DNA of 64,000 nt from the NCBI RefSeq assembly GCF_900103415.1, contig NZ_FMXB01000010.1, positions 1-64,000 of the forward strand, written 5' to 3'. The notes under the pieces were generated by a model. That model worked only from the letters and a program-made list of their open reading frames with translations. It had not been told where the DNA came from and made no database searches. Of the stretch, positions 1 to 64,000 are shown piece after piece; within the stretch, counting starts at the first letter, position 1, and every line of letters begins with the position of its first letter. This DNA is from Methanobrevibacter millerae. Its GTDB lineage: Archaea; Methanobacteriota; Methanobacteria; Methanobacteriales; Methanobacteriaceae. The translations under genes and the position numbers were made by a program.

Positions 1-530
1 AAGGTAAAGCAGGAGGAACTCCAAAGTCTTCTAATCCAGATTATTATGATGGAGACATTCCTTTTTTAAGTATTAAGGATATGACCTCACAAGGAAAATA
101 TATTAATTACACAGAAAAAACAATAACAAAATGGGGATTAGATAACTCCAGTGCATGGATTATTCCTAAAAATTCCTTACTATATTCAATTTACGCATCA
201 GTAGGTTTTGTAGCCATCAATCGTAAAGATATTGCTACCAGCCAAGCAATATATGGGATGATACTAAAAGACAATGTTTCTTTAGAATACATGTACTATT
301 ATTTAACTTACTATAAGAAAAACCTCCATAAACTAATTGAAACAGGAACACAAGGAAACTTAAATGCAAAAATAGTTAAAAACTTTGACATCTCATTACC
401 TTCGTTAAAGGAACAGGAGTTAATTGTAAATTATTTATCTTTAATAGATATTAAAATAGAATTGCTAACAAATGAGATTAATCAATTATCTAAATTTAAA
501 TTGAGTTTATTTGAACAAATTTTCGTATAA
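1..530 (+). CDS. hsdS: Type I restriction specificity subunit HsdS, 3' part (cut by window start)
   Basis: The reading frame is open from base 3, so the gene enters from the left and only its C-terminal half is visible. The start reads GKAGGTPKSSNPDYYDGDIP, the hallmark opening of a second HsdS target recognition domain, followed by the PFLSIKDM and LLYSIYASVGFVAINR blocks. A conserved LPSLKEQELI segment and a C-terminal helix follow. HsdS sets the DNA target of a type I methyltransferase/restriction complex by contacting DNA with two recognition domains. The partner hsdM/hsdR would lie left of the window. The next gene begins 18 bases later in the same frame, but it belongs to a different methyltransferase type. 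Family assignment is firm; completeness cannot be judged. Confidence 0.93.
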   Translation, partial: GKAGGTPKSSNPDYYDGDIPFLSIKDMTSQGKYINYTEKTITKWGLDNSSAWIIPKNSLLYSIYASVGFVAINRKDIATSQAIYGMILKDNVSLEYMYYYLTYYKKNLHKLIETGTQGNLNAKIVKNFDISLPSLKEQELIVNYLSLIDIKIELLTNEINQLSKFKLSLFEQIFV

Positions 531-536
531 ATTATT

Positions 537-551
537 AAAGGTGATATTATT
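537..551 (+). promoter_or_regulatory. Ribosome binding site with probable ATT start codon
   Basis: AAAGGTGAT (537-545) is a strong archaeal Shine-Dalgarno sequence in the 18-base gap after hsdS. The reading frame of the downstream methyltransferase is open here, but it has no ATG, GTG or TTG before base 699. ATT at 549 (or 546) sits at the right spacing. Starting at 699 would discard about 50 conserved-looking residues, including the proposed nuclease aspartate. Confidence 0.55.
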
Positions 552-2783
552 AGGGATTATAGTAAATTAGACGCTCGAAGAGAATTAGAGCAATATTTAA
601 CAGAAGATTTAAAAGGAGCATTTGAAAAAAGAGGATTTGAAGTTAATCATAATGGTACTGCTACATCTAATGCACCTGGAGGTAAAACCGACATTGAAAT
701 GTTTAATGATGAATTTCATTTTAATATTGAAGTTACGCAGACCACAAAATCTAGTGCTGATAGAGAATATCCTGCAATTGTGGAGCATTTGGAGGATAGT
801 AAAACACGAACAAATAAAAAATGTTTTTGTATGTATGTTTCTCCTGAAACATCAATTCGTATGATAAATGAAATTAAAAGGTTTAATTCTAGCCATGAAG
901 ATGATTTAAAAATTTTACCTTTAAATTTTGATAACATTAATTTGCTTTTAGATAAGTTTACAGATAACGTTGTAGATGCTTATCCAACAAATGATTTTAT
1001 AAATATCTTTTATAGTAGATATTTAGATTTTGCTGATGACCAAAGGATAAAAAAAATATTATTTGAGGAATTATTCTCTTCAGATGAGTATTTAAAAAAA
1101 CAAATTGATGATGAGGAAACAGAAAAAGATCTTAAAACACAAGAACTTTTAATAAATGATTTGAAATCAATTGAAGATTCTCTTAGAAGTCTGGGAATAG
1201 CAACTGGAAGTGATGCTATTGATAATTTAATATATTTTGTTTTTATGAAGCTCTTTGAAGAAAAACGTGAAAAAGATGGTAATATAAATAGACTCACATT
1301 AGATAATTTTAAAGAATATAAAAGTTTCCATGGTGATAATAATAAAATGATTCATGAATTATTTAAATCCATCAAAAATGAAACTATATCTGGAGGTACA
1401 GATATCTTTCAGGAAGGAGATAATTTTTCTGATGGTTTTGATGATGATTTTGTTATAGATACAGTAATCCCTATTTTTGAAGAATATCCTAATTTTATAG
1501 ATACTCAAATTGATATTTTAGGTGCTGTTTATGAAGTATTAGCACAAAGAGCTGAAAAAGATGTTAAGATTGGCCAATTTTTTACTCCTGAAAATGTTGT
1601 TGACTTCATTGTTAAACTTTCTGATTTAAGTTATCAAGATAAAGTACTTGATCCTGCTTGTGGAACTGGAAGATTTTTAGTTAAGTCAATGGAACAAATG
1701 GAATCTAAATTAAAAAATAGTGATGTGAGGAATAAGGATGAAATTATAGCTGAATTTAAATCATCTCAATTATATGGATCAGATATCGACAATGGAATAT
1801 CAAAAATTGCAAAAATGAATATGTGGATTCACGGTGATGGTAAATCTAATATTTATAAACATGATGGTTTAACTCTTGAAGAATGTGACGCTGATTTATT
1901 CAATCATGGCTTTGATGTTGTATTAACTAATCCGCCTCTAGGAAACTTAAATTATATAAAAAATTATGATTCTGATTTTATAAATAATAATGAGGTCTTA
2001 CCAAGAGTCAATGAAACTAAAAAAGCTTATGATGCTCAGAAAAAAAGATTAGATACTCATGTTGAAGAAAAAGAAGAAATGTTGAATGAACTTAAGATTC
2101 TTGAAGAAAATGAAATAATCAAAAAAATAATATCCTCTGAGGATTCAGATTCTTCCATAAAAGAGTTAAAAAAATCTAATGAGTTTAAAGAGTATAAAAA
2201 ATTAAAAGGAAAAATTAAACGAAAAGATAAAACAATAGAAAATAATGAACTTAAATTAAATGATATTAAAGCTAAGATGTTATCTGGCAATTGTGAATTT
2301 AAAGTTAAAGGAACAACAATGAAAGGAGGCGCTTTGTTTTTAAATTCAATCAATAATTATTTAAAGAGTGAAAGAATACCAACAACACGTCCTGAGTGGA
2401 GAGGTGGGATTTTAATAAGTATTGTTGATGAAGGCATTTTAAATACAGAGGATTATTCTGATGTAAGAAAATTTATGAGAAAAAATTTTTATATTAAAGC
2501 TATCATTTCATTATCAAAAGATACTTTTGTTCCTATTTCAAATACTGCTACTAAAACTTCAATACTATTCCTTATTAAAAAACAGGATATTCAAGCTAAA
2601 CAACAAGAACCAATATTTTATGCTTACGTTGATAAAGTAGGATTGGATACAAAAGGTAAAACCTGTGAAAATCATTTTAGTGACATTTTAGAAGAATATA
2701 ATGAATTTAAAAATGATATTTTTGACTCTTATGAAGAAAATAGATTCAATAAGAATACTTTTGAATTAAAAAGAGGGATTTAA
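549..2783 (+). CDS. N6-adenine DNA methyltransferase with N-terminal PD-(D/E)xK-like domain
   Basis: Residues are numbered from the ATT at 549 (744 aa). The N-terminal ~130 residues look like a restriction-type nuclease fold, with Asp48 (GGKTDIEM) and Glu61 (FNIEVTQTTK), close to a D-x12-E-x-T arrangement. A helical linker follows, then an HsdM-like N6 methyltransferase. Motif I is DPACGTGRF at about 368 and motif IV is NPPLG at about 461, a variant of the usual NPP(Y/F). A charged coiled-coil insertion lies at about 485-580. A nuclease-methyltransferase fusion partnered with a separate specificity subunit resembles BcgI-type (IIB/IIG) enzymes more than classical type I, and no hsdR is visible. 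The 3' neighbour, a half-size HsdS, starts directly after the stop codon. The methyltransferase is certain; nuclease activity is inferred. Confidence 0.85.
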   Translation: MRDYSKLDARRELEQYLTEDLKGAFEKRGFEVNHNGTATSNAPGGKTDIEMFNDEFHFNIEVTQTTKSSADREYPAIVEHLEDSKTRTNKKCFCMYVSPETSIRMINEIKRFNSSHEDDLKILPLNFDNINLLLDKFTDNVVDAYPTNDFINIFYSRYLDFADDQRIKKILFEELFSSDEYLKKQIDDEETEKDLKTQELLINDLKSIEDSLRSLGIATGSDAIDNLIYFVFMKLFEEKREKDGNINRLTLDNFKEYKSFHGDNNKMIHELFKSIKNETISGGTDIFQEGDNFSDGFDDDFVIDTVIPIFEEYPNFIDTQIDILGAVYEVLAQRAEKDVKIGQFFTPENVVDFIVKLSDLSYQDKVLDPACGTGRFLVKSMEQMESKLKNSDVRNKDEIIAEFKSSQLYGSDIDNGISKIAKMNMWIHGDGKSNIYKHDGLTLEECDADLFNHGFDVVLTNPPLGNLNYIKNYDSDFINNNEVLPRVNETKKAYDAQKKRLDTHVEEKEEMLNELKILEENEIIKKIISSEDSDSSIKELKKSNEFKEYKKLKGKIKRKDKTIENNELKLNDIKAKMLSGNCEFKVKGTTMKGGALFLNSINNYLKSERIPTTRPEWRGGILISIVDEGILNTEDYSDVRKFMRKNFYIKAIISLSKDTFVPISNTATKTSILFLIKKQDIQAKQQEPIFYAYVDKVGLDTKGKTCENHFSDILEEYNEFKNDIFDSYEENRFNKNTFELKRGI

Positions 2784-3479
2784 ATGATACGTAATGAAAC
2801 ACATAGTTTTTTTCATTTTATTGATGAAAATGATAATAGATTAGATTATGATTATTATCATCCAATTTTTGAAGAGTTAGATGAACTAGTAAACACAGAA
2901 TATTTTGATGTATTAGAATTCAGAGAACTAATTTCAAATATTGTTAGTGGTAAAACACCTAAAAATAAGGAATACATTGAGAATGGAGTCATGTTTTTAG
3001 GTGCTGGGAATATATCAGAATATGGTCTCAATTTAGACAATGTGGATAGAATTGATTATAGTTTGCATGAGTCCACGTTATCTAGTTCTCAACTTAAAGA
3101 AGGAGATATTTTAATTACTATGGCAGGAACAATAGGAAATGCCACTATTTTTAATCAAAATTTGGATGCCAATATTAACCAAGCTGTTGCTAAAGTTGAA
3201 ATTAATTCTGAATTAATTAATAAAGAATATTTAGTAAAATATTTAAATTCAAAATGGGGCAAACTTAATTTTAGGAAATTTCAACATGAGGTGAGCCAAC
3301 CTAATATTAATTTAGAAGAAATAAAAAAATTAAAAATTATTGTTCCTCCATTGGATGAACAGATAAAATTGGTTAATATGTTTCAAGAATTTGAAAAAAA
3401 GGCAGAAGAATATAGAAAATTAGAAAAACAATGCTGGAAAGAATCATTTAATATTTTTGAGAGTAATTTATCAAAGTGA
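2784..3479 (+). CDS. Half-size HsdS-like specificity subunit
   Basis: This 231-aa protein carries one recognition domain. ISNIVSGKTPKNKEYIENGV opens it, then MFLGAGNISEYG and GDILITMAGTIGNATI, and it ends in a conserved helix after IIVPPLDEQIKL. Full HsdS proteins have two such domains, so this half subunit should pair as a homodimer or act alone with the fused methyltransferase, as the B subunit does in BcgI-like enzymes. Its ATG follows the upstream TAA immediately, so the two are translationally coupled. The recognition domain differs from that of the first hsdS in the window, so the two systems should read different DNA sequences. Confidence 0.88.
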   Translation: MIRNETHSFFHFIDENDNRLDYDYYHPIFEELDELVNTEYFDVLEFRELISNIVSGKTPKNKEYIENGVMFLGAGNISEYGLNLDNVDRIDYSLHESTLSSSQLKEGDILITMAGTIGNATIFNQNLDANINQAVAKVEINSELINKEYLVKYLNSKWGKLNFRKFQHEVSQPNINLEEIKKLKIIVPPLDEQIKLVNMFQEFEKKAEEYRKLEKQCWKESFNIFESNLSK

Positions 3480-3483
3480 TATT

Positions 3484-3996
3484 ATGGATGAAACAACAAA
3501 ATGTTTAAACGAATGGAATGCAACTGTTGAAGCTTTAGGTCAGGGAAAACAAACTATATTAATAAGAAAATATAGTACAACATTAAATGAATTTTTACTA
3601 TATCCAACAGTTAGCTATGCTATCAAAGAAGATGTTTTAGATTCATTTCAATATAAAGAATTTGTTAAAGATAATCTATTACCTACTGGTGATAATCCTT
3701 ATGAAGTTAAATATTATGCTACTGTTGAAGAAGTTATTGATAAACCTTCAACAAGGATTGGTTCATTTTATAAGTTTCATATTTGGACTCGTAACCATGT
3801 TAAAGATTATCTTGGAAGAAAAAAAGCTAAAATATGGATTTTAAGAGTTTATAAACTTGATGAACCTCAAATGTTAAAAAGAACTAGGGGCATGAGGTAT
3901 GCTAATGTAGATAAACCAGTTAAACTTGAAGGTAAACCAGTTATTCCTGATGATGAGTTTAATAAATTAAAAGAAGAAATTTTAAATATAAGATAA
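3484..3996 (+). CDS. DUF1802 family protein
   Basis: The 170-aa product begins CLNEWNATVEALGQGKQTIL and has FLLYPTVSYA and FHIWTRNHVKDYL segments typical of DUF1802, a family of unknown biochemistry. An in-frame ATG at 3484 preceded by AGTGATATT is preferred over upstream alternatives that overlap the specificity gene. The gene starts four bases after the hsdS-like stop codon and therefore belongs to the same transcription unit as the modification enzyme. Co-transcription suggests an accessory role in the restriction-modification system, but nothing in the sequence shows what it does. Confidence 0.75.
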   Translation: MDETTKCLNEWNATVEALGQGKQTILIRKYSTTLNEFLLYPTVSYAIKEDVLDSFQYKEFVKDNLLPTGDNPYEVKYYATVEEVIDKPSTRIGSFYKFHIWTRNHVKDYLGRKKAKIWILRVYKLDEPQMLKRTRGMRYANVDKPVKLEGKPVIPDDEFNKLKEEILNIR

Positions 3997-3997
3997 T

Positions 3998-4567
3998 ATG
4001 TGTATTGATTTATTAAATAATCCTACTGTAATTGGAGCAATAATTGGTGCAATTGTAGGTGCTATTGCATCAGCAGCATTTGCAATTGCTACATCATTGT
4101 ACAAATTTAACAAACGAAAAAAAGGTGCAAAATCACTTATAAAATCTGAAACTAACCATATAATTGATGCTCTTGAAAAATTCAAAGATAAATATTTAAA
4201 AAATGAAATAAAACTAGATGATGTAGATAAAAGTATTAATGAATTATTTAATTTTTATAATATGATGCATAATTTTCCAATATGGACTGATAGAAACTGG
4301 ATTAATTTAATTAATTTTATCCCTAGCATATTCAATGAAGAAGAGATAAATAAAATAAATCAATTTTATGCAAAATGTGAAGAAATGAGTGATGCTGCAA
4401 ATGCGCTTGCAGATAAAGAACCTTTTAATGAACTCTCTATTGAAGGACAGCCTACAAGAAAAATTCCAATGCCTTTAAAAGATATTAATAGTCATAGAAA
4501 TATGTTTAGAAAAGATTTGAATGAATTAATAAAAATGGGTAATGAAGTTAAACTAATTTTCGACTAA
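3998..4567 (+). CDS. Small membrane-anchored helical protein, function unknown
   Basis: The gene follows the DUF1802 gene after one base. The N-terminal residues 9-32 (VIGAIIGAIVGAIASAAFAI) form a single glycine-zipper-like membrane segment. A lysine-rich KFNKRKKGAK stretch and about 150 residues of soluble amphipathic helix follow. This is the layout of a membrane-tethered sensor or effector. No known family was recognised. Its position at the end of the restriction-modification unit suggests an accessory or back-up defence role, which is inference only. Confidence 0.6.
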   Translation: MCIDLLNNPTVIGAIIGAIVGAIASAAFAIATSLYKFNKRKKGAKSLIKSETNHIIDALEKFKDKYLKNEIKLDDVDKSINELFNFYNMMHNFPIWTDRNWINLINFIPSIFNEEEINKINQFYAKCEEMSDAANALADKEPFNELSIEGQPTRKIPMPLKDINSHRNMFRKDLNELIKMGNEVKLIFD

Positions 4568-4632
4568 GTAAAATATTATAATAAACAAAACAGTAAAAAA
4601 TAATATTATACAATATAACGGTGAGAAGACAA

Positions 4633-5580
4633 ATGGTGAAAATAAATTTATTTACATATAATATTATACTTTGGAATACACAATCTGATGAAAAAGTAAT
4701 GTTAGACAAAATTAACTATAGTTCTCTAAACCCAGATATACAACCCAAATCCATAATGGAAATATTATTTAAATTTTTAAGTGATAATAAAGAAGATTCT
4801 CATTTTGATAAAGACAATAAAGTGCTATTTATTAAAGATTTTAATGTAGATAATGAAAATATATTCTTTGGAGAATTTTTATATGGTACCTCAGGAACAG
4901 AACATCCAGTTAAAAATATCACTGACAATACAGACGATCGTATTATTTCAAAAGACCAATGTATTTTATCTCCTTATTATTTTTATATTGAAATTCCTAA
5001 AAATAACAAACAGGGATTATTAATTTTAGAAAGCAAGGGTACAGATGGTATTAAAACACTTTTTGAAGAATGGTTCGGAAAATTTATCAAAGAACAATCG
5101 TACACCAATTTAAAATTAGAATTAAAATCATTTTTACCCAAACAAATTATAAATACTTATTTAGATTATGGTGTTCTAAAAAGAATAAGATTCATCTCAA
5201 ATAAATTGCCTGTTGATGAATTAGAAATATTGGAAGGATATGAACCCGAAGAAGGTTATGTTGAACTCAAATTACAAATAAACAAAGATAATAGAAAACC
5301 ATTAGTTAATAAAATAAAAAATTTAATAAATAATGAATCGGATGAATTAAAAAAATATGATGATATTATTGGAAATAAGTTACAAACAGAAGACATAAAG
5401 TTAGAAATTGATTTAAATGGTTCTGAAAGAACATTTACTATTAATAAACTTGAAAATGCAGTTCCTGCTAGAGATATTACAGACGAGATAGAAGAAGGAT
5501 ATGATGGTCATAGAACCTTTGAATCTATAGATAAAAAAGGAAAAGAATATGCTGATGATATTTTTAGATCTTCAAATTAA
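4633..5580 (+). CDS. Hypothetical protein, 315 aa, unknown family
   Basis: A GGTGAG ribosome site at 4620-4625 lies eight bases before the ATG at 4633, which is preferred over the GTG inside that site. The protein is acidic and mixed alpha/beta with no membrane segment or cysteines of note. Recognisable blocks are INLFTYNIILWN near the start, PYYFYIEIPKNNKQGLLILE in the middle, and a charged C-terminal tail. It overlaps the convergent membrane-protein gene by four bases at 5577-5580. No family could be assigned. Location next to restriction-modification genes hints at defence but does not prove it. Confidence 0.6.
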   Translation: MVKINLFTYNIILWNTQSDEKVMLDKINYSSLNPDIQPKSIMEILFKFLSDNKEDSHFDKDNKVLFIKDFNVDNENIFFGEFLYGTSGTEHPVKNITDNTDDRIISKDQCILSPYYFYIEIPKNNKQGLLILESKGTDGIKTLFEEWFGKFIKEQSYTNLKLELKSFLPKQIINTYLDYGVLKRIRFISNKLPVDELEILEGYEPEEGYVELKLQINKDNRKPLVNKIKNLINNESDELKKYDDIIGNKLQTEDIKLEIDLNGSERTFTINKLENAVPARDITDEIEEGYDGHRTFESIDKKGKEYADDIFRSSN

Positions 5581-6092
5581 TTTTCAAGATGATATTTTAT
5601 TAAAACAAATCCAAATTTCAATACTCTAAATATTAATAAAAAGAATAATGATATTAAAAAGATAACTAGAAAATTAAATACAATTCTAATCCAAAATATC
5701 AAGTTAATAGGCAATAATACTAAAAAATTTTCATGTAATAATGCAGCCAATAAAAGAATTATAACTAATGCCACTGTGATTAAAAGTTCAAATGAAATTG
5801 TAACATGGTATTCAATTAAAAAATTATTAATATTCCACTCTATTCTATTAACTTCTGTTGGTTTAGCATCAGTATCTTTTAAATTAAATGAAAGTAACAT
5901 TAAATTTAATAAAAAACCTATAAATATAGACAATGATATTAATAAAATATTAACTAATTCCATGTTAATATTTACAAAAAATATTAAAATACAGGAAATA
6001 AATAAAGGAAAACCAATAATTTTAACATTATCATTTTTATGAAATTTAAAAAAATCTCTAATTACAAATTTAGGAGAGAATTTAGATTTCAT
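5577..6092 (-). CDS. Integral membrane protein, four predicted segments
   Basis: The start at 6092 is chosen because TTGGTGATAAATATG gives a good ribosome site. An upstream in-frame ATG at 6128 lacks one. The 171-aa product has a basic N-terminus, then hydrophobic stretches FPLFISCILIFFVNI, LLISLSIFIGFLLNLMLL, LLITVALVIILLLAALL and VIFLISLFFLLIFRV. No catalytic motif is visible. It is convergent with the hypothetical gene ending at 5580, with a four-base overlap. Function is unknown. Confidence 0.6.
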   Translation of the reverse strand: MKSKFSPKFVIRDFFKFHKNDNVKIIGFPLFISCILIFFVNINMELVNILLISLSIFIGFLLNLMLLSFNLKDTDAKPTEVNRIEWNINNFLIEYHVTISFELLITVALVIILLLAALLHENFLVLLPINLIFWIRIVFNFLVIFLISLFFLLIFRVLKFGFVLIKYHLEN

Positions 6093-6178
6093 ATTTATCA
6101 CCAACAGTATATTTTTAGAACATATCATATAAATTTTTTATTTACCCATTAAACAAGGGATTTATAGAGAATTGCTAA

Positions 6179-6210
6179 TTTTTGAAAGAAAATCATTTCG
6201 ATTTCAAAAA
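6179..6210 (-). terminator. Hairpin downstream of the RpoA'-associated operon
   Basis: TTTTTGAAA (6179-6187) and TTTCAAAAA (6202-6210) are exact inverted 9-mers separated by 14 bases. It lies about 105 bases beyond the last stop codon of the minus-strand operon, in an AT-rich gap between two minus-strand genes. It could mark the transcript end or only be a processing hairpin. Confidence 0.3.
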
Positions 6211-6315
6211 GTCATTAAATATTTATTATAATAGTTTATAGTTTTTATATAATATTATCCCATACAAACCATAATAACAAAGAAATAAAATCAATATTTC
6301 AAATTATTTTATTAA

Positions 6316-7200
6316 TTATTCATCAATGAAATAATTATCATCAATTTTTTTAATTTCATATTTGTTGAATGTAAAAGTACCAACATCATACTCGATCATT
6401 AAATCAGCTAGTTTTTTACCATCTATTAATACGATATTTAAATTATTTTGCTGATTAACATATTCAATAGCGTTTGATGTGAATTTTAAGTTAGTAATAA
6501 AGATACCTTTATTTATTCCCTGACCAAATAATACTCCAATAAAACGTTGCAATAAATCAAAATCAACTTCTTGTTCGTTATTATAATGTTTAATATGAAT
6601 AACAACCTCATCCAAACATAATTTACCTTGATATATGATTCCAGTAGTTTCATTTAAATTTGATAAATTTTTTTCTATTTCCAATGATTTAAAATCAAAA
6701 TATCCCATTTTATTAAGTAATTTAAAAGTTAATTCTTTAAAAATAGAATTATCTATCTTTTGTATTTTTTTAAGTAATTCTTTAGATAAATTATTATTAT
6801 ACTCATTAAATGTTTCTTCAATTAAATCTTCAATATCGACTAATTTCAATTGTTTATTATTTTTTGTTGATTTAAATTCTCTAAATGAATCGAAATTCAT
6901 TAAGATTTTATTTGTAATATTTTGATTTTTTTCGATGACTTCTAATCCTAATGATGTTATATTACAGTAACTTCTTCGTTTACTTTCTATTAATCCAGCT
7001 TTTTTTAGATATGTTCTAGCCCAACCAATTCTATTTTTAATAACTAATTGACCATTTGAATTTCTTTCATTTAATTCTTCATCTGTTAAATATAATTGGT
7101 TAATAATTAATTCATCCATTAATGGAACTGAATATTCTTTTTCATCAGCCAATATTCCCATAACATAATCATATAATTCATCATATTTGGGTATTGTCAT
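6316..7200 (-). CDS. Mrr-like protein with degenerate nuclease centre
   Basis: AAGGAG lies at the right distance before the ATG at 7200; a GTG nine bases upstream is too close to it. Residues 1-95 form the Mrr N-terminal winged helix (KNRIGWARTYLKKAGLIES). Residues ~145-280 match the Mrr catalytic fold: FKELTFKLLNKMGY, then TGIIYQGKLCLDEVVIHIKH, FIGVLFGQGINKGIFITN, and IVLIDGKKLADLMIEYDVGT. Mrr enzymes normally carry an acidic D in the (G)iDGII position and a QxK motif. Here the corresponding residues read TGII and HIK, so the metal-binding Asp seems lost and Gln is replaced while Lys remains. This may be an inactive DNA sensor or a divergent nuclease. It is the last gene of the operon, 14 bases after the A'-like stop. 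Confidence 0.8.
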   Translation of the reverse strand: MTIPKYDELYDYVMGILADEKEYSVPLMDELIINQLYLTDEELNERNSNGQLVIKNRIGWARTYLKKAGLIESKRRSYCNITSLGLEVIEKNQNITNKILMNFDSFREFKSTKNNKQLKLVDIEDLIEETFNEYNNNLSKELLKKIQKIDNSIFKELTFKLLNKMGYFDFKSLEIEKNLSNLNETTGIIYQGKLCLDEVVIHIKHYNNEQEVDFDLLQRFIGVLFGQGINKGIFITNLKFTSNAIEYVNQQNNLNIVLIDGKKLADLMIEYDVGTFTFNKYEIKKIDDNYFIDE

Positions 7201-7214
7201 ATTATACACTCTCC

Positions 7215-10200
7215 TTAATTATTTTTTAATTCCTTTTTTAATTCATTAAATTCTTTTTTAGTAATTATATCTTCATCAAATAATATTTGATATTCAATTA
7301 ACATCACATTATTCTTTCTCTGTTCAATTTTATCATTTATTGATATATATTCAGATTTTAAATTATTCAGTGAATTTTCACCATTCTTAAGCACTGTATT
7401 AAATTCATTATAAGAATTAATTTCTTTATTTAAATCTTCAATTAAAACATTAGATTTATGAATAAGTTTATCAATATCGCTTAAAATGGATTTAGAAACA
7501 TTTATTTTATTAGATTCATTTTTCAAATCATTTAACTCAGCAATAAATCTTTCAATATCTGAAATTAATTTTTGTTTATCTATTAATAATTGAGTTTTAT
7601 TAATTATGAAAAGATAATCATCAGATTTTTTAATCTCATTAATTTTAATATCTATTTCCAATAATAAGTCTTCTACTTTTTCAGGATAATCGTTTACATT
7701 ATCAAATCTCTCCATTTTAAATAAAATAAACGAACCATTATTTAATCTTTTTTTAGTGCGAATAATTTGAATTATTGTAGAATTCATCTCTTTTAAAAGA
7801 TTATTATATTTTAAGTAAAGTGTTTCAAGTTGATTTTTAAATTCAGAATGTTCATTTAAAAAAGATTTTATTTCTGATTCTTTTAAATTGCTCATTTCAT
7901 TTTTTAAAAGTTCTATATATTCATTTAATTTATTTATATCCTCCTGATTGACAGTTGGTTTATTAATTACTTTAGGTTTAGAAATATCTTTAAAATTATA
8001 TCCTTCCTCTTTTTCTGATAATCTGATTTCGTCAATTAGCTTGTCAAAGTTTGCTGCTCTTCCAAAATCACTTTTTGCCGGATCTACTCCGTCCTCACCA
8101 AAGATTCTTTGAACGACATTACCGTAATTATCTATTACAAGTCCAGACCGTTTTACCTGCAGGTCCTGAAGTGCGTTTACAAGCCTTCTCTGCATATAAC
8201 CAGATTGTGCTGTACGAATAGCTGTATCTACCAGTCCTTCACGTCCACCTATAGCGTGGAAGAAGAATTCAATTGGGTCGAGACCTGACTTATAGCTTGA
8301 ATGTACAAATCCTTTAGCTTTTGCCCCCAATTCATTTCTTTTAAAGTGTGGAAGAGTTCTTTCGATGTAACCTCTATGGATACGTCCACCTCTAACAGCC
8401 TGCTGTCCTACACAGGAAGTAATCTGGGTAAGGTTCAGCATGGATGCTCTAGCACCAGTACGTGCCATTACAACAGATTGATTATGTTCCATAGTTAAGA
8501 AATCTTCTGCGATTTCACCGGATTTGTCACGGGCTTCTCCAAGAATTTGCATAATTCTCATTTTCAAGGTCTCTTCTAAACTTCTACCTTGTATGGCCTT
8601 AAGATAACCCATTTTATATTTTTTAATTAATTTATCCACTTTTTCTTCTGAATCTTTTAAATGTTGATTAATTTCCAGTTGAACTTCATCAGGTAATTCA
8701 AAATCATTTAAACTTGTTGTAATTCCTGTTTGCATGATTCCGCAAATAGCCAAGTCAGTTGATCTGTCTAAGAATTCCTTAGCTCTTCCCGGACCGTATT
8801 CCTTAACGATTTTATCCAAAATCTGACCGGACATGGATCCGTATGCCTTTTCGTCGATTACACCATGTTTGAGGATACCGTTTTCAATGACCACATATGC
8901 GTCAATAGGACATAATGTGTCGTAGTCAACCTCATCTTTAGGGGTTTCCCTTAATATTTTATCACACTGACCGCATTTGGTACAGATTTCAGCCTTATAT
9001 GTTAAGTTCATTTGATTAGGCAAGAGTAATGAGAAGAGTTCCTTACCTGTCCATTCCTCGCCGTTTGCTTTCTCAATGATTGACTCTGTGTTGTCGACTG
9101 CAGACTGGTCTTCGTATTTTTGCCTGATTTCAGAAGCGATTCTGTCATGGGCAATGGATTTGATGATTTCTTTTTCCTCATCGTTCCATTTGTTTGCCTT
9201 GAGACGTTTTGCCTTTTCGTCTTCAGTCAAGTCCAATGTATTAAGGTAAGTCACCTTATCGTCCTTGGTTCCCCTAACGTTTTTGGTCTTTTTGGCTATT
9301 TCTGATTCGACTTCAGGAGTTTCATGTGACTCCGCTTTTAAAAGCCATTTTTCACCGTCGTTTTCAGGGATTGCAAGGTGTGATTTTCTAATGATTTGTA
9401 AAGCTTGCTCTTCTGTGAATTTCATTGATTTTCTGGTTAAAAGGTATGCTCCTGAGATGTGGTCGTGGATTGCGCCGATAATAGGTCCACCGAACCTTGG
9501 AGACAATATGTGTTCCTGTACACGCATCAATGATTTTGCTTCCGCACGGGATTCATCGGTCTGGAAAACGTGCATGTTCATTTCGTCCCCGTCGAAATCT
9601 GCATTATATGCTGGACATACACACGAATTGAGTCTGAAAGTTTTATATGGTAATACCCTTACTTCGTGAGCCATCATACTCATTCTGTGAAGTGAAGGCT
9701 GACGGTTGAACAGTACCATGTCTCCGTCTCTGAGGTGCCTTTCTAAGATATCGCCGGGCTTTAAGTTTTCAAGAATGTACTCTTTGGTTTCCTTATTGAT
9801 TCTTCTTCTGTTTCCGGATTCTGTAATCATGTAGTTTGCACCAGGGTGCACGTCAGGACCGTTTTCAACGCATTTCTTGAGCTCAGTAATGTTCCAGTCG
9901 TTAACGTAAGCAGGTACGGTTACCTCTTTTGCAATCATTTCAGGAACACCAACTTCGTTAATGCTAATATTGGGATCAGGAGTAATTACGGTACGTGCTG
10001 AGAAGTTTACACGCTTACCGGATAAGTTGGATCTGAATCTTCCTTCTTTTCCCTTTAACCTTTGGGTCAATGTTTTAAGTGGCCTTCCTGACCTGTGCTT
10101 GGATGGAGGAACACCGCTTGCTTCGTTATCAAAGTAAGTAGTAACGTGATACTGCAACAAATCCCATAAGTCTTCAACAATCAGTTGCGGAGCGCCCGCT

Positions 10201-10994
10201 TCCATGTTTTCAACCAGTCTCTGATTGATACGTAAAATATCTACCAGCTTGTGAGTCAGGTCGTCCTCTGAACGTTCACCGGTATCAAGAGTAATTGACG
10301 GCCTTACAGTTACTGGAGGAACAGGTAAAACTGTTAAAACAAGCCATTCAGGTCTTGCAACTTCAGGGTTGATACCTAAGATGTACATGTCATCGTCAGT
10401 GATTCTTTCAAGCCTTTCCCTGATTTCGGAAGCTGTAAGCTTATAGTCATCCTGGAAAATGCTTGTAGGCTTATCCAAGGTTACAGGAAGCTGAGGAGTA
10501 CCACAGTGAGGACAGCAGTATTTCTCATCGATTTCTTCGTCTTCAGCAGGTTTTTCCTTCATGTCCCTCTTGGATTTGGTGTAAACATCGTTTAAGATTT
10601 TGGAAATGTTTTTCTTGTTTTCCAAGGCCTCTTCGATTTTTTCATGATAATAGAAAATTTCTTCAGGATTTAAGAGAACACGTCCACACTCGTTACAGGT
10701 TGAACGGAGGATTTTGTGAATGATATCACCAAAACCAACGTGAAGAACAGGTCTTGCAAGCTCAATGCTTCCGAAGTGTCCTTGACAGTCTCCTCCTCTT
10801 ACTCCACAGGTATGGCATTTAAGGGAAGGATCCAAAACTCCTAAACGTGGATCCATCAAACCATTTTCAATTGGATATCCATCAGAGTCATAAGTATCTG
10901 GAGTTTCAACACGAACAACAGACATACTACGAATATCCTCTGGAGACATTAGTCCAAAGTTAATTCTTTCGATTTTTTTGATAAATTCTTTCAT
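7215..10994 (-). CDS. RNA polymerase subunit A' paralogue with coiled-coil C-terminal extension
   Basis: The 1259-aa protein is a near-complete archaeal RNA polymerase subunit A' (RpoA1) for about 990 residues. N-terminal zinc ligands are CHTCGVRGGDCQGHFG, a second pair set is CNECGR and CCPHCG, and the active site NADFDGD lies at residues 464-470 with all three aspartates. The bridge-helix/trigger region (HSSYKSGLDPIEFFFHAIGG) is also present. An insertion of roughly 85 residues sits at about 555-640. From residue ~995 the protein changes to an AT-rich, Lys/Glu/Asn-rich coiled coil ending DEDIITKKEFNELKKEL, reminiscent of a SHOCT motif. Canonical A' ends near FDKLIDE. No rpoB, rpoA2 or rpoH is adjacent, so this is not the standard RNA polymerase operon. 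AAGGAGTTAAAACATG supports the start. It sits between the giant coiled-coil gene and the Mrr-like gene. Whether a second, ordinary rpoA1 exists elsewhere cannot be seen here. Confidence 0.9.
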   Translation of the reverse strand: MKEFIKKIERINFGLMSPEDIRSMSVVRVETPDTYDSDGYPIENGLMDPRLGVLDPSLKCHTCGVRGGDCQGHFGSIELARPVLHVGFGDIIHKILRSTCNECGRVLLNPEEIFYYHEKIEEALENKKNISKILNDVYTKSKRDMKEKPAEDEEIDEKYCCPHCGTPQLPVTLDKPTSIFQDDYKLTASEIRERLERITDDDMYILGINPEVARPEWLVLTVLPVPPVTVRPSITLDTGERSEDDLTHKLVDILRINQRLVENMEAGAPQLIVEDLWDLLQYHVTTYFDNEASGVPPSKHRSGRPLKTLTQRLKGKEGRFRSNLSGKRVNFSARTVITPDPNISINEVGVPEMIAKEVTVPAYVNDWNITELKKCVENGPDVHPGANYMITESGNRRRINKETKEYILENLKPGDILERHLRDGDMVLFNRQPSLHRMSMMAHEVRVLPYKTFRLNSCVCPAYNADFDGDEMNMHVFQTDESRAEAKSLMRVQEHILSPRFGGPIIGAIHDHISGAYLLTRKSMKFTEEQALQIIRKSHLAIPENDGEKWLLKAESHETPEVESEIAKKTKNVRGTKDDKVTYLNTLDLTEDEKAKRLKANKWNDEEKEIIKSIAHDRIASEIRQKYEDQSAVDNTESIIEKANGEEWTGKELFSLLLPNQMNLTYKAEICTKCGQCDKILRETPKDEVDYDTLCPIDAYVVIENGILKHGVIDEKAYGSMSGQILDKIVKEYGPGRAKEFLDRSTDLAICGIMQTGITTSLNDFELPDEVQLEINQHLKDSEEKVDKLIKKYKMGYLKAIQGRSLEETLKMRIMQILGEARDKSGEIAEDFLTMEHNQSVVMARTGARASMLNLTQITSCVGQQAVRGGRIHRGYIERTLPHFKRNELGAKAKGFVHSSYKSGLDPIEFFFHAIGGREGLVDTAIRTAQSGYMQRRLVNALQDLQVKRSGLVIDNYGNVVQRIFGEDGVDPAKSDFGRAANFDKLIDEIRLSEKEEGYNFKDISKPKVINKPTVNQEDINKLNEYIELLKNEMSNLKESEIKSFLNEHSEFKNQLETLYLKYNNLLKEMNSTIIQIIRTKKRLNNGSFILFKMERFDNVNDYPEKVEDLLLEIDIKINEIKKSDDYLFIINKTQLLIDKQKLISDIERFIAELNDLKNESNKINVSKSILSDIDKLIHKSNVLIEDLNKEINSYNEFNTVLKNGENSLNNLKSEYISINDKIEQRKNNVMLIEYQILFDEDIITKKEFNELKKELKNN

Positions 10995-11013
10995 GTTTTA
11001 ACTCCTTATATTA

Positions 11014-14000
11014 TTATTTTTTAGACTCTTGAGATCTATCCTTAGGTTTCCTCTTAAATCTATTAATTAATTTACTAAAGACTCCTGAATTGGATTTTTT
11101 ATTTTCAATGTTCTTTTCTCTATCTTCATTAAATTGCTTTATTTTCATATAAAAATCAGCATATTTTGAATCACCTGACTTACCTAAATCATACCATGAC
11201 TTAATATTGTCGCATGAAACTTTCAAATCATCTGAAATAGTTCTTAAATCCTTATTAACATCTAAATTATCAATAATTAACTTCATTTGCTCTGAAATTA
11301 TTTTTTCATTTTCAGAAATTAAATCATTAACTTCACTAGAATAATCAATGTAATCAACTTCTTGGTTGATAAAATTGAAATATCCACTGTCTGTATTCAT
11401 TGAATTTAATTTTGTTTCAAAATATTCAAGTTTACTTTTTAAAGTATAATTGTAATTGTTTATTTTATTTATTAATTTATATTTATCTGTGATTAATGAT
11501 TCAATGAAATTAGTGCTGTTTAATTTAGAGATATGCTCATTGTTTTTAGTAATTTCATTGTTAATTTCTGAAATATTTTGTTTATAGTTTTTAATAGTAT
11601 TTTCTTTTTCTTCTTGTTCTTTCCTGAGTTTATCTTGTTTTTCTTTTTCTTCTTGTTCTTTCCTGAGCTTTTCTTGTTTTTCTTTTTCTTCTTGTTCTTT
11701 CCTGAGCTTTTCTTGTTTTTCTTTTTCTTCTTTTTCTTTTTGTTTTATTTCTTCCATTTTTTTATAAACTACGGATATTTTATCATAAAATTTAATATAA
11801 TCCTTTTTGCCAGATTTACCTAAATCATGCCAAGATTGAATATTATCCAATGAAATCTCTAAATCATCACAGATAGTTTTTAAATCCTTATCTTCATCCA
11901 AATAATCAATAATTAACTCCATTTTCTCGAAAGTTAATTTTTCATTTTCAGAAATCAAATTATTAACATCACTGGAATAATCAATATACTTAAATTTTTC
12001 AATTACTAGTTCATTATCCGAAATATTATCTAAATTAAATTGAATATTTTTTTTATAATTATTTAAATCAATCATATAATTCTTTAATTTACCCAATAAT
12101 AAGAATTTTTCTTTATTAAAAGGTTTTAAAAATATGGTATTTCTTAACTTAAAAATATAGTTATTTGTCTCAGTAATATAACGATCGGTAGTATGTAAAT
12201 CATTTTTCAGCGTCTCACTTGCCATAAAAGAAGGTTTGTCTTTATCTTTCTTTACTTGATATTTATTATTTAAATTCTGATTTTTAGAAATTAACTCGTT
12301 TACTTTACCAGAATAATCAATAAAATTAACATCAATGCTTTTTATATTTGGATTAGTGTTATATTTTAACTTTAAAATATTCGTATTAATATCTCTTTTT
12401 GAATCATTTAAATTAGATTTATAATTCTTTAATTTATTAATTAATGTATATTTATCATTTATTAATGATGTATCAAAATTAATTCTATTTAATTTAGCAA
12501 TATATCCACCAACATTTTTAATTTCATTATCAACCTTTAATAATAAGGTTTCATACTCATTAACTTTATTTTTTGCTTTGAATTTATTAACATCTGTATG
12601 TTTAGAAACATTTTTCTTTGTAGTAGATAACGGTTTGGATATTTTTTTAGAGTGTGAATGCTTATTTTTTGAAATTAACTCGTTTACTTTACCAGAATAA
12701 TCAATAAAATTAACATCAATGCTTTTTATATTTGGATTAGTGTTATATTTTAACTTTAAAATATTTCTATTAATATCTTTCTTTGAATCATTTAAATTAG
12801 ATTTATAATTTTCTAATTTATTAATTAATGTATTTTTATCATTTATTAATAATCTATCAAAATTAATTCTATTTAATTTAGCAATATATCCATTAACACT
12901 TTCAATTTCATTATCAACCTTTAATAATAAGGTTTCATACTCATTAACTTTATTTTTTGCTTTGAATTTATTAACATCTGTATGTTTAGGAACATTTTTC
13001 TTTTTAGTGGATAAAGGTTTAGATGTCTTTTTAGGAAAATCTTCATTTTCAGTGGATGGAGGGATTAATATTTTTTTAGAAATCATATATTCATTTTTTG
13101 AAATTAACTCGTTTACATCGCCAGAATAATCAATAAAATCAACATTAATGGATTTTATAATAATTTTATTTTCCTGTCTAAATTTAGATATAGTATTTTC
13201 AAGATTTTTCCTCGATTCATTTAAATTCGATTTATAAAATTCTAATTTGTTAATTAATATATCTCTATCTAATAGTAAAAATGGGACAAAATTTGCATTA
13301 TTTAACAAATAAATATATCGATGAACATCTGTCAATTCATCATTAATCTTAATTAATAACACTTCATATCCATTAATTCCCTTATCTTTTTCTTTTTTAA
13401 TAGCATTTTTAGAAATTAAATCATTAACTTTACTGGAATAATCAATTAGATTAATTTCAACATCATTTAACTTAAAGTTAGACTTTTTAGATTTTAATTT
13501 AGAGATATTTTTCTCAATAATAGCTTTCGTATTATTCAGATTTGATATATATTTGTTTAGTTCTTTAATTAACTCATCATAATCAGATTTTAATGAATCA
13601 TCAAAGGATTCTGATTTTAGTTTTGATATAAGTTTTTCAACATCTTCCATGTTGGTTTTTAATTCTTTCAATTCATTTTCTAATTTCTCAATATTTTTGT
13701 TAATCTCTTCTTTTTGTTCAATGTATTTATCATTTTTCTTTAATAGTTTATTTACTCTTAATGTAATTGATCTGGTAGTTTTTATATCAAATTCTTTGAC
13801 TTTATCCAATTCATCTAAGGAATATTTTGATAAATTATCTTTAATTGTCTTAATTTCATTTTTCTTGGAGTTTAATTCATATTTCTCATTATTAATATCT
13901 GAAGTTAAATTATAATATTGTGATTTAATTTCTTTATTGGACAAATCAACGCTTTTTAGTTTAAGAATGTTTTTGTCTAAAGATACCTGATTTCTTTGAA

Positions 14001-15561
14001 TCTGTCTTAAATTATCATTCAATCTTTCTTCAATTTTAGCTATTTTGTCTCTTTTTAAAGGAAGATCCTTACTTTCACGTTTTATATTAATAATTCCTGT
14101 TGAAAACTTATTATATGGTGCAATCCCTGCCTTTCCAAGTTTATCCCATCTTTTAATATTATCATAAGGAATATCCAATTGTTTTGCGGATTTAACACTA
14201 TGATTTTCTCGAATAACTGATAATACATAATCAATCTTTTCATCAAGAGATAATAATGAAACATTAATGTGGCCGCAATTTTTACATTTGGCATTATCAT
14301 ATCCCTTTTTCTTTTTACATTTAGGACAGGCTGCATCTTCTAATTTAGCTTTTTTAATTTCATTTATATCTCTAAAAAATTTAATGTATTTATAATTCCC
14401 ATATTTTCCTTCGATATAAAATTTCGTGACTTCAATATTTGACACGCCAACACTTTTAGCTGCTTTAATCATTGTTTTATGGGTTTTAAAAGCATCTACA
14501 ATATCATCTAAAACAGAATTGTCATCACCATTTTGACTAATGAAAGAGTAAACAGTATTTTCATCAGCCAATTTGTAATATTGGCCATTGAAAATAACTA
14601 AGTCAGCATCTTGTAAATTAAAGAGTTTTCCCTGGACGTTTTCAATATTAACATCACTTATCAAAAATTCGTCAAATCCAACATCCTCAATAAATTCAAT
14701 CACATACTGAGCTGTTTTAATCTTTTTATCACAGCTTTTACAATAATCACTATACTTATCTTCTGAAGTCTTTCTAAATTCAGAAATAGGCAGCGTTTTG
14801 TTACATTTTAAGCAGGTTTTCTGCAATGCTTTGTCTGAAGATTTTGAAAGTAAATCAGAGACAACGTTTGAACTGTTATTTTCTTTAAAAAATTGATTTA
14901 ATTGATTTTCTGATGCCAATTCAAATAAATTGGAATCAATAGATTTAACTAAACTAAAATCCTGCAATGTCCAAATAGTGTCGTTTGTTTTAATGACATT
15001 ATTTTCATATAAATTATTCAAATCATCTTTATTAAATGGAATTCCAACGCCCGTAATGGGGATAATTTCTTCTAAAACTTTTACAGCATGCGCTTTCTTG
15101 CTACATTTTCTACATAAGTCACTTTTAGAGTTTTCAGGCAATGTTGTGCCACAAACTTTACATTTTTTTAATTTAGATGATTTTGATTTTGAAGATGAAG
15201 TGGACTTCTTTTTAGATTTGACTGTTTTAGGTTTAGAAGACTTCTTGGTTTTTTTGGATTTAACTTCTGGAAAATCCGCTTCCAACAAAAATTTATCTAT
15301 AACCTCCTGGCTTGCAAGCTTGTAATTAGGCCCTGAAACCTCCAATAAATCATAATCCATTAATGTAAAAATAATTATATTTGTATTAAAAGATTTACCC
15401 AAGCGTTTTTGTAAAGTCACTTTAGGTACAAAATCCCCTGGTTTAAAATGATTTTCTAAAATTGCATTTAAATATTTCTTGGCATTTAATTTATTTTTGC
15501 AACTGTTACAAATATCATTCTTATTTGAAGTATTATTACCACAATATATACAATTAACCAT
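11014..15561 (-). CDS. Giant zinc-ribbon / HTH / coiled-coil repeat protein, 1515 aa
   Basis: Three N-terminal modules each combine a CxxC...CxxC zinc ribbon with a small winged-helix-like unit, starting near residues 4, 134 and 250. Their shared pattern is ...xxWTLQDxxLVxx...YKLA. A fourth ribbon (CPKCKKKKGYDNAKCKNCG, ~410) is flanked by HTH-like units ending W-x3-GK-x-G. Residues ~480-1400 are long coiled coil, punctuated by six copies of (I/L)DYS(S/G)xVNxLIS(K/E)N near 708, 814, 955, 1082, 1198 and 1406. Two more HTH units (NIQSWHDLGKSG, NIKSWYDLGKSG) occupy the C-terminal part. The ATG overlaps the helicase stop region by eight bases. The architecture suggests a nucleic-acid-binding scaffold. 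It shares modules with the divergent 1375-aa protein. No named family was recognised. Confidence 0.75.
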   Translation of the reverse strand: MVNCIYCGNNTSNKNDICNSCKNKLNAKKYLNAILENHFKPGDFVPKVTLQKRLGKSFNTNIIIFTLMDYDLLEVSGPNYKLASQEVIDKFLLEADFPEVKSKKTKKSSKPKTVKSKKKSTSSSKSKSSKLKKCKVCGTTLPENSKSDLCRKCSKKAHAVKVLEEIIPITGVGIPFNKDDLNNLYENNVIKTNDTIWTLQDFSLVKSIDSNLFELASENQLNQFFKENNSSNVVSDLLSKSSDKALQKTCLKCNKTLPISEFRKTSEDKYSDYCKSCDKKIKTAQYVIEFIEDVGFDEFLISDVNIENVQGKLFNLQDADLVIFNGQYYKLADENTVYSFISQNGDDNSVLDDIVDAFKTHKTMIKAAKSVGVSNIEVTKFYIEGKYGNYKYIKFFRDINEIKKAKLEDAACPKCKKKKGYDNAKCKNCGHINVSLLSLDEKIDYVLSVIRENHSVKSAKQLDIPYDNIKRWDKLGKAGIAPYNKFSTGIINIKRESKDLPLKRDKIAKIEERLNDNLRQIQRNQVSLDKNILKLKSVDLSNKEIKSQYYNLTSDINNEKYELNSKKNEIKTIKDNLSKYSLDELDKVKEFDIKTTRSITLRVNKLLKKNDKYIEQKEEINKNIEKLENELKELKTNMEDVEKLISKLKSESFDDSLKSDYDELIKELNKYISNLNNTKAIIEKNISKLKSKKSNFKLNDVEINLIDYSSKVNDLISKNAIKKEKDKGINGYEVLLIKINDELTDVHRYIYLLNNANFVPFLLLDRDILINKLEFYKSNLNESRKNLENTISKFRQENKIIIKSINVDFIDYSGDVNELISKNEYMISKKILIPPSTENEDFPKKTSKPLSTKKKNVPKHTDVNKFKAKNKVNEYETLLLKVDNEIESVNGYIAKLNRINFDRLLINDKNTLINKLENYKSNLNDSKKDINRNILKLKYNTNPNIKSIDVNFIDYSGKVNELISKNKHSHSKKISKPLSTTKKNVSKHTDVNKFKAKNKVNEYETLLLKVDNEIKNVGGYIAKLNRINFDTSLINDKYTLINKLKNYKSNLNDSKRDINTNILKLKYNTNPNIKSIDVNFIDYSGKVNELISKNQNLNNKYQVKKDKDKPSFMASETLKNDLHTTDRYITETNNYIFKLRNTIFLKPFNKEKFLLLGKLKNYMIDLNNYKKNIQFNLDNISDNELVIEKFKYIDYSSDVNNLISENEKLTFEKMELIIDYLDEDKDLKTICDDLEISLDNIQSWHDLGKSGKKDYIKFYDKISVVYKKMEEIKQKEKEEKEKQEKLRKEQEEKEKQEKLRKEQEEKEKQDKLRKEQEEKENTIKNYKQNISEINNEITKNNEHISKLNSTNFIESLITDKYKLINKINNYNYTLKSKLEYFETKLNSMNTDSGYFNFINQEVDYIDYSSEVNDLISENEKIISEQMKLIIDNLDVNKDLRTISDDLKVSCDNIKSWYDLGKSGDSKYADFYMKIKQFNEDREKNIENKKSNSGVFSKLINRFKRKPKDRSQESKK
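11605..11721 (-). repeat. Three 39-bp tandem repeats coding a 13-residue charged helix
   Basis: The block TTCTTGTTCTTTCCTGAG recurs at 11611, 11650 and 11689, an exact 39-base period. It encodes RKEQEEKEKQ(E/D)KL repeats, an uninterrupted charged alpha helix within the 1515-aa protein. The period is a multiple of three, so copy-number change keeps the frame and only alters helix length. Confidence 0.85.
12287..13055 (-). repeat. Two near-identical ~384-bp tandem coding repeats
   Basis: The block beginning GAAATTAACTCGTTTACTTT at 12287 recurs at 12671 with almost no change over most of the unit, including the 3' KKxVSKHTDVNKFKAKNKVN-encoding part. Each unit is about 128 residues and holds one IDYSGKVNELISKN motif. 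A further, more diverged copy of the motif block starts near 13100. This shows recent in-frame duplication within the giant gene and makes the locus prone to length variation. Confidence 0.85.
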
Positions 15562-17776
15562 CTTCCAATACCTTTACTTCATTATTTTCCTCATTTTCAA
15601 GCTTTAAAAATTCGTTTAAGTAATCTTGTTTGAATATTGAATTAGATATGAAGTAAACCATATTATTTTCACATAAATCCAATAGTCCCTCTGAATCAAA
15701 GAATAGATTCATTTTTAAATCAGCCCTATCTGCAGGGGATAGATAATTGATAAATTTATTCTTTTTAAAGTCTTGGCTTACCTGATCAATTAATAACTCA
15801 ATATTATCTTCATTTAAGATAGTGCTCACATTATAAATTAGATTTTCAATATCGGACTCATTTATCTCATTTCCACGTACTTTAAAAGATATAAAAAATC
15901 CAGTTACCATTTCATGGTATGTATCATGATATAAATTAAATAGCTTCATTAAAAGATTGTTTGCCTTATGGCCTGCAAATGTAAAAATCGTGACTTCATG
16001 GGATTTAGAATCAATATTAACTGGAATTACGCCTTCACTGAATCCATAATCACTGGCTTTAGAAATTGTATTTTTAATATAGTCTCCAGTGCCACCTTTA
16101 AAATCGTTTAAATATCTTTTATCAAAGTTTCCAAGCAAAATGTCATATACTTTTCTTGAAATTAAATAAGGCAGCGGTGGACCATCGGAAAACCAGCTTG
16201 GAATAATGTTTTTTCCATTGATGGAATGTATAACATTTACTTTATATCTATTGTGGTCAATTGAAGTTACGCTCCATAATTTACCTGCCAATACGAATTC
16301 GTCTCCAACCTTAAGGGTTGTTGCAAATGATACATCAAGGCTTCCCACTTCACTTTTTCCTTGAAAAATTTTATATTCCTGACTTGGGTAAAAAACAGCA
16401 AAGAATTCCAAATAATTCCTTTTACCGAACACTTTTTCAAAATTATAACCCAAGCTAATATATCCCTGATTTATATCAACAAATTCCTGTTCTTCCATGA
16501 ATTTCAACATGTTTTTGCAATCTTGATAATCAATGTCAGAGAATGCATAACATCCTTTAAGTTCGCCATATAATTCTTTAGCATGAGCTTTGCCTTTTTC
16601 AAATGTAGAACTTAGCAATTGATGGAAAAATATGTCTTTTGAATGAGTTGAAATACTGATTTCTTCCACCTTATTTTCATGATGCAAAATCAGTTCCGCT
16701 AAAGATACGATTAAATTAATTCCTTGTGAAAGGATTATGGTTCTTTGTACTCGAGACCTACGTCCGCTTCGACCAACTCGCTGGGAAAATGAACTTACGG
16801 TTGAAGGTGGGTTTAAATGTACAACTACATCTATATCACCAATGTCAATTCCAAGCTCCAAGGTTGAAGTTGATACCATAAATCCGCCAGCATCATTTTT
16901 GAACTTTCTTTCATTTTCCTCACGGGTATCTTTATTAATTGACCCATGATGAATGTAAATGTTGCTTAATTTCAACTTCTTTTTCAAAATTCTAAAAACT
17001 AACTCAGCAGTTGCTCTTGAATTAACAAAAATCAATACTTTTCGGCCAATAAAACGTTTTAATGGGGTATCGATATTAAATTCATTATATGGAAGAACCT
17101 TATATTTAAGCTCACGCCCAGATGTATCTCTAACGATATTTGCAGGATTATCCGGATTAATCCATTCGGCAATTAAATTAGGATTTCCAACAGTGGCTGA
17201 AAGGCCAACCGTAACGATATCTTCTGATGTATATTTTTTAATCCTATTTAAAAGTGAATTTAACTGTATTCCCCTATCTGAATCAGCGAAATAATGAATT
17301 TCATCAATCAGAATAAATTTAATGTTAGAGAAAATATTTTCTTTATCGTTGTCATTCTTATTCATTAATATAACTTCTAATGATTCAGGAGTTATGCATA
17401 AAAAATCGCTAGGGTCACGGATAAATTTATCTTTTTCAGTTTTAGAAACATCACCATGCCATTTTGTAACTGTTAAATCAAAATAATCAGCCCATCTTTC
17501 AATACGATTATACATATCGTTAATTAAGGCTTTTAGGGGAGATACATATAGAACGCTTAATGGCTCATGTCCTTTAGAAAGAATATCATTAAAGATTGGA
17601 ATTAAAGCTGCTTCAGTTTTACCCGAAGCAGTCGGAGCCAATATCAATGTATCATTTTTATCCAAAACACTGGGAATGGCCTTGTTTTGAATTGAATTTA
17701 AATCTTTCCAGCCTAATCGCTCAGATAAGAAATACAAAAGGCGACTATCTAAAGTTGAAATAAGATTATCCGGCAT
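15554..17776 (-). CDS. BrxHI/Lhr-like superfamily II DEAD/DEAH helicase
   Basis: The 740-aa protein shows motif I APTASGKT (47-54), motif II DEIHYF (~157), motif III SATVGNP, a TSTLELGIDIGDIDVV block and motif VI QRVGRSGRR (~335). A C-terminal region of ~350 residues is typical of Lhr-like helicases such as BrxHI of BREX type 2/3 loci. These enzymes use ATP to move on or unwind nucleic acid. The gene lies 10 bases downstream of a BrxD-type ATPase, the same pairing as in BREX, and it overlaps the start of the 1515-aa gene. AAGGTTAAAATATG supports the start. Family assignment is firm; substrate is unknown. Confidence 0.88.
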   Translation of the reverse strand: MPDNLISTLDSRLLYFLSERLGWKDLNSIQNKAIPSVLDKNDTLILAPTASGKTEAALIPIFNDILSKGHEPLSVLYVSPLKALINDMYNRIERWADYFDLTVTKWHGDVSKTEKDKFIRDPSDFLCITPESLEVILMNKNDNDKENIFSNIKFILIDEIHYFADSDRGIQLNSLLNRIKKYTSEDIVTVGLSATVGNPNLIAEWINPDNPANIVRDTSGRELKYKVLPYNEFNIDTPLKRFIGRKVLIFVNSRATAELVFRILKKKLKLSNIYIHHGSINKDTREENERKFKNDAGGFMVSTSTLELGIDIGDIDVVVHLNPPSTVSSFSQRVGRSGRRSRVQRTIILSQGINLIVSLAELILHHENKVEEISISTHSKDIFFHQLLSSTFEKGKAHAKELYGELKGCYAFSDIDYQDCKNMLKFMEEQEFVDINQGYISLGYNFEKVFGKRNYLEFFAVFYPSQEYKIFQGKSEVGSLDVSFATTLKVGDEFVLAGKLWSVTSIDHNRYKVNVIHSINGKNIIPSWFSDGPPLPYLISRKVYDILLGNFDKRYLNDFKGGTGDYIKNTISKASDYGFSEGVIPVNIDSKSHEVTIFTFAGHKANNLLMKLFNLYHDTYHEMVTGFFISFKVRGNEINESDIENLIYNVSTILNEDNIELLIDQVSQDFKKNKFINYLSPADRADLKMNLFFDSEGLLDLCENNMVYFISNSIFKQDYLNEFLKLENEENNEVKVLEDG

Positions 17777-17786
17777 ATTTTAACCT

Positions 17787-19049
17787 TTACCAATCGTCGT
17801 CAAAAATATCGTCGATATCGTCTTCTAAAGTATTTTCTTGTTCGTCGAATAATTCTATTATCTGTTTGGTATCATTGAAGAATGACTGGTTTTGTTGAAC
17901 GGTATCCAGCACGCTAACAAATGAACGGATGAATGTTCTTGGAGTAACTCTGCCTCCAGTCAATCTAGCGTTGTTAATATGTATTGCAACAATATCATTA
18001 ATGGTTGGAGTTATCTTATCGCTTGCATTCCAGCCATATGCCTCTTCATGCATTATCATTAATTTGCCTGCTATTTCAACCAAATCCTCTTCAGTAAATC
18101 CTTTAAGCTCAAAAATTGGACGCCTTACATCAGTTAAATCAGTGTCAAGCATTGATTTAATCCTATCGTGCAATGCTGTATAGGAAACAATACCTTTTTT
18201 GGAATCATCAAATAACGGAGGAGTACCTGCAAAAACAAATAATGAATTATGGAATTTACCTAAATCACAATTATCAAACATGACTCTTATGTAATCGTAT
18301 GCAGTGTTTCTTAAATCTTTTCTAGGAATGTCCATTATGGATTCGGCTTCGTCAAAAAGAACAACCAGCCCGGAGTATCCGATTGATTTAACAAAAACGG
18401 ACAATGCCTCCAGATAATTTAAAGCATTGGTTTTGTCAACGTCTCCCTTTACACCAAATTTTCTTTTTTCAGTAAATGGGATATTGCCGTCTCCTCTTAA
18501 CCAAGCTTTTGCATATTCAGCAGTTTTATAGTCTTCTTCATTCATTAATCTATTATAATTTTCAATAGCTACAGCAAAAGCGTTGGAATGTTCTCTGGTG
18601 TTTGCTAAATCGGCATATAAATTCTCTTTAACTAAATTATTCTGTTTGACTGGATCTGATGTTTCTTCAAATGCCATCATTTTTAGGCCGGTAATCCACC
18701 TGTCAATAATATGGTCCAGTGAAGTACCGGTTTTACATCTTAATTTGTTAACAATGCTTCTATAAACGACGTCGATTTTATTAAAGCGAACATCATTTCC
18801 TAATGTGACCCAAGACACAGCAAAGTTTTCTTCATAAGCCATTTCTTCAATGACTTTTAAAAAGAAAGATTTTCCTGCACCAAATTCTCCTTTTATAAAT
18901 TTTACATAGGATTTTTCGTTTTTATCAATTTCTGAAAGTAATCTTTCAAATTCTGAAATTTCCGTGTCACGCCCTAAACAGAATTCCCGTGTACCGTTTT
19001 CAGGTACAATACCATTTTTTAAGGCACTTAATATATATTCATAATTCAT
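17787..19049 (-). CDS. brxD: BrxD-type ATP-binding protein (DUF2791)
   Basis: The 420-aa P-loop protein starts in the DUF2791 style (ALKNGIVPENGTREFCLGRD), then Walker A GEFGAGKS at 54-61 and Walker B LVVLFDEAES near residue 229. TPRTFIRSFVSVLD in the C-terminal part also fits the BrxD family. In BREX type 2/3 systems this ATPase accompanies BrxHI. Here the two are adjacent, but no PglX, PglZ or BrxC is in the window. GGGGGATTATTATG gives the ribosome site. The acidic C-terminal tail (EDDIDDIFDDDW) is typical of interaction tails. The symbol is given by family resemblance, not because a BREX system is present. Confidence 0.85.
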   Translation of the reverse strand: MNYEYILSALKNGIVPENGTREFCLGRDTEISEFERLLSEIDKNEKSYVKFIKGEFGAGKSFFLKVIEEMAYEENFAVSWVTLGNDVRFNKIDVVYRSIVNKLRCKTGTSLDHIIDRWITGLKMMAFEETSDPVKQNNLVKENLYADLANTREHSNAFAVAIENYNRLMNEEDYKTAEYAKAWLRGDGNIPFTEKRKFGVKGDVDKTNALNYLEALSVFVKSIGYSGLVVLFDEAESIMDIPRKDLRNTAYDYIRVMFDNCDLGKFHNSLFVFAGTPPLFDDSKKGIVSYTALHDRIKSMLDTDLTDVRRPIFELKGFTEEDLVEIAGKLMIMHEEAYGWNASDKITPTINDIVAIHINNARLTGGRVTPRTFIRSFVSVLDTVQQNQSFFNDTKQIIELFDEQENTLEDDIDDIFDDDW

Positions 19050-19063
19050 AATAATCCCCCAAA

Positions 19064-20227
19064 TTATTTTAAATCAATATAAGCATATTCTTTTTTCTTT
19101 CCTCTTGTATCATATAGTGGAATGGCTTTATCCGGATCTCTATATGGAACATGAGTAAATTCTAATTCAATTGCATTCCATGAATAAAACTCCACAATAT
19201 AATCATAGCTAACTTTTACGCCTAATGAATTAACAAAATCAGTTAATTTGCGTAAAAATACTTTAATTTCAATTAATTCAGATTTCTGTTTATTTTTTAA
19301 ATTATTATATAAATACAATATTGAATTCATTATAAATTCTTTTAAATTTAAATCAACAATGTCAAAATAAGCAGGGAAAGATTTAATATAATGTATTTTC
19401 CTAATAATGGTCTTGAAATCTTCTTTTGAAATTTCTTTATAATCCGTTCTGAGATATGCGGAAATGGTTTTATTTTTTTCTATAAATGATAATTCATCAC
19501 CCATTTCATTTCCAATAACTGGATTGCTGAAATATCTTATGGATTTTAATTTTAATTGGACATCGGACTGATAATGGGTATAAAAATCAGATTTATCATG
19601 TTTTTCAATGTTTAGGATTTCATCAACCTTAGTTAAACCGAAAAAGTCCAAATGCCCCCGATTGTTAACAATCAATAAAATGTAATCTCCAGGATTAATC
19701 TCTTTAATGATTTTTGATTTCTTTTTTTCAGAGCCAATTTGGTTTAATTCATGGATAGCTTCAAGAATAGAGAATTCCGTTTTATGAATCCAATATTTAG
19801 GTTCAGATGTATCATTGGATAATTTAGCTTTTAAATCTGATTTTTTATTATAATCATCTAGAGTTTTATTTTCAACATGTTTCACTAATACTTCTTGAGA
19901 ATCATCTAAATTATCATTTTCAGACATAATTTCTTCTTTAATGGTTTCTGTATTAGTTTCAGACGCATTGTCAATTGTATCTAATGATTCATTATTAATG
20001 GCATCATCATTTTCATTATCAGTCATTTGAGCATTTAATTGATTTATTACTTCATCATCAAAATAAAATTCATTATTTTCTTCATGAAGCAATTCATAAT
20101 CCTTTAAAAGTTTTAAATAGCTATCAATTTCATTGTCATTGCAAAATTCAGTTAAATCCTCTCGTTTGAATTTTTGAGAAATATCAATATTTTGGGATAA
20201 TCTGAAAATAAATTGCTCAATTAACAT
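19064..20227 (-). CDS. Winged-helix / PUA-EVE-like accessory protein, 387 aa
   Basis: Residues 1-65 look like a winged helix. An acidic low-complexity linker spans ~70-140. The central block (INPGDYILLIVNNRGHLDFF then GLTKVDEI) has the pattern of a PUA/EVE-like fold, which in other proteins reads modified bases. The C-terminal third is helical and ends DKAIPLYDTRGKKKEYAYID. No catalytic motif is visible. The gene is second in the operon, 15 bases before the ATPase gene, and lacks a clear ribosome site: the nearest purine-rich stretch, GAAGGGGG, is about 28 bases upstream. The EVE-like call is tentative. Confidence 0.5.
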   Translation of the reverse strand: MLIEQFIFRLSQNIDISQKFKREDLTEFCNDNEIDSYLKLLKDYELLHEENNEFYFDDEVINQLNAQMTDNENDDAINNESLDTIDNASETNTETIKEEIMSENDNLDDSQEVLVKHVENKTLDDYNKKSDLKAKLSNDTSEPKYWIHKTEFSILEAIHELNQIGSEKKKSKIIKEINPGDYILLIVNNRGHLDFFGLTKVDEILNIEKHDKSDFYTHYQSDVQLKLKSIRYFSNPVIGNEMGDELSFIEKNKTISAYLRTDYKEISKEDFKTIIRKIHYIKSFPAYFDIVDLNLKEFIMNSILYLYNNLKNKQKSELIEIKVFLRKLTDFVNSLGVKVSYDYIVEFYSWNAIELEFTHVPYRDPDKAIPLYDTRGKKKEYAYIDLK

Positions 20228-20284
20228 TTCGTTTTGTTTATTGGATATTTAAAAACCCCCTTCATATTATTTTATAAACAATAA

Positions 20285-20707
20285 TCATTCCAAACCAGTA
20301 TAGGTTAAAATAGCTTTAATATCATTTTCTTCCAGGACTTCTATGGATTTTTCATAACATTCATTCATAACGTCTTCAATATTGGTTTCTAATTCCCATA
20401 AATCCTGAAGGAATTCAAATCCATACTCATCAGCGACTCGTTGTAAGGCATAAACTGACATGAAAATATCATCAATATAACCGTAAGCACCGTAAATCTG
20501 CTCAGGTATGACATCCATAGGAAGAACATAATATGCAATAGCAGCACAAACATCCAATCTCAGCTCTCTAGTAACATTTTGATCTAATACATCACAAAGT
20601 AGTTTAAATAAATTAGGACCTTCATCAATAAAAGAAGCATATTCTCCGTTATAAGCCGCTAAATTTTCTTTTAAAGTATCATAGAAATCCTTGAATTTAT
20701 CTTCCAT
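20285..20707 (-). CDS. DUF1232 (YkvA-like) protein
   Basis: This 140-aa protein has the signature AYYVLPMDVIPEQ followed by GYIDDIFMS (residues 58-84), diagnostic of DUF1232/YkvA. Family members often have a hydrophobic hairpin here and occur beside stress or defence ATPases, but their activity is not established. TATAGGTGTTATTATG gives a GGTG ribosome site. It is the first gene of the seven-gene operon, 57 bases ahead of the winged-helix gene, and faces the 1375-aa gene across a 136-bp divergent promoter. Confidence 0.8.
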   Translation of the reverse strand: MEDKFKDFYDTLKENLAAYNGEYASFIDEGPNLFKLLCDVLDQNVTRELRLDVCAAIAYYVLPMDVIPEQIYGAYGYIDDIFMSVYALQRVADEYGFEFLQDLWELETNIEDVMNECYEKSIEVLEENDIKAILTYTGLE

Positions 20708-20843
20708 AATAACACCTATATTAATATAAGATTATCACACTTTATAAAATTATTTATATGAAAATTATGGATTAAAATCGAAAAAATCATTTGAATAAAA
20801 ATAAATAATGAATGCTATAAAGTTATTATTAAATTAATATAAT
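20708..20843. promoter_or_regulatory. Divergent promoter region of the RpoA'-associated system
   Basis: The only long intergenic gap inside the system separates the two transcription units. Rightward, TATAAAG at 20816-20822 lies about 25 bases before the ATG at 20844, so the 1375-aa mRNA may be leaderless. Leftward, CATATAAAT (reverse complement of 20752-20760) is a plausible TATA box giving a short leader ahead of the DUF1232 gene. Shared control of both arms is likely. Confidence 0.5.
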
Positions 20844-23800
20844 ATGGTTATTTTTATGAATAAAAAAATACAAATTGAACATGAACAATTTTTAAATAAA
20901 TTAAAGGTTAAATATCCTTTAAAAAAAGAAAAGACTTATACTACCAAAAATATTGGAAAAATAGAAAATATTTACTACTCTAAAGGTCGTGGCATTTGGT
21001 TTGCGCATTCTGAAAATGAAAAAAGATATTTTTACATATTTGGAGTTATTAACTCTTCAGATGATTTTTCTTTAGATGAATATGATTTAATTATGGATTT
21101 TCCAAAAGACGAAATATACAATAAGAATTGCTTAGGACAACTAAATAAAAATAACCTATATATTAATAAAAATGTCATGATAAAAAAATTCCCTGACTTT
21201 GATTTAAGTACTTTTCAGGTTAAAAAATCAGCAATATTTCAAAATACCTATATAAACATTGAAATAATAGACTTGGGAAATATAAACAGGAATTTTAATG
21301 AAAATCTTGAAAAATTAATTAAGGAAATTTCAAAAAACAATCCATCATCTGAAATAAGTGATTCTGAACAATCAAAAACTTCAAACGATAAAATAGATGC
21401 CACAAAACTATCAGAACATAACCAATTAATGAAAAAATTCATTAATTTAAAAAATGAAGGAAAAACAAATGAAGAAATTTTGGATGAAATTGATATTCCT
21501 CCATTTTTATTTAAAAATTGGGTAAATCAAGGAAAAATGGGAAATAAAAAATATATGGAATTTTATGAAGCATACCTAATGGATAATGCTCCTAATAAAT
21601 CATCCCAAACAAAATTATCCACTGCAGAGAAAAAACATGTTAATAAAAATGAATGCTATATCTGCGGTAGGACACTAAATAAAAATAACAATAAAAATAT
21701 ATGTAAAAGATGTTTAAGAAAACAATATGCCGTTAAAATCCTTGAAAAACTATTGCCATCAATTGAACCTGGAATTCCATTCCGTCAAAATGATTTAAAA
21801 GCATTGAAATTAGATAGTATTCAAATTCAAGATTATATATGGACATTACAAGAATTCAATTTGATAACAAATGAGAATTCAAGGTATGTTCTTAAAAAAA
21901 GAGAAATTCTAGATGAGTTTGCTCATGAATGTCATCTTGAAATAAATATTACTGAAAAATCGGCTGTTTCCTTAAGCAAAACTTGTCAAACTTGTGGAGA
22001 AACCTTGGATATATCTGACTTTTTTACTAGTGAAAGTAGTGAAGACGGATACGAAGATGATTGTAAGAAATGTAAAAAATTAATTAAATCTGCTATTTTT
22101 TTAAAAGAGCTTAACAAATATGTTAATTGGGGAGAAGAATTCTCAGAAGATGAGTTAATTCCTTATTTTGAAAATAGGATGATATTAAAAGGAAATTTAT
22201 GGAATCTGCTGGATAATGATTTAATAAAAAATAGCGAGGATTCCAAATACATATTAACCGATGAAGAAAAGGGAACTGAATTTATTAATAAATATTACAA
22301 GGAAAAATATGACGTTCCAATCAAGACCACAAAAGAAACCGTGATTGAAAAGCCAGCTAATGAAAATCCTAGAGAGATAGTTTTAGATTCAATGGCTAGG
22401 AGAAGATCCAGAAAAGAAGCTGCAGTAATTGCCAATATTCCTCTTTATAAAATCACACATTGGTTTAATGAAGGTAGAAACGGTTTTGGAAAAGAAAACA
22501 TTGACTTTTATAATAAATTAAAAGAAATTGAAAAAAGAACCAAAGCATTTACTGCTCAAGAAGTTAAAACGCAAATTGATTCATTCATTGACAGTTTTAA
22601 AATAGAAAAAGATACTGAAAAAGCTTGTGTGAAATCTTCTATTGCTAAAGAACACATTAATGATTGGATTATATTGGGTGAAAATAAGATTAATCCATTT
22701 GATTCATTTTTAGATGAATATAATGAAATTAATAATGATTTAGAAGACATTAATGTAGAAGAGTTTAACAAAGCCATTAATAGGAAAAAAAGAAGAATAT
22801 TTTTGGAATATGTGGAGATTGGTGAATCCATCGATAAATCTTGTGAACTAGCATCACTAGAAAAAGAATTGTTTGAAGAATGGATTCGAAAAGGAAAAGA
22901 AAATAAAGAACCTTATGTGTATTTTTATAACAAATATAATGAAATTAATTGTAAATTAAACCATAATCCAGAAAATGAAGAAAAATTCTTTGATTCAATA
23001 AAAGAAGGCCAAACAATAAATGAAGCATGTATTTCATCAAATTTAGACTATGAATATGTTAAACAAAAAATAATAAACAAAGAAGATGAATTTTATGATA
23101 AATTCGTTGAAACAAAAATATTAAATGAAATTGGGGACTATCCTACCGTTAAACAAGAAGAAAGTTTAGGTGGAGAAAGTATACTCAAAGTAATGAATAA
23201 TATTTTAAAATTAATTGTTAAAGGTAAAACAGACAAAGAAGCCTGTGAAATACTAGATTTTCCATATGATACTTATAAATTTTGGTTAAATAGAGGAGAA
23301 CAAAATATTGGAGAAATTTTTGTTAATTTCTATAATGATATTAATAATATTAATGAATTAAAATCAAAGCTAGTAAAAGAAATTGATGCATCTTTAAATG
23401 ATTCAGAAATGAACGAAAATAATGATTTTAAAACAGAAAATGACATCTATGAGAAATATAAATATTTATTAAATCCCGTTACTGATTATCCCGGTCAAGG
23501 AAATAGAACGGGATTTGCTTGGACAAATAAATCAGGAAATAACTGGATTTATTCAAAATCTATTAATAAACAGCAATTAAAAATAACCGATGAAAATTTC
23601 TATATATTATATGAGAAAGTTTTGGATAGTGGAAATATTTGGGGTGTTATTGAGATAAATAAAGCTATAAACACATTGAAAAATGAACCACATCCAAATA
23701 ACAAATGGAATATAACTGAATTTTTGAATAGATATAGAAACAGTATATATAAAAATTCATATAAAGATTACGCAGAAATAATAGCAAACGATATTCTTGA

Positions 23801-24971
23801 TCCTCTCCCTAAAAAATTTGAAGAAAACTTTACTACACCAAGTAAAACTGGTTTTGCTTGGGTAAACGAATCTTGGAATAAATGGTCATATAGTAGAAAT
23901 ATAAACGGTTTAAACTTCAACTTCAGATCAGAGAATATTTATGAAGTTTTTGAAGAAGTTTGTAGAAATAACTTAACATGGGGAGTTAGAGATAAAAATA
24001 AAGCTTTAAACACATTAAAACTTAGTGAAAATAATTCATCAAAAAATACAAATATATCTACAACAGTTAAACGTCCTGAAGAATATGATGATATTCTAAA
24101 TTCACTTCCAATGAAATATAAAGATATTCTAAAACCAATTGAGGAAGAATATAAAGAAAATTTCAAAACTCCTAGCAAGACAGGTTTTGCATGGGTTGAA
24201 AAACCAAACTATTTATGGATTTTTTCAAGGAGCATTAATGGTGATCAAAAATATTTATCAAATGAAAATATTTTTGAATTATATGAAGAAGTTAATTCAA
24301 ATAATTATGGTTGGGGCGTTAGGGATTATAATAAAGCTATTAAATCTTTAAAAGAAAATAAACAAAATAACTCCCAAATCAAGGTAAAAAAACCTATTGA
24401 ACCCCCAGAAGAGGTTAAAGAAATCATTGATTCACTTCCAAATAACTATAAAGATATACTAAATCCTATTGATGAGAAATATAATGATACATTCCGAGTA
24501 GCAAGTGAAACTGGATTTGCATGGGTAATTAAACCAAATAATTTATGGAGATATGTTCGTAGTGTTAATGGAAAACGAAGCGAATTTAGTAATGAAAATA
24601 TTTATTCATTATTCCATGAAGTTACTAAAAATAATTTGGAATGGGGCGTTAGAAATTATAGTAAAGCTATCAGATCTTTAGAATCTGAAATACCTAAAAA
24701 TTTAGGAGAAAACCTAGAAAAAGAAACGACTAATTTAATAATAAGATATTTATCAAGAACTGATTTTAAAATGAATATTCTAATTAAAGGAACAATATAT
24801 GAAAATGAGTTATTTGATGTTTTATCTGGATTAAAATCTTTTGAAAGTAGTATAACACGAATTATAACTAATAAATATTACATGGAAATTGATTTATTAG
24901 TTGAATTGGATTTAGATGTTAATTTACTTTCAAGATTTGAAAAAGAAATGAAAAATAGAGGATGGTTATAA
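20844..24971 (+). CDS. Modular zinc-ribbon / HTH / TGFAW-repeat protein, 1375 aa
   Basis: After an N-terminal domain of ~155 residues (contains GRGIWFAHSENEKRYFYIFG), an HTH-like unit ends FKNWVNQGKMG (~215). Two zinc-ribbon/winged-helix modules follow (CYICGRTL ~271, CQTCGETLDISD ~381). Five HTH-like repeats (~507-850) show x3-AC-x6-(I/L)...W-x3-G...(F/Y)FYN patterns as in terminase-small-like HTH units. Then four tandem repeats of about 111 residues centre on TGFAW (889, 1001, 1112, 1222), each ending (W/G)WGV(R/I)...KA(I/L)...L. The last ~75 residues form a separate alpha/beta domain. The zinc modules match those of the 1515-aa protein across the divergent promoter. An alternative ATG lies at 20856. 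It is likely a multivalent nucleic-acid or protein scaffold; the family was not recognised. Confidence 0.75.
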   Translation: MVIFMNKKIQIEHEQFLNKLKVKYPLKKEKTYTTKNIGKIENIYYSKGRGIWFAHSENEKRYFYIFGVINSSDDFSLDEYDLIMDFPKDEIYNKNCLGQLNKNNLYINKNVMIKKFPDFDLSTFQVKKSAIFQNTYINIEIIDLGNINRNFNENLEKLIKEISKNNPSSEISDSEQSKTSNDKIDATKLSEHNQLMKKFINLKNEGKTNEEILDEIDIPPFLFKNWVNQGKMGNKKYMEFYEAYLMDNAPNKSSQTKLSTAEKKHVNKNECYICGRTLNKNNNKNICKRCLRKQYAVKILEKLLPSIEPGIPFRQNDLKALKLDSIQIQDYIWTLQEFNLITNENSRYVLKKREILDEFAHECHLEINITEKSAVSLSKTCQTCGETLDISDFFTSESSEDGYEDDCKKCKKLIKSAIFLKELNKYVNWGEEFSEDELIPYFENRMILKGNLWNLLDNDLIKNSEDSKYILTDEEKGTEFINKYYKEKYDVPIKTTKETVIEKPANENPREIVLDSMARRRSRKEAAVIANIPLYKITHWFNEGRNGFGKENIDFYNKLKEIEKRTKAFTAQEVKTQIDSFIDSFKIEKDTEKACVKSSIAKEHINDWIILGENKINPFDSFLDEYNEINNDLEDINVEEFNKAINRKKRRIFLEYVEIGESIDKSCELASLEKELFEEWIRKGKENKEPYVYFYNKYNEINCKLNHNPENEEKFFDSIKEGQTINEACISSNLDYEYVKQKIINKEDEFYDKFVETKILNEIGDYPTVKQEESLGGESILKVMNNILKLIVKGKTDKEACEILDFPYDTYKFWLNRGEQNIGEIFVNFYNDINNINELKSKLVKEIDASLNDSEMNENNDFKTENDIYEKYKYLLNPVTDYPGQGNRTGFAWTNKSGNNWIYSKSINKQQLKITDENFYILYEKVLDSGNIWGVIEINKAINTLKNEPHPNNKWNITEFLNRYRNSIYKNSYKDYAEIIANDILDPLPKKFEENFTTPSKTGFAWVNESWNKWSYSRNINGLNFNFRSENIYEVFEEVCRNNLTWGVRDKNKALNTLKLSENNSSKNTNISTTVKRPEEYDDILNSLPMKYKDILKPIEEEYKENFKTPSKTGFAWVEKPNYLWIFSRSINGDQKYLSNENIFELYEEVNSNNYGWGVRDYNKAIKSLKENKQNNSQIKVKKPIEPPEEVKEIIDSLPNNYKDILNPIDEKYNDTFRVASETGFAWVIKPNNLWRYVRSVNGKRSEFSNENIYSLFHEVTKNNLEWGVRNYSKAIRSLESEIPKNLGENLEKETTNLIIRYLSRTDFKMNILIKGTIYENELFDVLSGLKSFESSITRIITNKYYMEIDLLVELDLDVNLLSRFEKEMKNRGWL
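23510..24680 (+). repeat. Four ~111-residue TGFAW protein repeats
   Basis: TGFAW occurs at four positions at about 333-base intervals in the 1375-aa gene. Each unit has the order YKDIL(N/D/K)P...TGFAW...LW-x3-RS(I/V)NG...(S/T)NENI(Y/F)...LxWGVR-x2-(N/S)KAI-x-(S/T)L. The first copy is most diverged. The aromatic-rich signature suggests a small beta-rich binding domain, unassigned by eye. Confidence 0.8.
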
Positions 24972-25049
24972 TTTTACAAAACATATAATGTGGAGAAACT
25001 TTTTTCAGGATAGTTAATTCTTTATATGCTAGTTAATAATTATCATGCT

Positions 25050-26738
25050 TTAACTTATCGATTTTAATTCATCAACTGTGTAATCAGTATTTAATTTTTT
25101 ATTTACCTTTTTTAGTCTTTTTTCAAACCATTCATCACTATATTCACTAACATCCATTGGTGGATCAGTGTAATATAATTCAATTGCATCTAATTCACGA
25201 TTATAATCTTTAAGTTTTTCTAAACAAAAACAGATTCTTTGATAAAACTTAAACAAAGGATATTCTTTTTCCGCGATGATTTTTTCATAATGACTTATAG
25301 CTAGTTCATAATTTCCTACTCTTTCATAAATACGGCCAATTTCTTCTAAAGCGTAGCTCTCTTGACGATAATTAAAATATTCATCAGTTATAATGAAAAC
25401 CCTGTCATTTAGTTTAACAAACTTATCTGCTAAAAATTTATTGGATTCTTTCTCATTTAAAGCACCATGCGTTTCATAATATTCAAACCATTCTTCGATT
25501 TCATTTTCATTAACATTCACTTTTTCTAAGATTCTTCTTATTTTTTCACTAAACCAAACATGCTGATATCTATTTAAATAAATGTTACTATGGAATAAAT
25601 CTTTAATATTTGATAAATTTGCATGATAATCCTTTTTTTTATCGTAAATTATTGTTAACTGTCTGTAAGGATACCAATCATTTGAAAAGTAAGTATTATC
25701 ACATAAATTTTTATAAAATTTTATTGCATCATTTGTTTGTTTATTCTGAGTTAAAAATCTTCCATATTGTATTAGGATATTTTTTCTTTTTAAGTTTTTA
25801 AATTCATTTAAAGTTGAATCATATTCATAATCTGGGTATTTGACTAAATTAAGGTCATCTATGTTAAAAGGAATTTCGTATATTGATTTTTCATCAAGAT
25901 CTGAAATTTTTTGATAATTTACATTAGGTTTTTTGTCCTCAAGTTCTGATATACGTTTTGAAAGATATTTGTTTTCTTCTTTTAAAGTTTTTATTTCATT
26001 TAATTCTTTATTTGATGAATTAGGATTAATAATCTTTTCAACATCTTTTAATCTTTTTTCAAACCATTCATCACTAACTTTTGTCCGTGCTGATTCACCA
26101 TTCATATACTTATTGATAATTCTTAATTCATTATCATAATCATTAAATCTTCTGTAAGCCACGCATAATTTCTGAAAATAACCATATCTTCTATAACCCA
26201 AATCATCAATCATATAATTCAATAATTCAATATATTCATCATATCTTTGTTGTCTGTTTAATTCTGAGCATTTAACTTCATATTCATATTGTTTTTGCTT
26301 TTTATCGTATTTTTCTTTACTTATAACAATAATTTCTCCGTTTCGTTTTTTAATTCTATCTGCAATAGGCAAAGGAGTATTTGCTTTTTCTTCATTAATA
26401 AGTGAATGAGTTTTAAAATAATTGGTTAAAGAGTCGATTTCTTCAGGAGTTATATAATTTTTCTCAGATAAAATTCTTAGTTTATTTCTAAACCATAAAA
26501 ATTGATGGTTATTACAGTAAATTCCACTTCTAAAAAATGTTTTTATGATTTCTGTTTTTTTATCAAATTCTTTGGTTTTTTTATACATTAAAACCAATCT
26601 TCTGTATAGCCAAAAATCATTAATGAAATATTCATGAGTTAAAAGCTCTTTATAATATTCAATTGCTTTTTCAGGCTCTTCTTTTTCAAACTTCAAGCCT
26701 TGATTTTTGATTTTGTATTTATCAATATAATTTGCCAT
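25050..26738 (-). CDS. TPR-like repeat protein, 562 aa
   Basis: The protein is made of helical hairpin repeats of tetratricopeptide type, with units such as KAIEYYKELLTHEYFINDFW, DAIKFYKNLCDNTYFSNDWY and LAISHYEKIIAEKEYPLFKF. It is internally duplicated: two halves (~1-245 and ~300-562) each contain the order repeat, ...WF..KLR/KIRRILE, repeat, SDEWFEKRLK. A short coiled coil at ~250-275 joins them. TPR proteins act as protein-binding scaffolds. It is convergent with the 1375-aa gene, 79 bases away, so membership in that system is possible but unproven. Confidence 0.7.
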   Translation of the reverse strand: MANYIDKYKIKNQGLKFEKEEPEKAIEYYKELLTHEYFINDFWLYRRLVLMYKKTKEFDKKTEIIKTFFRSGIYCNNHQFLWFRNKLRILSEKNYITPEEIDSLTNYFKTHSLINEEKANTPLPIADRIKKRNGEIIVISKEKYDKKQKQYEYEVKCSELNRQQRYDEYIELLNYMIDDLGYRRYGYFQKLCVAYRRFNDYDNELRIINKYMNGESARTKVSDEWFEKRLKDVEKIINPNSSNKELNEIKTLKEENKYLSKRISELEDKKPNVNYQKISDLDEKSIYEIPFNIDDLNLVKYPDYEYDSTLNEFKNLKRKNILIQYGRFLTQNKQTNDAIKFYKNLCDNTYFSNDWYPYRQLTIIYDKKKDYHANLSNIKDLFHSNIYLNRYQHVWFSEKIRRILEKVNVNENEIEEWFEYYETHGALNEKESNKFLADKFVKLNDRVFIITDEYFNYRQESYALEEIGRIYERVGNYELAISHYEKIIAEKEYPLFKFYQRICFCLEKLKDYNRELDAIELYYTDPPMDVSEYSDEWFEKRLKKVNKKLNTDYTVDELKSIS

Positions 26739-26954
26739 ACATTCACCTTAACAAACTTAATATTAGTTTATATTGATTTTAATTTATATTTGTTTATGTT
26801 AATTTTATGATTAAACTATTAAAATAATTAATCATTATTTTGGTTTAGATAACTGCTGTAAATTTTTTATTCGATTATAATTTTTTAGAAAATTAATTTT
26901 TTTTATTTTTAAAAAACTTTTTCTAAAATTGTAATATTTAATATAATAATAAGT

Positions 26955-28115
26955 TTATTCATAAAAAATATCTTCAAAATCACCCAGACATTCTTTTTCT
27001 ATGTCTAACATATCATCAAAAACATAATCATCACTACCTAATTCTTCATTTATTGGATTATATGTATTAGAATTCTTTTTTCTTCGTTTTTTCTGTTTAT
27101 TTTTATGTTTATGTTTACGTTTATGCTTATTTTTATTTTTATTTTTTGATTCAAATGAAGTTTCATCTATATCATAATATGTATAATAATCACCAATTAA
27201 CTCCATATTCGTTGAAAATTCATCCATAATCACAGAAAAATTATTTGAGTCAGTTTTTGATTTTTTAGCCTTTCTATCCTTTTTATTATAATATTCCTCT
27301 TCTATTAAAATATTTAATCTTAATTCAATTGATCCAAATAAATCTTTTAAATATATCTCTTTTAATAATTCTTCTTTAATATTATAAGCATCTTTAATTG
27401 ATAAATTATATTTAATTAATTTTTCTTCAAAATCCTCTGAAAAATAATTTCTTCCAGTTAAACGAAAATATTCTTCCAAAGCATTATTTAATTTTTCTTC
27501 ATATTCTATTCTTTGAGAATTTGAAGTAGTTAAATTCATAAAATAATTAATTTTAGCATCTAAATCTTCATATTTTATTGTACCATATAATAAATCTTTC
27601 ATTACGCAACCTAAAACTTCTAAACCTTCAACAATTGATAAATTATACTTATTTAAATTTCTAACAAAATATCTCGAAAAAGGATTAACACCAGCCAATC
27701 TAATTAAATTAACAAAATTTTTAGTTAAGATTTTTAACTTATACTTATATTCTCCATCATATGAATTTATTGATTTATTTATCTCGTGTTTTAGTTGTTT
27801 CTTTTTAATATTATTCAAATATATATCAGATATTAACTTAAATTGGATTATATTCCATTCTTCATTTGAAATATTATTTTCGATTAAGTAACTTTTAAAA
27901 GAATCTTTATCAGTTATGTTAAATAATTCATCAGTAATCTTTATTCTTTCATTATAAATTTTAAAATCATTATTTATACGATATTTTTTAATTTTCTTAT
28001 GGGTTCTTAATTCCCACCCATTATATTTATCAAAAGCAATTAAAAAATCAAAATTGCAAAAATTGCATTTAGATAATTCAGGAATAACTTTTCTTCCACA
28101 TTTTGGACATAACAT
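26955..28115 (-). CDS. Zinc-ribbon helical protein with lysine/histidine-rich segment
   Basis: The N-terminus is a zinc ribbon (MLCPKCGRKVIPELSKCNFC). About 250 residues of alpha-helix follow, with a repeated motif (NKYNLSIVEGLEVLG, IKYNLSIKDAYNIKE) that points to an internal duplication. A strongly basic segment (KNKHKRKHKHKNKQKKRRKK, ~325-350) could bind nucleic acid, and the C-terminus is acidic. No known family was recognised. Upstream of the start and in the following 400 bases no partner gene is apparent. Confidence 0.6.
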   Translation of the reverse strand: MLCPKCGRKVIPELSKCNFCNFDFLIAFDKYNGWELRTHKKIKKYRINNDFKIYNERIKITDELFNITDKDSFKSYLIENNISNEEWNIIQFKLISDIYLNNIKKKQLKHEINKSINSYDGEYKYKLKILTKNFVNLIRLAGVNPFSRYFVRNLNKYNLSIVEGLEVLGCVMKDLLYGTIKYEDLDAKINYFMNLTTSNSQRIEYEEKLNNALEEYFRLTGRNYFSEDFEEKLIKYNLSIKDAYNIKEELLKEIYLKDLFGSIELRLNILIEEEYYNKKDRKAKKSKTDSNNFSVIMDEFSTNMELIGDYYTYYDIDETSFESKNKNKNKHKRKHKHKNKQKKRRKKNSNTYNPINEELGSDDYVFDDMLDIEKECLGDFEDIFYE

Positions 28116-28218
28116 AATAAAAATTATTTTACTTGAAATTTAAATATGTTATGAATTGTATTTATAAATGAATAACACTTGTCATTCTAAACTAAAATCA
28201 TATTTACCATTTTCATTT

Positions 28219-28462
28219 TTAAAAATCATCATAATCATCAAAATATTCATTTAAAGTATCTACAAAATAAGAATTAGATAGTTGTCCACTTCTATTCTGT
28301 TCTTATTTAACTTTTATCAATTTTCAGTTCATCCCCCATCTCAAACCTGTTTTTTTATTTAATTGAATGAATTAGATTTTCGTCGTTGATGGTATTGAAT
28401 AATTCCCAATAGCATCTTCCGCTTCTTCCAAACAGCATAAAAAAGATACATTTAAATCCCAT
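28219..28462 (-). pseudogene. Decayed gene fragment, several frameshifts
   Basis: The 413-base gap between neighbouring genes holds pieces of protein-like sequence in different minus-strand frames: MLFGRSGRCYWELFNTINDE, then RFEMGDELKIDKS, then SYFVDTLNEYFDDYDDF before a stop at 28219. The pieces lie in consistent order and orientation, as expected for a gene broken by stops and frameshifts. Identity is unknown. Confidence 0.35.
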
Positions 28463-28527
28463 CTTTGACTAGATACTATCAATTATTCATTTTTCTCATT
28501 AAGTATTTCGTTTTATTTATTCGGAAT

Positions 28528-30291
28528 TTATAACTTCTCAAAATACTTATGCATGCTTTCAGCCATTAATTTACGTCTTTCTTCTAAAAAGTCGAAGTAA
28601 TCCATTTTCCAGAACTCATAAGGCAAATCATAGACTTCTACATAATTATTTTCAATGAATTCACGAGTATTATCACTGCAATCTTCTAAAATCCATGACC
28701 AATATTCATGCGGAGGTTTATCGCTGATTTTAATGTTTTTGTGATAATCTATGTAAATCATGTTTGCAATTTGGTTGTAATCTCTTTGTTTTAGGTTTTT
28801 AACTTGCTGCAAGTAGTTTTTAGGGAATATATGATGTACCTCGATTTGCTTTTTAGGACTTTTAATAAATGGAGATAAATAATCTTTTAACTTTATCTCA
28901 GAAAACAATATGTTTTCTCCTTCAAATACTTTACATGCATTATATACCTGATTTGATGTGTTTCTTGAACCTTGTGATGATTCAAGACGACTTGGTAGTG
29001 TTACTGTCCAGAAATCATTAGTTAATGAGGAGTTTATAATATCTGTTAACACTCCAATCAAATCATCACTTTCACGGAAGTTGCTTAATTCCTGTTCTAT
29101 TATGGATTCAGGAGATGCACCATACCTTTGAGTTAATAATGAAAATACAAACCATTTTCTTATTATTGACTCTAAATCAATGTGTTTTATTCCAAATTTA
29201 CATCTTCCAAGCAAGTATAATGCATAAGTTTCATATATTGCATTTTTAGATAATATTAGATTATCGTTTACAAATCCTGCTGATTGAATAATGGCTATAA
29301 AATCATGCCAGTAAACTAAGTTTAAAGCAGTTTCTAAACCTTCTTTTAAGATATCAAAGTTTTTAACTCTTTCATCTTCTGTTGTGGTCTGATTTTCTAA
29401 ATTACGTCCTTTTAAGATTAAATATGCATATTTAAGCCTACCTCTTAAGAATGAATAACCAATAATACTTCTCAGTAAGTTCTCATTCGTTGGCTGGGCA
29501 TTAATTAAGTTAAACGATGATGTCTCACCGGCACCAGGAGCAATTTTAGCTTTTCTAGAAAACTCTTCCATGCTATTTTTACCTTCAGGCCAGTATAGTG
29601 ACATTAATGTAAAAATAAAATCAGATTGGTTTAATGGTTTTCCAGTACTGTTAATACGTACAAATATTTCAGATACTTCTTCAGGATCAAGAGATGGAGA
29701 TAATTCAATAGCTGAGAATTGATAAGAATTTTCCAAGCTTTTAAGTGAATAAATATTATTCCTTATTAAAGTTTTGTCATATTCAAAATCTGGGCGTTTT
29801 TCATCCAGATTAGTGAAAAAATCATCCATATAACTGAAAAGATCTCCTTTAAAAATATCTGTGATATTATTAACCCAGGTTGGATCTTTTAAAGTACTAC
29901 TGTTTTGTACTTCAAATTCTTCTGTAAACGGATTATATGAAATTTTAACAGATCTTTGTTTATAATCACTGTCTATTACTTCAGAACCAGTTATAACGGA
30001 GTATAATGCAGTGAGCCTTTGCTGACCATCAATAATTAATTTGGATGGAGTAGTATTTTTATCCATGACACCAATTGGCTTAAATTCATCATTTGATTCA
30101 TTAATCTTCCATAAAATTAACATTCCGACAGGTAATCCTTTGTATAGTGAATCAAATAAATTACGTACTTTCACATTTTTCCACACAAATGGTCTTTGAA
30201 GGTCAGGTAGAGCAATATCTCCATTATCAATACTTGTCATTAAGTAATTTAATGGATATTGAGTTATGTTAAAAACAGTATCTTTTTTCAT
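28528..30291 (-). CDS. DUF262/HNH protein, GmrSD-type (type IV restriction-like)
   Basis: The 587-aa protein has DUF262 motifs LPDLQRPFVW (29-37) and IIDGQQRLTALYS (86-98), and further on FVRINSTGKPLNQSDF. Near residue 480 it has an HNH-type site, VHHIFPKNYLQQ followed by N-x-IANM, typical of DUF1524-like C-termini. This is the GmrS-GmrD fusion layout: the DUF262 part binds and hydrolyses nucleotide, and the HNH part cuts modified (for example glucosylated hydroxymethylcytosine) DNA. Such single-gene enzymes act alone. The motifs look intact. Substrate specificity cannot be read from sequence. Confidence 0.88.
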   Translation of the reverse strand: MKKDTVFNITQYPLNYLMTSIDNGDIALPDLQRPFVWKNVKVRNLFDSLYKGLPVGMLILWKINESNDEFKPIGVMDKNTTPSKLIIDGQQRLTALYSVITGSEVIDSDYKQRSVKISYNPFTEEFEVQNSSTLKDPTWVNNITDIFKGDLFSYMDDFFTNLDEKRPDFEYDKTLIRNNIYSLKSLENSYQFSAIELSPSLDPEEVSEIFVRINSTGKPLNQSDFIFTLMSLYWPEGKNSMEEFSRKAKIAPGAGETSSFNLINAQPTNENLLRSIIGYSFLRGRLKYAYLILKGRNLENQTTTEDERVKNFDILKEGLETALNLVYWHDFIAIIQSAGFVNDNLILSKNAIYETYALYLLGRCKFGIKHIDLESIIRKWFVFSLLTQRYGASPESIIEQELSNFRESDDLIGVLTDIINSSLTNDFWTVTLPSRLESSQGSRNTSNQVYNACKVFEGENILFSEIKLKDYLSPFIKSPKKQIEVHHIFPKNYLQQVKNLKQRDYNQIANMIYIDYHKNIKISDKPPHEYWSWILEDCSDNTREFIENNYVEVYDLPYEFWKMDYFDFLEERRKLMAESMHKYFEKL

Positions 30292-30404
30292 GTTATTAAT
30301 TTATGTTTATTTCACTATAAATTATTTTTTAAATTACTTGTTTTAAGCGAATATTTCTTTATAAAATTACAAAATCTGACTCATTATTTCAGCGATAAGT
30401 AATC

Positions 30405-30805
30405 TCATTTAGTGTAACATCTTTGAGCCAAGATACGAATTGCTTTATTTATTATGTTGTTCTGAAAGATTAGATTTTGTGCTATGCTGACAGAAACAAT
30501 TGGGTCAATTCCATATTTGTATTTAACATCTTTTTTACCAGTTTTTAGTGCTATACTCATTTGAATTTGTCGTTTATTTATTTCTAAATCACTATTCAAT
30601 GAAGTATAATTAATTTTCATATCTATCAGCTCTAAAAAATCAATAGGAGGATGAAGGGGATTTTTAGTTAAAAACTCTAATGGTAAGACAAAATTGTAAA
30701 ATCTATTATATTCGCACTCTTATTGTTGGGTAACATTATTTGAAAACTATGAATCATAAAATTAAATGCACCTTCAATATATACTCTAATAAAAATAGTG
30801 TCCAT
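30405..30805 (-). pseudogene. Frameshifted gene of ~130 residues
   Basis: A minus-strand frame starts at 30805 (MDTIFIRVYIEGAFNFMIHS) and runs to about 30730. The continuation is in another frame, ECEYNRFYNFVLPLEFLTKN, followed by a 71-residue stretch from MKINYTSLNSDLEINKRQIQ to the stop at 30405. The joined product reads as one well-structured protein, so one indel near 30710-30735 most simply explains the break. If it is real, the short ATG-initiated ORF at 30620 is only the remnant. Family unknown. Confidence 0.45.
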
Positions 30806-31041
30806 TAATTTAGTGAAAGCTATTAGAAAAAATAGAATAAATTTACAAATATAGATAGATAAATCAAATAAATTTATATAATGTTATTAACTTATAATTA
30901 ATTGGTTAATATCAAATATTAACTCATAGCTAATGAAGAAGCAATAGTTTGCGAGTTTTCTTTTAGTCTGTTGAATTTAATGGAGATAAAGTTCATAAAA
31001 ATGGACTTTAATCCATTATTTAATTAAATATGGTGATATAA

Positions 31042-31629
31042 ATGAAAAAAATTTATATTGTTCTATTAAGTTTAATTTTGCTGATGCTTAGTGTATCGTG
31101 TGTTAGTGCAGGATTTTTAGATGGATTGTTTGGCGGAAATGATGATGACAAAAATATAACTCTAATAAAAGAATCAACTAGTGGATGGGTTCAAATTTAT
31201 GATGATAATGGCGAAATTCATGCTTCTTACGATGTTAAAGGTGTTATAACAGGTTTAAAGGATGAGGGCAAGGGTTATACTTTAAGAGTTGCATTATATG
31301 ATGAGAATGATGAATTTATTAAGGAAGCTGATGGTACTTACATAGATAGAGATGCATTTAGAGCATTTGAAGATTCAAAACCTGATTATTTATGTTTTAT
31401 CGGTGCAGATGAATTGTTAAATGTTAGTAAGGCAGAAGTGAAGTTATATGATAAAGATGGAACAATAGTTCTTGATAAAAATGTAACATTTGATATGGAA
31501 AATGTAAAAATTTCACATTTGACACATACATCATCTAGTTCGGATAGTTCTAGCAGTTCAGATAGTTCTGTTAAACCACATTATAGAAATATAAGTGATG
31601 CCGAATTTGAAAGAATTATGAAATGGTGA
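31042..31629 (+). CDS. Secreted protein with Ser-rich tail
   Basis: A clear signal peptide (KKIYIVLLSLILLMLSVSCV then SAG) ends near residue 23. The mature part has one beta-rich domain (~45-160, with WVQIYDDNGEIHASYDVKGV) resembling extracellular immunoglobulin-like or FxLD-type domains. A serine/aspartate-rich linker (TSSSSDSSSSSDSSV) and the short end ISDAEFERIMKW follow. GGTGATATAAATG gives the ribosome site. Likely exported and possibly glycosylated on the Ser-rich part. No role in defence is suggested. Confidence 0.7.
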   Translation: MKKIYIVLLSLILLMLSVSCVSAGFLDGLFGGNDDDKNITLIKESTSGWVQIYDDNGEIHASYDVKGVITGLKDEGKGYTLRVALYDENDEFIKEADGTYIDRDAFRAFEDSKPDYLCFIGADELLNVSKAEVKLYDKDGTIVLDKNVTFDMENVKISHLTHTSSSSDSSSSSDSSVKPHYRNISDAEFERIMKW

Positions 31630-31735
31630 AATATGTTCAAATTGTTGAATAATAATTTGAACTTCAATTTTTTTATTATCGTATTTTTCAATGAAAATAC
31701 TATAATTAGATGTTAAAAAAGATTATGAAATAATT

Positions 31736-32008
31736 TTATAATCTAATTACATTCTGTATCTCCATAAATCCATATCCTAAACTATCCAATTCATCAGGAG
31801 ATGGATATTCATTCATAATTTCCTTATCTGGATGTATATAGACATACTGATTGAATAAAGCTCTTAATCTCTCAGGATTAATTTTATCGTCAAAGAATAA
31901 TCTGTTTTGCATAATCAGATTTGCAGTAGGTCTAGCACTATTGTACTTAGAATTGCTTGATTGTGTTTTCTTCACTACTATACCATATTTTCTAACTAAA
32001 TCTTTCAA
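31736..32008 (-). CDS. Short hypothetical protein or gene remnant, 90 aa
   Basis: A TTG-initiated minus-strand frame encodes KDLVRKYGIVVKKTQ and ends PSPDELDSLGYGFMEIQNVI. It lacks a clear ribosome site. It is flanked upstream by another broken minus-strand fragment, so it may be the 3' end of a decayed gene. The protein is not recognised. Confidence 0.35.
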   Translation of the reverse strand: MKDLVRKYGIVVKKTQSSNSKYNSARPTANLIMQNRLFFDDKINPERLRALFNQYVYIHPDKEIMNEYPSPDELDSLGYGFMEIQNVIRL

Positions 32009-32025
32009 TATGTTTTAGCAGTGAT

Positions 32026-32180
32026 TTAAGAATATGTCGAATCACTTCCCAGGTCCTTTTCAAAATTAACAAAATATGAATCCCATTTAGAATTCCTAAT
32101 TATGAAGTTCCTCAATCTCTCTTCGGGAAAAGCTGATGGAGTAGCAAATAAACCAACAATACCATATTTTCTTTATTAAA
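32026..32180 (-). pseudogene. Protein-like fragment without a start
   Basis: An open minus-strand stretch ending at 32026 encodes RKYGIVGLFATPSAFPEERL and then RNFIIRNSKWDSYFVNFEKD before a stop. A stop codon precedes it and there is no start codon. It also contains the words RKYGIV seen in the neighbouring 90-aa frame. Most likely a remnant. Confidence 0.3.
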
Positions 32181-32337
32181 ATATACTATATTTAAAATAA
32201 ATGTTAAAGTTGATTTTTCTAATGAAATATAGAAATAATAATTTGATGATGAGTTTAGAAACTCATGATAGGAGTGATAATAGAAATTATGATAATAAGC
32301 AGGTTATTAATTGAATTTTATGAAAAATAGAAAATTA

Positions 32338-32392
32338 TTTATACGCAACTTTTTACTATATTAAAAATACTGGAAAAATATGGTGTATAATG
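32338..32392 (+). promoter_or_regulatory. TATA-like element and ribosome site of the CoiA-like gene
   Basis: TTTATACG near 32338 is a fair archaeal TATA box, about 50 bases before the ATG at 32390. GGTG at about 32380 gives a ribosome binding site, so a leader of about 25 bases is expected. Confidence 0.4.
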
Positions 32393-33832
32393 TTAGTAGC
32401 TCTCAATGATAAAAATGAGTATGTATCTGCATTTGATGTTGAAAAATATGATAGTAAAGGTAATCTTCTTAAATATTATTGTCCTGAATGTGGTGAAGAA
32501 TTAATATTACGTAAAGGTAATGTATATCAACATCATTTTAGCCATAAAAATAAAGATACTATTTGTAGATTACGTGAAAATGGTGGTGAATCGGATATTC
32601 ATAACTTCCTAAAGTACAAAATTAAAAAAATTATTGAAAAAGATAATGATTTAATTAAATCTGAAATTGAATATCCTATTGGTTCTCTCATAGCAGATTA
32701 TTATTGTGAATTAAAAGATAAATACAATAATAAAAAGAAAGTAGCTGTTGAAATAGTTCATAAACATACTAATATTAAAGATTTTGTAGATAAAAATGAA
32801 TATTATTATAGTACGGGTGTTTATAGCATATGGGTTTTTAATATAGATAAATTTACAAGTAAAACTAAAACAGTTACTAGTAATATTAGTATGGATGAGA
32901 TTATCCATGATTCTAGTGATTTTTTAGAAACCGTTCGTGTTACTGAGATAATTCGTGATGCTCACGTTATGCATTTTGGTAAAGTCTTTGCTTTAGATCC
33001 ATTTAATGAAAAAGTATATTGTATTCATGTTAACTCATTATACAGTAATAGTAGTAAATATCCACATAATATAATTCATTTATTGTTAGAAGATTTTAAA
33101 ATTGAGTTTTTTAAAAAATCTGCTTCTGATGATTTTTTAAATTATAATCGTAGTGTTGCAGGTCCGAATATTGAAAAATTTTGGGACAAAAAACCATTTG
33201 ATTATATTTTTAAGAAGAATAAAGAGAGCAATAATGTTAATATACATAATAATGAGCAGTTATTATCTAAAAAGGAATTTTATGATACTATTGCTGTGAA
33301 TATTGGTATTTTTGAAGATGATAAAGATGGTATTTGCTATGAAATTATTTATAAAGAAAATAATTTAATATTCTATGATAAAATAAATGATGATTCATTT
33401 AAATACGAAGTTAGTACCATTGAAGATACTCTTTTATTTTTAGAAGATAATTTAGGTTTAAGAGATAATATTCATATAGAATTAATCCCTAAACTAGTTT
33501 CTAATGTTAGATTTAATAATAAGAATGGAATATTTTATTCTGAAGATGATGGTATTTTTAAACCTGATTCTAAGTCAGATTTTAGCGAATTTGATGATTT
33601 CATAAATTTTTTCAATAAAAATTATATTTTTGAGAAAAATGAGTCATTTGATGATGAGTATATAGATTATGAGGATTATATTGATTTGAAAAATAAATCA
33701 AATGCTAAAGATTTAAAAATCATACCAAAAGATGATAAATATTGCTTAGTTGAATATTTAGAAGATAAAACATATTTGCATGGCATGTTTGATACTTGGG
33801 ATGAAGCTGATGCAGAAGGAAGATTACTATAA
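32390..33832 (+). CDS. CoiA-like zinc/nuclease-fold protein
   Basis: The 480-aa protein starts like competence protein CoiA: a zinc site (YYCPECGEEL), then YQHHFSHKNKD, then a helix and a PD-(D/E)xK-like core with IADYYCELKDK and KKVAVEIVHKHTNIKDFV (Asp...Glu-x-Val-His variant). The remaining ~280 residues are acidic and unassigned, and the end (YLEDKTYLHGMFDTWDEADA) may be a small separate domain. CoiA-like families process or bind DNA. In an archaeal island this is more likely a defence or mobile-element nuclease than a competence factor. It is a single-gene unit followed by a hairpin. Confidence 0.65.
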   Translation: MLVALNDKNEYVSAFDVEKYDSKGNLLKYYCPECGEELILRKGNVYQHHFSHKNKDTICRLRENGGESDIHNFLKYKIKKIIEKDNDLIKSEIEYPIGSLIADYYCELKDKYNNKKKVAVEIVHKHTNIKDFVDKNEYYYSTGVYSIWVFNIDKFTSKTKTVTSNISMDEIIHDSSDFLETVRVTEIIRDAHVMHFGKVFALDPFNEKVYCIHVNSLYSNSSKYPHNIIHLLLEDFKIEFFKKSASDDFLNYNRSVAGPNIEKFWDKKPFDYIFKKNKESNNVNIHNNEQLLSKKEFYDTIAVNIGIFEDDKDGICYEIIYKENNLIFYDKINDDSFKYEVSTIEDTLLFLEDNLGLRDNIHIELIPKLVSNVRFNNKNGIFYSEDDGIFKPDSKSDFSEFDDFINFFNKNYIFEKNESFDDEYIDYEDYIDLKNKSNAKDLKIIPKDDKYCLVEYLEDKTYLHGMFDTWDEADAEGRLL

Positions 33833-34291
33833 AAAGGAGGTAGTTTATTTTATAAATATATTTTAAGAAAATTTAATGGATTTGTTTCCTAAATATAGAA
33901 ACAAATTATTGAGATTATTTTGATAAATATCTAACTCAGAAAATATTCTTAAGATAATCAAAATATTAAAAGATTTTAAATTTATCTTTGTAAGTTGTTT
34001 AAAAATAAAGTTTTTATAATTACTATAAAGATTATAAATTATTCATCAAAGATAAATTATCAATTAATAACAAATGTAAAAAATAAACTTCCACATGTAT
34101 ACTATGCACATAATAAATGTATTAAATAATATAAAGTATGGATATTTTAAAATTATCATTAATTATAATGATAGTTGAATCATCAACCCCATGTTTATAG
34201 GTTCATCAAATAGAAATATTTAAATAACATCTTGTTACAATAATTATATAGAGGTGAAAATTAAGAATAAGAAAATGATAAATTAAAAATA
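33833..34291. other. AT-rich intergenic stretch without a gene
   Basis: Apart from the hairpin at 33880-33906 nothing coding is visible on either strand. Short reading frames here lack ribosome sites and protein-like composition. Confidence 0.6.
33880..33906 (+). terminator. Perfect 9-bp hairpin after the CoiA-like gene
   Basis: ATTTGTTTC (33880-33888) and GAAACAAAT (33898-33906) are exact inverted repeats with a 9-base loop, 48 bases beyond the stop codon. The position fits a transcript end or a stabilising 3' hairpin. Confidence 0.4.
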
Positions 34292-34424
34292 GGGTTATAT
34301 TATCACCGCCATGATAATATAAACCAAATAAAAAATGTAAAACAAAAAAGTTAGTTTACAAATATTATTATATTATGGTGACTATTTAAAGTTAACCATA
34401 ATCAAACTTACTTTTTTTACATTA
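34292..34424. ncRNA. Element with three hairpins, candidate structured RNA or operator
   Basis: Three inverted repeats lie in 133 bases. Hairpin 1 is GGTTATATTATCA, loop CCGCCA, then TGATAATATAAACC (34293-34325, one bulge). Long-arm repeat 2 is ATGTAAAACAAAAAAGTTAG against CTTACTTTTTTTACAT (about 34335-34423). Nested inside it is TTATGGT (34373-34379) against AACCATAA (34394-34401). No reading frame fits. The small zinc-ribbon gene starts 62 bases downstream, so a 5' regulatory or independent RNA role is possible. Strand cannot be decided. Confidence 0.35.
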
Positions 34425-34485
34425 CTTAATTTATTATGAGTACTATTTTTAATCCTCTTTAAAAATAAATTAGAGAGGTGAAAAT

Positions 34486-34626
34486 ATGCCATATAAAACT
34501 GGAGAAAAACCTGGTGTTGGGACATATCTTTGCATAAACTGTGACCAAAAGGTTACACTCGATGATGCAAAAGATACGCTCCCACCTTGCCCTAAGTGCA
34601 AAAACACGGAATTTATAAAATTATAA
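34486..34626 (+). CDS. 46-aa zinc-ribbon protein (rubredoxin-like fold)
   Basis: Preceded by GAGAGGTGAAAATATG, a strong ribosome site. The protein starts PYKTGEKPGVGTYLCINCD and has a second pair CPKC (residues 35-38), giving a CxxC-x15-CxxC zinc site. Such proteins are widespread single-domain zinc ribbons of unknown function. A further small gene, DUF2188, follows after 59 bases and is probably co-transcribed. Confidence 0.8.
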   Translation: MPYKTGEKPGVGTYLCINCDQKVTLDDAKDTLPPCPKCKNTEFIKL

Positions 34627-34685
34627 TAAATTTTACCCTCATAAAAAAAGGTATTTTACTTAATCAATCTAACGGAGGTGAGAAA

Positions 34686-34928
34686 ATGGGTGGTAAGAAA
34701 AATCAAATCCATGTTGTTCCAAATGAGGATGGAACTTGGGCTAATAAAAAACCAAATGCCAAAAGAGCTTCTTCTCTTCACCAAACACAAGCTGAAGCAA
34801 TAGATTCAGCAAGAGGCCAAGCTAAAAGGGAAGGTAATACTGAAGTTATCATTCATGGACGAGATGGTAAAATAAGGAATCCTAATACTTACAAGAGAAA
34901 GGATGATCCAAGAAAAACAAAAGGTTGA
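34686..34928 (+). CDS. DUF2188 family protein
   Basis: The ATG at 34686 follows a GGAGGTGAGAAA ribosome site. An earlier in-frame ATG at 34596 lies within the preceding zinc-ribbon gene and lacks one. The 80-aa protein has the DUF2188 pattern HVVPNEDGTWANKKPNAKRA, then QAEAIDSARGQAKREG and EVIIHGRDGKIRNPNTY. Family members are short, basic and common on mobile and accessory regions; no activity is established. Confidence 0.85.
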   Translation: MGGKKNQIHVVPNEDGTWANKKPNAKRASSLHQTQAEAIDSARGQAKREGNTEVIIHGRDGKIRNPNTYKRKDDPRKTKG

Positions 34929-35213
34929 TAAAGTAAATTTTTTTACTTTATCTCTTTTAATCATAATTTTACAAAATTTAAAATCATATTTTCAAGCATT
35001 GTTAAATCACATAATATTAAATTAATATTTTACCGCATTCTCTTTTAAATCATATCTTTAAATCCCATCACAGTTATTTACTTTAATTAAGCATTAACCA
35101 AAATCAATTTTCTTTATATATGAAAATTATTAAATACTCATTTTAAATATTTCGTTAATATACTAATTTAATTATGACATTAAACATATATTATTTCAAT
35201 GGAGATGACAAAT

Positions 35214-35354
35214 ATGGATGATGAATTTTTAACTGATTATTTCATAAAATTAAATGAAGAAATAAGCAATCCTCGTTTTATAGATGAATTTAAAAATCAA
35301 ATAGATGATTTAAACGAAGATAAACTAAAAGAATTAATTAAAAATCATTATTAG
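35214..35354 (+). CDS. 46-aa acidic small protein upstream of the RloC-like gene
   Basis: GGAGATGACAAATATG gives the start. The protein begins DDEFLTDYFIKLNEEISNPR and is acidic and helical. It ends nine bases before the ATG of the ATPase, and that gene's ribosome site overlaps its stop codon, so the two are coupled. An antitoxin- or inhibitor-like role for a co-transcribed small acidic protein is a guess. Confidence 0.6.
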   Translation: MDDEFLTDYFIKLNEEISNPRFIDEFKNQIDDLNEDKLKELIKNHY

Positions 35355-35363
35355 GTGTTTGAT

Positions 35364-37595
35364 ATGACTAAAGACATTAACTTGAAATCTATTGAAATTA
35401 ATTCATTTAGAGGGATAAAAAACTATGATTTGAATTTTTATGATCCTGAAAAAAATAAATACAAATCTATGATATTCTGTGGAGCCAATGGGACTGGAAA
35501 AAGCTCTTTTGTTAACGCATTCGAATATCTTTTCACAGGTAAGATTGAATCCCTTAAAGGTACAAGTACAATTAATCACGACAAATCTATAATCCATAGA
35601 GACAGTTTAAAGGATGATTTATATGTAAAAGCACAAATCGGTGATTTTGAAATTTCAAGATCATTTAAAGATGGATTCCAATATCCTGATGAATTAAAGG
35701 AATTAGTTGATGACTTTGAAAATGGATCTTTTATTTTAAACAGAAAAAAATTATTGTTATTCATTGAATCAAGACCTAAACAAAGATATGAAACCATTGC
35801 CAATTTGATTAATTTCAATCAATATGATGATATTGAAAACTCATTGAGAAAATGTGAAAAGAGTTTTAAAAATGATTTAAAAGCAAAAGAAGAAGAATTA
35901 AGTGATAATGAAATGGAAATCACTGAAATTTATAATTGTGATATAGGAGAAGTTTATGAAAAGACCAACGATATCTTAAAAGAGAATGATTTTGAATTAA
36001 TAACAGAAGACAGTGATTTAAAAGAGTATATTAAAGAGCATTCCATTGAAAATGAGAATTTGGATGAACTTGAAGAAATTGATATTTCTAAAATCAATGA
36101 GAAATACTTATCACAATTAAATGTATATGAAAAGATTACTTTAAATGAATTAAAATCATCCAATACATTATTAAAACTATTGAATAATTCTATAGACTAT
36201 ATTAATGATGAATCTCCAGATACATGTCCTATTTGTAAAAATAAAATTGAAAATACAAAGGTTTTAAGATATATTTCTGCTAAAAGAAGTGAACTTGAAA
36301 AAAATTCTAATGCTTTATTGAACTGGCAAAAAGAAAATGATGTTTTGATAAGACAAATTCAGGAATTGAATTACAAATTAAAAGATTATGATTTAAATAA
36401 TCTTATAAATGATTTAAAGGAATTATCTAATTTTAATATAAATATCTCTCAAATGGATAGAGACATATTAACAAACATTGATAATGAAATCAATGAATTA
36501 AAAGCAAAATACACAAAACAAGATTATGATTTAAAAAATGCAGGTGAAGTTATTTATAAACTTTCAGAAAGACAGAAACTTCTAAAAGAAAAAGAAAAAG
36601 TTGAAAAACAACATGAAATAGCTCAAATATCCTATGATACTTTTAAGGAGTTAAAGAAAACTAAAATCGAAGAGATTTTAGAAGAGATTATTACATATGT
36701 TGATAAATATTACTCATTCATACATGAAGATGATGAAATACACTCTCCTGAAATTAATGTTGATAAATCAACGGCTTTAACATTAAAATTAATATTCGGC
36801 GATGAGAAAAATGACCCAAGATCATATTCCAGTGAAGGACACATTGATTCTTTGGGTTTATGTATCTTTTTAGCATTTGCAAAGGTTTTCAATAAATATA
36901 AATTCATAATTTTAGATGATATAATCGCTACTGTTGATATGGCTCACAAGGAAAGAGTTGTAAGATTATTATTCGAAGAATTCGAAGATTACACATTTAT
37001 TATTACTACACATAATAAATTATGGTTTGAACAGCTGCAGAACATGTCACAAATGTATGATCAGGACAGATATGCCTTTGAAAATATTATAAGCTGGTCA
37101 GAAAAAGAAGGTCCTCAATTATATCCTTATGTATCTCAAGAAGAAAGAATTGAACAATATATTGAAAATAATGATGTATTTGCAGCAGGAAATGGGATAA
37201 GACGTTACTTTGAATTTATTTTGGATGGTGTGGTTAGAAATAATGGCATTAAAATGCCATTGAAAAAACACTACACAGTAAATGATTATTACTCCCAGGT
37301 TAGAAGCCAACTCAAATCAATGTTCAAGAAAACAGAATTTAAAGAGTATTATAATGCTGTTTTCGATGAAATAGATAAAACAAGTTATATGGGTAATTTA
37401 ATGTCACATAATAATGAGGCAAATTATTATTTAGATATATCTGAAATTATTAAATTTAAAGAAGCAGTTTTTAATTTTAGAGATTCTGTAACCTGTCATG
37501 ACCCAAAACATCATAACAAGTTTTTACGTTTTAATAAAGAAAAGAAAATCGGAATCTGTACCAGTAAGAAATGTGATGATATTTTTAAATTTTAA
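35364..37595 (+). CDS. RloC-like SMC/Rad50-type ATPase with zinc hook
   Basis: The ATG at 35364 (GGTG seven bases upstream) gives 743 aa. Walker A is GANGTGKSS at ~40, followed by a long coiled coil interrupted by a zinc hook CPIC at ~288. The ABC signature region is SYSSEGHIDSLG and Walker B FIILDDIIATVD at ~515, then ITTHNK. After the ATPase head, residues ~590-720 form a helical domain with RRYFEF and NLMSHNN spaced as in the anticodon-nuclease/HEPN part of RloC and PrrC. A Cys/His tail ends the protein. RloC cleaves tRNA anticodon loops on phage or DNA-damage signals and often sits in restriction loci. The zinc-hook ATPase is firm; the nuclease assignment is tentative. Confidence 0.7.
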   Translation: MTKDINLKSIEINSFRGIKNYDLNFYDPEKNKYKSMIFCGANGTGKSSFVNAFEYLFTGKIESLKGTSTINHDKSIIHRDSLKDDLYVKAQIGDFEISRSFKDGFQYPDELKELVDDFENGSFILNRKKLLLFIESRPKQRYETIANLINFNQYDDIENSLRKCEKSFKNDLKAKEEELSDNEMEITEIYNCDIGEVYEKTNDILKENDFELITEDSDLKEYIKEHSIENENLDELEEIDISKINEKYLSQLNVYEKITLNELKSSNTLLKLLNNSIDYINDESPDTCPICKNKIENTKVLRYISAKRSELEKNSNALLNWQKENDVLIRQIQELNYKLKDYDLNNLINDLKELSNFNINISQMDRDILTNIDNEINELKAKYTKQDYDLKNAGEVIYKLSERQKLLKEKEKVEKQHEIAQISYDTFKELKKTKIEEILEEIITYVDKYYSFIHEDDEIHSPEINVDKSTALTLKLIFGDEKNDPRSYSSEGHIDSLGLCIFLAFAKVFNKYKFIILDDIIATVDMAHKERVVRLLFEEFEDYTFIITTHNKLWFEQLQNMSQMYDQDRYAFENIISWSEKEGPQLYPYVSQEERIEQYIENNDVFAAGNGIRRYFEFILDGVVRNNGIKMPLKKHYTVNDYYSQVRSQLKSMFKKTEFKEYYNAVFDEIDKTSYMGNLMSHNNEANYYLDISEIIKFKEAVFNFRDSVTCHDPKHHNKFLRFNKEKKIGICTSKKCDDIFKF

Positions 37596-37613
37596 GTAGT
37601 TATTTAACTGCTT

Positions 37614-38897
37614 TTAATTTATTAATTTAATCATTTTTTCCAGATTATTTATAAATTCTAATCTGTTTAAAATAATTATTTTATCATTAAATGGACTATA
37701 ACCTTCAGATAAGCTTATTCCTCCCCACATCACTAGAACAATAGGATATTTGGATGTGAATTTATAACTCCTTTCAAAGTCTTTATAATAGCCCATTACC
37801 TTATATAAACTTTCACGCACATAACTGGTTTCACTTGAGTTTTTAACTTCAACTAAACGATAAAATACATCCTCATCTTTCTTGAATTCAATTATCACGT
37901 CCGGTGATTTAACAGACTTATTTATTTCATAGTTATCTAAAATTTCTAAATATTGTGATACCTCTTTAAGCATTTGTGGTGTCTTCTGATAATAAATAGT
38001 TATCTCAACATCCCCTACAGATGATATTACAGCATAATCATTTCCGGAATATAATAATTTTAGATTTTTATTTTCAGGTAATGTTTTAATCAAATTAAAG
38101 AAGACATAAATCTCATATAATTTATCTGGATTCGCTGCTTTAATTATGCGATTTTCAACCAAGTTTCTTAATATCTCAATGTCATCATTAATAAATAAGT
38201 CTTCATATAAAATGTATGCTTTTGCAACCAAATGGTACAGTTGATTTCTATTTTTATATGTTTTACGCAGATGTTTTGATTTTACCTCCTTAATTGAAGA
38301 TATATCATCAAAATAAACTTTTTTCAATGTTTTTTTCGTCATTTGATAAATATTACTTATACTTTCCTGCCAATCCTTTGAATCGATTTTTTCCAGATTC
38401 AATTCATTTAGAAAAATGAAATCCACGAAATTCCTTTTTAAAAATATTATTTTATTTAAAATAAATTTTAATAGCTGATTTTCTTCTAAATCATAATATT
38501 TTGATGGTGGTTGGCATACAAATAAACTTTTATCATCATATCCCTGTGAGAATCTAGCTTTTATGGTTTGATTCCAATCTATACGTCCTTTAACTTGACC
38601 ATGAAATTCTTCAGTTTCTTTTCTGGTTGAATGTGATAAATTACGGATTAACATAGGTATTATTTCAACTAAATTCTTTACTTCATCACTTAAAAGAAAA
38701 TGAATGGCTTTTAGTGTATTTAAATCATCATGTGACAAATCAAATAAATCTTCAATTGACTTATTTAGATTATTTGATATATACCCCTTAAAGAAATATA
38801 GATGAAGAAACTCTTTAATTTCTTCATATATCAAATCCATATTCTTATCATTAAGTTCTGCAGATGAAGTTAATGAATCCGTTAAGCTACTTGTCAT
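37614..38897 (-). CDS. mcrC: McrC-like PD-(D/E)xK nuclease subunit (first system)
   Basis: The 427-aa protein has the McrC-type order. The N-terminal part includes EFHGQVKGRIDWNQTIKARF and the C-terminal nuclease has the centre SPDVIIEFKKDEDVFYRLVE followed by VKNSS (D...E-x-K). It starts nine bases after the McrB-like stop codon, in the usual mcrB-mcrC order. McrC is the endonuclease and activator of the McrB GTPase ring that cuts modified DNA. It is convergent with the RloC-like gene. Confidence 0.8.
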   Translation of the reverse strand: MTSSLTDSLTSSAELNDKNMDLIYEEIKEFLHLYFFKGYISNNLNKSIEDLFDLSHDDLNTLKAIHFLLSDEVKNLVEIIPMLIRNLSHSTRKETEEFHGQVKGRIDWNQTIKARFSQGYDDKSLFVCQPPSKYYDLEENQLLKFILNKIIFLKRNFVDFIFLNELNLEKIDSKDWQESISNIYQMTKKTLKKVYFDDISSIKEVKSKHLRKTYKNRNQLYHLVAKAYILYEDLFINDDIEILRNLVENRIIKAANPDKLYEIYVFFNLIKTLPENKNLKLLYSGNDYAVISSVGDVEITIYYQKTPQMLKEVSQYLEILDNYEINKSVKSPDVIIEFKKDEDVFYRLVEVKNSSETSYVRESLYKVMGYYKDFERSYKFTSKYPIVLVMWGGISLSEGYSPFNDKIIILNRLEFINNLEKMIKLIN

Positions 38898-38906
38898 TTA
38901 ATCACA

Positions 38907-41660
38907 CTAAAAGTTGGGCAGTAATTCATCAAGTTGTTCTTGAAGATAACTTAATATTTCCAATTCATCAAAAAATTCCTTAATTTGAGATAATTTTGCT
39001 TTATTCAATCCTTCAAACTGAGGAATTATATATGAACTGATAGATTCAGATAATATTAATTCCTTATTTCTTGAATCTAATTCACTTCTAAACTTAATAT
39101 AATCAATCATATCCTTAAAAATGGCTGGACCAAGCTTTCTATAATTAACTAAGCCATATAAATTAACTAACATTTTTGAATAGTATTCATCCAAGTCATT
39201 TGCCCATAATTCAATTAATTTAATATATTCATCTTTTTGTGGCAAATCAACTTCAATAAACATGAATCTACGCATAAACGCATATGATAAATCAAATAAA
39301 CTGTCTTTATCATCCACATTCATGGTTCCGATAATTCTCCAGTTTTGGCCAATGTAGTAAGTTGCAGTTTTTTCGTCAAATTTACAATAATATTCATCCC
39401 AGATCTTGATTTTAATAGATTTTCCATTAATTTTAAAAGGCAATTCTATATTTTGGCCAGATAAAACTGTAAACAATTGGCCAAATGCCTTATCAATATC
39501 TGCACGATTAATTTCATCAATAATCAACCATTTATTTTCTGCAATAGCTTCTAAGAATTTTCCTTGATGAAATTCTAATGATCCATCATTGGTAGGCATT
39601 AATCCTCCAATTGTATCAAAAGTAGACCAGTCGGATGTTGCGGTTGTTAAAATAAAACCATCAATAAAATTATTATCACTAGCTACTTTAGAAAATTTAA
39701 TGGCTAAATCCGTTTTTCCAGTACCTGGAGTTCCATCTAAAATAATATGTTTTCCGGCATTTAAAGAGGCACATAATTGATTCACGTTATTTTCATTAAT
39801 TGCAAAGCCTTGTAGTTTAGATTCTAAAATAACTGGTGTTAAAACTAATGATTTATATTTTTCTTCAATTTTTACTTTTTTCTCATCTTTATGGATTTTT
39901 AAAAAGTCATGTGGAAGAAAATTACCATTTTCACTGGCATAATTTCCGTAATGGCTATCACACATCCAATGACATAATAAATCAAATGTATAAAAGTCTT
40001 TGAAATCAGATATTTTTCTAAATTTCTCTAAAAAATTCTTATATTTAATATTATTTTCCAAATAATTAGTTAGAGAAGTATCTAACTTTATTTCATCACC
40101 CAAAATTAAAGATAACAAACTAACTGTTAAAATAGATTTTTTATTAATGACCGTATAATAATCATCTAAATAATGTAAAACTGAGGATAATCTATTTGAT
40201 CCAAATCCTTTAGAAAATTTATTTTGATTATATTCATCTAAAATTCTTTTTTTCTCTTCTATATCCTCTGTTTTAAGTAATTTTTCAATTACTTCGTAAA
40301 ATAATATTGCTACTTGATTGATTTCATTATCAGAATAATTAAATTTTCCCTGAATTGATGATTTTATGGATTGCACACCTTCTTTGTGAAGTTTAACAGG
40401 CCTATCAATCAGACTTTCCCATATTGCATCAGCATCAGTTGGTGATAATTCATTCCAAACTTTGTTAATATGTTCTTTTTCTTGATTATGGAACTTTTCA
40501 TGATTTTCACCAGATTCTGAATTGATATATTCCTGGCATGACTCAAAAATAAAATTTAAAATCTTATCTCTTAATTCATCATTAGTTTTTGAAATACAAC
40601 ATAACATTTCATTCCATTTTCTTGGGTGATTTCCCCAATCAACTAATGTATGTCTTGCAAAAATATTCTTTTTAATTTTTAAATCATCTGGCGTAAAAAT
40701 CCAATCAACATTATAAATTTCATTTAAACCAAACTCATTTATATGCTCATTTTGCTGCTTTGGAATGTAATCACTTCTGACAATACCAATACCAGCTAAA
40801 TTACTTCTACCTTTATTTGTAACTATGATATCTCCTTTTCTAATCCATTTGACAAACTTCCAAATCATGTTTGTTGATACTGTTGGATTAGAAAGTTCTG
40901 GTGTTAAATATTGTTTAAATTGCCATTTATTTTTAAATTTTGAAAAATCTCGTTCTTCATCTTCACGTGAAAAGCCAACACCAACATAGGAATTCTTTTT
41001 AAAATCATTCCACGCATCATCCGCATCTTCATAAGACCCTGGTGAAATCCTCCATATTCTAACACCATCATCTTGTCTTAAATCACTTGGAGGAACTTCT
41101 AAATCAAACAATAAATCATTATATTTTGGGATTAAATATTCATAAATTTTAATTAACTGAGATAAATCATTTTTGAATTGTTTTTCATCAAAATCATTTA
41201 ATTTATAAAATTTAGATAGAATATCATCCTCATAATAAGTATTCTCATCAAAAACAAAGCCATTAGGAATATTAAAACTACTATCATTTAATGTTTCAAT
41301 CAGTTTTTTTGAAAATTCAATTCTGATTTTTTCTGAAGGATCATTGCTGCCTTGTGTTAACAATAGATTTACTCCGTTTTTATCAAAATCAAATACATAA
41401 ATTATATAAAAACCTTCTTTAAATGAATAATAATATCTTTTATTTCTTAATCCAGCCCAAGGATTTTTAGTCCAAGTACCCATTGTGCCTGGAGATATTT
41501 TAACATCATAATTATCTACTTTTGAAATATCGTTAACAAAAGTGTCAAAACTTTCTGTGAAATCATTTCTCATTTTAGAAGCAAAATCATTTCCTTTAAA
41601 ATCTTTTTTACTTTCAATAGGATAGTTTAACAAAATTTCTTTAAAAATCTCACTTATCAT
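38907..41660 (-). CDS. mcrB: McrB-like AAA+ GTPase with DUF3578 and PUA/EVE-like domains (first system)
   Basis: The 917-aa protein has an N-terminal MrcB/DUF3578 domain (MGTWTKNPWAGLRNKRYYYS). A second module (~215-370, VRIWRISPGSYEDADDAW, WIRKGDIIVTNKG, AGIGIV) follows that resembles PUA/EVE readers of modified bases. The AAA+ motor has Walker A LDGTPGTGKTD, Walker B WLIIDEINRAD and the McrB signature GTMNVDDKD. This subunit would recognise modified DNA and translocate with GTP. The two reader domains distinguish it from the second McrB in the window. The gene is divergent from that one across 147 bases. Confidence 0.85.
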   Translation of the reverse strand: MISEIFKEILLNYPIESKKDFKGNDFASKMRNDFTESFDTFVNDISKVDNYDVKISPGTMGTWTKNPWAGLRNKRYYYSFKEGFYIIYVFDFDKNGVNLLLTQGSNDPSEKIRIEFSKKLIETLNDSSFNIPNGFVFDENTYYEDDILSKFYKLNDFDEKQFKNDLSQLIKIYEYLIPKYNDLLFDLEVPPSDLRQDDGVRIWRISPGSYEDADDAWNDFKKNSYVGVGFSREDEERDFSKFKNKWQFKQYLTPELSNPTVSTNMIWKFVKWIRKGDIIVTNKGRSNLAGIGIVRSDYIPKQQNEHINEFGLNEIYNVDWIFTPDDLKIKKNIFARHTLVDWGNHPRKWNEMLCCISKTNDELRDKILNFIFESCQEYINSESGENHEKFHNQEKEHINKVWNELSPTDADAIWESLIDRPVKLHKEGVQSIKSSIQGKFNYSDNEINQVAILFYEVIEKLLKTEDIEEKKRILDEYNQNKFSKGFGSNRLSSVLHYLDDYYTVINKKSILTVSLLSLILGDEIKLDTSLTNYLENNIKYKNFLEKFRKISDFKDFYTFDLLCHWMCDSHYGNYASENGNFLPHDFLKIHKDEKKVKIEEKYKSLVLTPVILESKLQGFAINENNVNQLCASLNAGKHIILDGTPGTGKTDLAIKFSKVASDNNFIDGFILTTATSDWSTFDTIGGLMPTNDGSLEFHQGKFLEAIAENKWLIIDEINRADIDKAFGQLFTVLSGQNIELPFKINGKSIKIKIWDEYYCKFDEKTATYYIGQNWRIIGTMNVDDKDSLFDLSYAFMRRFMFIEVDLPQKDEYIKLIELWANDLDEYYSKMLVNLYGLVNYRKLGPAIFKDMIDYIKFRSELDSRNKELILSESISSYIIPQFEGLNKAKLSQIKEFFDELEILSYLQEQLDELLPNF

Positions 41661-41807
41661 GTTTTTGCCTTTTTAATTAATTAAATTATATTTTATCAAT
41701 ATTATATTAAATAATTTTTTTATCACAATTTTCACTTAATAAATTAACAACATATATTAATTCTAGACAATAAATAATAAATTAATTTAACATTAGGAGT
41801 CCATTAA
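41661..41807. promoter_or_regulatory. Divergent promoter region between two McrBC systems
   Basis: Both mcrB genes read outward from this 147-base, extremely AT-rich gap. On the right, TTAGGAGTCCATTAAATG gives a ribosome site. On the left only a weak AAAAAGGC precedes the start. TATA-like sequences abound, so no single box can be chosen. Confidence 0.4.
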
Positions 41808-43811
41808 ATGTTCAAAGAAGATTTGGAAAAAGTATTAGATGAATTTTTGGATGCTAAAAAAAGAACTAATAAAACAAGTGAACCTATTGCACATTATATT
41901 AGAAAAGATATTCGCAATCATTTATCTACTTTATTAGGTGCTGATAACTTTATTGTAAATTCCTCTGCAGGAAGAGGAAATTTAGCAACTATTCCATGGA
42001 TTGATATAGGATTAGCAAATAGGGATTTTGACAACATTAATATTGCTTATCTCTTTAGAGCAGATATGAGTGGTGTTTATTTAGTTTTGAGAACTTTTTT
42101 CTTTGGAGATCTTGAAAAGAAATACGGAAAATATCTGCCCGACTACATAAAATCAAAGAAAACTGAAATTAGAAACTTTATTAAAAACTCTGATTTCAAT
42201 ACCGAAAAGTATTACGAAACTATTGATTTAAAAAATAATTGGGCTATCGCTAAAAATCATGAAGAAGGAGTAATATTTGCAAAATTTTATAAAAAGGGAG
42301 AAATCCCATCTGATGACGAATTAATTAAAGATTTAAAAGAATTTATTGAAATCAATGAATATATTGCAGATAATTACGCCGAAGATATGTATTTAACATC
42401 TGAGGAATGGGTTGAAGCATTAGAAAATGATGAACTGATTTCTGAAAAGATGCACAGCATTTTAGAAATCATGTATAACTCAAAAGATTATACTGCCAGC
42501 ACTTCACAAATTTCAGAAATCAAGGCACGTCAGGGTTTTGAAGGTGAACAATCATATAATTCCGAAATAGACGCTAATTCAAAAAGAGTTAAAGAATATT
42601 TCAATAAAACTGCATTATATGATTCAGATGATAAAGAAACCTTTTGGCAAAGATTATTTTACGGATTTAAAAAGGATAAGGCATTTTATTTTATATTAAG
42701 GGACGAGTTAATAGAAGCATTAGGAGAATACAATAATACAGAAAAAAATATTAAGGAGGTAAAAGTCATGCCGGAAACTGACTCATTTTATGGATATTTA
42801 TTAAATAAAGGTTATTTATTTGAAAAGGAAACAATTGAAAACTATTTATTATCACTTAAGGTCAAACCATTTGTTATTTTAACCGGAAACTCAGGTACGG
42901 GAAAAACCAAATTATCCCAGTTATTTGCCCAATATCTAAGTGAAAATAATGATAATTATAAAATCATTCCGGTAGGGGCTAACTGGACTGAAAACAGACA
43001 CATTATCGGATATTACAACATACTGACCAATGAGCATAAAAAGACCCCTGCATTTGAATTGATTGAAGAGGCACAAAATAATGACAATGCATTTTTCCTA
43101 ATTCTTGATGAAATGAATCTGTCTCATGTTGAAAGGTATTTTGCTGACTTTTTATCCGCTATTGAAAGCAGTGAAGCTATTCCGGTTGAAGGAAGAGATG
43201 ATTTGGAAATTCCTGAAAATCTATTTATAGTCGGTACCGTTAATGTAGATGAAACGACTTACATGTTTTCACCTAAGGTTTTAGACCGTGCAAATACCAT
43301 AGAATTCAAAACGCACTCTGCAAAGGATTACATGACAAATACCATTAATACTGATGCACCTGACGGCGATATTAATTATCTGGAAAATCTTTTATTGGAC
43401 TCAGACGTTAAAAATATGGACATTAATCAGTTAAGGCAAGAGTTTAGAAACGTTACCTACAACAATCAGGATTTCTGGGAAGTTTTGTCTGAGGAAATAT
43501 TCAAGTTCCAGGAGATTTTAAAGAAATCCGGCTTTGACTTTGGTTTCAGAGTCATTAATGAAATCACACGCTTCATGCTGGTTTCATGGAAATATGAAAA
43601 CTCTCCACAAAGCTGGAATAACTGGCAGAGATACTTTGACGCTCAAATCAAACAGAAGATGCTTCCTAAATTACACGGATCTCAAAAGGTCATTGGTCAA
43701 ACTCTGGATGATCTTTTAGATGAATGTGGGGATTATAAAACTTCAAAAGTCAAACTTGAAGAAATGATTGATGTTTTAAGAAAACAAAGATATGTATCAT
43801 ACATTAATTAG
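41808..43811 (+). CDS. mcrB: McrB-like AAA+ GTPase with DUF3578 domain (second system)
   Basis: The 667-aa protein has an N-terminal MrcB/DUF3578 domain (NSSAGRGNLATIPWIDIGLA) and then a linker. The AAA+ motor has Walker A LTGNSGTGKTK (~362), Walker B FFLILDEMNLSH (~426) and GTVNVDETTYMFS in place of the canonical MNxxD signature. DUF3578-McrB proteins restrict modified DNA together with an McrC-type nuclease, which is the next gene eight bases on. A strong internal ribosome site at 42753 may yield a short form lacking the DNA-binding domain, as known for E. coli McrB. Confidence 0.88.
   Translation: MFKEDLEKVLDEFLDAKKRTNKTSEPIAHYIRKDIRNHLSTLLGADNFIVNSSAGRGNLATIPWIDIGLANRDFDNINIAYLFRADMSGVYLVLRTFFFGDLEKKYGKYLPDYIKSKKTEIRNFIKNSDFNTEKYYETIDLKNNWAIAKNHEEGVIFAKFYKKGEIPSDDELIKDLKEFIEINEYIADNYAEDMYLTSEEWVEALENDELISEKMHSILEIMYNSKDYTASTSQISEIKARQGFEGEQSYNSEIDANSKRVKEYFNKTALYDSDDKETFWQRLFYGFKKDKAFYFILRDELIEALGEYNNTEKNIKEVKVMPETDSFYGYLLNKGYLFEKETIENYLLSLKVKPFVILTGNSGTGKTKLSQLFAQYLSENNDNYKIIPVGANWTENRHIIGYYNILTNEHKKTPAFELIEEAQNNDNAFFLILDEMNLSHVERYFADFLSAIESSEAIPVEGRDDLEIPENLFIVGTVNVDETTYMFSPKVLDRANTIEFKTHSAKDYMTNTINTDAPDGDINYLENLLLDSDVKNMDINQLRQEFRNVTYNNQDFWEVLSEEIFKFQEILKKSGFDFGFRVINEITRFMLVSWKYENSPQSWNNWQRYFDAQIKQKMLPKLHGSQKVIGQTLDDLLDECGDYKTSKVKLEEMIDVLRKQRYVSYIN
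42753..42770 (+). promoter_or_regulatory. Internal ribosome site and in-frame ATG inside mcrB
   Basis: AAGGAGGT (42753-42760) stands eight bases before the ATG at 42768, in frame with mcrB (codon 321). This is the strongest Shine-Dalgarno match in the gene. Starting here would remove the DUF3578 reader and leave the AAA+ motor (347 aa), parallel to the short McrB form of E. coli. Confidence 0.6.
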
Positions 43812-43819
43812 GTTGGAAT

Positions 43820-45481
43820 ATGACTCAAATCGTTAAAATAAAAGCATATGATAAAGATTCCTTTATAGGAACATTCGTTATCAAATGTGAAAGCGACTAT
43901 TGTGATGGGCTCTTTGAAGAAATGGATAATATCACATTGGAAAATGTTCCTGTTGTATATGAAAATTCATCTAAAATGCCAATAATATACAATAAAACTA
44001 ACGAATTTGCCGATTTATGCTTAATCGAAGAGATTTTATATGAAATATCATTTGAATCTGAAATGGCCGGTATTGAAGCATTCTCCACTCTTCAAAGATT
44101 TGAAGATAACAGCCCTTTAACGTTAACTGAATTTAAAAACTGCTATAAAGGTTATCTGCAGTTTTCAAGCTATGTCGGTAAAACTTTTCTCGACATTACA
44201 AAAGATGGAAAATGTATTTTCAGATATCCAATTGAGATAAGATCAAGAAAACTCGATTATGATACTCATTATCCGATAATGATTGGAGATTTGTCAAAAT
44301 ATGCATCAGGTGTTATCTTTGAGTTAACTTCACCAATATATCAGGAGTTTAAATTAACGCAAAGTGAAAATCAAAGTCCCTATGAGAAATTCATGATTCT
44401 GGAGTATATTTTAAGACCTGAACATCTCCCATCAATTATCGAGTATTTATCCAGAAACCTCTATTCAACCCTTGAAAACAGAGAAAATGAGGTTCCAATA
44501 TCTGTGGCATCCAATATCAATCCAAATGAATTGCTGAATGCCTATATTGATAGTGAAAACTTATATAAATTCCAGGACATTCATATTCCAGATAGAATTA
44601 ATGAAACCAACTATGTTGATACAATTGATGTTGCTGAAAACAGATTCTACAAGTACTTTTTGGAATTGATTGAAGATTTGATTGATGAATTGCTTTTAAA
44701 AATCGAAGAAGGCTATGTTCATGACAAGCTTAAAAACTACAAAAACGAGTTAAACTATTACATATCACAAAAATACTTTGAAGACATATCAAGACTTGAC
44801 CATATACCCCTTAATTCACAGGTACTTCAAAAAAAGGAAGGATATAGGGATATTTTATTATATTATCTGATGCTGGAATTCGGATTTAAATTAAACTGGA
44901 ATACATTAACCAATAAATTCAAAGGACATGAAAAGAAAGTCTTTGAACTTTACGAATACTGGTGTTACTTTGAATTAATCCAGATTATGGAATCAATCTG
45001 TGAGTCCAAAGTGAAATTCAAGGATATTTTCGAGCCCGGAGAAGACATGGTCTCCATTAATTTAAAAGAAGGAATAATGAATAGTTTTATCTATAAAGAT
45101 ATGAAAATTGATTTACTTTACAATAAATCATTCAATAGAGGAAATAAAAACTATAATTCATATTCCGTTACATTAAGACCAGACTATACAATATCTGTCC
45201 ATAAAAATGACAAAAAATATTTCATTCACTTTGATGCCAAATATAAAATGTATATTGATTCGGAATCTTTTAAAAATGAGGATATTGTTAAGATGCATGC
45301 ATATAAGGACGCATTAAAAAATACAATCGGATCATATATTCTTTATCCCGGAACGAAAAATAGGATATTTTATGAAGATGAATCTGAATCAACTTCTGTT
45401 GGAGCATTTGGGTTAACTCCTGGTGAAAATAATGAAGATAAAATAGCATCTTTCATTATAGAGCAAATTAATAAGATATAA
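43820..45481 (+). CDS. McrC-like DUF2357/PD-(D/E)xK nuclease subunit (second system)
   Basis: The 553-aa protein has a DUF2357-like N-terminal half and a C-terminal nuclease core, TLRPDYTISVHKNDKKYFIH followed by FDAKYKMY (Asp...Asp-x-Lys). Such DUF2357 proteins replace McrC beside DUF3578-McrB proteins. The gene follows mcrB after eight bases with a GGTTGGAATATG start. It is larger than the first McrC (553 against 427 aa) and not obviously its close relative, so the two systems were acquired separately rather than by local duplication. Confidence 0.8.
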   Translation: MTQIVKIKAYDKDSFIGTFVIKCESDYCDGLFEEMDNITLENVPVVYENSSKMPIIYNKTNEFADLCLIEEILYEISFESEMAGIEAFSTLQRFEDNSPLTLTEFKNCYKGYLQFSSYVGKTFLDITKDGKCIFRYPIEIRSRKLDYDTHYPIMIGDLSKYASGVIFELTSPIYQEFKLTQSENQSPYEKFMILEYILRPEHLPSIIEYLSRNLYSTLENRENEVPISVASNINPNELLNAYIDSENLYKFQDIHIPDRINETNYVDTIDVAENRFYKYFLELIEDLIDELLLKIEEGYVHDKLKNYKNELNYYISQKYFEDISRLDHIPLNSQVLQKKEGYRDILLYYLMLEFGFKLNWNTLTNKFKGHEKKVFELYEYWCYFELIQIMESICESKVKFKDIFEPGEDMVSINLKEGIMNSFIYKDMKIDLLYNKSFNRGNKNYNSYSVTLRPDYTISVHKNDKKYFIHFDAKYKMYIDSESFKNEDIVKMHAYKDALKNTIGSYILYPGTKNRIFYEDESESTSVGAFGLTPGENNEDKIASFIIEQINKI

Positions 45482-45525
45482 TTGAAATATATATTAAAAT
45501 GAATATGTAAGTTATTGGTGAGATT

Positions 45526-47217
45526 ATGGAAAAATATTGTAAATCTTGTGGTGCAGTCTTTAACGACTTAAAATTTAAGATATGTCCACATTGTGGAGAA
45601 AAACTAGATACACGATTTGGAAGGCAACCAATACCTCGTAAACTAAGACATGAAGTATTTATGAGAGATGGGTATCGTTGTAGGGAATGTGGTGCAAGCA
45701 AAGAGGAAACTAGTCTTGAGATAGACCATATTGTGCCTGTGGCTCGTGGAGGGACTAATGACATTGATAATCTCCAGACATTATGTAGAGAATGTAATCG
45801 AATGAAACATACCGACACATGGGTTGGTGGAGAAACTGATTTAGATAGTTTAAAAAGACAATTATCCCAATTAAATAATCTTTTACATGATAAAGAAGAA
45901 ACATTAAATCAAGCAACTACTGAAGAAGAAGAGATTATTATAAAATATGATATAATTAAATTAAATGAGAAAATACAGGATGTTGAAGAAAAAATTCAAC
46001 AAGAAGAAACAAAAATCAAAGATAACATAATTAAGAAAAAAGAAGCTGAAACTAATGATTTAACATATAAATGGTTATATACTTCAGTTTCAGATGAAAA
46101 ATTATCCCTTTTATGTGATTTATTAATGGTTAACAATCCTGTGAAAATGAATGCATTGACATCTCAATTTTTTTTAAATACAAGCTTCAGTAATTATGGG
46201 CATATATCCTCATGGTATAAAAATCCTGATGAAAAATATGATTGTTTAACATATTATATAGTTAATCCTTTTAAAAAGAGGTATGGATTTATTAATTATG
46301 TAATTGATATTAATTTTGAAAGAAAGGGATTGTTGTTTGTTAATTCAGAGGAGATTCTTAATGAATTTAGTGGAAAAAAAGATGGACATATTGAGACGGG
46401 AATGAATGGTGAATATTTCAAAGATATATTTACTTTTGAATTTGCATTTAACTTTAAGTTCTTAATTGAATTAGGGGAAGATAGGTTTCTGTTGGAAAAA
46501 GAAAAATATCTGCATTATTTATCTGAATATTTTTCATTAGATGAACTTAAACAATCACTTAAAGAAATAGATGAATTTATGGATAAATTTAATAAGTTAG
46601 GTGATTTAAAAGACATATTTCTTTATAATTCAGAAAATAATTTAAATAATTCAAAATTAAGACTTTTATATAGTGAGTTAAATATATCTGGTTATCAATT
46701 ACCTTTTTATAAAATAAAATATATTCTTGATAATTATTCCAAAGAAGAAATAGAAGCTAAATTAAACTATATTGATCACATTTTTGATGTATCTGAAAAT
46801 CCAATAAAAATAGGTATTAAAGATGAAAATATCTTAAGTTTTCTTTTTAAAGAATTATGTATTGATGATTCATTTCCATCATATTCTAAATTTAAGATTT
46901 TACTTGAAAATTATTCAGAAGAAGAAATAAAAAATACAATAAGTTATATAGAAGATATTTTTGAAATTATTAAATATGAAATAAATAATGAACCAAATTC
47001 GGATAAGTCTTTAAATGATATTAAATATATAAATGAAAGATTTATTTCAATTAAGAATGAAATTTTAGAATTAAGCGATATAAAAAATAAATTATTAAAT
47101 AAAAATGTTGATTATGACTTTTTATCATTTTTCATTGACTATGATGAAAAAAGTGATATGATTAATTATTTATTGTTAAATTATTCGATTGAGACCATAA
47201 ATAAAATGATTGATTAA
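45526..47217 (+). CDS. HNH endonuclease with zinc ribbon and helical C-terminus
   Basis: GGTGAGATTATG gives the start. Residues 5-23 form a zinc ribbon (YCKSCGAVFNDLKFKICPHC). The HNH domain follows: EVFMRDGYRCRECGASKEET, EIDHIVPVARGGTNDIDNL, LCRECNRMKHTDTW, with all expected Cys and His. After a coiled coil (~105-175) come about 380 helical residues with repeated ILDNYSKEEIEAKLNYIDHI-type units. The HNH core should cut DNA; the helical part may be a sensor or partner-binding module. It follows the second McrBC system by 44 bases and could be transcribed with it. Confidence 0.82.
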   Translation: MEKYCKSCGAVFNDLKFKICPHCGEKLDTRFGRQPIPRKLRHEVFMRDGYRCRECGASKEETSLEIDHIVPVARGGTNDIDNLQTLCRECNRMKHTDTWVGGETDLDSLKRQLSQLNNLLHDKEETLNQATTEEEEIIIKYDIIKLNEKIQDVEEKIQQEETKIKDNIIKKKEAETNDLTYKWLYTSVSDEKLSLLCDLLMVNNPVKMNALTSQFFLNTSFSNYGHISSWYKNPDEKYDCLTYYIVNPFKKRYGFINYVIDINFERKGLLFVNSEEILNEFSGKKDGHIETGMNGEYFKDIFTFEFAFNFKFLIELGEDRFLLEKEKYLHYLSEYFSLDELKQSLKEIDEFMDKFNKLGDLKDIFLYNSENNLNNSKLRLLYSELNISGYQLPFYKIKYILDNYSKEEIEAKLNYIDHIFDVSENPIKIGIKDENILSFLFKELCIDDSFPSYSKFKILLENYSEEEIKNTISYIEDIFEIIKYEINNEPNSDKSLNDIKYINERFISIKNEILELSDIKNKLLNKNVDYDFLSFFIDYDEKSDMINYLLLNYSIETINKMID

Positions 47218-47221
47218 ATAT

Positions 47222-48139
47222 TTAAATGTAATTTATCTGAATACTTTTTGACATGATTTTTAAATCATATAATAATTTTGACTCAATATAATCAGAAGAT
47301 TTATGTAAAGGAATAGAATAAGAGAATATAATATTTTTTCCAAGATAGAAATGATAAAGTTTATGAACTATGTTATTAGATGTTTCTTCTTTAAGATATA
47401 TATTATTTATATCCCATTCTTCTACTTTAAGTGGTGATTCATTTTTTTCTAAAATATATTTTATACCACACTTTCTAATAGGATTATCTTCTATTTTAAT
47501 CTCCATTTTAATTTCTTCATTATCACTAAGTTTTCTAATTAATATACAAAGTATATTATCTTTACCCTCTAATTTAGTATAATAATTTGGATAATTAAAC
47601 TCAAAACGTAATTTATCGGATTCTGTTTCGAATGGGAGCCTATCTGAATTTTTGCTATTAATTATGAGTTCTGCATAGTTAAGAGGATAATAATATGTTT
47701 TTAAGTTTATTTTATTATTATTAACAATATTTATTAATCTTTTTCTTCGTTGAATTTCTTCATTGTTTAATTTAGGGAATTCATATTCATCTAATAAATT
47801 ATTTCCACAATCACAAATGAAAATATTATGTTTTGATAGTTTTTTTCCACATTTTGGACAAAAATTAATCAATTCAAAATGTTCTATTATATATTTTGCT
47901 TTTTTAATCATTAAATTAAGTTCAGGTTCTATTTCATCAATACTAATTTCTTTATTTTTAATTTTTCTTTTTAATAATTCTCGAATATTATATCCTGCAG
48001 CAAAAGTATCTTTTGATGGGTTAATCAATACTAAATTATTTTCTCCAAGTAACATAGTGAATTCTGGAGAAAAATTAGAACCGCCAGTTAACTCTTTTAA
48101 TTTTTTTTCTTCAGGAGTTTTTTTTCTAAATAATGCCAT
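47222..48139 (-). CDS. Zinc-ribbon protein of unknown function, 305 aa
   Basis: The protein begins ALFRKKTPEEKKLKELTGGS and has a zinc ribbon FCPKCGKKLSKHNIFICDCG at ~93-112. The following ~190 residues are mixed alpha/beta with no known motif. It is convergent with the HNH gene, with four bases between the stop codons. GGTGTTGAAATG precedes the start. Family unknown. Confidence 0.55.
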   Translation of the reverse strand: MALFRKKTPEEKKLKELTGGSNFSPEFTMLLGENNLVLINPSKDTFAAGYNIRELLKRKIKNKEISIDEIEPELNLMIKKAKYIIEHFELINFCPKCGKKLSKHNIFICDCGNNLLDEYEFPKLNNEEIQRRKRLINIVNNNKINLKTYYYPLNYAELIINSKNSDRLPFETESDKLRFEFNYPNYYTKLEGKDNILCILIRKLSDNEEIKMEIKIEDNPIRKCGIKYILEKNESPLKVEEWDINNIYLKEETSNNIVHKLYHFYLGKNIIFSYSIPLHKSSDYIESKLLYDLKIMSKSIQINYI

Positions 48140-48344
48140 TTCAACACCTTTATATTATAAATAATATTTTTATTTTCATATTAAATATATTTAGGGGATC
48201 TGAATTTTTTAGTTTTCAGATATGGGTGTTTTTGAGTAAATCCTTGAAATATGATTAGAGCTCCTAAAAATACATTATGTAGAATACCATTTATCAAGAT
48301 CAACTCTTTTAGTTTGGATTTTCACTAGCTATTTTTTAATATCC

Positions 48345-48473
48345 TCAAGTAAATATCACTACACAGTCATCATGAATGGCCTGATTTGGATATGCAGTAA
48401 TTTTCTCCAAGAATTCCATAGCCCATTTTTTCGTAAACTCTGTTCTATCCTTTTCAACAATATAAATTCGATT
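48345..48473 (-). pseudogene. Terminase-large-like C-terminal remnant
   Basis: The minus strand encodes NRIYIVEKDRTEFTKKWAME then FLEKITAYPNQAIHDDCVV and a stop. The ...YP...HDD.V arrangement is that of the nuclease end of phage terminase large subunits. There is no start and the fragment is only ~42 residues, so it would be a relic of a former provirus. The match rests on this short motif. Confidence 0.3.
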
Positions 48474-48502
48474 TTATAAATGACTAAAAATAATAACTTA
48501 AT

Positions 48503-49576
48503 TTAAATTTTTTCTATTAAGTCATTGAATTCCATAGAAATATGTTTAATCGCTAAATTTAATCCTTTTGAAAAAAGTTCATCAGCATTATCAATTAATT
48601 TTTCTTGAAAATCCTCCTTTTTAACTAAATTAACATACTCTTCAAAATTAAGTTCATTAAATTCATTTTCATCAATAGAAATATTAAATGTATAAAACAT
48701 GATTATTTTATTTAATATTAAATTTGCATCATCTTCTAGATATAATGATAAAAATAATGTTGGAAAACTAAGAAATGCCTCTTTAAAACTAAAATAAGGA
48801 ATAAAACCTAATTCTAAAAATGTTATAAAAATATGGATTATTTGATTCCAATAATTGTATAACAAACATAAAAACTTCATCATATAATTATTATCAAAAC
48901 TAATTGGAATTCTATTTTCATATTTATCTAATTTTTCTTTAAGAGATAAATTATTATCTTCTTTTTCAAATTCAAATAAATCTATGTTTTTCTCAATTAA
49001 TATATTTTCAATTTCTTCAATTGAATTAAATTTATTGCTGAAAGAATTAGGTGATGAAATCTCTGTTTCAAATATTGATGAAAGTAATTTATAAAAAATC
49101 TTATTTTGTGATTTAATTAAATCTTCATGATATACTGAAATAATATAATCTAAAGGGAGAATATAAAAATAAGAATTATAACTTTCTAATAGTTTTAAAG
49201 TATTAGTAAATGATCTTTTAAATATTGAAAGTATATCAAAAGAATCTTGCATAGTGTTATTTAAGAGGTCTTTGAATTTTAGAATAGGTTCATTAACAAT
49301 ATGTTCTTGACCAAAAGTTTTGAAATAATAATGCTTGTTATCTTCAAATTCTAAATACATTGATCCTGCTAAAAATAATGTTTCTTTATCACTAAAATAA
49401 TCTAAATCAAATAAAAATTTATCCCTATTTTTTCTCCAAAAAATATCAACTTCTTCAACAATTTTTGAAATTTCAATTAAACTTAGGTTATCACAGAATA
49501 TAATATCTCGTTTTGAGTTTAATAAATTAAAATAATCCTTTTGAATATCATTTAAATAGGTTATCTTTTTACTCAT
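48503..49576 (-). CDS. Hypothetical helical protein, second gene of a pair, 357 aa
   Basis: The all-helical, acidic protein (SLIEISKIVEEVDIFWRKNR near the start) has no recognised motif. Its start overlaps the end of the 492-aa gene by eight bases, which implies coupled synthesis of two partners. Together they form an isolated two-gene unit next to an insertion sequence. The pair's layout (a DUF5677-like large protein plus a helical partner) suggests a defence or toxin-like module, without direct evidence. Confidence 0.6.
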   Translation of the reverse strand: MSKKITYLNDIQKDYFNLLNSKRDIIFCDNLSLIEISKIVEEVDIFWRKNRDKFLFDLDYFSDKETLFLAGSMYLEFEDNKHYYFKTFGQEHIVNEPILKFKDLLNNTMQDSFDILSIFKRSFTNTLKLLESYNSYFYILPLDYIISVYHEDLIKSQNKIFYKLLSSIFETEISSPNSFSNKFNSIEEIENILIEKNIDLFEFEKEDNNLSLKEKLDKYENRIPISFDNNYMMKFLCLLYNYWNQIIHIFITFLELGFIPYFSFKEAFLSFPTLFLSLYLEDDANLILNKIIMFYTFNISIDENEFNELNFEEYVNLVKKEDFQEKLIDNADELFSKGLNLAIKHISMEFNDLIEKI

Positions 49577-51047
49577 TTTTTACCTCATATTTTGATAGAA
49601 ATTCTTCAGATAATGGGTAATTTTCATTAATGAAACTTAATAATTTTTTAAATACCATTATCGCATCTGGCAGGACATCAGCTAAATTCTTATTTAAATG
49701 AACATCAGGAACATTATGACCCAAATGCAAAGGATTTTCACATTTTAACATTGAACTTTCACGAACAGCACCCCATAAACCATGAGCATAACTGGATTCA
49801 TAATCATAATAAACATCAAATAGCTCCTTCTCATTAACTTTAATTGCTTTATCTCTAATATTAGTTTTGTTTTCAAAATTTCTAAAATCTACATTTTGAA
49901 ACATTTCATCAATTTGTTCATTGACTAAAAAATCAAGTAATGTTGGATTTAAATGTGAATTTTCAAATTCATCAATTTCACGAGCTTTAATTAAAATAAG
50001 TTTATATTTTCCAATACCATACTCCTGATATTCTTCCCATAGACCGGGTTTTTCATCTTCTTCATTATTAATAAACTTTAACATTATATAAATTTCAATT
50101 ATTATTCTTAAACTCAATCGACCCATGACTTTGTTTCTAAGATTACATTCAACTAATTCATTTAAAATTTTCAATGCATAAACTGAGGATCCGATTATTA
50201 CATTAAATTTTGAATCTTCTAGTTCACTATGCATATTGTCTATAATCAATTTCTGAAATTCAACTTTAATATCTTCAATAAAATTTTCATCCATTAAATA
50301 TTCATTTTCATATCTTCCATATTTCAATTTACAATCACCAACTTCCAATAATTCCTTCCAAAATAATTTTATAAATACTGAATCATGTTTATAAATCAGG
50401 TATTGTAACGAACCAAACATACTCCTAACAGTTGGTCGATAAGTTCTCATTTCCCATTCTTCATGATTTGTTTTTTGATAGTAATATAATGCATCAAAAG
50501 CAATTTTAACATCTTTTGTAAAATGAATAATTTGTCTAATAGTCATGTAAAAAGTCAAAATCACATATTGGACATCTGTTGAACCATCAGATTTATTATG
50601 TCCATAATTATCTGTGACACTTTCTAATATCTTTAGTTTTTCTTCAACAGACATCCCCTCTTTAAAGAAATATTTAAAAAACAACTCCTTATCCTCACTA
50701 TTAAAAACAATAGTTAAAGGATTCAATATTTCAATATTAATATGTTTTAATAGAATTTCGTAAAACTCTTCTTGTTTTTCATTCTCTAAAGAAAAAATAT
50801 ATGATAATTGTAATGATTCAAATTCAAAGGACAATTTCTTGATGTCATTGAAAATAAATGACAATATTGCAAAAGCAGGTCTACGACCATAATAATCAAC
50901 TATCAAAGCAATCCAAATAAAATCTGGAAAGCATTCTTTCATCCAACTATAATAAGTAATATTACCCATTTGGTTAATTGGAGATTTTAGAATACCTTTT
51001 TTAGGATTACCATGATCTTTTAATTTATCATAAGGGTGTTTTCTCAT
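49569..51047 (-). CDS. DUF5677-like protein, 492 aa
   Basis: This helical protein has RLSLRIIIEIYIMLKFIN, FDVYYDYESSYAHGLWGAVR, and a C-terminal HNVPDVHLNKNLADVLPDAI stretch. The R...E and Y-x-SY-x-HG pattern is that of DUF5677-type proteins, which may be related to HEPN-like folds. Thus Arg and His of SYAHG could be functional, but this is inference. It is first in a coupled two-gene unit. The IS1182-like element begins about 100 bases upstream of its start. Confidence 0.5.
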   Translation of the reverse strand: MRKHPYDKLKDHGNPKKGILKSPINQMGNITYYSWMKECFPDFIWIALIVDYYGRRPAFAILSFIFNDIKKLSFEFESLQLSYIFSLENEKQEEFYEILLKHINIEILNPLTIVFNSEDKELFFKYFFKEGMSVEEKLKILESVTDNYGHNKSDGSTDVQYVILTFYMTIRQIIHFTKDVKIAFDALYYYQKTNHEEWEMRTYRPTVRSMFGSLQYLIYKHDSVFIKLFWKELLEVGDCKLKYGRYENEYLMDENFIEDIKVEFQKLIIDNMHSELEDSKFNVIIGSSVYALKILNELVECNLRNKVMGRLSLRIIIEIYIMLKFINNEEDEKPGLWEEYQEYGIGKYKLILIKAREIDEFENSHLNPTLLDFLVNEQIDEMFQNVDFRNFENKTNIRDKAIKVNEKELFDVYYDYESSYAHGLWGAVRESSMLKCENPLHLGHNVPDVHLNKNLADVLPDAIMVFKKLLSFINENYPLSEEFLSKYEVKNE

Positions 51048-51150
51048 AATAATAGATTTAATAATTAACCATAATTAAGTTATCCAATAACATTCGAAAC
51101 AATTCCTGTAACGTAATGAAAATAGAAAAGTTCGTATAATAACAAGTAGG

Positions 51151-52939
51151 GGGTGTTCGCCAAATCTAATTTTTTGATTTTTTTGTCGAAAAATTTTTGA
51201 CTTATTTTTTCTTACTTTTCATCAATTCACTCTAAATCTACTGTGATTTAGGTGTATCCTCATTAACACTTCTAAATTTTAATTATTTTAATATTTAATT
51301 TTCCAAATTAAATTCTAAGTAATTTAATAATGGTAAAGTTTATATACTTTGTTTTATATACTTAATATTAAGTATTAGTTAATTTGGAGTTGTATTTTAT
51401 GGTTCAAAGAAAAATTGATAAGAATCAAACAAAATTGGGCATTGTGACATTAGGTAGCAACATTCCGAAAGATTATATCTCTCGTTTTGTTGTTGGTTTT
51501 ATTAAAGAGGTTTATCCGATGTTAAACTTCGAAGAACCTAAAAATAAGAAAGGACGAGAGTCCTTACCTATAGATTCTATGTTAAAATTGCTTGTTTATG
51601 TTAAAATAGAACATGTGGAAAGTGCCAAGTACATTGCAACATGGCAAGGTATCATGAGGTTTATAGGTTTGTTTCTGATGAAGTACAACCATCAGAACGC
51701 TCAGTCCAAAGGTACAGAAGAGAATACCGACATTACTTTGAAGTATTGGTTCAAATGACTTTAAAAAAAAGCTTCAGATTTAGAATTAACTGATTTTAAT
51801 CACGTTGCAATCGAATGTAACTATTAAAAAAGCATACAATTCCAACAACAATGTCATCAGCAAAAAAGAAACACAAATATTACTCGATTACTTCAACGGA
51901 CTCCAAATTAGTCAGGAAAAGCTTGATAAATTGCATAATCCTGCTAAAAAAATATTGGAAAACAAAGACATTGATGTTGAAGATAAAATAGAACTATTAT
52001 ATGACATTGAAACCCAATTTACATTCACAGGACAAGATAAATACCGGTAAACGACATAGAAGCAAGATTCATGAAAGGAAAGAAAGGAAACTTCATGGTT
52101 GCCTACAATATCCAATCTGCAGTCGATTACGAAACCAAATTAATCTGCGCAATAAACGTCACACAAAACCCTACAGACCATTATGAACTACCACCAATCG
52201 CAGAAAGAGCAATAAAAAACATAAAAACAACCCCAAAATACATAAGCGCAGATACAATATACTTAAACCAAATAAGTTTATCTTATTTGGCAGATAAAAA
52301 AATTGACGGATTAATACCAACTAGAAAACAAACAAAAGAAAAAATAGGAAAATTAAATCCAAATAAATACCACAAGGACAATTTCGATTATGATTACGAG
52401 TTAGATGCATTTAAATGCCCAGAAGGACAATATTTTACACTTTTTCGGACAATACAATGAACCACACAAAGATCCTGAAAAACCCGACAAAATAAAAAGA
52501 CTTTACAATAACTACGAAGCTTGTAAAAACTGCAAATCACGAAACAAATGCTGTTCAACATCACAAACACACAGAACCATCACAGAATACGGCTCAGAAA
52601 TGCAAAAAGCAATGAACCGTAAAATGGAAAAACAAGAATATAAAGACGAATACGCAAAAAGATCAAGTGTTGAAGGACCATTTGGAATATTAAAAGAACA
52701 ATTCCAAATAGAAAAAGAAGTAGTCATCGGAATGATACGAACGGAGGAAAGACTATATTTAGACGCATTAGCATACAATCTAATCAGATTATACAACATA
52801 ACTCAAGAAATAAAGAATTCAACAGAAGATTTGGAAGATTTTTGTGAAAGAGAATCAGTAATACACCAATTAAAACTCGATGTGACAGTATTTTAAAAAA
52901 ATCAATAAGTCTGCCAAAAACTAATTTTGGCGGACACCC
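51151..52939 (+). mobile_element. IS1182-like insertion sequence, inactivated
   Basis: The left end GGGTGTTCGCCAAA (51151) matches the reverse complement of the right end at 52926-52939 (GGGTGTCCGCCAAA) with one change. The ends flank a transposase broken into at least four frames. Size (~1.79 kb) fits the IS1182 family. No certain target duplication could be assigned by eye. Confidence 0.8.
51399..52896 (+). pseudogene. IS1182-family transposase, frameshifted
   Basis: Pieces in order: KLGIVTLGSNIPKDYISRFV with MLKLLVYVKIEHVESAKYIA (51399-51758); a second frame to 52050 with DYFNGLQISQEKLDKL; a third (52071-52460) with KGKKGNFMVAYNIQSAVDYE; and a fourth (to 52896) with SSVEGPFGILKEQF and ERLYLDALAYNLIRLYN. 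The ARFMKGK-YN-Q-AVD and C-terminal NIxRL blocks are typical of IS1182 transposases. Several independent frameshifts make it non-functional. Confidence 0.85.
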
Positions 52940-53116
52940 TTGTTTATTATATTTTTTATATATTTAGCTATTATATTTGTTGCAATTTTTCAGTGAAATA
53001 ACTATCATTCACAAACATGTTTAAAAGGAAAAAAAATACTTTTCAAATGCTCTAACACAGATTTTTTATATTTCAAAAAATAAATTAAATACTATATCCA
53101 TAGGAGGTGATAATAA

Positions 53117-53416
53117 TTGAATGGGCAAAAACCACAAATGAGAAATAATACAACATATATTCGATTTAAAAATACTGATAACCTAAAAGAAAATCCTGAA
53201 AGGTTAATTGCAATTTTCAAAAAATATAATCCTAAAATTGAAGTTGATTCAAATTCACTTAACCAATTAATAGAAGGAAATATTGGAAAAACTTTTGATT
53301 TAGTTTTTAATATTAATACCAAAAATGAAAATGATTTTGAAAATATGAAAAAAGAAATCGCAATTGAAGTTCAAAAATTAGGATATAAAATTAATTCTAA
53401 TTTTATTAAAATATAA
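53117..53416 (+). CDS. Small hypothetical protein, 99 aa, TTG start
   Basis: TTG at 53117 follows GGAGGTGA by six bases. The protein starts NGQKPQMRNNTTYIRFKNTD and is a small mixed alpha/beta domain (ILE-poor, Lys/Asn-rich) ending KLGYKINSNFIKI. The nearby ATG at 53121 is in a frame that closes at once, so the TTG start is favoured. No family was recognised. Confidence 0.6.
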   Translation: MNGQKPQMRNNTTYIRFKNTDNLKENPERLIAIFKKYNPKIEVDSNSLNQLIEGNIGKTFDLVFNINTKNENDFENMKKEIAIEVQKLGYKINSNFIKI

Positions 53417-53583
53417 TATTTAATATTAAATAAAAGAAAATATTATTTAAAAATCAGATTTTCTTATTTTCTTATTTTTTTCAATAAAAAATACTTATAA
53501 ATTAATTATATTTGTTATGAATCCCTTCTCTATGTTTTTCAATAGTGACTCTAATAATAATATCAATAAGATTTATTTCATAT

Positions 53584-53891
53584 CTATTTGAAATAATAAT
53601 ATTCTGGTTCTTCCAACATTTGCCTTAAATCATAAAATGGTCTGGGTTTAATTGAATTGGGATTCATCAAACAATAATTTTTCAATAGTTTAATATTCTC
53701 CGTTTCGTATTCCTCTAATTTAGATTTCTGTACTTTAGTAGCTACACTCTTTTCTTTTTTTACCAAATATTTTAGCTATTTGAGATGAGTCAATTAAGAT
53801 ACTATATTCGATTAATAGTAATGTTATTTCTTTTCCTTTAATTGTTATTGTTGCTGGATTTAAATTTTCAGTATCTAGAATTAGTTTCATT
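53584..53891 (-). pseudogene. Small gene broken at a run of seven A
   Basis: The minus strand starts at 53891 after an AGGTAATAATAATG site with KLILDTENLNPATITIKGKE and continues to IAKIFGKK, then stops. Shifting frame at GGTAAAAAAAG (about 53755-53766) continues as KEKSVATKVQKSKLEEYETE to the stop at 53584. The combined ~100-residue protein looks normal. The break could be a mutation, a sequencing error in the A run, or a programmed slip. Confidence 0.5.
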
Positions 53892-54194
53892 ATTATTACC
53901 TCATTTGCAAATAGGAATATAATTTAAAATATATTTTTGTATAATAATAACAGATTAAGTTTTAAGATAAAAAATAATTAAAATGAATTTTAAATTATAA
54001 TAAATTTAAAAATTAAATAATGAGTATTAGTTTAAAATAGATTCATATAACATGATTAAATATGATTGGGCAGTAATCATTGAATTTATTCAATTTATCA
54101 AATTTTAGAATTTAAATATTCCAAAAAAGGATTTTAAAAATCCAATGTTTATAATATGTTCATATATGTTGAACTATTCATCGATGAACAAAAA
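53892..54194. other. AT-rich gap without a recognisable gene
   Basis: No frame with a ribosome site or protein-like composition was found on either strand. Confidence 0.5.
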
Positions 54195-55190
54195 CTATTT
54201 ACCCAAATTAGTATTTCTTAATCTTAATAATATGTCAGCAAATGGACTATTCGTTTTATTAATTAACTTCCCATCACATCTACCAGTAATTAATTTTGAT
54301 ATTAACCCATCTTCATAATCCCAGTTATTTGCATCATTACTTACACATATTCGACATTTAAAAATATCAAATAAAACAATTAATACAAAAAATTTATCAT
54401 GACTCTTTATTAATGAAATTTTATGAATATAATTTCCATTTGAGCAGTTCACTAATGATGAACCATAATGATAATTCATAGTATTATCATGAGCTACTTC
54501 ACAAACCCTTCTCACACAGAAATCTAGTTTTTGTTTATTATAACTAAATTTAATATTAATATTTTTAGAGAATACATCATATTCATCACTAATTATCATA
54601 TGCTTTAAAAAATATGCCATTTCATCATCAAAGTATTGAAAATCTAAACAAATACATGCAAATTCATAGGCTATTTTTATAAATAATTCACCAATAATTC
54701 GAATATCAACATCTAAAACAAAATCTTCTGGTTCCCCGATTTCAAGTTTTTTAATATTTTTAATTATTTCATATTCTTGATTATCATCCGATTTAAGAGA
54801 GTTTATCTTTCCCTTAATCATATTTTCTACGAGTTCTTGAGATTCTTTTTGATCAACTTCAATTGTAGTGTCACTATAATCAAAGTTTGGTTTGGTGTAC
54901 ATCAATAAATATCCATCTTCATTTGCACCTATGGAAGTAGTATCTTGTTTAAATTTAATAGTTGGAGTTATATATTTATTAGAATTACGAGATTTCAATC
55001 TATAAAATGCACGAACAAAATTAAAAACATCATTTTCACCTAATTTTTTTTCGAAATCACCACCAAACTTACTATTACAATCCTTACAGATGTTATGAAT
55101 TACTTTTTCCCCACCTAAAAACTTAGGAACAATATGTTCTCTAGAGAAATTAGCTTTTACAATCTCAGTTTTACAAAATATACATTTCAT
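54195..55190 (-). CDS. HNH endonuclease domain protein
   Basis: The likely start is the ATG at 55190; an ATG four codons earlier is weaker. The N-terminus is an HNH_5-type site, CIFCKTEIVKANFSREHIVP, then ICKDCNSKFGG: two CxxC pairs around SREHIVPK. The other ~280 residues include a helical domain and a beta-rich segment without known motif. HNH proteins with this layout act as restriction-type nucleases or in abortive systems. The gene lies between two decayed insertion sequences, suggesting it arrived with them or survived nearby rearrangement. Confidence 0.78.
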   Translation of the reverse strand: MKCIFCKTEIVKANFSREHIVPKFLGGEKVIHNICKDCNSKFGGDFEKKLGENDVFNFVRAFYRLKSRNSNKYITPTIKFKQDTTSIGANEDGYLLMYTKPNFDYSDTTIEVDQKESQELVENMIKGKINSLKSDDNQEYEIIKNIKKLEIGEPEDFVLDVDIRIIGELFIKIAYEFACICLDFQYFDDEMAYFLKHMIISDEYDVFSKNINIKFSYNKQKLDFCVRRVCEVAHDNTMNYHYGSSLVNCSNGNYIHKISLIKSHDKFFVLIVLFDIFKCRICVSNDANNWDYEDGLISKLITGRCDGKLINKTNSPFADILLRLRNTNLGK

Positions 55191-55475
55191 ATTTACCCAC
55201 ATCCAAATGAAATATTAATAGGCCTTTAAAATAAAAATATTAATTATTTGACAAATTTACCCGAGATTAATCTCAAAACAAATCTAATATACTCATAATA
55301 GATTCCTCACCACCGCAAAACTAAATTTGGCAATTGAATAGTTCATTAAAACAAAATGATTTGAAATCCTATCATTAACTATATTCTCTATTCAAAATAA
55401 ATATTTTACCCTTGATTATAGTTTAATTATTTATATATTATTTTTATAAGATAAATAATTTTTATTTTTCATGTT

Positions 55476-56951
55476 GGGTGTCAGTCAAAAGTGATCTTTT
55501 GACAGGACGGTATGTTATTGTTACATTGAGTTCTAATTGGTTTTTTGTTACTATGCTTTCGCAGAAATCAATTATATCATCTTTGTTGTTATTTTTTTTT
55601 GTTTTAGATTGTAGTCTTTTTATATTGTATGCTAGTGCGTCTAGGTTTAGTCTTTCTTCGGTTTTCACTACTTCGATGACTATTTCTTGTCTATGTGGAA
55701 TTATTCTTTGAATATTCCAAATGATTCTTCTATGCATGGTTTTTTGCCGAATTCTTCTTTATATTCTTCTTTTTCCATTTTGTGGTGCATTGCTCTTTGT
55801 ATTCTTTCGCAGTTTTCTATGATTGTTCTGCGTGTTTGTTTATCTGTAAAACAGTTGTTTTTTGAACTCAGCTTTTGCAGGCAGAGTAATTGTTGTATAT
55901 TCTTGTTATTTTGTCGAGTTTGCTTGGATCTTTGTTTGGTTTGGCGTATTCTCTAAAGAAGTACATAAATTATCCTCCCAGACAATAGAAGGCATCTATT
56001 TCTTCTATGTATGTGAAATGGTCTTTATGTAATGGTTTTAGGTTTAATTTTCTTATTTTTGCTTTACTTTGTTTTCTTGTTGGTATTGATTCGTTGATAT
56101 TGTTGTTAGTGAAGCATGGGGGCTTATTTGGTTAAGTATATTGTATCTGCACTCATGTGTTTTGGTGTTTTTCTTATGTTTTTTATGCTTTTTCTGAGAT
56201 TTCTAGTAGTTCATAATGGTCTGTAGGGCTTTGTGTGACGTTTATTCCGCAGATTAGTTTTGTATCGTAATCGACTGCAGATTGGATATTATGGGCAACT
56301 ATGGAGTTTTCTTTCTTTCCTTTCATCATGCGTGCTTTTATATTATTCATTGGTATTTTATCTTGTCCAATTAATATGAATTGTGTTTCTATATGTATTG
56401 TCATTTCTGACGGTATTATGCCATCACAAACGAACTTATAGATGCCATAATACTTCGTCATGTCTACAATAATCCTAGCACTTTCTATATGCTCTAATTT
56501 AGCATAAACAATCAATTTTAACATGGAACATAAGTTATATGAAGGCCTGCAATTCTTTTTTTATTTACTTCAATATCCAATTTTGGATAACATTCTTCGA
56601 TAAATTCCACAACAAAACGAGAGATATAATCATTCGGAACATTAAGATTATTGCCCATAATCTCCAATTTACTATGATTCTTGTCAATATATTTCATAAC
56701 TATAAACAAACAATCCAAAACAATTAATGCCGAATATAAACTATATACAACATTGCACATAAATATTTCTATCATTAAATCAATTTATATTATCTATAGA
56801 GAATAATAAATAACTCATAATAAAAATAAAGTAATAATAAAACTAAAATAAATATGTGGAGTAAAATTTCATTTGTAAATTGAGAAAAGAAGAAAAAGAT
56901 AACAAAGTTATAAAAAAAATTAAATTAAAAATCTACTTTTGTCGGACCCCC
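55476..56951 (-). mobile_element. Second, more decayed IS1182-like element
   Basis: The left end GGGTGTCAGTCAAAAGT (55476) resembles the reverse complement of the right end (GGGGGTCCGACAAAAGT, 56935-56951). The interior is a transposase relic reading leftward. It is related to, but not identical with, the element at 51151-52939. Confidence 0.7.
55478..56775 (-). pseudogene. IS1182-family transposase relic
   Basis: From 56775 the fragments read KYIDKNHSKLEIMGNNLNVP with DYISRFVVEFIEECYPKLDI, then MLKLIVYAKLEHIESARIIV with KARMMKGKKENSIVAHNIQS (56524-56183), then past further stops ERLNLDALAYNIKRLQSK (55737-55462). The order matches the intact family, but large internal parts are lost or scrambled around 55740-56180. 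Confidence 0.8.
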
Positions 56952-57072
56952 TTTAGAAAATAAAAAATGAAAACAAAAAAGATTATGCTAATTTTAAATT
57001 GCCTCATTGCCATAAAATTTGAACACAAAAAGAATTTATATTAACATGAATATAATTATCATTAGATATTCT

Positions 57073-57549
57073 ATGGCTAAAGACAATTTAAAACTTGAAG
57101 AATTACGAGCTATCTTTAATAGAGAAAATTATAGAAAAGATAGTCTGCAAAGTAAAGCATCCTATTTTCTGGGTGTTATCTCAATTGTAGTTACCATAAT
57201 TTGTACTAATTTTAATCTCTTCAACCCAATTGACAAATACTTTTCTTATGTTGGAGGTTTTATTTTATCTGGTTTGATATTGTCTTTTTTATTATCACTT
57301 GGTTTTTGTGCATTCATATTTCTTCCTAAAAATTACACACATCCTTTTGATTTTGATAATTTTGATGAATCTGTAGAAGATCTCGACAGCAAAAACGATG
57401 AACTTGAAGAATTACTGGAGGACCAGTATATTACTTCAATTAAAACAAATCATGATTTGAATAACCAACTAGTCGTAAACTTAAAAATTTCAGTAATTTC
57501 TTTTTTAGTCTTTTTAATATTCTATTTCCTTATGGTGTGTTTATTATGA
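57073..57549 (+). CDS. Membrane protein, three predicted segments (operon gene 1)
   Basis: The ATG at 57073 (AKDNLKLEELRAIFNRENYR) fits better than an upstream start, which adds an unlikely hydrophobic stub. A cytoplasmic helix leads into SKASYFLGVISIVVTIICTN, then FILSGLILSFLLSLGFCAFI. An acidic loop (ESVEDLDSKNDELEELLEDQ) and a C-terminal segment ISVISFLVFLIFYFLMVCLL follow. The helix-then-membrane layout resembles small membrane effectors of defence systems, for example SLATT-type proteins. Its stop overlaps the next start (ATGA), so synthesis is coupled. Confidence 0.6.
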   Translation: MAKDNLKLEELRAIFNRENYRKDSLQSKASYFLGVISIVVTIICTNFNLFNPIDKYFSYVGGFILSGLILSFLLSLGFCAFIFLPKNYTHPFDFDNFDESVEDLDSKNDELEELLEDQYITSIKTNHDLNNQLVVNLKISVISFLVFLIFYFLMVCLL

Positions 57550-58412
57550 AATGTTCTGACTGTGGTAAAACTCTTAAAAAGTATTTTGCATTTAGCGAGA
57601 AAAATGAAAAATATTATTGTATGGATTGTTGTTATAAATATGTTAACAAAGGTATTGTATTCTTTAAATGTAAAAATAATAAATTAATTAGACTTAATGT
57701 TGGAGTTAGTGGTGCTGGTGGAGGAGATATTCATGATAAGTTCTATGAAAATAATAAATGGTTGTTAACACATGGAAAAATATGTGAACATGCATTAGGT
57801 AAATTTAACGAAAATAAACCAATATTTTTTTGCGAAGATAGAATAATACTGTGCCACGACTGTTTTTACAAATCTAATTTCGATATTGCTGATCCAATAT
57901 TAAAATTAAATGCAAATAAATTCATGTGGTTAATTCCATACACTTATGACCCTTACAATCTAAAATTTGATTTTACTTGCGACAATACTGGAATTAAAGG
58001 AAATTGTGTTAATTTGGATTTATCTATTGAAAATAATAGAAAATATCCAATAACGGACATATGTATTAAGATTGAAGCATTTGCACAAGATATTGAACAT
58101 TACTGGGGAGAAGCAAATCCCACCAAATATTTAATTTTAAAAAAAATTCCTATTGAATCTATTAACCCTAAAGAAGAAATACATCTTCCGTTAGACTGTT
58201 ATATTCCATTAGATGATGAAGTTAAAGAAAATGATTTTGTTGATTATCCATTTGAAGACGAATATTATGAATTTCAAGAACCTAATAAGAAATTAAAAGT
58301 ACCAAATAATTTAAAAATATTTGTGCATTTTTCTTATAAATCATATTCTGGTTTCCAATATTATAGCTATGTTAAAAGTAAGGAAATTAAATTAAAATCC
58401 AAGAAAAGGTGA
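57546..58412 (+). CDS. Zinc-binding protein (operon gene 2)
   Basis: The ATG at 57546 overlaps the previous stop as ATGA. The protein opens with a zinc site KCSDCGKTLKKYFAFSEKNE, then CMDCC, and has a second possible site with CEHALG...CEDRIILCHDCF. The C-terminal half is beta-rich (LSIENNRKYPITDICIKIEA) and resembles an immunoglobulin-like or arrestin-like sandwich. No family was recognised. Its place between a membrane protein and a DUF4365 protein suggests an adaptor. Confidence 0.6.
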   Translation: MKCSDCGKTLKKYFAFSEKNEKYYCMDCCYKYVNKGIVFFKCKNNKLIRLNVGVSGAGGGDIHDKFYENNKWLLTHGKICEHALGKFNENKPIFFCEDRIILCHDCFYKSNFDIADPILKLNANKFMWLIPYTYDPYNLKFDFTCDNTGIKGNCVNLDLSIENNRKYPITDICIKIEAFAQDIEHYWGEANPTKYLILKKIPIESINPKEEIHLPLDCYIPLDDEVKENDFVDYPFEDEYYEFQEPNKKLKVPNNLKIFVHFSYKSYSGFQYYSYVKSKEIKLKSKKR

Positions 58413-58416
58413 AATA

Positions 58417-60240
58417 TTGAAAAGAACAAAACAACATAGAATTGATGCAACTGCAAAATCTATTCTCATGAAAATAAGTCCTAAAAATTGGTCTCTTTCA
58501 GAACTTAGCGAAGATTATGGTATTGATTATTTCGTACAAGTTTTTGATAGGGATACTGATGAGGCCACAAATATTTCATTTATAATTCAACTAAAAGGTA
58601 CAGAAAAATATAAAAAACATGGAAATCATGTTAAGTTCCAAATAAGAACAGATTACTTGAAATATTACTATAACAAAGTGGACAAACCAGTGTTTTTAGT
58701 AGTTGTGGACGTTATTAATGAAGAATATTCTTGTTTATTTATTCAAAAATATATCAATGAAGAATTAAACATTAAAAGACCAAATTGGAAATCACAAGAA
58801 ACTGTTACAGTAGACATACCAATTAAAAACACCTTTTCAAACTCTAAAATTATAGAGCAAGTTGCTGAAGAAGGTTCATCATATTGTAATTTATTAATAA
58901 ATGGTATTCCAACTCAAGAACTTATGTGGAAAGTTAATAATATAACAAATGACCCTATAAAAAAATCTGAAGATTTGAAAAATAAATATTCTGAAATATA
59001 TAGTGCTCAAACAAGGGTTGGTTTTGAATTTATACATAATCAAAATGATTCTATTAATGCTAAAAAATCTTTTCAATCTATTTATAATAAAACAAAAGAT
59101 GATAAAGACAATATAATTCATCATTTAAATTCTATTGCTGCATTAATTTCATTTTGTGATTTGGAAAATAAAAAACAATTATTCCATTTTATCAATGAAG
59201 GATTAGAATTATCCATAGAAAATAATATTACATATTTTGAATACTATTTTAACGGTCTAAAACTAGAAAGCCAATCTTTAATTTTGCAAAATGAATTGCA
59301 AAAAAACTTATTAATACAGAAAATATCCGAAAATAACAACTCTTCTAATAAAATTAAGGAATACTTGAAAAAAAAGATATATATTGAAAATAACCAACTT
59401 TACACACTTTATGGAAATTTTATATTATATCTAATAAAAATTATGGATAATAAAGAATTATATATGTTTCTTGAATTAATGAGGATGTTGCTTGGTGTGT
59501 TAATTAATCATGTTTATATAACTTATGATTTTACAACAAAATATGTTTTAAATTTAATGTTGAACAGAATTGAACAATTAATAGTCATATTTTCTAAGAT
59601 TATAGATGTTTCAACAGATTTTTCTCATTATAAATACGAATTTTATAAATACAAAATACTTTATCATTACCTTAAACAAGATTGTTATCCTACAAAATTA
59701 CTGGAAGAATATGAAGAATTAGCCAAACAATATGATGTAAAGTACCATATTAACTTAATAAAAAGTTTAAAAGAACAAATATCCAAGCCAGTGCCAAATA
59801 AAGATTTTTCGGATATAACCTACAATGATTTACTTGAATTATATGAAAAATTATTATTAATTGAAGGAATTGATTTGAAGAACAATAATGATGAAACTAT
59901 TAATTTAAAACAAGCAATCAAAGACCTTAATCCAAAAAGAATATTGGACAACTGCATACATTTAGAATTATGTTATGTTCCTAATGAGATTCCATCTAAG
60001 TTAAGATTATATTCTGAAGGACTAAAAATATTATATTGTAAATATGGAAAAATAAAATCAAATTGTAATTTAGATAAAGCTTTTGCTAGTTTCAATAATG
60101 AATTTTGTAGCAATTGCAAATACAAAACAACACAGGATATTGAGTGGAACCTTGAAAAGAAATCTTATGTGAAATCTAATGAATTTAAGAAAATTTTAAA
60201 AGATAAGTATTATTATGATTATCAAAAAGGAGAATATTAA
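58417..60240 (+). CDS. DUF4365 nuclease-like protein with helical repeats (operon gene 3)
   Basis: TTG at 58417 follows GGTGAAATA four bases after the previous stop. The N-terminal ~150 residues match DUF4365: KQHRIDATAKSILMKISPKN, ELSEDYGIDYFVQVFDRD and NISFIIQLKGTEK. The Asp of GIDY plus the QxK motif forms a PD-(D/E)xK-like centre. The remaining ~450 residues are helical TPR-like repeats ending in a cysteine cluster (CSNCKY). DUF4365 domains occur in several anti-phage operons as DNA-cutting or sensing modules. The following membrane gene overlaps its stop by one base. Confidence 0.75.
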   Translation: MKRTKQHRIDATAKSILMKISPKNWSLSELSEDYGIDYFVQVFDRDTDEATNISFIIQLKGTEKYKKHGNHVKFQIRTDYLKYYYNKVDKPVFLVVVDVINEEYSCLFIQKYINEELNIKRPNWKSQETVTVDIPIKNTFSNSKIIEQVAEEGSSYCNLLINGIPTQELMWKVNNITNDPIKKSEDLKNKYSEIYSAQTRVGFEFIHNQNDSINAKKSFQSIYNKTKDDKDNIIHHLNSIAALISFCDLENKKQLFHFINEGLELSIENNITYFEYYFNGLKLESQSLILQNELQKNLLIQKISENNNSSNKIKEYLKKKIYIENNQLYTLYGNFILYLIKIMDNKELYMFLELMRMLLGVLINHVYITYDFTTKYVLNLMLNRIEQLIVIFSKIIDVSTDFSHYKYEFYKYKILYHYLKQDCYPTKLLEEYEELAKQYDVKYHINLIKSLKEQISKPVPNKDFSDITYNDLLELYEKLLLIEGIDLKNNNDETINLKQAIKDLNPKRILDNCIHLELCYVPNEIPSKLRLYSEGLKILYCKYGKIKSNCNLDKAFASFNNEFCSNCKYKTTQDIEWNLEKKSYVKSNEFKKILKDKYYYDYQKGEY

Positions 60241-61220
60241 TGTTAAAATACTTCAAAAAAATTATAAATTTAGTTTTTGATAACCTTTTTGTATTCTTAA
60301 TCTTTGTATATTTTTTCATGATTTTAGGAATATGCACAAAATATTATTTTAAATTGCCAAATTTTGATTATGGCATATTAATAGTATTATTCATTCCAGC
60401 AATATATAATCGAATTATTTATTCTTTAGAAACTCGAGATTTAAAGAGAATTGATAATGACAACAACTTAAATATTGAAGAAAAACAAAGGAAAAAATCA
60501 AAAATTGATTTAAAATATATGACTTCAAAATTTATAATATTAATAAGATTTTTTCTAATAATAATTGTTTCATTTAGTTTTGGGGTTTTAATTCATAGAA
60601 ACTACAGTATAAGTATGATTCAATTTATTTCTACATTATTATATGGTTTTTTCATGTCCGTTTACTTAGGTTATACTTTTTTATATGAAGCTGATGATCG
60701 GAAAAGAGCAGAAAACTTCTTTAACATGAAAACATTACTGCCTCTTCTTGGGATTATACCAATTATATTTAATTTCATTTTTGAAGATATTATCAAAATT
60801 ATTGCTAATTTATCAAAATACGATTATTCTATGTTTGCATTAACTTTCGCATTATTATGTGCAACATTATCTGTTTTATCATTTACATATGCAATGGCAT
60901 TAAACTCAACTAACGAACAGGAAAAAGAAATTAAAAACAACATGCTAAAATCTGGCGAATATTATTTCATATCCACAATCTTCTGCCTGTTCTTTTTATC
61001 AAGTTTGTTTATCTTATCTTACATTTTGAATTCAGTGGATTTATCCTCATTAGACAATATAAATATATTTAACAGAGAATATTTCACAATTGCAAATTGT
61101 TGTGTATTAATGATTGTGTCTTTTTTTATTACATTTATTTATTCTATGAAATATTTATTAAAAGGCATTTACTTATCATTGAAAAATTTACCATTTGACT
61201 ATGACTTGTTTAATAATTAA
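60240..61220 (+). CDS. Polytopic membrane protein, about eight segments (operon gene 4)
   Basis: The ATG at 60240 shares a base with the DUF4365 stop codon (TAATG). Hydrophobic segments include VFLIFVYFFMILGICT, YGILIVLFIPAIY, FIILIRFFLIIIVSFSFGVL, FISTLLYGFFMSVYLGYTFL, LLPLLGIIPIIFNFIF, FALTFALLCATLSVLSFTYA, FISTIFCLFFLSSLFILSYI and CCVLMIVSFFITFIY. There is no transporter motif. It completes the four-gene unit and could be a membrane effector or anchor. Confidence 0.65.
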   Translation: MLKYFKKIINLVFDNLFVFLIFVYFFMILGICTKYYFKLPNFDYGILIVLFIPAIYNRIIYSLETRDLKRIDNDNNLNIEEKQRKKSKIDLKYMTSKFIILIRFFLIIIVSFSFGVLIHRNYSISMIQFISTLLYGFFMSVYLGYTFLYEADDRKRAENFFNMKTLLPLLGIIPIIFNFIFEDIIKIIANLSKYDYSMFALTFALLCATLSVLSFTYAMALNSTNEQEKEIKNNMLKSGEYYFISTIFCLFFLSSLFILSYILNSVDLSSLDNINIFNREYFTIANCCVLMIVSFFITFIYSMKYLLKGIYLSLKNLPFDYDLFNN

Positions 61221-61438
61221 AATGATAAAAATAAGGTTATTTAAAAATAAAGAAGTTATTTTAGGCATTTATAATAATTTTTTCAAAGATAAACATATAC
61301 TTTTTAAAGAGAAGAATATTTTTAGAACATTACTTTAGATAAATTCATTATAAAATTACTTAGAGAAAATATTTAATATTGAAAATAAAAATAAAACATG
61401 AAATATTGCTGGTTGAAACAATGTTAAATGAATATTCA

Positions 61439-61843
61439 TCATAAAATTAATATTTCATTTTTTATTTTAAATGAAGATTCAATTAATTTTTCTAGTTTAA
61501 ATATTTTTATTATATCTTCCATTTTAAATGTGGCCTTAATATTTAACATGAGGCCTAATCTATTATTAGTTCCATTATAAATTTTTAGAATTTCATTGAA
61601 ATCAGAAATTAAATCATTTGTTAAAAAATAAGAATAATATCTATGGAAATTAGAAATATCTTCAAAAAAAAACTCATAGTTGTCTTGCAATTGTTTCTTT
61701 CCATAGTTGTGTGGTTACCATATTTCCGATATAACTCTCCTTATTAGTATCAATCAATTTAATTTTATTTACCATCATTGGCCATTTTCAAGATTGTATT
61801 CTAATCTTTTCATTTCATCATAAGTTACTGTAGATTTATACAT
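61439..61843 (-). pseudogene. Fragmented gene after the DUF2971 gene
   Basis: Three overlapping minus-strand frames follow each other: MYKSTVTYDEMKRLEYNLEN (from 61843, just after GGAGGAG), VNKIKLIDTNKESYIGNMVT ending ARQL, and QDNYEFFFEDISNFHRYYSY to the stop at 61439. The joins overlap like frameshifts in one gene of ~140 residues. Since GGAGGAG touches the DUF2971 stop, this was probably its operon partner. Confidence 0.45.
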
Positions 61844-61849
61844 CTCCTC

Positions 61850-62734
61850 CTATAAATTGATTTCTTTAGCTTTTAATGCATATTCTGAATAATTCATCTC
61901 CATTCTATATAACTTACAATTTTTTTCACAAGCAATATCTTTGAAATAATCAAGATATTCCTCATTAAATTTAACACCTAAATATATTTTAGAAGGTTTT
62001 AAAGGTAAAAACTTCTCATCAGATATTAATCTCCATTCTCTTTCATATCTCCAGTCTTTATATTTAATCAGCAAATTTAATTTTTTATCAGTTTTGTCAA
62101 CCTTTATAAGTGGGAAAAATGTTTCATGATAGAAAACAGGAAATAACTGTTTTTTGATTTTTTCTTCAATTTCAGATGTGTCATATCCAATACAGAACCC
62201 TTGATGCTGATTTGCATAATGAGACCACATTAAAATTGAATCATGAATTTCACTTAAACAACTGACTTTAAATTTTATTCTATTTTTAACATAATAATCA
62301 TAGAAAAATTGTTGATTTTCATCTAAAAAGCCATCCATTATACCCATATCAATATTTATGTCTTTATACATTATTTCTTTATTGGACACTATATTTGGGT
62401 CGATACCAGCTTTTCTAATTAGGGTGTCTGTGTATAGTTCAATAATTTTTTGTTCTAAACTTTTTTTGGTGTCCTCTTTGAATTTTTCAATATCTATGCT
62501 AAAAGCAGAATCATAAGGGTCGTTAAAGTTATAAGGGTTACTCAAATAAATTTTTTCATTTTTTAAGGCATCAACATGTTTATTGCATTTGATGTTTTCA
62601 TTTTCATAGATGGAACGGTATTGATATAATTCTTTAGGGATATGTTTTTCCCTTTCATGTATGATTGAATAGATTTGATCTAACTGTAAATTAAGATTTT
62701 TTTTTAAAATAGTGTTCACTTCCTTTATTATCAA
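61850..62734 (-). CDS. DUF2971 family protein
   Basis: The 294-aa protein has the DUF2971 marks YQYRSIYENENIKC, IYLSNPYNFNDPYDS, ILMWSHYANQHQGFCIGYD and KYKDWRYEREWRLISD, all conserved. The family is widespread in accessory regions and its biochemical role is unsettled. The start is a TTG at 62734 without a clear ribosome site. A later start (GTG at 62719 or ATT about 62710 behind AAAGGAAG) cannot be excluded and would not affect the domain. Confidence 0.8.
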   Translation of the reverse strand: MIIKEVNTILKKNLNLQLDQIYSIIHEREKHIPKELYQYRSIYENENIKCNKHVDALKNEKIYLSNPYNFNDPYDSAFSIDIEKFKEDTKKSLEQKIIELYTDTLIRKAGIDPNIVSNKEIMYKDINIDMGIMDGFLDENQQFFYDYYVKNRIKFKVSCLSEIHDSILMWSHYANQHQGFCIGYDTSEIEEKIKKQLFPVFYHETFFPLIKVDKTDKKLNLLIKYKDWRYEREWRLISDEKFLPLKPSKIYLGVKFNEEYLDYFKDIACEKNCKLYRMEMNYSEYALKAKEINL

Positions 62735-62854
62735 TTTGTTTTGATGTCTTTTAAAATTTTAGCTTTTAAAATGTTGTCGTACTTTCATCTGACCTAACAT
62801 AACCAAGGCTATCTTCATCAAAGCGATTTTAAAAATAACCCCAATAGTAAAATG

Positions 62855-64000
62855 TTATAATTCATATTTATCTCGTTTATAAATATCTTTACCATTCATA
62901 AGATATACTCCCAATTCACTTACATTACTCATGGAGTGTTTTGTATTAATTGGAGGTGGATTAAAGATTGTCATACCAATTATTTTATCCAATACCTTAA
63001 AAATATCTTTATCAAAAATGCTCCCATCCTTAGTTTCTTTATAATACTTGATGAGGTTTTTAAAAGCTTTTTTGTTAATTTGTATTTTGTTATTTTCAAC
63101 AATATCTCCTAAACTTTTAAGTCCTTTCTTTTCACCATTTTGGGGGTGTTTATAAATATTTTTAATTTCTTCTAAGCTAAAATTAGTTTCACATACTTCA
63201 TTTATGGCTTTTTGCAATTCTTCGGGAGTATAATTGTCTAATTCAAAATCATATTCCCAAACATGTGACCATTCCTTAATCATTTTTTCATATTTCTCTT
63301 TACCTGATTCTAGATGTTTTTTTTCAATTTCTTTAATGTTTCTTCCATCAAATTTTTCAAATAATTCTTTTAAATCAAAAACTCTCCCCTCAAGTACACG
63401 TTCCGTAAGTTTATTTTCTGCATCTCCTAGAAAATAGGGTAAAGCTTGCCATTTATGCAAATTATAATTAATCAAATGTTTATAACTAGTTACAATATTA
63501 TCCATATATTTTCTGGTGTTTTCATCTTTAATTCGAATATTTTTTCCATAAAAGTTAGAAACACCTCCAATATTAATAATTTCAATTCCTAAATTATCAC
63601 ATGAGATTGCATAAAATTTTAAGAACATGGGAAGCATTATCTCTTCGGTTTTTCCTTCAACAAAAACAACAACTTTCGGATGATAATTAAGATCGAGATA
63701 ATTTGCAAGATAAAATAATCTTTTTTGATGGTTGTTGAATTCATATTCTCCAGTGATTTCATTGGTAAAATCTTCATTTCTACATCCTCTGATGCTTCTT
63801 CCAGTTTCTTTTGAGGGAATATTATTTTTTATATCCTCAGGGGACATGTCTATTTCATCCACATCAAAAATTTCTCTTCCTAAATGATGCTGGATGCATT
63901 CTTTAAGCATTTCTCCCCATTGTAAGTATTCAATTCCTAATCTTGTTGGTCCTTTACAATCATCTTTTTTATCCCACGCAATATTTTTCCATAATTGTAT
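62855..64000 (-). CDS. OLD-family/TOPRIM nuclease, C-terminal part (cut by window end)
   Basis: The frame is open to the right edge: residues upstream of the ATG at 63910 read KKDDCKGPTRLGIEYLQWGE with no stop, so the gene enters from outside. A TOPRIM-like core starts HPKVVVFVEGKTEEIMLPMF, followed by IIINIGGVSNFYGKNI-like beta strands and FLGDAENKL. In OLD nucleases this Glu and the later acidic pair hold metal. The N-terminal ATPase, if any, lies outside the window. OLD proteins cut DNA and often form defence systems with a helicase (Gabija-like), which cannot be checked here. Confidence 0.7.
   Translation of the reverse strand: MQLWKNIAWDKKDDCKGPTRLGIEYLQWGEMLKECIQHHLGREIFDVDEIDMSPEDIKNNIPSKETGRSIRGCRNEDFTNEITGEYEFNNHQKRLFYLANYLDLNYHPKVVVFVEGKTEEIMLPMFLKFYAISCDNLGIEIINIGGVSNFYGKNIRIKDENTRKYMDNIVTSYKHLINYNLHKWQALPYFLGDAENKLTERVLEGRVFDLKELFEKFDGRNIKEIEKKHLESGKEKYEKMIKEWSHVWEYDFELDNYTPEELQKAINEVCETNFSLEEIKNIYKHPQNGEKKGLKSLGDIVENNKIQINKKAFKNLIKYYKETKDGSIFDKDIFKVLDKIIGMTIFNPPPINTKHSMSNVSELGVYLMNGKDIYKRDKYEL

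What the first reader, a model, noticed from the sequence alone, without database searches (positions are those of the whole stretch)
11014..24971. Two unrelated-length giant proteins share zinc/winged-helix and HTH modules
Modules CxxC...CxxC + ...WTLQ(D/E)FxLx... occur in both the 1515-aa and 1375-aa proteins, and both use HTH units ending W-x3-GK-x-G. One continues as a coiled-coil rod, the other as TGFAW repeats. They look like two partners built from one kit on either side of a shared promoter.
Basis: seen in the sequence. Interest (0 to 1): 0.75.

Follow-up and report, generated by a model that had tools for sequence, protein, structure and literature searches.

The report
Zinc/winged-helix giants of archaeal defence locus
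Two giant proteins of a gut methanogen (Methanobrevibacter) do share the same DNA-binding-type building blocks; both flank a helicase/ATPase core known from antiviral systems, in a five-gene set conserved across Methanobacteriales that fits no named system, and here its operon also carries a second, altered copy of the cell's own RNA polymerase subunit.

Summary
Confirmed: the 1515-aa (p1515) and 1375-aa (p1375) proteins share a zinc-knuckle + winged-helix module (3 and 2 copies; blastp E=1e-30) and an HTH module (4 and 5 copies). AlphaFold2 gives the same order of elements in both. p1375 adds four TGFAW repeats and a conserved C-terminal domain; p1515 adds six ~95-aa coiled-coil repeats.
In 152 Methanobacteriota genomes, 17 of 21 BrxD loci have a Zn-WH protein within 6 kb, on the opposite strand in 16; 13 have the DUF1232 gene on the same contig. 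Compact Methanothermobacter-like loci are just DUF1232, 3x Zn-WH, EVE, BrxD, BrxHI. PglZ is missing in 19 of 20 of these genomes and TerB in 20 of 20: neither BREX nor Shango. p1375 is the standard component; p1515 is a rare paralogue (two genomes).
In both of those genomes p1515 is followed by a second RNA polymerase Rpo1N fused to a coiled coil: 93-95% identical to the host's own copy, apparently homogenised with it, but with divergence concentrated in the funnel region. Defence function is inferred, not tested.

The parts
11014..15561 (-). p1515: Zn-WH x3, HTH, zinc ribbon, HTH, coiled-coil rod with two more HTHs
15280..15561 (-). p1515 Zn-WH module 1 (res. 1-94)
   Evidence: HMM; AF2
14881..15168 (-). 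p1515 Zn-WH module 2 (132-227), groups with first modules of p1375-type proteins
14533..14823 (-). p1515 Zn-WH module 3 (247-343), long CxxC spacing like p1375 module 2
14350..14517 (-). p1515 HTH 1
14275..14328 (-). p1515 extra zinc ribbon (CPKC...CKNC)
14080..14241 (-). p1515 HTH 2
11308..13689 (-). p1515 rod: six ~95-aa repeats (res. 625-1418), with HTH 3 (1212-1267) between repeats 5 and 6
11125..11292 (-). p1515 HTH 4
15554..17776 (-). BrxHI/SngC-type SF2 helicase, 740 aa
   Evidence: PADLOC BrxHI 5e-151, SngC 4e-126; Pfam DEAD, Helicase_C, WH_Lhr
17787..19049 (-). BrxD/SngB-type ATPase, 420 aa
   Evidence: Pfam BrxC_BrxD 1e-94; PADLOC BrxD 1e-77, SngB 2e-65
19064..20227 (-). EVE-like protein, 387 aa; its N-terminus looks like a zinc-less copy of the WH
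   Evidence: NCBIfam PRK00809 1e-11, below its cut-off; Pfam EVE 9e-4, below cut-off; WH hit 3e-4
20285..20707 (-). DUF1232 protein, 140 aa
   Evidence: Pfam 3e-8; on the same contig in 13 of 21 BrxD loci
20844..24971 (+). p1375, the standard Zn-WH component of the system
20856..21353 (+). p1375 N-terminal domain (res. 5-170), shared with five other giants
21423..21581 (+). p1375 HTH 1
21645..21929 (+). p1375 Zn-WH module 1
21978..22292 (+). p1375 Zn-WH module 2
22365..23357 (+). p1375 HTH 2-5 (with a half copy)
   Evidence: matches phage small-terminase family phrog_4102 as a sum of weak stretches
23499..24680 (+). p1375 four TGFAW repeats (three strands and two helices each)
24705..24965 (+). 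p1375 C-terminal domain, also in the ~700-aa Methanothermobacter-like proteins
7215..10994 (-). second Rpo1N (A') copy, res. 1-999, fused to a ~260-aa coiled-coil tail
8304..8702 (-). Rpo1N' funnel region (res. 765-897), where divergence from the host's own subunit is concentrated
6316..7209 (-). Mrr-type restriction endonuclease, last gene of the run
   Evidence: Pfam Mrr_N 2e-21, Mrr_cat 4e-18

Best explanation
The two giants are scaffold/sensor subunits of an undescribed BrxD/BrxHI-centred defence system of Methanobacteriales. Core set: DUF1232 protein, EVE-like protein, BrxD ATPase, BrxHI helicase and one multi-module Zn-WH protein. Proposed mechanism (inferred): the tandem winged helices, HTHs and TGFAW domains of p1375 make a long multivalent nucleic-acid binder that, with the EVE reader, marks foreign DNA; BrxD loads the BrxHI helicase there, which remodels or unwinds the invading DNA, and local nucleases (Mrr in this operon) may finish it. 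In this genome and G079 the front end (Zn-WH, Zn-WH, HTH) was duplicated onto a coiled-coil rod (p1515), and the operon captured a copy of the host's Rpo1N with its own coiled coil, probably to bring the complex to transcribing RNA polymerase or to sense factors that attack the polymerase. Shown: shared modules, predicted folds, gene set, conserved arrangement, absence of PglZ and TerB, the fusion. Inferred: nucleic-acid binding, antiviral activity, every step of the mechanism, and any physical contact between the proteins.
For: Shared modules with the same predicted order of elements. BrxD, BrxHI and EVE-like genes between the giants. 17 of 21 BrxD loci in 152 genomes have a Zn-WH protein on the same contig, 0.9-5.7 kb away, on the opposite strand in 16. 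EVE then BrxD in every locus read with flanks, BrxHI next in all but G036. DUF1232 on the same contig in 13. Surroundings: type I RM, Mrr, GmrSD, two McrB-like genes, PD-(D/E)XK, HNH. Rpo1N fusion in two genomes with homologous tails, purifying selection (dN/dS 0.12 and 0.28) and funnel-concentrated divergence (22/133 vs 27/836, P=4e-8; G079 13/133 vs 11/265, P=0.04; between the two canonical copies the same region is conserved, 5/133 vs 30/265). BrxD/BrxHI relatives act in BREX type 2 and Shango (PMC12839542, PMC10250203).
Against: No functional data. No obvious nuclease among the five core genes. Three BrxD loci of one genus (G020, G030, G043) show no Zn-WH gene; in G020 and G030 the contig starts near EVE, but in G043 there is room and none is seen. 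In G036 no BrxHI-like gene adjoins BrxD. Zn-WH and DUF1232 genes also occur away from BrxD, so they may be general parts. Foldseek matches of both models are not significant against PDB (best E about 0.15). Homology of the Rpo1N tail with the p1515 rod is not established: the G079 tail (11.8 bits) beats all 400 shuffles (best 8.1), the G000 tail (6.8) does not.
Confidence: 0.62

Rival explanations
1. The giants are transcription or chromatin regulators of the defence island, not parts of the defence machine: arrays of WH/HTH modules bind many sites and control expression.
For: Divergent arrangement typical of regulators; only DNA-binding-type modules recognised; an orphan 1025-aa Zn-WH/HTH protein sits outside any BrxD locus in this genome.
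Against: Size (up to 2201 aa in G036, with an SF2-helicase-like C-terminus by sequence); rapid change of architecture; p1515 is co-operonic, not divergent; the standard gene stays beside the BrxD core across families.
Confidence: 0.2
2. The locus is a degenerate or partial BREX type 2 or Shango system, the giants being unrelated neighbours.
For: BrxD and BrxHI models match strongly.
Against: PglZ absent in 19 of 20 genomes and TerB in 20 of 20; the same partners recur in two families; type 2 BREX is reported without archaeal members (PMC12839542).
Confidence: 0.08
3. The second Rpo1N is a recent chance duplication or an assembly artefact with no role in the system.
For: 93-95% identity to the host copy; found in only 2 of 152 genomes; in G079 it is split over two contigs joined by a 46-aa overlap.
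Against: Both genomes carry homologous tails right after p1515 (46% identity, E=2e-59); low dN/dS; divergence is not random but concentrated in the funnel.
Confidence: 0.1

Closest known systems
BREX type 2 (BrxD ATPase + BrxHI helicase)
   Same: BrxD and BrxHI homologues, adjacent
   Different: no PglZ in 19 of 20 genomes; no methylase, PglY or PglW among the genes of this run; type 2 reported without archaea (PMC12839542)
Shango (SngA TerB, SngB ATPase, SngC helicase)
   Same: compact operon with SngB- and SngC-like genes
   Different: no TerB in any of 20 genomes; EVE, DUF1232 and Zn-WH proteins instead
Phage endonuclease VII / Lar-like zinc knuckle; phage small-terminase HTH
   Same: the zinc knuckle and HTHs of p1375 match phrog_5558, phrog_2340, phrog_1035 and phrog_4102
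   Different: here joined to winged helices in arrays and cellular; in viral contigs only zinc-knuckle-sized relatives were found
Archaeal RNA polymerase Rpo1N (A')
   Same: whole body conserved, NADFDGD kept
   Different: second copy, divergent funnel, ~260-aa coiled-coil tail, placed in a defence-type operon
EVE/PUA-like modified-base readers
   Same: C-terminal part resembles PRK00809 and Pfam EVE, both below the curated cut-offs
   Different: extra WH-like N-terminus; BrxD/BREX context not mentioned in the EVE survey PMC7641849

Membership tests
BREX | PglZ-family protein | tested here: not met
   absent in 19 of 20 genomes with this locus, including the window's own
BREX | BrxD and BrxHI (type 2) | tested here: met
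BREX | PglX/BrxX methyltransferase and PglY/BrxC beside them | tested here: not met
   none among the ORFs from 6316 to 26738 by Pfam, with PADLOC and NCBIfam for most of them
Shango | SngB-like ATPase and SngC-like helicase | tested here: met
   (2e-65, 4e-126); BrxD and BrxHI models score higher
Shango | TerB protein SngA | tested here: not met
   no TerB match in 20 of 20 genomes
Winged-helix fold (Zn-WH modules) | H-H-H plus beta-wing order of elements | tested here: met
   AF2 models, pLDDT mostly 80-92 in the modules
Winged-helix fold (Zn-WH modules) | significant match to a solved winged-helix structure | tested here: inconclusive
   many top hits contain winged helices (SelB, STK19, Z-alpha, BusR) but all have E>0.1
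Anti-virus defence system | protection against a virus | not testable with these tools
   needs experiment

The most novel reading that the evidence does not exclude
A defence system has captured the host's own RNA polymerase largest subunit as a part: the Rpo1N-coiled-coil fusion assembles into the host polymerase (kept compatible by gene conversion) and, through an altered secondary-channel funnel, either evades or senses viral or host inhibitors that bind there, tying the BrxD/BrxHI/Zn-WH machine to transcription.
Probability: 0.3. Interest if true: 0.93.

Novelty: new variant of a known kind. Interest (0 to 1): 0.74.

Why it matters
It adds a distinct five-gene arrangement, with an uncharacterised Zn-WH module family, to the BREX/Shango group of helicase-ATPase defences, in archaea, where type 2 BREX is reported absent. 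It contains a core RNA polymerase subunit duplicated, fused to a coiled coil and kept in a defence-type operon with funnel-concentrated divergence. Since the archaeal factor TFS4 shuts down RNAP through the NTP-entry channel (PMC9501531), the question whether polymerase itself serves as bait or anchor in prokaryotic immunity becomes directly testable. The compact Methanothermobacter-like loci offer a small version for experiments.

Tried and rejected
Common origin of the p1515 rod and the Rpo1N tail: suggestive pairwise alignment (E 0.001) but not robust against shuffles; left open. Pfam, NCBIfam and PADLOC give no usable match for either giant; SMC/Rad50 hits of p1515 reflect the coiled coil. 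Viral origin of the giants: only zinc-knuckle-sized matches in IMG/VR. Foldseek gave no significant PDB match for p1375; the three BFVD matches below 1e-3 have TM-scores of 0.1 or less and were discarded. A single promoter between p1375 and p1515: the facing gene is DUF1232. An AP2-like fold of the TGFAW repeats and a SHOCT-like end of the Rpo1N tail are leads from memory only. Not searched beyond Methanobacteriota, except for one genome-contig scan with short patterns, which found only Methanobrevibacter.

Full report
Observation. blastp of p1515 against p1375 gives E=1e-30 over 402 collinear residues, and a genome search with p1515 finds p1375 as its only other match, at 2.8e-29. Module HMMs place three and two Zn-WH copies and four and five HTH copies. 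p1375 has four TGFAW repeats, an N-terminal domain shared with five other giants and a C-terminal domain that is also in the ~700-aa Methanothermobacter-like proteins. p1515 has six ~95-aa rod repeats. A tree of 47 modules puts p1515 module 2 with the short-spacing first modules of p1375-type proteins (93/93); module 3 falls with the long-spacing ones, but deep support there is weak. The Zn-WH/Zn-WH/HTH front end therefore looks copied as a unit, before G000 and G079 parted.

Fold. AF2 models of p1515 1-505 (pLDDT 79.9) and p1375 178-1375 (pLDDT 72.2) give the same order in the modules: zinc knuckle, long helix, two helices, two strands, helix. pTM is low (0.38, 0.28), as expected for beads on a string, so the overall arrangement is unknown. 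Many Foldseek top hits contain winged helices, but none is significant.

Context. Between the giants are BrxHI (PADLOC 5e-151; SngC 4e-126), BrxD (1e-77; SngB 2e-65) and an EVE-like protein, all on the minus strand with gaps below 20 bp, continuing through p1515 (8-bp overlap), the second Rpo1N and Mrr. A DUF1232 gene lies 57 bp before them and faces p1375 across 136 bp. The rest of the window holds type I RM, GmrSD, McrB-like and nuclease genes: a defence island. Named relatives are all Methanobrevibacter; the window's own genus is inferred from them and from the shared-genus handles.

Conservation. In 152 Methanobacteriota genomes BrxD is found in 22 (21 full length). In 17 of 21 a Zn-WH protein lies on the same contig, 0.9-5.7 kb away, on the opposite strand in 16; DUF1232 is on the contig in 13. 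For a 2-Mb genome, a 10-kb neighbourhood would be hit by chance in about 0.5% of genomes per Zn-WH locus (my estimate). In seven genomes of family f3 the hits lie in the order DUF1232, Zn-WH, BrxD; reading L139 and L140 in full shows DUF1232, 3x Zn-WH protein, EVE, BrxD, BrxHI with ordinary genes around. G036 carries 11 Zn-WH copies and, by sequence, an SF2-helicase-like C-terminus. Zn-WH plus DUF1232 also occur without BrxD (G057, G059), so they are parts used by more than one kind of locus.

Rpo1N. The gene at 7215-10994 is a second Rpo1N, 94.8% identical over 999 residues to the canonical copy at G000:C3. G079 has the same arrangement: p1515 homologue, then Rpo1N cut by the contig end, its apparent continuation with a homologous tail being on contig C96 (46% identity in the tail, 2e-59). 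Within each genome the fused copy is closer to the host's own copy than to the other genome's fused copy (29 genome-specific against 1 fusion-shared site), with patchy identity along the gene: this fits gene conversion, or repeated replacement by host sequence. Differences cluster in residues 765-897 (22/133 vs 27/836, P=4e-8; in G079 13/133 vs 11/265, P=0.04), a region conserved between the two canonical copies. The P values treat sites as independent and the region was chosen after seeing the pattern, so read them as descriptive. NADFDGD is intact. Most of this stretch is Pfam domain 4 of Rpb1, the funnel (family knowledge), through which TFS factors and TFS4 reach the active site (PMC9501531).

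Mechanism. I favour a multivalent recognition scaffold (Zn-WH giant with EVE) that recruits a BrxD-loaded BrxHI helicase onto invading DNA, with the Rpo1N fusion as anchor or bait in the expanded version. Only the anatomy is shown.

Membership. Not BREX (no PglZ in 19 of 20), not Shango (no TerB in 20 of 20). It probably works like both in pairing a BrxD-type ATPase with a BrxHI-type helicase.

Limits. No wet-lab data; search limited to one phylum; many draft assemblies; shallow alignments for structure prediction (7 and 6 rows).

Noticed in passing
7215-10994: Second Rpo1N (A') gene fused to a coiled coil in a defence-type operon; also in G079 (L018 1212-3519 and L056).
   Followed up: yes
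L056 468-3242 (-): The G079 Rpo1N fusion has about 210 further C-terminal residues after the coiled coil, without a Pfam match, absent from the window's version.
   Followed up: no
L138 3453-6530 (-): Orphan 1025-aa protein of this genome (G000:C4) with one Zn-WH and several HTH modules, not beside BrxD.
   Followed up: partly
L141 2867-12392: Another defence-like cluster in G059: methylase-like ORF, Zn-WH 940-aa protein, helicase-like ORF, RecF-like ORF, DUF1232 (names by eye except Zn-WH and DUF1232).
   Followed up: no
L027 12199-18804: G036: 2201-aa protein with 11 Zn-WH copies and an SF2-helicase-like C-terminus beside BrxD; no BrxHI-like gene adjoins BrxD there.
   Followed up: partly
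G045:C22:38210-41407: Canonical Rpo1N of G045 matches in pieces, with a 1439-aa open frame; it may hold an insertion or an intein.
   Followed up: no
38907-45481: Two McrB-like genes and a DUF2357/PD-(D/E)XK McrC-like gene side by side.
   Followed up: no
32390-33832: Protein with a CoiA-like N-terminal domain (Pfam 3e-11) inside the island.
   Followed up: no
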